Shown here: positions 1 to 23,138 of the stretch, in pieces
How positions within the stretch are numbered: position 1 is the stretch's first letter
How the letters are laid out: each line of letters starts with the position of its first letter
Virus record (IMG/VR): IMGVR_UViG_3300010885_057417
Coordinates: 1-23,138 of that record
Length of the DNA: 23,138 nucleotides
Direction: 5' to 3' (one strand)
Origin: a virus
Notes under the pieces: generated by a model
What the model was told of the DNA's origin: nothing
The model's input: only the letters and a program-made list of their open reading frames with translations
Database searches by the model: none
Program-made: the position numbers and the translations under genes

Positions 1-759
1 AAAATACCAACTTGATGTTATGTGTTCTTGTACATTTTTTCTAGGATAGGTTTGATCCAGCTGCTCGTGCAGTCCGTGCAATACTACATCTGTTGTTGTT
101 GTGCTGTATCTTACCGCAGGATCATAATTCTTAAAAGTAACACCTCTATAGACTCTAGTAAAGCCCGATGGCGTATTTGCACTACCTGCTGTAGAGCAGA
201 CAAAAAAGTCTTTACTGATTATGGCTATAACTTCATTATCTAACACTACCTGAATAACAGGATGAGAGATATTAGAGCTATCGACCATTTTGGCGCTACG
301 CATTTTAGTCTCATTAAACCCTTCAACTCTCTCAGGTCCAATAAGCAAGGCAGTAGTATTTGTACCAGTAACTACATACAGTTGTTTACTAGCACTGTTA
401 AACCACAAATCTCCCGGTTGAGATGCTGCATAATCGACCGCCCCTGCATTGATTAATTTATCTGTAGTGGTGTTGCTGTAATGTAAAACTGCCAAAGATC
501 TCCAGTTTGTACCATCATAAACTGCAGGCCTAAACACCTGTGCCTTGGCGTTGAACCAAATTTGGCCTTTCAACGGGTTACGGGGCTGATCATTACTAGC
601 ATAGTGTTCTAATAGATGTAGGAAGTTTTCATTCTGTGCATCGCCGAAATTAGTGACATTTTTTCCTATAAACGTCAATGACGACGAATTAGTGTCTATT
701 AGCCCATCGTTGAGTATTAATAGGGTTTCACCATTGGCTTTACGGATTGTGTATGACAT
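1..759 (-). CDS. Tail fibre / virion structural protein, third paralogue (3' end outside window)
   Basis: I translated this frame by hand: an ATG at 759-757 opens 253 codons with no stop before the left edge, so the C-terminus is missing. The N-terminus has the module shared with the next two upstream genes: MSYTIRKANG, then SSSLTFIGKNVTNFG, NENFLHLLEHYAS and NPLKGQIWFN, followed by a second Trp unit, QPGDLWFNSASKQLYV, around residues 120-136. Such modules are found in virion/fibre proteins of marine T4-like phages, and I infer a baseplate-attached fibre. The start is supported by homology to the neighbour's MSYILRKSNG and by an AAGGA ten bases upstream. The gene is 13 bp downstream of the 635-residue fibre and probably co-transcribed. 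It is closer to that neighbour than to the 619-residue one, which suggests a more recent duplication. What the missing part binds cannot be told. Confidence 0.85.
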   Translation of the reverse strand, partial: MSYTIRKANGETLLILNDGLIDTNSSSLTFIGKNVTNFGDAQNENFLHLLEHYASNDQPRNPLKGQIWFNAKAQVFRPAVYDGTNWRSLAVLHYSNTTTDKLINAGAVDYAASQPGDLWFNSASKQLYVVTGTNTTALLIGPERVEGFNETKMRSAKMVDSSNISHPVIQVVLDNEVIAIISKDFFVCSTAGSANTPSGFTRVYRGVTFKNYDPAVRYSTTTTDVVLHGLHEQLDQTYPRKNVQEHITSSWYF

Positions 760-769
760 TTTTAATTAA

Positions 770-774
770 TCCTT
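770..774 (-). promoter_or_regulatory. Ribosome binding site of the third fibre paralogue
   Basis: AAGGA on the minus strand lies 10 bases before the ATG at 759 and overlaps the TAA stop (775-773) of the preceding fibre gene. It fixes the start of the partial gene and suggests translation reinitiation. It is one of the few clear Shine-Dalgarno sequences in the window. Confidence 0.6.
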
Positions 775-2680
775 ACCATGTGCCGTCATTATATACGGTA
801 TTACTTGCAGTATTATTATAAGGCAAGGCAATCCACACCCCGCCGCTGACAATATACTGTTTGATCGCAGTACATACTTTGATTGTTGCGCCCGGTATGT
901 TTGTAGATGCTTTCAAACTACTAGAATATTGAATTACCGAGGCCGACTCTCGAACCCCTGCTTTATCTACAGTAACAGGGTCACCTACAGATAAACTATT
1001 ACTTAAAACCGATGTCTGAGGCTGATTCACGTGTTTCTGAATTAATACACGGACTCGACCACCGTCGGCTACTCCGTATGGTGCAGTGTCGTCGGGTGGT
1101 AAAAGACTTTGTAAAAGATTAATAACAAAAGGATCCACTGCAGGATCATCAGGTACTGTGCCGTGGCCTGTAATATCTACAGTTAAGGTAAACTGCCCCG
1201 ATTTACTCACTGCGTTAACTGCATCAACATACCCTTTAGTTGCTACAACATTGTTTGAGTCACTGTACTGGGGTGTGGCCGCATTAGTGATCTTCTTTCC
1301 GCTGCAGTCAATATAACTAGCGCTGCCTGCTGCTAACACCAACGGAGAAGAATTAACCACACCGATCGATGACTGCGAAAAAGTTAATCGGCCTACATTT
1401 AAACTAGTCAAATTGCCTATTTGAACTAGCCCCGGAGCAGACACAATATCACTGCTTAATGCATTTGCAGTCAACACAGGCACTCCGCCAATGTAGTAAC
1501 TTTTACCAGCGTCAAGATTAAAATTCTCCGAGGATTTCCATGAAGGAACCGGCGATGAATTCCATAATATAGTCTTATCTGAATCACCCTTAAGAATAAC
1601 CCCACCACCAAGTGCCATGCTATCAGTGACTGTTCCTGAAGAGGAGTTTAATACAACATTTTTATTATTGATAGACAATTCGGTTACTGTTACAGCTGTT
1701 GAGCTTCCTATAACTCGAAAGGCACCGCGGACTATTAGGTCTCCGCCAACGTCTAACGCCGATTCCGGAGTATCTCTAAAAACCCCCATATATTCGTTGG
1801 TCGAATCTAAATAAATGGCGGTAGCCGAATTGGGCGAATTGAGAGTTACAGCCATGTCTTGATTTGCACCGCCAACACTTATACTGGCTATCCTCTTACC
1901 AGTTCCGGTACTAACATAGAAACTAACATCCTGAGCTTCACCGACGATCACACCTGCATCGGCCTCTACAGTTAGACTACCTTGGACTGTCTGTTCTCTG
2001 CTCTTATCGTACAAATTACTGATAGAAATATTACCTATACTTTCAGCACTGGTAGCAGTTCCTATCCATTTAATTTGAGCTAACGACGACGAGCTGGTAT
2101 TAACATTGAACCCCACTACTACCGATGTCATGCCCCCAACATCGGGATAAGGTGCCTTAAGAGTGAATGCTTGATCGCTGAGAATTCCTAAAAGATTATT
2201 GTTCAAATACAAACAAACTACGGGATTTGTAGAGCCTGCACTGTCAACTATAGATTCTAGTAACCAACCTGATTTTCCCTTAGAGTGATCATAGGGCAAT
2301 CCTGCCGGTACGAGATTTATACCATCAAAGAATTTTAGCTGCCTTGCAGTGGTATCGATCCAAAGATCTCCTGATGACAATCCTGCTGGAATATTAGCCG
2401 ACACATAAGGACTACCTATAGGCTTAAATTCATTCACTCCTGTATAGACAAATAGTCTCTGTTCCAGAGTATTATACCATATCTGGCCAGTCAGTGGATT
2501 TTTTGGTTCTGCCGAACTGGCAAAGTTTTCTAAAAGACTAACAAAATTGTCGTTTAGTGCTGTACCGTAGTTGCTAACGTTTTTGCCAATCAAAGTGAGG
2601 CTTGTTGACACTGTATCTAATTTTTGGTCAGCTAGCGTAACTAGAATTTTTCCATTAGACTTTCGTAGTATATAGCTCAT
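773..2680 (-). CDS. Tail fibre / virion structural protein, 635 aa, second paralogue
   Basis: Residues 1-110 form the shared N-terminal module: MSYILRKSNGKILVTLADQK, VSTSLTLIGKNVSNYG, NDNFVSLLENFASS and NPLTGQIWYNT, then a second unit, SSGDLWIDTTARQLKFFDG. I infer this end docks to the baseplate or to another fibre. The centre has fibre-type beta repeats, including TPESALDVGGDLIVRGAF near residues 303-320 (the xxPxxxLDVxG pattern common in phage fibres), and VVATKGYVDAV near 480, a motif usual in trimeric fibre shafts. The last ~150 residues (beginning at GQFTLTVDITGHG) are unlike the 619-residue neighbour and lack a collar domain; they could be the receptor-facing tip, but I recognise no family. 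The start is 2 bp after the previous stop, with no strong Shine-Dalgarno, so translational coupling is likely. The virion-fibre assignment is firm; the specific role is inference. Confidence 0.85.
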   Translation of the reverse strand: MSYILRKSNGKILVTLADQKLDTVSTSLTLIGKNVSNYGTALNDNFVSLLENFASSAEPKNPLTGQIWYNTLEQRLFVYTGVNEFKPIGSPYVSANIPAGLSSGDLWIDTTARQLKFFDGINLVPAGLPYDHSKGKSGWLLESIVDSAGSTNPVVCLYLNNNLLGILSDQAFTLKAPYPDVGGMTSVVVGFNVNTSSSSLAQIKWIGTATSAESIGNISISNLYDKSREQTVQGSLTVEADAGVIVGEAQDVSFYVSTGTGKRIASISVGGANQDMAVTLNSPNSATAIYLDSTNEYMGVFRDTPESALDVGGDLIVRGAFRVIGSSTAVTVTELSINNKNVVLNSSSGTVTDSMALGGGVILKGDSDKTILWNSSPVPSWKSSENFNLDAGKSYYIGGVPVLTANALSSDIVSAPGLVQIGNLTSLNVGRLTFSQSSIGVVNSSPLVLAAGSASYIDCSGKKITNAATPQYSDSNNVVATKGYVDAVNAVSKSGQFTLTVDITGHGTVPDDPAVDPFVINLLQSLLPPDDTAPYGVADGGRVRVLIQKHVNQPQTSVLSNSLSVGDPVTVDKAGVRESASVIQYSSSLKASTNIPGATIKVCTAIKQYIVSGGVWIALPYNNTASNTVYNDGTW

Positions 2681-2682
2681 AA

Positions 2683-4542
2683 TTAGTATTTGATTATATA
2701 GTTAATAGCCGTGTTATTGGTCTTAGACATCGTAACGTCGGTTAGGTCGGGCATTTTGAAAGTTCCACCGTAGGTATTACCAATTAAATCATAAAGTTCA
2801 GGATAGGCCTGCGGTGGTTGATCTGTCCCATCGCACAGCAGCCACCCCGTCGGTGGGCTAATTCCTGCAAAGGGCAAAACAGTACCTAATGGTACCAAAC
2901 TTCCGGAGGGAGTGCTGTGCACTGTGGTCCCCGAAGTTGTAGTTTGCACATAGTTGATATCTTTTAGGAAATCTGATTTAGTTTGTTTTAGCAGATTGCC
3001 TTGCCCAACATCTGGTTGCATGCTTGCTCGATACAAAAGCAAAGTATCTGTACTGTTTGTTGCTGTGGTTTGTGCCTTGCTGTAAATTAAATTAGCTGTT
3101 ACGGTGGCTGTAAAAACCACATTTCGAGAACCGTCAAAAGTCACTGCATTAGTAACAATATCTCCCAAATTATGGAATACTAACGATCTAGCAGAAGATA
3201 ACTTACTTGCCGAATCGGCATTTCCAATAAAGGTAGCACCGGTTGGAAGACTATCGCCTGAACGAAATACGTTGGCATAGACTGTTCGCCAGCTGACTGC
3301 AGGATCACCGATGTCATATTGTACATCGGAGGAAGGATTCAATAGAGAAGTTGCTGTGTAGGTCGGGGGTGTAATACCTGCAGATCCAATTGTTATCGGA
3401 GCATTAAAAACTCGTACTCCGTGAGCATTAAGGGTTCCTCTGACACCAACACCGCCAGCGACCTCAACTGCGTTACCAGACACGCTGTTGCTATTCGATA
3501 ATTGACTTGTTACAAAAATTTTACTAACGGTAGCTGTGTTAGAAACACGCAAAGATCCATTAACATCGAGTTCACTTGACGGATTAGAAGTATTAATGCC
3601 AATCGTTTGATTTGAGCCGTCAATTGTCAGCACAGTGTTAATACGATTGCCATTGGCAATGTCAAAAACAAATTTGCCTTTGTCTGTCAAATTTAATAAT
3701 CTTGCAGTGTATTGATTCTTTTTTTCAAGTATAAATGTAGGATCAAGACCAATCTTCAACGAATTTGCGTCAGTAGAAATACTTAAAGATGCTGCAATAC
3801 TCTGCGAGATGTCTTTGCGCATAAATGCATCGGCCGATATTGTTTGACTGCTAGGAGAGTTAACTGTTAAATTATATGCTGTATCAGCTGCGGTATTAAG
3901 CCTCGCAAATGCTGAAACGCCAAAGGAACCAAAATCCGATGTTGAAAGATTAATACCAGCTTTGATTGTAGAAAAGCCGGGTATTACAGGATTTGGTATA
4001 AACTCGTCCCCAGATATGACTTCAATTACTCGTCCATTTACCTTGCTAAGTATAACCGAATGATCGATCCCGCCAATGTCTGTTAGTATTTCAGGTGTTA
4101 TACCAGTTTCTAAAGCCGATGCGATTGAAGGCCCTATTAGAGTGAACGAGGTTCCATTATAGATATTAAGTTGATGGTTTGCGGTATCTATCCAAATATC
4201 GCCGTTCTTAACGTTTTCCGGTCTGTACGATTGTTGATAGATACCATTAACCGGAGTCCACGATGTACCGCTGGCACCGCCATCGTTAATTCTTAACTTT
4301 TTATTATTCGGGTTACTGGTGTCAAACCAAAGTTGTCCTTCTATAGGATTGCTAGGTGGTATAGAACTACTAAAATTTTCTAACAAATGTACAAAATCTT
4401 CGGCAATCGATTGACCAAACCCGGGATAATTTCTTCCTATCAGCGTGAGACTTGTGGATTCGGTATTTTTAGTCCCATCTAATACTATAATAGGATCATT
4501 TCGTTTGCCGGGGTCTGAAAATTTCACTGAATACGAATTCAT
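2683..4542 (-). CDS. Tail fibre with C-terminal tail-collar domain, 619 aa, first paralogue
   Basis: The N-terminal module reads TESTSLTLIGRNYPGFG, AEDFVHLLENFSSS and NPIEGQLWFDTS, then KNGDIWIDTANHQLNIYNG, matching the two downstream paralogues. The middle is fibre-like: IGINTSNPSSELDVNGSLRV around residues 313-333 and VEVAGGVGVRGTL around 357-369. The last ~67 residues are a phage tail collar domain (Pfam PF07484 type): GTVLPFAGISPPTGWLLCDG, then YPELYDLIGNTYGG and FKMPDLTDV, ending in INYIIKY as many collar proteins do. Collar domains occur in T4 gp12 and other fibres and generally lie near the receptor-binding end. The ATG is 2 bp after the TAG of the 217-residue gene, with AGGA eight bases upstream. 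It is the only one of the three paralogues in which I see a collar domain, though the third is incomplete. Confidence 0.9.
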   Translation of the reverse strand: MNSYSVKFSDPGKRNDPIIVLDGTKNTESTSLTLIGRNYPGFGQSIAEDFVHLLENFSSSIPPSNPIEGQLWFDTSNPNNKKLRINDGGASGTSWTPVNGIYQQSYRPENVKNGDIWIDTANHQLNIYNGTSFTLIGPSIASALETGITPEILTDIGGIDHSVILSKVNGRVIEVISGDEFIPNPVIPGFSTIKAGINLSTSDFGSFGVSAFARLNTAADTAYNLTVNSPSSQTISADAFMRKDISQSIAASLSISTDANSLKIGLDPTFILEKKNQYTARLLNLTDKGKFVFDIANGNRINTVLTIDGSNQTIGINTSNPSSELDVNGSLRVSNTATVSKIFVTSQLSNSNSVSGNAVEVAGGVGVRGTLNAHGVRVFNAPITIGSAGITPPTYTATSLLNPSSDVQYDIGDPAVSWRTVYANVFRSGDSLPTGATFIGNADSASKLSSARSLVFHNLGDIVTNAVTFDGSRNVVFTATVTANLIYSKAQTTATNSTDTLLLYRASMQPDVGQGNLLKQTKSDFLKDINYVQTTTSGTTVHSTPSGSLVPLGTVLPFAGISPPTGWLLCDGTDQPPQAYPELYDLIGNTYGGTFKMPDLTDVTMSKTNNTAINYIIKY

Positions 4543-4544
4543 AA

Positions 4545-5198
4545 CTAAATTCCTATAGTAAGACTTTGAATTCTTACAGTATAATCAATCTGTATTAGTC
4601 TATTAAGACTTTTTTGCACCGGGTGGAAAATAACATGTGTTAATAGCATACCGTTACCTTCGATCCCATCTTCACTATAAGCTCGTAAACCAATTTCATC
4701 AAATACAAATTTTCCCTTGGTATCTGAGCTGGTATCAAACGCCTGTTGTCCTGACGGTTCTCCAAAATCAAGCAAACAGCTGACTAGGATATCTGTATAG
4801 GCTGTACCGGTGATATGGCGTATTTCCATAAAATTACGTCTAGGATCTAGGTTCATCGAACCGTTGGCATCAATATTTTTAATATACGTTTGGTTATAGA
4901 GGCTGGCGTTCAACCCCGCAGCATTTGGAGTTAGATAGGTAATGATCCCAGTAGGGTCAATTCTGCTGCCGCCGTTACCAAAACACATTTCAGAAATAAA
5001 GCCCTGCCCTTGGTTGGACATGGCCTGAGCAAGACCTATACTGAAGTTTTCGTAATGTATAGCATTGGGCTTATCGATATAAACCTCTTGGGTATCGGGA
5101 TCGTAAATCTTAATATGACCTCTAAGATGCAAGCTGCCTTGCTCATTCGGTCTCGTTTCCACTGTAGATGTGCTAATTGAATTTTGATTATCGTTCAT
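4545..5198 (-). CDS. Conserved virion structural protein, 217 aa
   Basis: The pattern is familiar to me from marine T4-like phages: HLRGHIKIYDPDTQEVYIDK, PNAIHYENFSIGLAQAM, EMCFGNGGSRIDPTG, ITYLTPNAAG, and a C-terminal RLIQIDYTVRIQSL. I cannot name a T4 counterpart with confidence. The position between the giant wedge-region protein and the fibres suggests a baseplate or fibre-attachment component, possibly occupying the place of T4 gp8, but this is inference from gene order. No signal peptide or membrane segment is visible. The ATG lies inside the end of the giant gene: the two share 11 bp (5188-5198) in different frames. No Shine-Dalgarno precedes the ATG. Instead, GATAAATA lies five bases upstream, so translation is either coupled to the giant gene or starts on a nearly leaderless late transcript. 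Confidence 0.8.
   Translation of the reverse strand: MNDNQNSISTSTVETRPNEQGSLHLRGHIKIYDPDTQEVYIDKPNAIHYENFSIGLAQAMSNQGQGFISEMCFGNGGSRIDPTGIITYLTPNAAGLNASLYNQTYIKNIDANGSMNLDPRRNFMEIRHITGTAYTDILVSCLLDFGEPSGQQAFDTSSDTKGKFVFDEIGLRAYSEDGIEGNGMLLTHVIFHPVQKSLNRLIQIDYTVRIQSLTIGI
4551..4554 (-). promoter_or_regulatory. Ribosome binding site of the 619-residue fibre gene
   Basis: AGGA (within ATAGGA) on the minus strand is eight bases before the ATG at 4542. It lies inside the last codons of the 217-residue gene, whose TAG stop (4547-4545) falls between this site and the start. The spacing is canonical and supports the chosen start. Confidence 0.55.
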
Positions 5199-8100
5199 AG
5201 AGATATTTATCTGGCAATACAGCCGTCCTTTCTAATAAAAATTTAGCCTGCGGTGTAATATTTTTAACTAAAGTCTGAGACGAATTATACCAGGAATGAG
5301 ATCCGCGTTTTGTGACTAAAAGTCTTGCTCCCGGAGTTGGATCAAAACTTAAAACTAAAATCCCTCCAGCTTTCACAGTAAATTCAGGCTGCAACAATAT
5401 ATCACTAGAAACTCCGTGACTGTCTGTCTCTCCTGAATCATAGGCAACTGTTCCATTGTGCTTAACTGCTAAATTACCATCGGGCAACGGCTTGCGCAAG
5501 AGTCTGCCTTGATACACGACTTCAATCTGATCCCAATAGTTTGCACCATCAAAGAAGTTAATACCCGTTATTTGATATTCACGAGTGCCTCTGGCGGTTG
5601 TTGTTTCAAACTCTTCCATACTTTCTTTAAATGGTATTGTCTGCTCTAATCCCTGATCTATCACTGCAGAGCCCACCTCGTAAGATAATTTTGGCATTGT
5701 ACCTAAAGTACCTCTTCGTAACTGCCGCAGTGTATTGCCCAATATCTGGAGGAATTCTATACGTTCGCCATTGATCAATACAATACCTGGACGATTGACC
5801 GCAATATTGGGAGGAGTTAATACTGCAGAATTTTTTACAACAATAACATCATCTTCTATATTCAGAGGTGACTCCAGCTCTGTACTGTTTGTGGCACTCA
5901 ACCGTTTGAAGTGGGTTCTATTTAACATATCTTGGAAGATACGATAAGCTATAGATTGGTTTTGAATGTCTGCAAAACTTGTTACCACAATATCATCATT
6001 AGGGTTCCTATAAAGGCCATCTCTTACTATAATACTTTGGTTGTCTTCACTGACCTTAAAATCCAAATCACTTACCAACGGAACTCCGTTGTAAAAGACC
6101 CATGCATAGGTAGGATGCAGTATCGGTCTTTGCACCCTGTATTGATTATTAGATCTTCCATTAAATCTATCAGTTCTTATAAAGTCTGGATCGTGGTTAG
6201 TAAATGTTATAACGGAAAACTCGTCATTAACCTGTACTGGACTCACAACAACCAAAGACCCGTTATCTATAAGATAGTCGTGTGCCTTCTTAACAACGAT
6301 TGCTACCACATCGCCCGTTTTTAGAGAATTCTGAGCAAATTTAATCTGATTCTTAGTCTTTATAAGCTGCCATTTTAAATTAGCCGGTTCGACCTGACCG
6401 TTAACATATACCTCCAATTCTGTGACGCTAATTTTTCCTTTGGCAAATTTTATAGTTTGACTTATATCAAACGACAGCGGTCCGTTAAACTCATAATAGG
6501 TTGTCGTTGGCGGTATTAGCCTTGCATTATTCTTAGTAACAATTACTTGGCTGTGATATGGTTTTAAATTTCCAGGAGGATTTGACAAAATAAAGACGGT
6601 GTCATCCTTGGATGTCGCAATAAATTTTTGCTCTGTAATTTCACTGAAAGATTTTATTGAATCTTTAAATAAAAATGCCTGTATAGTCCCTGTTTGGTTA
6701 AAAAGAATTTTCAAACTATTTTTATAAACTGAAGAAACATAATCAGTGGTTGCAACTCCGTCAATTGTAGCATATACACTACCGACATTTCTTGCTGGTA
6801 CTGAACTAGTAATTACAGTTCCGGATGTTGCTGTAGAAATTACATGAGTCTCTAACAGACCAATTGTACCCAAATCTAGTGTTGTTAAACTCACCCACCC
6901 GGTTGCAGACGTTTCTGTAGTAAAGGTAATTGAATTATCGAGATAATTTATTGTGTAATCGTGCGGCATGACCTTTTGATTATTAAGCACAACTATTACA
7001 GATTCAGTACTAGTAGGTTTTACTCCCAGACTATAGGCTCTTCGATTTAACGGTCCATTAACATAATATTTTTTATTAATAATTAACGGTGGTACCTGAT
7101 TGGGCAAAGTAAACACATTGATTCCCACGGACTCTCTAATTTGTCCGGGTAACACTTCTTCCGGTGCATGACTATTGAAGGTGTCCAAAAATCCGGAACC
7201 ATCAAAAATTATTTCTGCAGGAGTAACTCCTAATGCATCTCTATAGTCTAACGATCCCCCAACTACTAACGAATCCAAACTTTCTGGATCTGTAGGCGTG
7301 ATTGTTCCGTCAGTTGTCGAATATCTGAATACAACCAAAGTGCTGGTAGTAGTGAATACCGCTGACGGGATAACAACCTCTGTTTGCAAATCTTGCGATT
7401 CGTCGTAACGAAATTCAGCTTTGAGGTCAACAACCGCTAGAGCTTTGACCGTATGATCGCCAACAATGTCAATTATTGGAGGCTCTAAATATCCGCTGCC
7501 CGGATTGTCGATTACCAGATTAACAATAGAATTCGAATTATCATTGGACAATTCTGCATGGATAACAGCAGTAACTCCGTTCAGTGATTCTGGTGGGGAA
7601 ACTATAACCTGTAAAGTATTAGTGTAACCTGATCCCGGATTTATAATTCTTGCCTTGTCTACTCTTCCAGTTCCGGAGCCTATGATTGTCTTCACTGGCT
7701 GGTCTACGCCGTCGACCCGTTTACCATTAATATAGGTATTAATTTCTACGCCTTGAGGGATCGGAGTTGAACTAAGAATATATGTCTGTGTACTAGTTGC
7801 AGTGGTGAGAACACTGATATAACCATCCTCTGGAGAATAGTTGTCCCATGCCGATTCGGCATACGGTAAAGAATCCCATCCTCCTGCAGAATTAAACGGC
7901 AGTGTGTCAACTACTACTCCGGGATACTCAAGACCTGACATCAGCTGCTGAGGAACAACACCCGGCATGCCGCTAGTGGGCGAATAATAGTCCAATATTC
8001 TATCAACTGCAGTGTATAACTCTAAAGACTTAGTATAGGTAATTTCAACGATGTCCCCTAGATTAGGAGCCAACATAAGTTTCAATGATGCTTTTCGCTT

Positions 8101-11100
8101 TTGATATTTGGTATTAGTCTGCGGACGATACACTACTGAGTCAAATTCAATAGTATATGAATCGGCCAGCTGCAGCCCCCCGTTTATTGTCAAGGTAATC
8201 AATCCCTTGTCCGGCACTGGCACCCAAGTTAAATCAAATAGCACAGTAGAACCATTGCCTATAAATTGATCGGTATAGATTTTGTCCCCGATCTCTCTAA
8301 GACCCGATACTCTATCAAACTTTAGTCGTAGGTTAGCTGTTCTTACCGGAGAATTCCCCAATCTTGCATAGACTTTAGCTTTAACTAGCTCAAAATTGCC
8401 GCCGCCGTTGAGTACTACTGTTGGAGTCGAAGTGTACCCCAATCCCGGATTGGTAACTATTATCTGTGTGACTTTTCCGTAGGATATATAAGCAACTGCA
8501 GTGGCCCCTCTTCCGGTATCGCCGGCTGCAGCAATGATGTCAACTCTAGGTACCGAAGTATAGCCAGATCCCCCATCGATGACATCTATACTAGCAACTC
8601 CAAACGTAAAATTATCATACCACGACTTCCAGGGATATTCAAGAAGTTTAGTATTACCAAACTCAACCTTTGTGAATTTAAATGTTGAATTATCAAAGTA
8701 TACTGGCAAATCAAAATCTGTCAGGAATGTTTTGGTAAGCTCTGTGCTTGTAAATACCTCTTTGAATTGGCGTATCTTTGTATGATAGGGCTTGATTTCT
8801 TCTATAAACTTTTCTACGTTTTCACTTGATCTTAATTTATAAGTATGGCGTTGGTCAAGACTACCTGCATTGCTATTAACGCTGATAAATGCAGTCTTAA
8901 ATGCCCAATCTACAAATTTTTGTTCGCTGATTGCATATTTTACCATTTTGAAAAACAGCTTGTTCCAAAGGACTTTTCTGTCAGCAGTAAACACGTCTTC
9001 CTTAAGAGCCTTTAAAATATAAAGAAGTTCTTCGTCAGGCGTTTGATCGTACTCAGTTTGGTCAAAACCAGGCGCTGCATCCCATGCATATTTAGAATTA
9101 TCAAAATTCCATAAGGTATCCAATAGCTGTATGGTAGCATTTTCAAAATAAACCAAATTCCAACCGTCATCAAAGGTACCACCGGACCCATCAGTTTTTT
9201 CTAAAATCATATATCTACCGTCTCCGGAATTTGAAACCTTAACGTAATTTTTAGGTTCTAACAAATCCAAAGAATTCAGTAGATATGGTTCTGACACCGT
9301 AAATGCCAACGTTTTTAAAGGATTGTAGTCATCACTGGCCCAGTCTTGATATTTCCAGTAGATGGATGTATCATAACTCTGTGTTCGGGTCCTAAACCAT
9401 TGCGAAATTGAACTATCCCAGGAATATACTGCCCACTTGCCCCCAATTGTCCTGTCGGCCTGCACTAGAACGGTGTAAGGACGCACCGTTAACTGAGGGG
9501 GCTGTTCATAACCACTGCCACTGTTAACAATTTTAGCTGATGTAACTTGCCCTTGGGCATTTATTGTTGTTTCTACTATTGCGCCGCTGCCAACCTCTGA
9601 AGCCACTGTTATTGTAGGCGCTGTTTGATAACCAAATCCAGATTTAACTACAGTCACTCCTGTCATTCTTCCGTTGGCGTCAATAACCGAAGTTAACTGT
9701 GCAGTGTTAAGATCTTTAGTTAGTACTAGATCACGTGCGTAGATATCCTCTACTAGTTGGTCGTAGAATATAGCGTTAGGTAATTGATCTTTGGCATTAA
9801 GATTTTCAAAGCTTATTTTCCCAACAAGTATTTGGCTTTTTATAACTAAGTTAGCATACTCAATTAGATTTCTTAGTGCTTCTGATCGATTAGCAAACAG
9901 CGACTGCCGTGGCCTAATACCAATCCCGTAACGTGTTCTTGCAGGCAAGCTTGGATCAGGTACTGGGTTGTTTAGACTGTCTCTTCCCAGCAGACTGTCC
10001 GTAAGCTTCTTTTCTAACAAGGCATTAGGCTGACTTCCTGCATCGTTTTCCTGTAATAGTAACCATTCGGTGTGGCGGTTTGCTGCATCATTGATAGAAT
10101 CAAAAGATATATTAAGACTAATCTGCTCGTTAAGAATTGACGGTTTGATATTGGCCAATATCAAAGAATTTGGAGAAATAGTTGCAAGGAATTTAATACC
10201 AGAGTTAAGGGGATCTGCAATATCGTTTGCCACCTCAAATGCTGCTTTACGCCTATTAGGAACATTCTTAGGCACTACTGCTTTATTTTTTACCCAATAG
10301 TAGTAGACATTAGTAAAAGAGTTCGATACTGGATTATAAACCTGCTTAACTGACATAGTGGAGTTGTCAGCAAATTTTGGTTGTCCGCTAATACCACCGG
10401 TGAGCCCAGAAGTCGTGTCTGCTATTCTGCTGTATTCGGCTGGAAGATACTCAGACCGAACCCACTCATAGACATCGATAGAGGACCCTGGGAAAATATT
10501 ATTCCAGTTGTTTTTACGATAGCTTAGTTCTCCCTGCTCATACCAAACAAATTTAACAGTCGAAAGGTCCCACCAGAGCTCACCGACGTGCTCGTCTAAC
10601 CAATTTGTTTCAACATTTACATTGGTGCCTGTGATTCCAAGACTGTATACTGCAGGATCAAACGGAGTTGTATAGCGTAGTTCTTCTCTGGCCGTGCCAA
10701 GGAGCCTCCCCTTGATAGGATCCACAATATCAATATATTCATCGATTTGAAGTTTACTGGTGTTGACTGTTACCGCTCGTTTGATCTTACTAAGATCTAC
10801 TAGAGATTCTTGATATCTATTTTTAAACCACGTGTTCCTATCAACATCTAATTTATCAAAAATAAACACCTGACCGTTGTCTGTTAAATTAGATAGTAAT
10901 CCCGGTGCTCCGACCATTATGCTTCTGTCGTTAACCAAGGTGCTTTGACCATAGAGACTGTTGCTGGGCACCTCGGTATTAAAAATTTCCTGAGCATAAA
11001 TCCATTTATATCTATAACGATTATAACAGTGCACCGAACCGCCGTTGACTACTGTTCCATAAAACGTGGTAATTCCAGCATCGAAGTCTGTTAGTCTTTT

Positions 11101-14100
11101 ATTTGGAACACTGGTTTTATCATTAACATAGGGAGTGGCATACGTGCTGGTTGATCGATCAATCGGCAGGCGCTGGCTGTAGATATCAAAGGTAGTATCC
11201 AGCGTGGTGTTATTTCCCACCGACGAGATGACCATAACTTGACTATTTGCATTAAAGGAAATATCGTAGCCAAAACTGGTGTCTGCAGAGGTAATCGGTG
11301 CATGTATTCGTTGGTTATGTACATATTGCCCGGAACGCCATCTAAACACATCAACTACACCGGAATTTGTCCCACGAACTGCATCGTATGCTACCGGACT
11401 ACCGACAATCAAAAATTGTCCATCTTGTGTGATACGAACTACCTTACCAAACTGATCATTGCCGCCCATTGGTGCAGGTAAGTCATCCCCTGTAATTACT
11501 GTAGCTGTTGAGGTAGAAGCAAAGTTATAGACAAAAACAGCACCGTAGGAGTTTAGAGATCGATATCCGGGAACAGACACAGCCACACGCATAGAATCAT
11601 TACTACAGGCCAAATCAGTTCCGAATTCTAAACCAGGAACATTTGGGGTTGCTGGCGCAATATGTCGATTGATTACAAACCCTTCGGGCTGCACCCCTAT
11701 ACGGTACCCGTAGACTGCTCCAGAATTTTGATTATGTCCGGGCGATCCCACATACAGAACATTCGTTACGGTCGAGTATGCAAGACTATACCCAAATAGT
11801 GCATTATCTTCCGGGGTTGGAACTGTGATAAAAGTTGAGATAGTTTCGGCATGGGCAAAGGGCGATATAATAGATAGCTTTACCAATCCCTGTAGTTTTG
11901 TTCTGGGGTATTCGTTAGATACAAACAATGTATCTTGTCGATCAAATGATATTTGCCTGCGGCGCCTTAGACTAAAGGGGTCGTCCACATATATTGAACG
12001 ATAGGTGTTTTTAGCCACATCTGGATCGAGTCTTTCAGAATAAACGTCAAATGTGGTTCCAAATGACCTAATATAAGAAGTTTTAGGAGCTCCTGCAATT
12101 ATTAGATTTTTAGTCTCGTCAAACACTAGACTGTAACCCAACGCAGTTGGTTCTGTGCCGTCATAGATCGTTTGGAGTTCCGAATTTACACTGTAATCTA
12201 AAATTGCCTGGGGCTTATCTTTAAATAGCCTAGATAACACATAAATGTAGCCTTTAAATTTAGCTGCTGATCCTTGTTTCTCGGGTGCAGACACTACAAT
12301 AAGAGTACTTTCGCTGTTTGCTGCAACTTTGGTCCCAAAGTGCTGCCCCGATTGATTAACATTAGTATCATAGTTTATGCCAGCGTAGTTGTCTTCTTTT
12401 TTGTAAACAGCCCATTTGCCAGCGTCAGCATCGTCTACCCAAGCATTTTCACCGTATTTCCATCTTTCGACGTACGGAACATCATCTAAAGAATCAAAGG
12501 TGCTCATTCTTGAAGATCTAAAATTAAACAGGCGGCCTCTGACATCTCCTTTGACCGATGGTAAAGAAGTCAGGCTAGTGAGTACCACAAACGAATTAGC
12601 AGAAACAACCTGTTGGACAATGTAACACTGGTCAACACCGCTAGCTACATTAGTGATGCTAATTAATTGCCCCACACTGAGCCGATGGTCGTAATAAGTC
12701 GACACCGTCATCGACACTCCGGGTGAGGTTAACTCTACTCCTACTATGATTGTCGGAGCCCTGGTCAATCGTAACACATCCCAACTACCGCTTTCGGTAA
12801 ACCCTAACCAAATGGTGTTGCCTTCTTTGAGAGCAGAGTTATTAGATATATCCAGCACACTGTTTTTATTGTATGCTGTTGCAGTCACGTCATCAAATCT
12901 AACATAGCCTGCATTGGGGAGTTCAAGTACATCTTCTGTGTATTCTAGATCAACAGTTGGAAACGATGATTTTATATCAAACTCGTCGGGTTTTATTACT
13001 AGATCTTGAGAATCTCTGTAATAAACAGAATCTACTCTAGAGTAAGGTTTTTGTTCAACAATACTGATGATCTGAGGATTTTCTATAAATTCCGTTGCTG
13101 TTAACTCAAACTCCAACTCTTGATAAGTGTTGTATCCGCCGTAGTAGCCGATACGAAACGCCCATTCTTCATTGAAATCGGTCGTAGACCTATAGTTCTG
13201 CAAACTAGCTTTGTTCAGGTTAAGTAACGGAGTTTTTGTTCCCTTGTCTCTAATATACCCTTGATAAAACTTATACTCAGCAATAGAGTTACCTATAACA
13301 TTATTAAGATAGGGTCTGGGAGAATATCCCACTAAATGCTGAGCCAAAGACTGCTGATCAGGATCAAAATTGTCAATATCTAGACTATAAAAATCCTCAA
13401 ATTGAGAAATTTTATAGTCAAAATTGGGGATCAACCTAGCTACCGGCTTATCTCTTAACAATGTCCATTGGTTAATATTAAAGCTGGTTGTTCCGACGAT
13501 TCGTTGATTGGCTGTGTAATATTTGTCTGAAAATCTCACAACATCGCCTACCAAATAATCGGTATTTTTTTCCCAGTCATTGACTTCTGCAGTATCGTAG
13601 ACGAATCCTGGACTGAATAAATCACCTATCCAATCTTTTGTCCTAAATCCATCAATCTTTACTCTCAGCTGCCTGTAGCCTGTATCAACGTCGTAGATAA
13701 CATCATTAAACAGTGAACGGTTTTTAAAAACTACCGCATGCTCTTTTTGTACTAGATTAAGTCTTGCAAAAAAAATACCGTCTACATTATTTGTGGTCTT
13801 AATACTAAACTCGCCAGAGAGTCGCATTGCAGAAAAGCTCTGAACAGGTAACGCAGTTCCATCAACTCTTAATAGGCTATATTCGTAAAAATCATCTAAA
13901 AGATCTCCCACAACACCTTCATCGGAAGCAAACTCTAACTTGTTAGCAAAAGGACTTAGTGTAATAACCGATCCTTGCTGCCAATTTTGAGTAGTCCAAT
14001 ACAGAAATTCTTTGACCGAGAATCTCCAGTCCACAACCTGCTCAAGATCACTGTTGAATTCATTAAAAATAAATCCCTTAGATTCTAAATATTTTCCGTA

Positions 14101-17100
14101 GCCTAGAATTAAATCGCAAACTTCTTGTGCTGTTGAAAATTCAAAACCATAGGGTATTACTGTTTTGGTTGTAGAGAATCTAGTCCTACGAATGACCTCA
14201 ATGCCGCCGACTGTTGGAAGATACGGAAGACTTCTGTAGTACTGCTGCATAAAAGACGAGTCACTGTTATGACGTTGCAGCACTCGATAGTATCTGTCAA
14301 GATAAAATACCACCTGATCTACATCATATATGGTATTAGGTTGCCAGGCCACAAACGGTTCACTGACGGCCCCAACTCTTTCGACAGTATCAGACACGCT
14401 GTCGATCGGTTGAAAAATTGTAAAGTAAGGGTCATATTTGTTATAACCACGAACTGTAAAGCCGCCGCTAGTGGTCTGCACTATGATTCCAGATATTGCA
14501 ATAGTTTGCACAGGATTACTTTGATTCAATACAACATCAAAATCGTCAGAAGAAACCAATACTCCAGAATAAGGACTGGACGGGTTGACTGCATCAATAC
14601 TCACCAACAATTTCTCTTTACTAACAAATCCTCCAACTTTAAACATAAGGTTGTAGGTTAGATTGTTTAGATCTTTTCTAAGGTTACCGATGTAGTTAAC
14701 ATCTCGAAACAGCCCGGCTTCGATTACCATCACACTGTATCCAGACGCTAGGGTTTGTACACCGTTGACTACTTCATAGCCTAATAGAAGATTAGTTATC
14801 TGAGGGAAATTGTTATAAGCCGTATACTTAGATTGGCCAGCAAGATTTTTGGCAATACGACTAGTGTCAAACATTTTGCAGGCATATTCTGATGGGGCTG
14901 ACAATGCCATTAAGATTTGGCATGCATATGGCCAAAAACTGCTGCGGCGCCAAGCAGTTTCTGCAGGACCGTGATCCCCAAAGTTCCAACCACTGCTGAT
15001 ACTTTCACTGCGTATTACCACAATCCTTTTGGGATCATTAGGATTAACAACAGGAGTAGTAGCCAACCCAATCGTAGCCGGATCTAGAAGATTACCTATT
15101 TCATCCACTGGTATTATTTTTGATAATCCAGGACGGGCATATCTGAGATCAATTCCCTGACTACTTCCTGCAGCAATGCGTCCTTGCTCGAGATCTTTCC
15201 ATAGAATTAAATTACCGCTAGTGTATGGAGCTGGTCCATAGGTTGCAGTCCACCAAGTAGGCATTTCACTGAATCCCAACATCTCCCAGGGATGTGTGTG
15301 CGGCCTATCTGTGTCAAAAAAGTATTTGTAAATGCCCCGCCAATACCCGGGCAACTTATTCTTACCAATACTATCTATGTTAGCAGAATAGTTAAAAGTA
15401 AAAGGATTTAACTGATCAAAATTATCGTTAGTTTGATAATCAACCCCATAAAATCCTGCCCAACGTAGAAAATCTGCTAATATTAGCTTGTTAGATTCTT
15501 GCAGAGAAGATTTATTAGACTTTCTAAATGCACCAGGAAGGATGTCATACAAATTAACTAAATTATTATTAAAAGAAACTTTAAGATTATTGTAAACCCT
15601 AGTCTCGTACTCCAATAAGATGTCGTCTCGGTAATCATTAAAGGCCACTGTTATACTGCCATCGTGGCCTTGGATTACATTCTTTGGTCCATCAGCATAT
15701 GTATCATCGACGTACTTACAAGGTACAAATTTTGGATAAAGACCCAGTTTAGTTGGAGTTGGGGGGATATAACTACGAGAAGTATCTGCATAATCGTAGA
15801 CCTCTATAACCGAACCTTGTTCTAAGTCCAAAAGCATAGTAAAACTAGCAAGATACTTATCGATCAGATAATCTCGACCCCTGATCAAAAGACGCCCGTT
15901 ATAGTATATCAGAATAGATCTGTTACTCAAAATTTGATCATCAAAGATGCTGGTAAGACCATACTTCTTAAGACGAGGGCTAGTGACCACATACTTACGC
16001 AATAAGAAATTCGATCCATGAGCTACCATATCAGAATATGCGTAAGGAAGGGACCCGCCCTTGCCAGAACTCATATTAGATAATACTGTATCGAGACTCT
16101 CACGAACTGAGGAGTATACTGGTAGTTCTGAAATGCTTTTAATGAGAGTAAACTTAAATTGGTTATAGTCTACGCAGACTTTACGAGTAGCTGTTACTAG
16201 ACTGTGTTCAGCAGAACCTAAAAAGAATTGACAAAAACTTAACGGGGTTTGATGGCTCACCAAACGAGTCCCATAACTACTAATGTTATCTAGATCTCTA
16301 AGATTGTTTGATCCAAGAAATATTCCGTTAAATTTTGGGTGATTGGCTGTTATAGATTTTACATGATCACTAAGTTCAGAAAAGGTAAAATCCGATATTG
16401 GTCCGTTGAGCGGATTATTAGTTAAACTAGTTGGAATTTCATACTGGCCGTTATTATTTGAAGGCCGGCGAGTAAAAATCTTTATTAACACACGATCGTT
16501 TTTATAAAACGATGCTCGGGTGGCAACATAGGCACGAGACTGATCGATGACCACAGTAAAGTCAACATTCCTTGTCTGTTTAGCATCATTAACAAACACT
16601 TCTACAACCATTCCAGAATCATAGCCTGGATCGTTTATGGCAGTTATTTCTATACTGGTAGCATCAGCTTCTAGTACCTGATATTGAGTTATAGGTATGG
16701 GCAGATCCTGTGTATCCACCCAAACATTGCAATATTCATTCGAGCTACCATTGTTAATTTTTAAAAACCCATTAGACACTTTAAGAACTTCGATAGAATT
16801 ATTATCGTAAATTGTAAAAGTGTCTGTCATGAAATTGTTTTCAAACAGATAGTCCCCCACATTTCCTACATTTCTGTAGGCTAGCGGAAATCCTAAAATG
16901 GTGTCGGCAGTTCCTGAACCAACTCCATAAGAAAAGATCTTAGTTCCTATGAACGAACTGTCATAGATGGCAGTATCTGAAAACTTTTGACTGTTGGCAT
17001 CGTACAACTCAAATAATGGTGGCTGGTTTAAAGTTGTTTTTTGTTGAGAATAGACCCACCGACTGCCATTATACCGCCAAGCCGAATTAGAAAAGTTATC

Positions 17101-18666
17101 TCCGTGTATTACCGAAACTGAGCTGTTAGTGGCTGGTAGAGAATCGACTGCTTCGTCTAGATTTACAAGCTCATCGCTGCCGATGCGGACAATAGAAACT
17201 TCAAAAATTCTTCCGCATACATCAGGATCAGAATCATTGTTAAATATCACCCTGTGACCGTTTTGCAGTCTTACACCGTCGACATAAAAGCCGTAACTTC
17301 CTTCTACAGTATTAAAGGCACTGGTCGTAACAGTGTCGATAAGGTCAACATTCTTAACGGCCGTATCACCAAAGTTATGGAGCTGTAGATTTGAAAAGAA
17401 TTCTATGATCGGCCGTTGAGCACGAAAATCAGCAGGATATACTGGCTGACCGCCGTTAGCACGGGCAGTGGCAGCGATGACGTCTTGGTGAATCCATCTA
17501 TTATATCTACTCCACGGATTCCTATCTGATGAAGCGCGATTAATGGTTATATAATCAGGAACTAACGCTACAAATTTAAAGTCGTCAAACGGATACTCAC
17601 CGAATGGCGTGGCATCAAAATTAACATTCAACCCAAAGCTTTTGGTGTTTTGTGTTTGTAGTTCTTCATAATCGATCAGTGTTATTGACGACCCTACACC
17701 TTCGACAATCCACTCCTTGTCTAAATAACTAGATGGAACTACGGAACCAACAAATGTTATCTTCATGCCGTTAGATAGAGCAACTCCAGAAGCCGAAGTA
17801 AATGACGATTTTCCTATAATCTCGTCTTCAACATTAAGAAATGTATTTTGATCGATAGTTTTTACTACAATCTGCCCGACTGCAGTGTCATTATCTTCTG
17901 CAAAATAAAACAATGTATCTGGAGTGAACTCGTCGACCGTAAGTGTTAGCCGCCCCGCACGAACCCCGTTATTAACTGCTCCTAGATATAAGCTGTCCAC
18001 ACCTTTAACGTAGGCAGTTTTAATATAAAACTTATACTTGCTGCTAACATCGAACGTATAGGTAATGCCGCGATAAAGAGTTAGAGTAGGAGAAGTAGTA
18101 CTTCCCTCAAGATCGAATAAAAGAAAATTTCCATCAGGAGAATCTTTAACGTTATAACCGGTTATAGTATTTTTTTGATGACCGGAGATCGCTATACTTT
18201 CAGGCCCATTTGGTAACCAATAATATTGCCTAAAATTTATAAATTTATCCCAGTCTATTAAAGGGCAGTATGAATAAGTTTCTGGTCTAAATAATGTATC
18301 TAAATTTTGTGTGTATGCTCCCTCGTATGACAACTGGTTAATTAGATCGTCATACCCGATGATACGTTTAACAGACCCGTCTGGATTACGTACAATCATC
18401 GACGGTTCGAACCGATAATCATTGCGAAGTTTGTTTTTGTCGCTGATATAAAAGTCGCTAGCCGGGTTATAATTTAAGCTCTGCTGGCTACCAATGTAAC
18501 CGCTTATTCTTTCAATTGAGGGTTGCTGAACCAGCTGATCAAGCGTACTGGCTAAAAATTTGATATTTTTCTCAGTTCTAAGATAGCTAGGTAAAAGATC
18601 AGACGACCTTCTTGAACTCGATACGTTATTAACACTATCTACGTTAATTAAATCTTTTCCTGCCAT
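5188..18666 (-). CDS. Giant mosaic virion structural protein (baseplate/tail, 4492 aa)
   Basis: A single uninterrupted 4492-codon frame whose ATG is 2 bp after the gp6 stop. The N-terminal third matches what I know of very large structural proteins in marine myoviruses: LPSYLRTEKNIKFLASTLDQ (res ~24), IDWDKFINFRQYYWLPNGP (~137), RNPWSRYNRWIHQDVI (~380), RPIIEFFSNLQLHNFG (~415), HPWEMLGFSEMPTWW (~1122). Then come two CBM5/12-like modules (~1437-1475 and ~1690-1738), a seven-bladed FG-GAP propeller (~2108-2605), three GSGY motif pairs (~3003-3063, 3360-3424, 3670-3740), IKPYHTKIRQF (~3290), recurrent small beta units (mostly ~3490-4230), and a C-terminal block with PGIVLINGERIEFL and LRRGTLGTM (~4290-4322). 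There is no signal peptide or membrane span. Following gp6, it occupies the place of T4 gp7/gp8. I infer a wedge/peripheral baseplate component with adhesive domains. Many 'tail fibre' or 'hypothetical' labels could be given to such proteins; the exact function is unknown. Confidence 0.9.
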   Translation of the reverse strand: MAGKDLINVDSVNNVSSSRRSSDLLPSYLRTEKNIKFLASTLDQLVQQPSIERISGYIGSQQSLNYNPASDFYISDKNKLRNDYRFEPSMIVRNPDGSVKRIIGYDDLINQLSYEGAYTQNLDTLFRPETYSYCPLIDWDKFINFRQYYWLPNGPESIAISGHQKNTITGYNVKDSPDGNFLLFDLEGSTTSPTLTLYRGITYTFDVSSKYKFYIKTAYVKGVDSLYLGAVNNGVRAGRLTLTVDEFTPDTLFYFAEDNDTAVGQIVVKTIDQNTFLNVEDEIIGKSSFTSASGVALSNGMKITFVGSVVPSSYLDKEWIVEGVGSSITLIDYEELQTQNTKSFGLNVNFDATPFGEYPFDDFKFVALVPDYITINRASSDRNPWSRYNRWIHQDVIAATARANGGQPVYPADFRAQRPIIEFFSNLQLHNFGDTAVKNVDLIDTVTTSAFNTVEGSYGFYVDGVRLQNGHRVIFNNDSDPDVCGRIFEVSIVRIGSDELVNLDEAVDSLPATNSSVSVIHGDNFSNSAWRYNGSRWVYSQQKTTLNQPPLFELYDANSQKFSDTAIYDSSFIGTKIFSYGVGSGTADTILGFPLAYRNVGNVGDYLFENNFMTDTFTIYDNNSIEVLKVSNGFLKINNGSSNEYCNVWVDTQDLPIPITQYQVLEADATSIEITAINDPGYDSGMVVEVFVNDAKQTRNVDFTVVIDQSRAYVATRASFYKNDRVLIKIFTRRPSNNNGQYEIPTSLTNNPLNGPISDFTFSELSDHVKSITANHPKFNGIFLGSNNLRDLDNISSYGTRLVSHQTPLSFCQFFLGSAEHSLVTATRKVCVDYNQFKFTLIKSISELPVYSSVRESLDTVLSNMSSGKGGSLPYAYSDMVAHGSNFLLRKYVVTSPRLKKYGLTSIFDDQILSNRSILIYYNGRLLIRGRDYLIDKYLASFTMLLDLEQGSVIEVYDYADTSRSYIPPTPTKLGLYPKFVPCKYVDDTYADGPKNVIQGHDGSITVAFNDYRDDILLEYETRVYNNLKVSFNNNLVNLYDILPGAFRKSNKSSLQESNKLILADFLRWAGFYGVDYQTNDNFDQLNPFTFNYSANIDSIGKNKLPGYWRGIYKYFFDTDRPHTHPWEMLGFSEMPTWWTATYGPAPYTSGNLILWKDLEQGRIAAGSSQGIDLRYARPGLSKIIPVDEIGNLLDPATIGLATTPVVNPNDPKRIVVIRSESISSGWNFGDHGPAETAWRRSSFWPYACQILMALSAPSEYACKMFDTSRIAKNLAGQSKYTAYNNFPQITNLLLGYEVVNGVQTLASGYSVMVIEAGLFRDVNYIGNLRKDLNNLTYNLMFKVGGFVSKEKLLVSIDAVNPSSPYSGVLVSSDDFDVVLNQSNPVQTIAISGIIVQTTSGGFTVRGYNKYDPYFTIFQPIDSVSDTVERVGAVSEPFVAWQPNTIYDVDQVVFYLDRYYRVLQRHNSDSSFMQQYYRSLPYLPTVGGIEVIRRTRFSTTKTVIPYGFEFSTAQEVCDLILGYGKYLESKGFIFNEFNSDLEQVVDWRFSVKEFLYWTTQNWQQGSVITLSPFANKLEFASDEGVVGDLLDDFYEYSLLRVDGTALPVQSFSAMRLSGEFSIKTTNNVDGIFFARLNLVQKEHAVVFKNRSLFNDVIYDVDTGYRQLRVKIDGFRTKDWIGDLFSPGFVYDTAEVNDWEKNTDYLVGDVVRFSDKYYTANQRIVGTTSFNINQWTLLRDKPVARLIPNFDYKISQFEDFYSLDIDNFDPDQQSLAQHLVGYSPRPYLNNVIGNSIAEYKFYQGYIRDKGTKTPLLNLNKASLQNYRSTTDFNEEWAFRIGYYGGYNTYQELEFELTATEFIENPQIISIVEQKPYSRVDSVYYRDSQDLVIKPDEFDIKSSFPTVDLEYTEDVLELPNAGYVRFDDVTATAYNKNSVLDISNNSALKEGNTIWLGFTESGSWDVLRLTRAPTIIVGVELTSPGVSMTVSTYYDHRLSVGQLISITNVASGVDQCYIVQQVVSANSFVVLTSLTSLPSVKGDVRGRLFNFRSSRMSTFDSLDDVPYVERWKYGENAWVDDADAGKWAVYKKEDNYAGINYDTNVNQSGQHFGTKVAANSESTLIVVSAPEKQGSAAKFKGYIYVLSRLFKDKPQAILDYSVNSELQTIYDGTEPTALGYSLVFDETKNLIIAGAPKTSYIRSFGTTFDVYSERLDPDVAKNTYRSIYVDDPFSLRRRRQISFDRQDTLFVSNEYPRTKLQGLVKLSIISPFAHAETISTFITVPTPEDNALFGYSLAYSTVTNVLYVGSPGHNQNSGAVYGYRIGVQPEGFVINRHIAPATPNVPGLEFGTDLACSNDSMRVAVSVPGYRSLNSYGAVFVYNFASTSTATVITGDDLPAPMGGNDQFGKVVRITQDGQFLIVGSPVAYDAVRGTNSGVVDVFRWRSGQYVHNQRIHAPITSADTSFGYDISFNANSQVMVISSVGNNTTLDTTFDIYSQRLPIDRSTSTYATPYVNDKTSVPNKRLTDFDAGITTFYGTVVNGGSVHCYNRYRYKWIYAQEIFNTEVPSNSLYGQSTLVNDRSIMVGAPGLLSNLTDNGQVFIFDKLDVDRNTWFKNRYQESLVDLSKIKRAVTVNTSKLQIDEYIDIVDPIKGRLLGTAREELRYTTPFDPAVYSLGITGTNVNVETNWLDEHVGELWWDLSTVKFVWYEQGELSYRKNNWNNIFPGSSIDVYEWVRSEYLPAEYSRIADTTSGLTGGISGQPKFADNSTMSVKQVYNPVSNSFTNVYYYWVKNKAVVPKNVPNRRKAAFEVANDIADPLNSGIKFLATISPNSLILANIKPSILNEQISLNISFDSINDAANRHTEWLLLQENDAGSQPNALLEKKLTDSLLGRDSLNNPVPDPSLPARTRYGIGIRPRQSLFANRSEALRNLIEYANLVIKSQILVGKISFENLNAKDQLPNAIFYDQLVEDIYARDLVLTKDLNTAQLTSVIDANGRMTGVTVVKSGFGYQTAPTITVASEVGSGAIVETTINAQGQVTSAKIVNSGSGYEQPPQLTVRPYTVLVQADRTIGGKWAVYSWDSSISQWFRTRTQSYDTSIYWKYQDWASDDYNPLKTLAFTVSEPYLLNSLDLLEPKNYVKVSNSGDGRYMILEKTDGSGGTFDDGWNLVYFENATIQLLDTLWNFDNSKYAWDAAPGFDQTEYDQTPDEELLYILKALKEDVFTADRKVLWNKLFFKMVKYAISEQKFVDWAFKTAFISVNSNAGSLDQRHTYKLRSSENVEKFIEEIKPYHTKIRQFKEVFTSTELTKTFLTDFDLPVYFDNSTFKFTKVEFGNTKLLEYPWKSWYDNFTFGVASIDVIDGGSGYTSVPRVDIIAAAGDTGRGATAVAYISYGKVTQIIVTNPGLGYTSTPTVVLNGGGNFELVKAKVYARLGNSPVRTANLRLKFDRVSGLREIGDKIYTDQFIGNGSTVLFDLTWVPVPDKGLITLTINGGLQLADSYTIEFDSVVYRPQTNTKYQKRKASLKLMLAPNLGDIVEITYTKSLELYTAVDRILDYYSPTSGMPGVVPQQLMSGLEYPGVVVDTLPFNSAGGWDSLPYAESAWDNYSPEDGYISVLTTATSTQTYILSSTPIPQGVEINTYINGKRVDGVDQPVKTIIGSGTGRVDKARIINPGSGYTNTLQVIVSPPESLNGVTAVIHAELSNDNSNSIVNLVIDNPGSGYLEPPIIDIVGDHTVKALAVVDLKAEFRYDESQDLQTEVVIPSAVFTTTSTLVVFRYSTTDGTITPTDPESLDSLVVGGSLDYRDALGVTPAEIIFDGSGFLDTFNSHAPEEVLPGQIRESVGINVFTLPNQVPPLIINKKYYVNGPLNRRAYSLGVKPTSTESVIVVLNNQKVMPHDYTINYLDNSITFTTETSATGWVSLTTLDLGTIGLLETHVISTATSGTVITSSVPARNVGSVYATIDGVATTDYVSSVYKNSLKILFNQTGTIQAFLFKDSIKSFSEITEQKFIATSKDDTVFILSNPPGNLKPYHSQVIVTKNNARLIPPTTTYYEFNGPLSFDISQTIKFAKGKISVTELEVYVNGQVEPANLKWQLIKTKNQIKFAQNSLKTGDVVAIVVKKAHDYLIDNGSLVVVSPVQVNDEFSVITFTNHDPDFIRTDRFNGRSNNQYRVQRPILHPTYAWVFYNGVPLVSDLDFKVSEDNQSIIVRDGLYRNPNDDIVVTSFADIQNQSIAYRIFQDMLNRTHFKRLSATNSTELESPLNIEDDVIVVKNSAVLTPPNIAVNRPGIVLINGERIEFLQILGNTLRQLRRGTLGTMPKLSYEVGSAVIDQGLEQTIPFKESMEEFETTTARGTREYQITGINFFDGANYWDQIEVVYQGRLLRKPLPDGNLAVKHNGTVAYDSGETDSHGVSSDILLQPEFTVKAGGILVLSFDPTPGARLLVTKRGSHSWYNSSQTLVKNITPQAKFLLERTAVLPDKYLYER
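5204..5211 (-). promoter_or_regulatory. Candidate T4-type late promoter before the 217-residue gene
   Basis: The minus strand reads GATAAATA, 7 of 8 matches to the T4 late consensus TATAAATA, ending five bases before the ATG at 5198. In T4 this box occupies about -13 to -6, so the predicted start of transcription coincides with the A of the ATG. The box lies within the last codons (Asp-Lys-Tyr) of the giant gene. It is one of only three ATAAATA cores I found on this strand. Confidence 0.45.
7450..7660 (-). repeat. GSGY motif pair C in the giant protein
   Basis: Coding repeat, residues ~3670-3740: ARIINPGSGYTNTLQV and, about 43 residues on, VIDNPGSGYLEPPIIDI. The intervening stretch is short beta strands rich in Val, Ala and Ile. 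It is the third of three such pairs; boundaries are approximate. The pattern fits an autonomous beta-rich structural unit; a binding function is not shown. Confidence 0.7.
8395..8590 (-). repeat. GSGY motif pair B in the giant protein
   Basis: Coding repeat, residues ~3360-3424: DVIDGGSGYTSVPRVDI and, about 42 residues later, IVTNPGLGYTSTPTVVL, separated by a Gly/Ala-rich strand segment with GRGATAVA. It has the same arrangement as pairs A and C. It directly follows the KPYHTKIRQF segment by ~70 residues. Confidence 0.7.
9480..9660 (-). repeat. GSGY motif pair A in the giant protein
   Basis: Coding repeat, residues ~3003-3063: TVVKSGFGYQTAPTITV and, about 41 residues on, AKIVNSGSGYEQPPQLTV, with VGSGAIVETTINAQGQV between. 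It is the first of three pairs in the C-terminal third of the giant protein. Limits are approximate because I set them by eye from the motif period. Confidence 0.7.
10850..12345 (-). other. Seven-bladed FG-GAP beta-propeller region of the giant protein
   Basis: Seven successive units share the FG-GAP (integrin-alpha N-terminal) pattern: FG/LG start, hydrophobic strand, GAP/GSP-like cage, then a G-x-V-x-x-Y/F strand. Approximate starts: F2110 (FGTKVAANSE, VSAPE), 2175 (LGYSLVF, IAGAPK), 2288 (LFGYSLAY, VGSPGH, GAVYGYRI), 2348 (FGTDLAC, SVPGY, GAVFVYNF), 2404 (FGKVVRI, VGSPV, GVVDVFRW), 2464 (FGYDISF, GGSVHCYNR), 2569 (LYGQSTL, VGAPGL, GQVFIFDK). Seven is the number that closes the integrin-type propeller. 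The calcium-loop aspartates typical of integrin blades are not clear. The fold call rests on the repeat pattern; ligand binding is inference. Confidence 0.75.
13450..13595 (-). other. CBM5/12-like module 2 of the giant protein
   Basis: Residues ~1690-1738 read DWEKNTDYLVGDVVRFSDKY, then YTANQRIVGTTSF and NQWTLL. This is the W-xxxxx-Y-xxGDxV-x-x-x-x-xYY-A ... F ... W pattern of CBM5/12-type carbohydrate-binding modules, about 45 residues long. Such modules bind chitin or other glycans in cellular enzymes and also occur in phage tail proteins. Here the module is inferred from aromatic spacing only. Confidence 0.5.
14220..14355 (-). other. CBM5/12-like module 1 of the giant protein
   Basis: Residues ~1437-1475 read FVAWQPNTIYDVDQVVFYLD, then RYYRVLQRHNSDSSF. 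It has the same W...Y...V.....YY layout as the second module ~250 residues later, but lacks the usual GD pair (DVDQVV in place of xxGDVV) and the closing Trp (QQYYRSLP instead). It may be a diverged copy. Glycan binding is a hypothesis. Confidence 0.45.
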
Positions 18667-18668
18667 AG

Positions 18669-21600
18669 TTATACGCCCTTAGAAGTGCTGGTAAAAATTG
18701 TCGACGCTGCATTTATCTGAGCTGATGTCAATGCATCGATTATTTCTATATCATCAACAGTAGCCCCGCTGACTAAAATTTCATGAGACTGACATGCAAT
18801 TTCAAATAAACTACCAAATGCAATCGTTGGATCTTTCGGTACAATCACAAAATTAACTATATCTGGAGAAACTTGATTTAACACATAGGTCGACAATTCA
18901 GTAAAATTAAAAGATTGGCCAAAATCCCAATTATCAAGATTGAAAAATTCATTTATAGCTGATAGTATTTTTGATTTTAGATCGTTATCGCTAGCAATTC
19001 TAGTGCTATTTCTCACTGCTTTGAATGTGCACTGTAGATTAGATGGAGCTAAAGATCCAAACAATACTTTATATCGCGCTGATTGAAATATTAACGTATC
19101 CGAAACGCTTTTGATATTTTCTAATTTTTCAGAAAAATCGTTTTCCAAACTCTGACTAGTTGGCGGTAGAGGCTCCGACCCGGACCCTATCTGCAGATAT
19201 TTTCTAAAAGCCAAATCGTAGCTGGCGGTTAATACATACACATCAATGATATTGCTCTTACTAGGATCAATTCTTCTCTCATCGCCAGTATTATGTATGT
19301 AATGAAATTTTAATCCAGCTCTTCCTAATTTAGCAAAGTACTGGTTAGTGAGCATAAATGTCTGCGTAGCAGCATCATAATACTTGATTACATCAATATC
19401 TGGATCGTAGAAGTAAAAAAGTTGACCGTTTTCTGGAACAAAATTTACCGATCCTTCATTGGGCAGAGATTGGATAGAACTCTGATCAACTACTAACGAA
19501 TAACGATTGTTGTCCGCTGATATCTTAAAATAGACAAATTTATTGTAGTATCCTCGACTGTCAGTGGTCTTTGGAGAAACAATGTCTTCAAATGCATCTG
19601 GTGAATCTATTTGCCCATCATTGTTTGCATCGTAAAAACTCACTACGACTTTTTTTGGTTCGACATAGCCATCGGGTTCTACAACTGCACTTTCAATCTG
19701 CCATCGATAATCTGCACTTAGACTCATTCCGCTAGTGGGGCTATTATTAACTGACAGCACATCAATTTGGTCTTTAAGGATTGTATCTGTGGTATAGTCG
19801 TAATTAAAATTAGAGTAATCAACAAAAAACGCTGTCTGATTAGCACTTTCAAAAATGTATTCAGTTAGCCGATAAGTAACCTTATATGCTAATCCGGTCC
19901 ACTGAAATAACACTAGCCAACTACTGTCCTTTTGTAAGTTTGTCAAATCTCCTTGATAGAGTAGACTAAAGTTAGATATAAAATCCAAATTACTGTTGGT
20001 TATTATATACCAACTACGAGAAATTTTGTCAAAACCTAGACCAAAATTTTGGCGGACTAAACATAAATTTACAATCTGAGTCTCGAATGCATAACTGAAT
20101 GCAGTCACAAATGCCGGAATGAGCTCAACCGGAACTGCTTCACTAGGAATCTTCCCCGATGTAATTATCGGTCCAGTACCGTCGTCTAAATTTCCTTTAC
20201 CAGAATTTGCACCATCGCCAATCACTTGAATTACCTTAGACCACTTATACAAAGTAGTAGTAGGGTCTAAAATCTCAGTGAGTTGACCATTTTTAGCGAA
20301 GTAGGTCTGTCTACCATTTATTACAGGCGCTTGAAATTTAATCAGAGTCCCTTGGCCGATATATTGCAAACTAGTTATACTAAAATTACCAACCAGGACC
20401 GGCAGCTGATTGTTGATAGTTTGAAAGTAACCAGTAGTTTGATCAGATTTTTTTGTTGATCGAACCCACTCTAGATTTAATGTTTGAAGTGAAGGCCGTG
20501 GATAGTTTTCAAAATAAAAGTTTTTGAAACTTTTTGAGACAATGATCGGCTCCAACTGCTTTTTGATTGCAGAGAACAACTGATTTCTCGATTGAAACTT
20601 AAATTCAAAACTAGGAGTTTTTTCTTCTTTGTAGAGTATTCCGTCTTTGGCAAAAATATCAGTGCTACTGTATTTTCCACTGATATCTGACAGCTCAAAA
20701 TACTTAGAAATACCGCTGCTAATTCGATTGACACTACTAACCTTAAGTACCCCACTGCCTGCAGTCAACGGACCTATGTTATAGTCCTCGGCTGTGATCA
20801 TTCTATTCTGTAGATAATAGGCCTGGGGAGCCTTAAGCTTTATATCAGCGGACGACTCTGTACCTCTACTGTTATCTACAGTATACTGCAGACCCAATGT
20901 TAGAGTCAGTCTATGGTCAATTCCGGCTTTGTTTTGATAAGGAATTATAATACTAATTCCTGACATTTGATCAGGACTTATAGAGTACCGTTGACTGTTA
21001 CTTTGTCGATAGAATAGTCTAAAAGATCCCCTAGGTAATTCTCCGAAAGAGCCATCAGTAAAATTAAGATCAATCTGATCGTTGGCTCTAGATGCAACAG
21101 AATACAACGTTCTTGTACTTTTTGAAAGACTGTTATAAATTACATTGTTTCCAGTAAGAGAATTAACCTTTGTCCATAAAGTATCGTAACCGCCAGTTAC
21201 TCCTAGCTGCCAGAGCCAAACGTCAGTATCGTTGATTCCACTGGCATTGACCCCAATTACTTCATTAGGCACCGGGCTCGTGATATTAAACGGAGTTGAC
21301 CCCATAGTCCCCTGTCTAAAATGCACAAAAAATCCTGTGTTTGCTGACCCTGCGCCTTGATTATCATTTTGAAAAACAAAATTAAAAGCACTACCAGGAA
21401 CTGGAGGAGGCTCATAGATATAGCTACTATCTTTAAATATAGCTCCTGTGATCTCAAATGTCATAGGAGATCCATTAACGGACTTGGTAACAGAATAGAT
21501 AGGTAAATCAGAATTTGTACTGTTGATACTATACTGTTCAGTAGTTACTCCTAAAATAACATCCTTGTTATCGGGCCTACCAAAAATCATAGAGCCCTCC

Positions 21601-22088
21601 ATACTAGAATTCATAATGCTAATAAATTGCTGATACCAATTGGTGTTTGCAGAGTCATTCCATACGATAACTTGATTGGCTAGATTTGTGCCGTTGGCGT
21701 CTAGCACAGACTCGGTGGTGCTGACCGCAAGTATTTTCAGCATTCCATGAGCAGGAACGTTACGTTTGGGATTATAACTAACCAACTGTGCAAGACGCAG
21801 AATGCTTTCTCGCCGTTGTGCTGTTTCTAAGAAATTTTCTCTAGAGTTTAGATCTATACGAAAACTTAAATTCTGCCCTAGATACGCAATAAGATCTACC
21901 AATGCAATATATTCACTGCTGTCGATATAATCATTGAAATCTTCAGGATAGGTCTGACGCAGATAATTAATCATCGTACGTCTAAGAGTTTCAAAGTCGT
22001 AGCTTTGAAAATCCGCATTACGGAAGCTTTGGTAAATCTTAGTCCAGTCCTCTGCGACTAATAATTGTGAGTTTGTAGATGGTATCAT
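18669..22088 (-). CDS. 6: gp6-like baseplate wedge protein
   Basis: A T4 gp6-type wedge subunit with a baseplate J-like core. In T4, gp6 forms the ring that joins neighbouring wedges around the hub. The N-terminal ~120 residues are diagnostic: DWTKIYQSFRNADFQSYDFE, then LRQTYPEDFNDYIDSSEY, ALVDLIAYLGQNLSFRIDLN, SRENFLETAQRRESILRLAQ and GMLKI. The C-terminal part has NEFFNLDNWDFGQSFNFTEL, typical of gp6 ends. An EF-hand-like loop DANNDGQIDSPD lies near residues 820-831. At 1139 residues it is much longer than T4 gp6 (about 660). The frame can extend to a TTG at 22100, but I chose the ATG at 22088 because it gives MIPSTNSQL and leaves ~25 bases after a late-promoter match; no good Shine-Dalgarno decides the question. 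It lies 55 bp downstream of gp25 and 2 bp upstream of the giant gene. Confidence 0.92.
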   Translation of the reverse strand: MIPSTNSQLLVAEDWTKIYQSFRNADFQSYDFETLRRTMINYLRQTYPEDFNDYIDSSEYIALVDLIAYLGQNLSFRIDLNSRENFLETAQRRESILRLAQLVSYNPKRNVPAHGMLKILAVSTTESVLDANGTNLANQVIVWNDSANTNWYQQFISIMNSSMEGSMIFGRPDNKDVILGVTTEQYSINSTNSDLPIYSVTKSVNGSPMTFEITGAIFKDSSYIYEPPPVPGSAFNFVFQNDNQGAGSANTGFFVHFRQGTMGSTPFNITSPVPNEVIGVNASGINDTDVWLWQLGVTGGYDTLWTKVNSLTGNNVIYNSLSKSTRTLYSVASRANDQIDLNFTDGSFGELPRGSFRLFYRQSNSQRYSISPDQMSGISIIIPYQNKAGIDHRLTLTLGLQYTVDNSRGTESSADIKLKAPQAYYLQNRMITAEDYNIGPLTAGSGVLKVSSVNRISSGISKYFELSDISGKYSSTDIFAKDGILYKEEKTPSFEFKFQSRNQLFSAIKKQLEPIIVSKSFKNFYFENYPRPSLQTLNLEWVRSTKKSDQTTGYFQTINNQLPVLVGNFSITSLQYIGQGTLIKFQAPVINGRQTYFAKNGQLTEILDPTTTLYKWSKVIQVIGDGANSGKGNLDDGTGPIITSGKIPSEAVPVELIPAFVTAFSYAFETQIVNLCLVRQNFGLGFDKISRSWYIITNSNLDFISNFSLLYQGDLTNLQKDSSWLVLFQWTGLAYKVTYRLTEYIFESANQTAFFVDYSNFNYDYTTDTILKDQIDVLSVNNSPTSGMSLSADYRWQIESAVVEPDGYVEPKKVVVSFYDANNDGQIDSPDAFEDIVSPKTTDSRGYYNKFVYFKISADNNRYSLVVDQSSIQSLPNEGSVNFVPENGQLFYFYDPDIDVIKYYDAATQTFMLTNQYFAKLGRAGLKFHYIHNTGDERRIDPSKSNIIDVYVLTASYDLAFRKYLQIGSGSEPLPPTSQSLENDFSEKLENIKSVSDTLIFQSARYKVLFGSLAPSNLQCTFKAVRNSTRIASDNDLKSKILSAINEFFNLDNWDFGQSFNFTELSTYVLNQVSPDIVNFVIVPKDPTIAFGSLFEIACQSHEILVSGATVDDIEIIDALTSAQINAASTIFTSTSKGV

Positions 22089-22113
22089 ATGCCACGCCAA
22101 ATAATGGATAACA

Positions 22114-22121
22114 TATTTATT
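22114..22121 (-). promoter_or_regulatory. Candidate T4-type late promoter before gene 6
   Basis: The minus strand reads AATAAATA, 7 of 8 matches to TATAAATA, in the only real intergenic gap among the intact genes (22089-22143). It ends 25 bases before the ATG at 22088. A late transcript starting six bases on would have a ~20-base leader before the ATG, a normal arrangement. It would drive gp6 and the giant gene. Confidence 0.6.
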
Positions 22122-22135
22122 TGATCATTAACCTA

Positions 22136-22150
22136 GCAGTTTATTACTGC
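22136..22150 (-). other. Small hairpin at the gp25 stop codon
   Basis: GCAGT and ACTGC (plus strand 22136-22140 and 22146-22150) form a perfect 5-bp stem with a 5-base loop; the gp25 TAA (22146-22144) lies at the edge of the loop. No U tract follows in the minus direction, so I do not call it an intrinsic terminator. It could modestly stabilise the gp25 transcript end or be chance. Confidence 0.2.
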
Positions 22151-22581
22151 GTGACTAGTCCTAGCTCTTTATCAAAAGTTAGAATCATCTGCTGAGAAAC
22201 ATCTTGAAGAGTGTAATAAAGCGTGGCCTCGACGATCATGCCATATTCGGCTTCGGTTATTAATATCTGCGTTGGAGTTGCACGTGGATCGCTGTTAAGA
22301 ATTCGCGTGATATCCTCGCTAATCAGCTGTTTGACATCGTCTGTAAAGGGTTCATAAATTAATCCCCAGATAATTGTACCAAAATCTGGGTTCATTACTC
22401 TTTCCCCTTTTTTGGTTTGAAAAATATTAATAATGTCCTGTTGTATAAGATCAAAATCGTACAGCCTTGTTGATTGAGAATTTTCATCAACGGTGCTAAA
22501 TCCCTTGTAAAATTGACTCTGTTGGTCAGTTACTTGATTTGAAGTATTGCTGGGAGTAATCTCAAAGTTCTTATAAGGCAT
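22144..22581 (-). CDS. 25: gp25-like baseplate wedge protein (GPW/gp25 family)
   Basis: 145 residues, close to T4 gp25 (132). The family core is complete: LYDFDLIQQDIINIFQTKKG, then GERVMNPDFGTIIWGLIYEP, FTDDVKQLISEDITRIL and SDPRATPTQILI. In T4, gp25 belongs to the inner baseplate, joining the gp6 wedge ring to the first sheath layer and helping to nucleate the sheath; contractile injection systems keep a homologue. The gene lies between gp5 and gp6, an order I associate with marine T4-like phages rather than with T4 itself. The ATG at 22581 is 5 bp after the gp5 stop. There is no Shine-Dalgarno close to it; a GAGG lies ~17 bases away, too far. AATAAATA ends six bases before the ATG, so a late transcript would be almost leaderless. 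Confidence 0.95.
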   Translation of the reverse strand: MPYKNFEITPSNTSNQVTDQQSQFYKGFSTVDENSQSTRLYDFDLIQQDIINIFQTKKGERVMNPDFGTIIWGLIYEPFTDDVKQLISEDITRILNSDPRATPTQILITEAEYGMIVEATLYYTLQDVSQQMILTFDKELGLVTQ

Positions 22582-22586
22582 AATAT

Positions 22587-23138
22587 CTATTTATTGGCCT
22601 CAGTTTTGTCAGGCGTAAAGTCACTGGGATTAACACTTTCATGATGCTCCCACGGTTCGTGCATAGGTACCCGTTTCATGATAGATTTGATATCTTTGTC
22701 TTTATAGAAAATACCATCGGCCCAACCTTTTTCAGGCGATCGATTTGGAAGATCGTAGATGGTAAATTGAGTAGCGGTACTGGCTTTTTCGGCAGAAGGA
22801 CCGTTCATGTGTATTAGACTTGCAGTTTCTATATGGTTCCCTGCAGAATGAATATGAGTAGTTCCAGCGGTAGAAAACCTAGTATTACCAAACGAGTATA
22901 CATCGATGTCTTTTTTAACTGTAACCGTGCTGGTTCCTACAACGAACAGTCTATGATTTTTTCCGACCTCGGCTCTTAGATTTTCAGCGGTTTTGATATT
23001 GATATTACGCCCAGCTTCGATATTGATATCGCGATCTGCTCTAAAATTAAAATCAACCTTAGAGTGTAGGCTAACACTGTCTTCGGCATATACATCTATT
23101 TTGCCATTAGATGTTAATTCTATCCATGCGGTTCCTTT
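22587..23138 (-). CDS. 5: gp5-like baseplate hub / needle protein, C-terminal part (5' end outside window)
   Basis: The frame is open to the right edge, giving the last 183 residues. A methionine at 22808 could be mistaken for a start but is internal: the frame continues upstream with clear family sequence. The visible part begins with a beta-helix of short I/V repeats (ADRDINIEAGRNINIKTAEN, then RAEVGKNHRLFVVG, TSTVTVKKDIDVYSFG, TTHIHSAGNHIETAS), as in the gp5/VgrG central spike that pierces the outer membrane. IHMNGPSAEKA follows, then a ~65-residue tail with RVPMHEPWEHHESVNPSDF, which I associate with marine T4-like gp5 proteins. The OB-fold and any lysozyme domain would lie outside the window, so I cannot say whether this hub carries a cell-wall hydrolase. 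The gene ends 5 bp before gp25. Confidence 0.9.
   Translation of the reverse strand, partial: KGTAWIELTSNGKIDVYAEDSVSLHSKVDFNFRADRDINIEAGRNINIKTAENLRAEVGKNHRLFVVGTSTVTVKKDIDVYSFGNTRFSTAGTTHIHSAGNHIETASLIHMNGPSAEKASTATQFTIYDLPNRSPEKGWADGIFYKDKDIKSIMKRVPMHEPWEHHESVNPSDFTPDKTEANK
22588..22595 (-). promoter_or_regulatory. Candidate T4-type late promoter before gene 25
   Basis: The minus strand reads AATAAATA, 7 of 8 matches to TATAAATA, overlapping the TAG stop of gp5 and ending six bases before the gp25 ATG. By T4 geometry, transcription would start at or one base before the ATG. It could be a chance product of the last gp5 codons (Asn-Lys-stop), but all three ATAAATA cores seen on this strand lie at gene starts. 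Confidence 0.45.

Follow-up and report, generated by a model that had tools for sequence, protein, structure and literature searches.

In the stretch of viral DNA analyzed here (the window, 23,138 nucleotides), a giant baseplate-locus structural protein carries a predicted seven-bladed β-propeller of the FG-GAP type found in integrin α chains, inserted in the turn of a β-hairpin that relatives retain in empty form. The propeller marks a single well-supported clade whose members are known from metagenomes alone. There is about an even chance that it serves as a surface-contact head on this T4-like phage baseplate-locus protein, touching the bacterial surface, a role considered likelier than that of a docking platform.

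The protein that carries the propeller is encoded immediately after two baseplate wedge genes:

22144..22581, minus strand: gp25-like baseplate wedge protein, 145 aa (PF04965 GPW_gp25, E 8.6e-10)
18669..22100, minus strand: gp6-like baseplate wedge protein, 1143 aa (phrog_10646, E 6.6e-286; phrog_219, E 1.5e-19)
5188..18666, minus strand: giant baseplate-locus structural protein, 4492 aa (phrog_10938 family, E 0, 1131 bits)

The phrog_10938 match and the gp25-like and gp6-like genes directly upstream bear out the preliminary description, which had placed the propeller in a phage baseplate-region protein. The flanking segments had been described as ordinary marine-phage structural sequence. They are indeed phage structural, but properly belong to a giant protein that, on sequence comparison, is a conserved structural protein of RaK2/PA5oct/Atu_ph07-like jumbo phages. 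Homologs of the 4492-aa protein occur in 91 cultured phage records, its downstream domain is 32% identical to that of MIJ3 (E 2e-55), and the order of gp25-like, gp6-like, and giant-protein genes is repeated in Atu_ph07, Phosso, and others. The phrog_10938 virion structural protein of RaK2, 121Q, PA5oct/MIJ3, and other phages is the same host protein and is syntenic, its gene coming after the gp6-like gene. In contrast to the window, the cultured family members examined have the insertion site empty or otherwise filled, and in Atu_ph07 and Phosso the giant protein is without the propeller insert. The gene's place after the gp6-like gene would suit a homolog of the T4 wedge protein gp7, but a phmmer search of the PDB found no relative of the full 4492-aa protein. 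When an empty-site relative was compared with known folds in Foldseek, the matches were weak and partial (TMq ~0.1); ubiquitin E1 enzymes, which appeared as weak, low-TM fold matches of the empty-site host domain, were judged meaningless.

Seven FG-GAP units had been proposed at 10850-12345, a span encoding residues 2108-2606 of the 4492-aa ORF on the minus strand. An HMM of a single unit, from which the window's own rows had been left out, found exactly seven positive units (2106-2165, 2174-2209, 2288-2322, 2345-2393, 2403-2460, 2462-2564, and 2568-2606) and none elsewhere in the 4492-aa protein; seven is also the modal unit count in the inserts. The propeller and its blades are as follows:

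10837..12396, minus strand: inserted seven-bladed FG-GAP (integrin-α-type) β-propeller, aa 2091-2610, predicted from Pfam, the unit HMM, AlphaFold2 (AF2), Foldseek, and the empty-site alignment
12154..12351, minus strand: FG-GAP unit/blade 1, aa 2106-2171 (unit HMM 19.8 bits; model strands)
11809..12153, minus strand: FG-GAP unit/blade 2, aa 2172-2286, with a B-C loop of ~66 aa (unit HMM 14.1 bits)
11638..11808, minus strand: FG-GAP unit/blade 3, aa 2287-2343 (unit HMM 28.3 bits)
11464..11637, minus strand: FG-GAP unit/blade 4, aa 2344-2401 (unit HMM 33.4 bits)
11287..11463, minus strand: FG-GAP unit/blade 5, aa 2402-2460 (unit HMM 24.9 bits)
10966..11286, minus strand: FG-GAP unit/blade 6, aa 2461-2567, with a B-C loop of ~59 aa (6.1 bits; four model strands)
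10822..10965, minus strand: FG-GAP unit/blade 7, aa 2568-2615, running into a stem strand (unit HMM 18.6 bits)

A search with the Pfam FG-GAP model PF01839 had been suggested as a check. An FG-GAP match over the cut-off was obtained, but with a different model, FG-GAP_2 (PF14312), at E 3.5e-10 and 40.3 bits, where 23 is the cut-off (hmmscan on the excerpt); this match is unlisted in a Pfam scan of the whole 4492-aa protein. The pattern might also be a chance reading of β-rich sequence, since only some units convince by eye and unit 6 alone, at 6.1 bits, lies inside the range of shuffled versions of the region, in which a domain exceeded 5 bits in 2 of 200 cases with a maximum of 7.8. The assignment of unit 6 rests on the alignment and the structure. 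With Pfam, the unit HMM and its shuffles, the PDB profile search, AF2, and Foldseek all in agreement, the chance reading is refuted in this analysis and retains next to no probability.

The AF2 model of the propeller region (pLDDT 88.3, pTM 0.87) contains seven four-strand sets. Among the 50 best matches listed by Foldseek, the top 43 from the PDB are without exception integrin α propellers (best E 2.1e-15; TMt up to 0.63), and a profile of 103 phage relatives matches integrin α chains by sequence alone (E 3e-17). The proposed check by structure prediction and Foldseek thus supports the claim of an integrin-α-like seven-bladed propeller: the model has seven four-stranded blades, its best matches are integrin α, and the profile match agrees. 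The strand count of the model and the near full-length integrin matches suggest a closed ring, and model strand 55-61 (aa 2094-2100) is placed where, as an N-terminal velcro strand, it could join the last blade. The integrin α N-terminal propeller (α4, αV, αIIb, αM, α5) likewise has seven FG-GAP-type units in four-stranded blades, and it is the best fold and profile match of the phage insert, at ~13% identity in fold alignments. However, the DxDxDGxxD calcium sites that integrin α carries in the A-B loops of later blades are absent from the phage propeller. The motif D.[DN].[DN]G..[DE] was found in only 1 of 116 inserts, and the A-B loops are only 3-5 residues long in the window's propeller. 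Nor were the thigh and calf domains, transmembrane helix, or β-subunit partner of integrin α found, as the propeller lies within the 4492-aa phage protein and is flanked by phage sequence.

Many propellers are glycosidases or lyases. The B-C loop of blade 6, which part of the blade-2 B-C loop (aa 2204-2248) resembles in a loop comparison, carries the TFD...TTFD signature of the clade, nearly invariant among the conserved columns and including an invariant Asp at position 490 of the model. Such a residue would suit an enzyme with activity on envelope polysaccharide, or what is left of one. This is improbable given that the closest folds are those of integrins, which are non-enzymatic, and that catalytic families all fell below the cut-off.

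Alignment with empty-site relatives indicates that the insert of ~520 residues stands in place of a turn of two residues in a WxVYKK/WxxxRxQ β-hairpin. In these relatives, strands 236-241 and 244-250 are joined by a two-residue turn where the window has the insert. The two strands of the ancestral hairpin are preserved on either side of the propeller:

12397..12420, minus strand: stem strand 1, GKWAVYKK, aa 2083-2090 (AVYKK is a strand in the model)
10810..10836, minus strand: stem strand 2, NTWFKNRYQ, aa 2611-2619 (WFKNRY is a strand in the model)

The first aligns with the WTVYKR-type strand of empty-site relatives and the second with their RWTAFRQ, so the earlier reading of the propeller as an inserted domain is confirmed by a recognizable empty site in relatives without it. 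It is proposed that the clade ancestor gained the propeller once, in the hairpin turn. Because the insertion hit this turn, the hairpin would have become a stem of two strands, with the propeller as a head that faces outward, and the giant baseplate-locus protein would thus bear a complete seven-bladed propeller of the integrin α fold as its head.

A tree built from the adjacent domain sets the propeller group apart along a branch with SH-aLRT 100, and all clade members in the tree whose upstream sequence is available have the propeller. The lone exception, L143, was rejected as a propeller-less member and is uninformative, since its contig begins at the anchor. The propeller is absent from all other family lineages and every cultured relative examined. 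The tree points to a single origin of the insert, at the base of the clade. Relatives were found among viral contigs with the conserved downstream domain, as a contig search with the propeller alone returned no matches, the insert having diverged too far for short peptide patterns to pick up. In genomes, the downstream domain led to a single phage-like contig from a metagenome bin, without a host clue, and a plasmid search gave distant archaeal FG-GAP proteins and nothing else. No PHROG family covers the insert, and no paper linking FG-GAP, phage, and baseplate was found in the literature searched.

The propeller is the 500-aa stretch with the lowest conservation in the giant protein: where downstream identity is 65-70%, mean identity is 62% in the upstream flank and 43% in the insert. 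This low conservation, together with the further nested inserts tolerated in the propellers of some relatives, would fit a spacer or decoration under weak constraint, adding bulk without a dedicated ligand. That is unlikely, as the propeller is kept in all clade members in the tree with upstream sequence, the modal count is seven units, and its core strands are better conserved than its loops, though the faster divergence may reflect weak constraint instead of contact. Lengths of the B-C and D-A loops vary most (one-sided Mann-Whitney p 0.015, with loops treated as independent). With top and bottom faces assigned by integrin strand order, not from coordinates, the most variable loops would sit on the top face. 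In one relative (L355), CBM5/12-like carbohydrate-binding modules are nested in the propeller. Low conservation, loop-length variation, and these nested modules plausibly favor exposure and contact. The repeats, predicted fold, insertion site, clade distribution, and faster divergence come from computation, whereas ring closure, position on the virion, orientation, and contact function are what we infer.

Insert and backbone divergence are correlated (Spearman 0.74-0.76, compared with 0.87 for flank against flank), and a comparison of 112 sequences gave no swapped insert at the thresholds used, which by sequence indicates that the propeller is inherited with the backbone and not swapped. Divergence in step with the backbone counts against a contact head, as host-range determinants are often mosaic, and is in keeping with a structural docking platform, a rigid disc binding another virion protein such as a fiber, spike, or neighboring wedge; the divergence of the propeller would then follow from co-evolution of its partner. 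The near invariance of the TFD...TTFD element and the fiber/collar-like genes downstream in the window also suit docking, as does the SU10 nozzle propeller, which docks short tail fibers and the tail needle (PMC9509320). Docking is nevertheless possible rather than probable: all other family lineages examined make the baseplate protein without a propeller, and the strong loop-length variation and nested carbohydrate-binding modules fit an exposed contact surface better. A collar-domain fiber candidate near the giant protein could be the main adhesin, which would speak against the contact head.

Gp213 of the Sinorhizobium jumbo phage AP-J-162 is reported to resemble human integrin 3VI3 in structure (PMC11242549), and the "hemagglutinin" of the Agrobacterium jumbo phage Atu_ph07 (A0A2L0UZX4) matches the propeller model (E 1.3e-16, TMt 0.68). 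Both are integrin-like propellers in phages of the same extended group but, unlike the window's insert, are stand-alone proteins of 375-394 aa. Gp108 of Sinorhizobium phage Phosso (XYS97267.1) likewise has FG-GAP_2 units in a jumbo-phage protein (E 1.5e-172), but as a 3692-aa FG-GAP array with Laminin_G_3 encoded by a separate gene. The C-terminal domain of phiKZ gp131 (4GBF) is a propeller of seven blades located at the baseplate periphery, for which a receptor or enzyme role has been suggested (PMC4901313). This too is a jumbo myophage baseplate propeller, likened here by description, but a C-terminal domain rather than a hairpin insert, and it is not among the 50 best fold matches listed by Foldseek. 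The phi11 receptor-binding protein also bears a propeller on a baseplate adhesin (PMC4901313), but is trimeric with five blades and best matches glutamine cyclotransferase, not integrin. The SU10 nozzle protein has a seven-bladed tail-protein propeller with domain insertions (PMC9509320), but as a podovirus nozzle core with a structural role.

By analogy, phiKZ gp131C and the AP-J-162 hemagglutinin may be regarded as precedents for phage propellers of this kind. It is tentatively proposed, at somewhat short of even odds, that this large uncultured clade of T4-like, jumbo-type phages took up an integrin-α-type propeller once, in a single hairpin turn, and that loop growth, loop transfer between blades, and nested glycan-binding modules then produced an adhesion head that is fixed in position and vertically inherited, not a swappable fiber tip. 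As the empty site is located to a precision of a couple of residues, it is possible to express or delete the domain and to compare it with insert-free relatives. An integrin ligand-binding architecture recurs as a clade-defining insert in a baseplate-locus protein of widespread uncultured phages, and for these phages, of which the collection searched has no cultured member, the propeller is a candidate adhesion module.

All long genes of the 23,138-base window lie on the minus strand, and the FG-GAP propeller (aa 2091-2610; window 10837-12396) forms part of the 4492-aa giant protein.

22144-22581, minus strand: gp25-like gene
18669-22100, minus strand: gp6-like gene
5188-18666, minus strand: giant protein, 4492 aa (phrog_10938, 1131 bits)
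Minus strand: 217-aa protein of unknown function (phrog_11259)
Minus strand: two fibre-like proteins, of which the first carries a C-terminal Phage Tail Collar domain

The giant is homologous to the giant structural protein of RaK2, 121Q, MIJ3/PA5oct, Atu_ph07, Phosso, SCTP-2, and Vibrio phage 2.275, and the gene order gp25-gp6-giant recurs in Atu_ph07 and Phosso. Elsewhere, the giant contains two stretches matching CBM_5_12 (chitin-binding type 3; best at aa ~1440-1468, E 4.6e-8), as well as GSGYxxxPxVxV-type repeats (aa ~2997-3061, 3356-3423, and 3667-3749) that cross-match several unrelated PHROGs.

The preliminary description had counted seven consecutive FG-GAP units at residues ~2108-2605. 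This count is borne out by an HMM of a single unit, trained with the window's rows left out, which found exactly seven units at aa 2106-2606 and none in the rest of the 4492 residues, though the training units were cut at window-chosen columns and the segmentation is thus not wholly independent. In addition, an excerpt of the giant matches Pfam FG-GAP_2 well above the cut-off (40.3 versus 23 bits). Only 2 of 200 shuffles exceeded 5 bits for any domain (maximum 7.8); unit 6, at 6.1 bits on its own, is not distinguishable from shuffles. Seven is also the modal count (173 of 314 propeller-bearing sequences), with some counts of eight including weak matches beyond the insert, while the unit score is zero in 47 of the 48 propeller-less sequences.

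An AlphaFold2 model built with 103 relatives as input (mean pLDDT 88.3, pTM 0.87) contains seven sets of four strands. Integrin alpha chains account for its 43 best PDB fold matches (best E 2.1e-15; TM-scores at most 0.63 on the integrin side), and the sequence profile by itself retrieves integrin alpha4 (E 3e-17) in a list composed entirely of integrins down to E 2e-4. Closure of the seven-bladed ring is inferred from the strand sets and the integrin matches. Since the calcium sites and remaining subunit parts of integrins are absent, the domain is an integrin-type propeller and not an integrin.

At the insertion site, a relative without the propeller (L232) reads GAWTVYKRAQGRWTAFRQQEYKVD, whereas the window reads GKWAVYKK, ~520 residues, then NTWFKNRYQESLVD. 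In the L232 region model (pLDDT 84.8), the site residues form strands 236-241 and 244-250 with a two-residue connection, and the corresponding strands flank the propeller in the window model. Together, the models place the propeller in the turn of a predicted beta-hairpin. In propeller-less L155 (ORF residues ~2240-2330), what appears to be the same hairpin holds a different, ~60-residue insert, and this position may thus be a hotspot for insertions.

The propeller is present in 313 of 361 family loci, some contigs being counted more than once, and absent in 48; clustering at 80% leaves 158 with and 39 without. In a quick-search, unrooted tree built from the conserved domain next to the insert, propeller-bearing members form one side of a branch (SH-aLRT 100) apart from L143, whose contig begins at the anchor so that an insert could not be seen. 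We assume that the clade gained the propeller, because the empty site is the widespread state. Propeller-bearing contigs reach 322-355 kb (L031, L115, L137), and thus the clade includes jumbo genomes. The propeller is missing from all nine cultured phages that were studied closely, and tblastn of two different propellers against 50,697 phage records found nothing similar except the FG-GAP array of Sinorhizobium phage Phosso gp108. In this 3692-aa protein (L003:8726-19804), 19 stretches of FG-GAP_2 units (E 1.5e-172) make up most of the sequence, and a Laminin_G_3 domain lies close to the C-terminus.

In comparisons with the nearest relatives, no other 500-residue stretch of the giant is as poorly conserved as the propeller (about 25-53% identity per 100-residue block versus mostly 45-82% elsewhere). 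Among 112 sequences, pairs with 65-70% downstream identity have mean identities of 62% upstream and 43% within the insert. The propeller appears to have been inherited along with its backbone, as insert and backbone distances correlate (0.74-0.76, versus 0.87 between flanks) and no pair reached the set thresholds for swapped inserts. By integrin strand order, top loops vary more in length (median SD 5.3 for B-C and 3.5 for D-A) than bottom loops (0.5 for A-B and 1.7 for C-D), according to a single one-sided Mann-Whitney test taking 27 loops as independent (p 0.015). A TFD...TTFD element is nearly invariant in the blade-6 loop. This conserved element, vertical inheritance, and the SU10 nozzle precedent (PMC9509320) favor the main rival explanation, a platform on which another virion protein docks, which we consider less likely than a contact head.

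In the window, aa 2204-2248 of blade 2 (~11923-12057) are a diverged copy of blade-6 loop aa 2491-2535 (~11062-11196), with 44% identity and an alignment score of 94 (shuffle maximum 47 in 2000). None of the other inserts listed carries this copy at the blade-2 place, and relatives' matches aligning over most of the loop sit at their own blade-6 position. The L355 propeller (ORF residues ~1250-2030) is broken by several hundred residues including a CBM5/12 module (E 2.2e-7, above cut-off), with additional similar-looking modules nested there. Extra domains between blades and irregular unit spacing characterize L355, L275, and L345, which are early-branching or divergent clade members. By eye, a dockerin-like EF-hand stretch occurs in the L096 propeller (8003-10045) and an Ig-like stretch in that of L103 (5072-7249); Pfam gave no match for either.

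The best-supported reading, to which we give an even chance, is that the propeller is a putative outward contact head at the baseplate periphery. Among known precedents, phiKZ gp131C forms a seven-bladed propeller on the periphery of the baseplate, for which a receptor role has been proposed (as described in PMC4901313), the structure of AP-J-162 gp213 was reported as integrin-like (PMC11242549), and the Atu_ph07 hemagglutinin matches the window propeller model. Place and history set the present propeller apart from these precedents, as a single hairpin-turn insert in a giant baseplate-locus protein, restricted to an uncultured clade.
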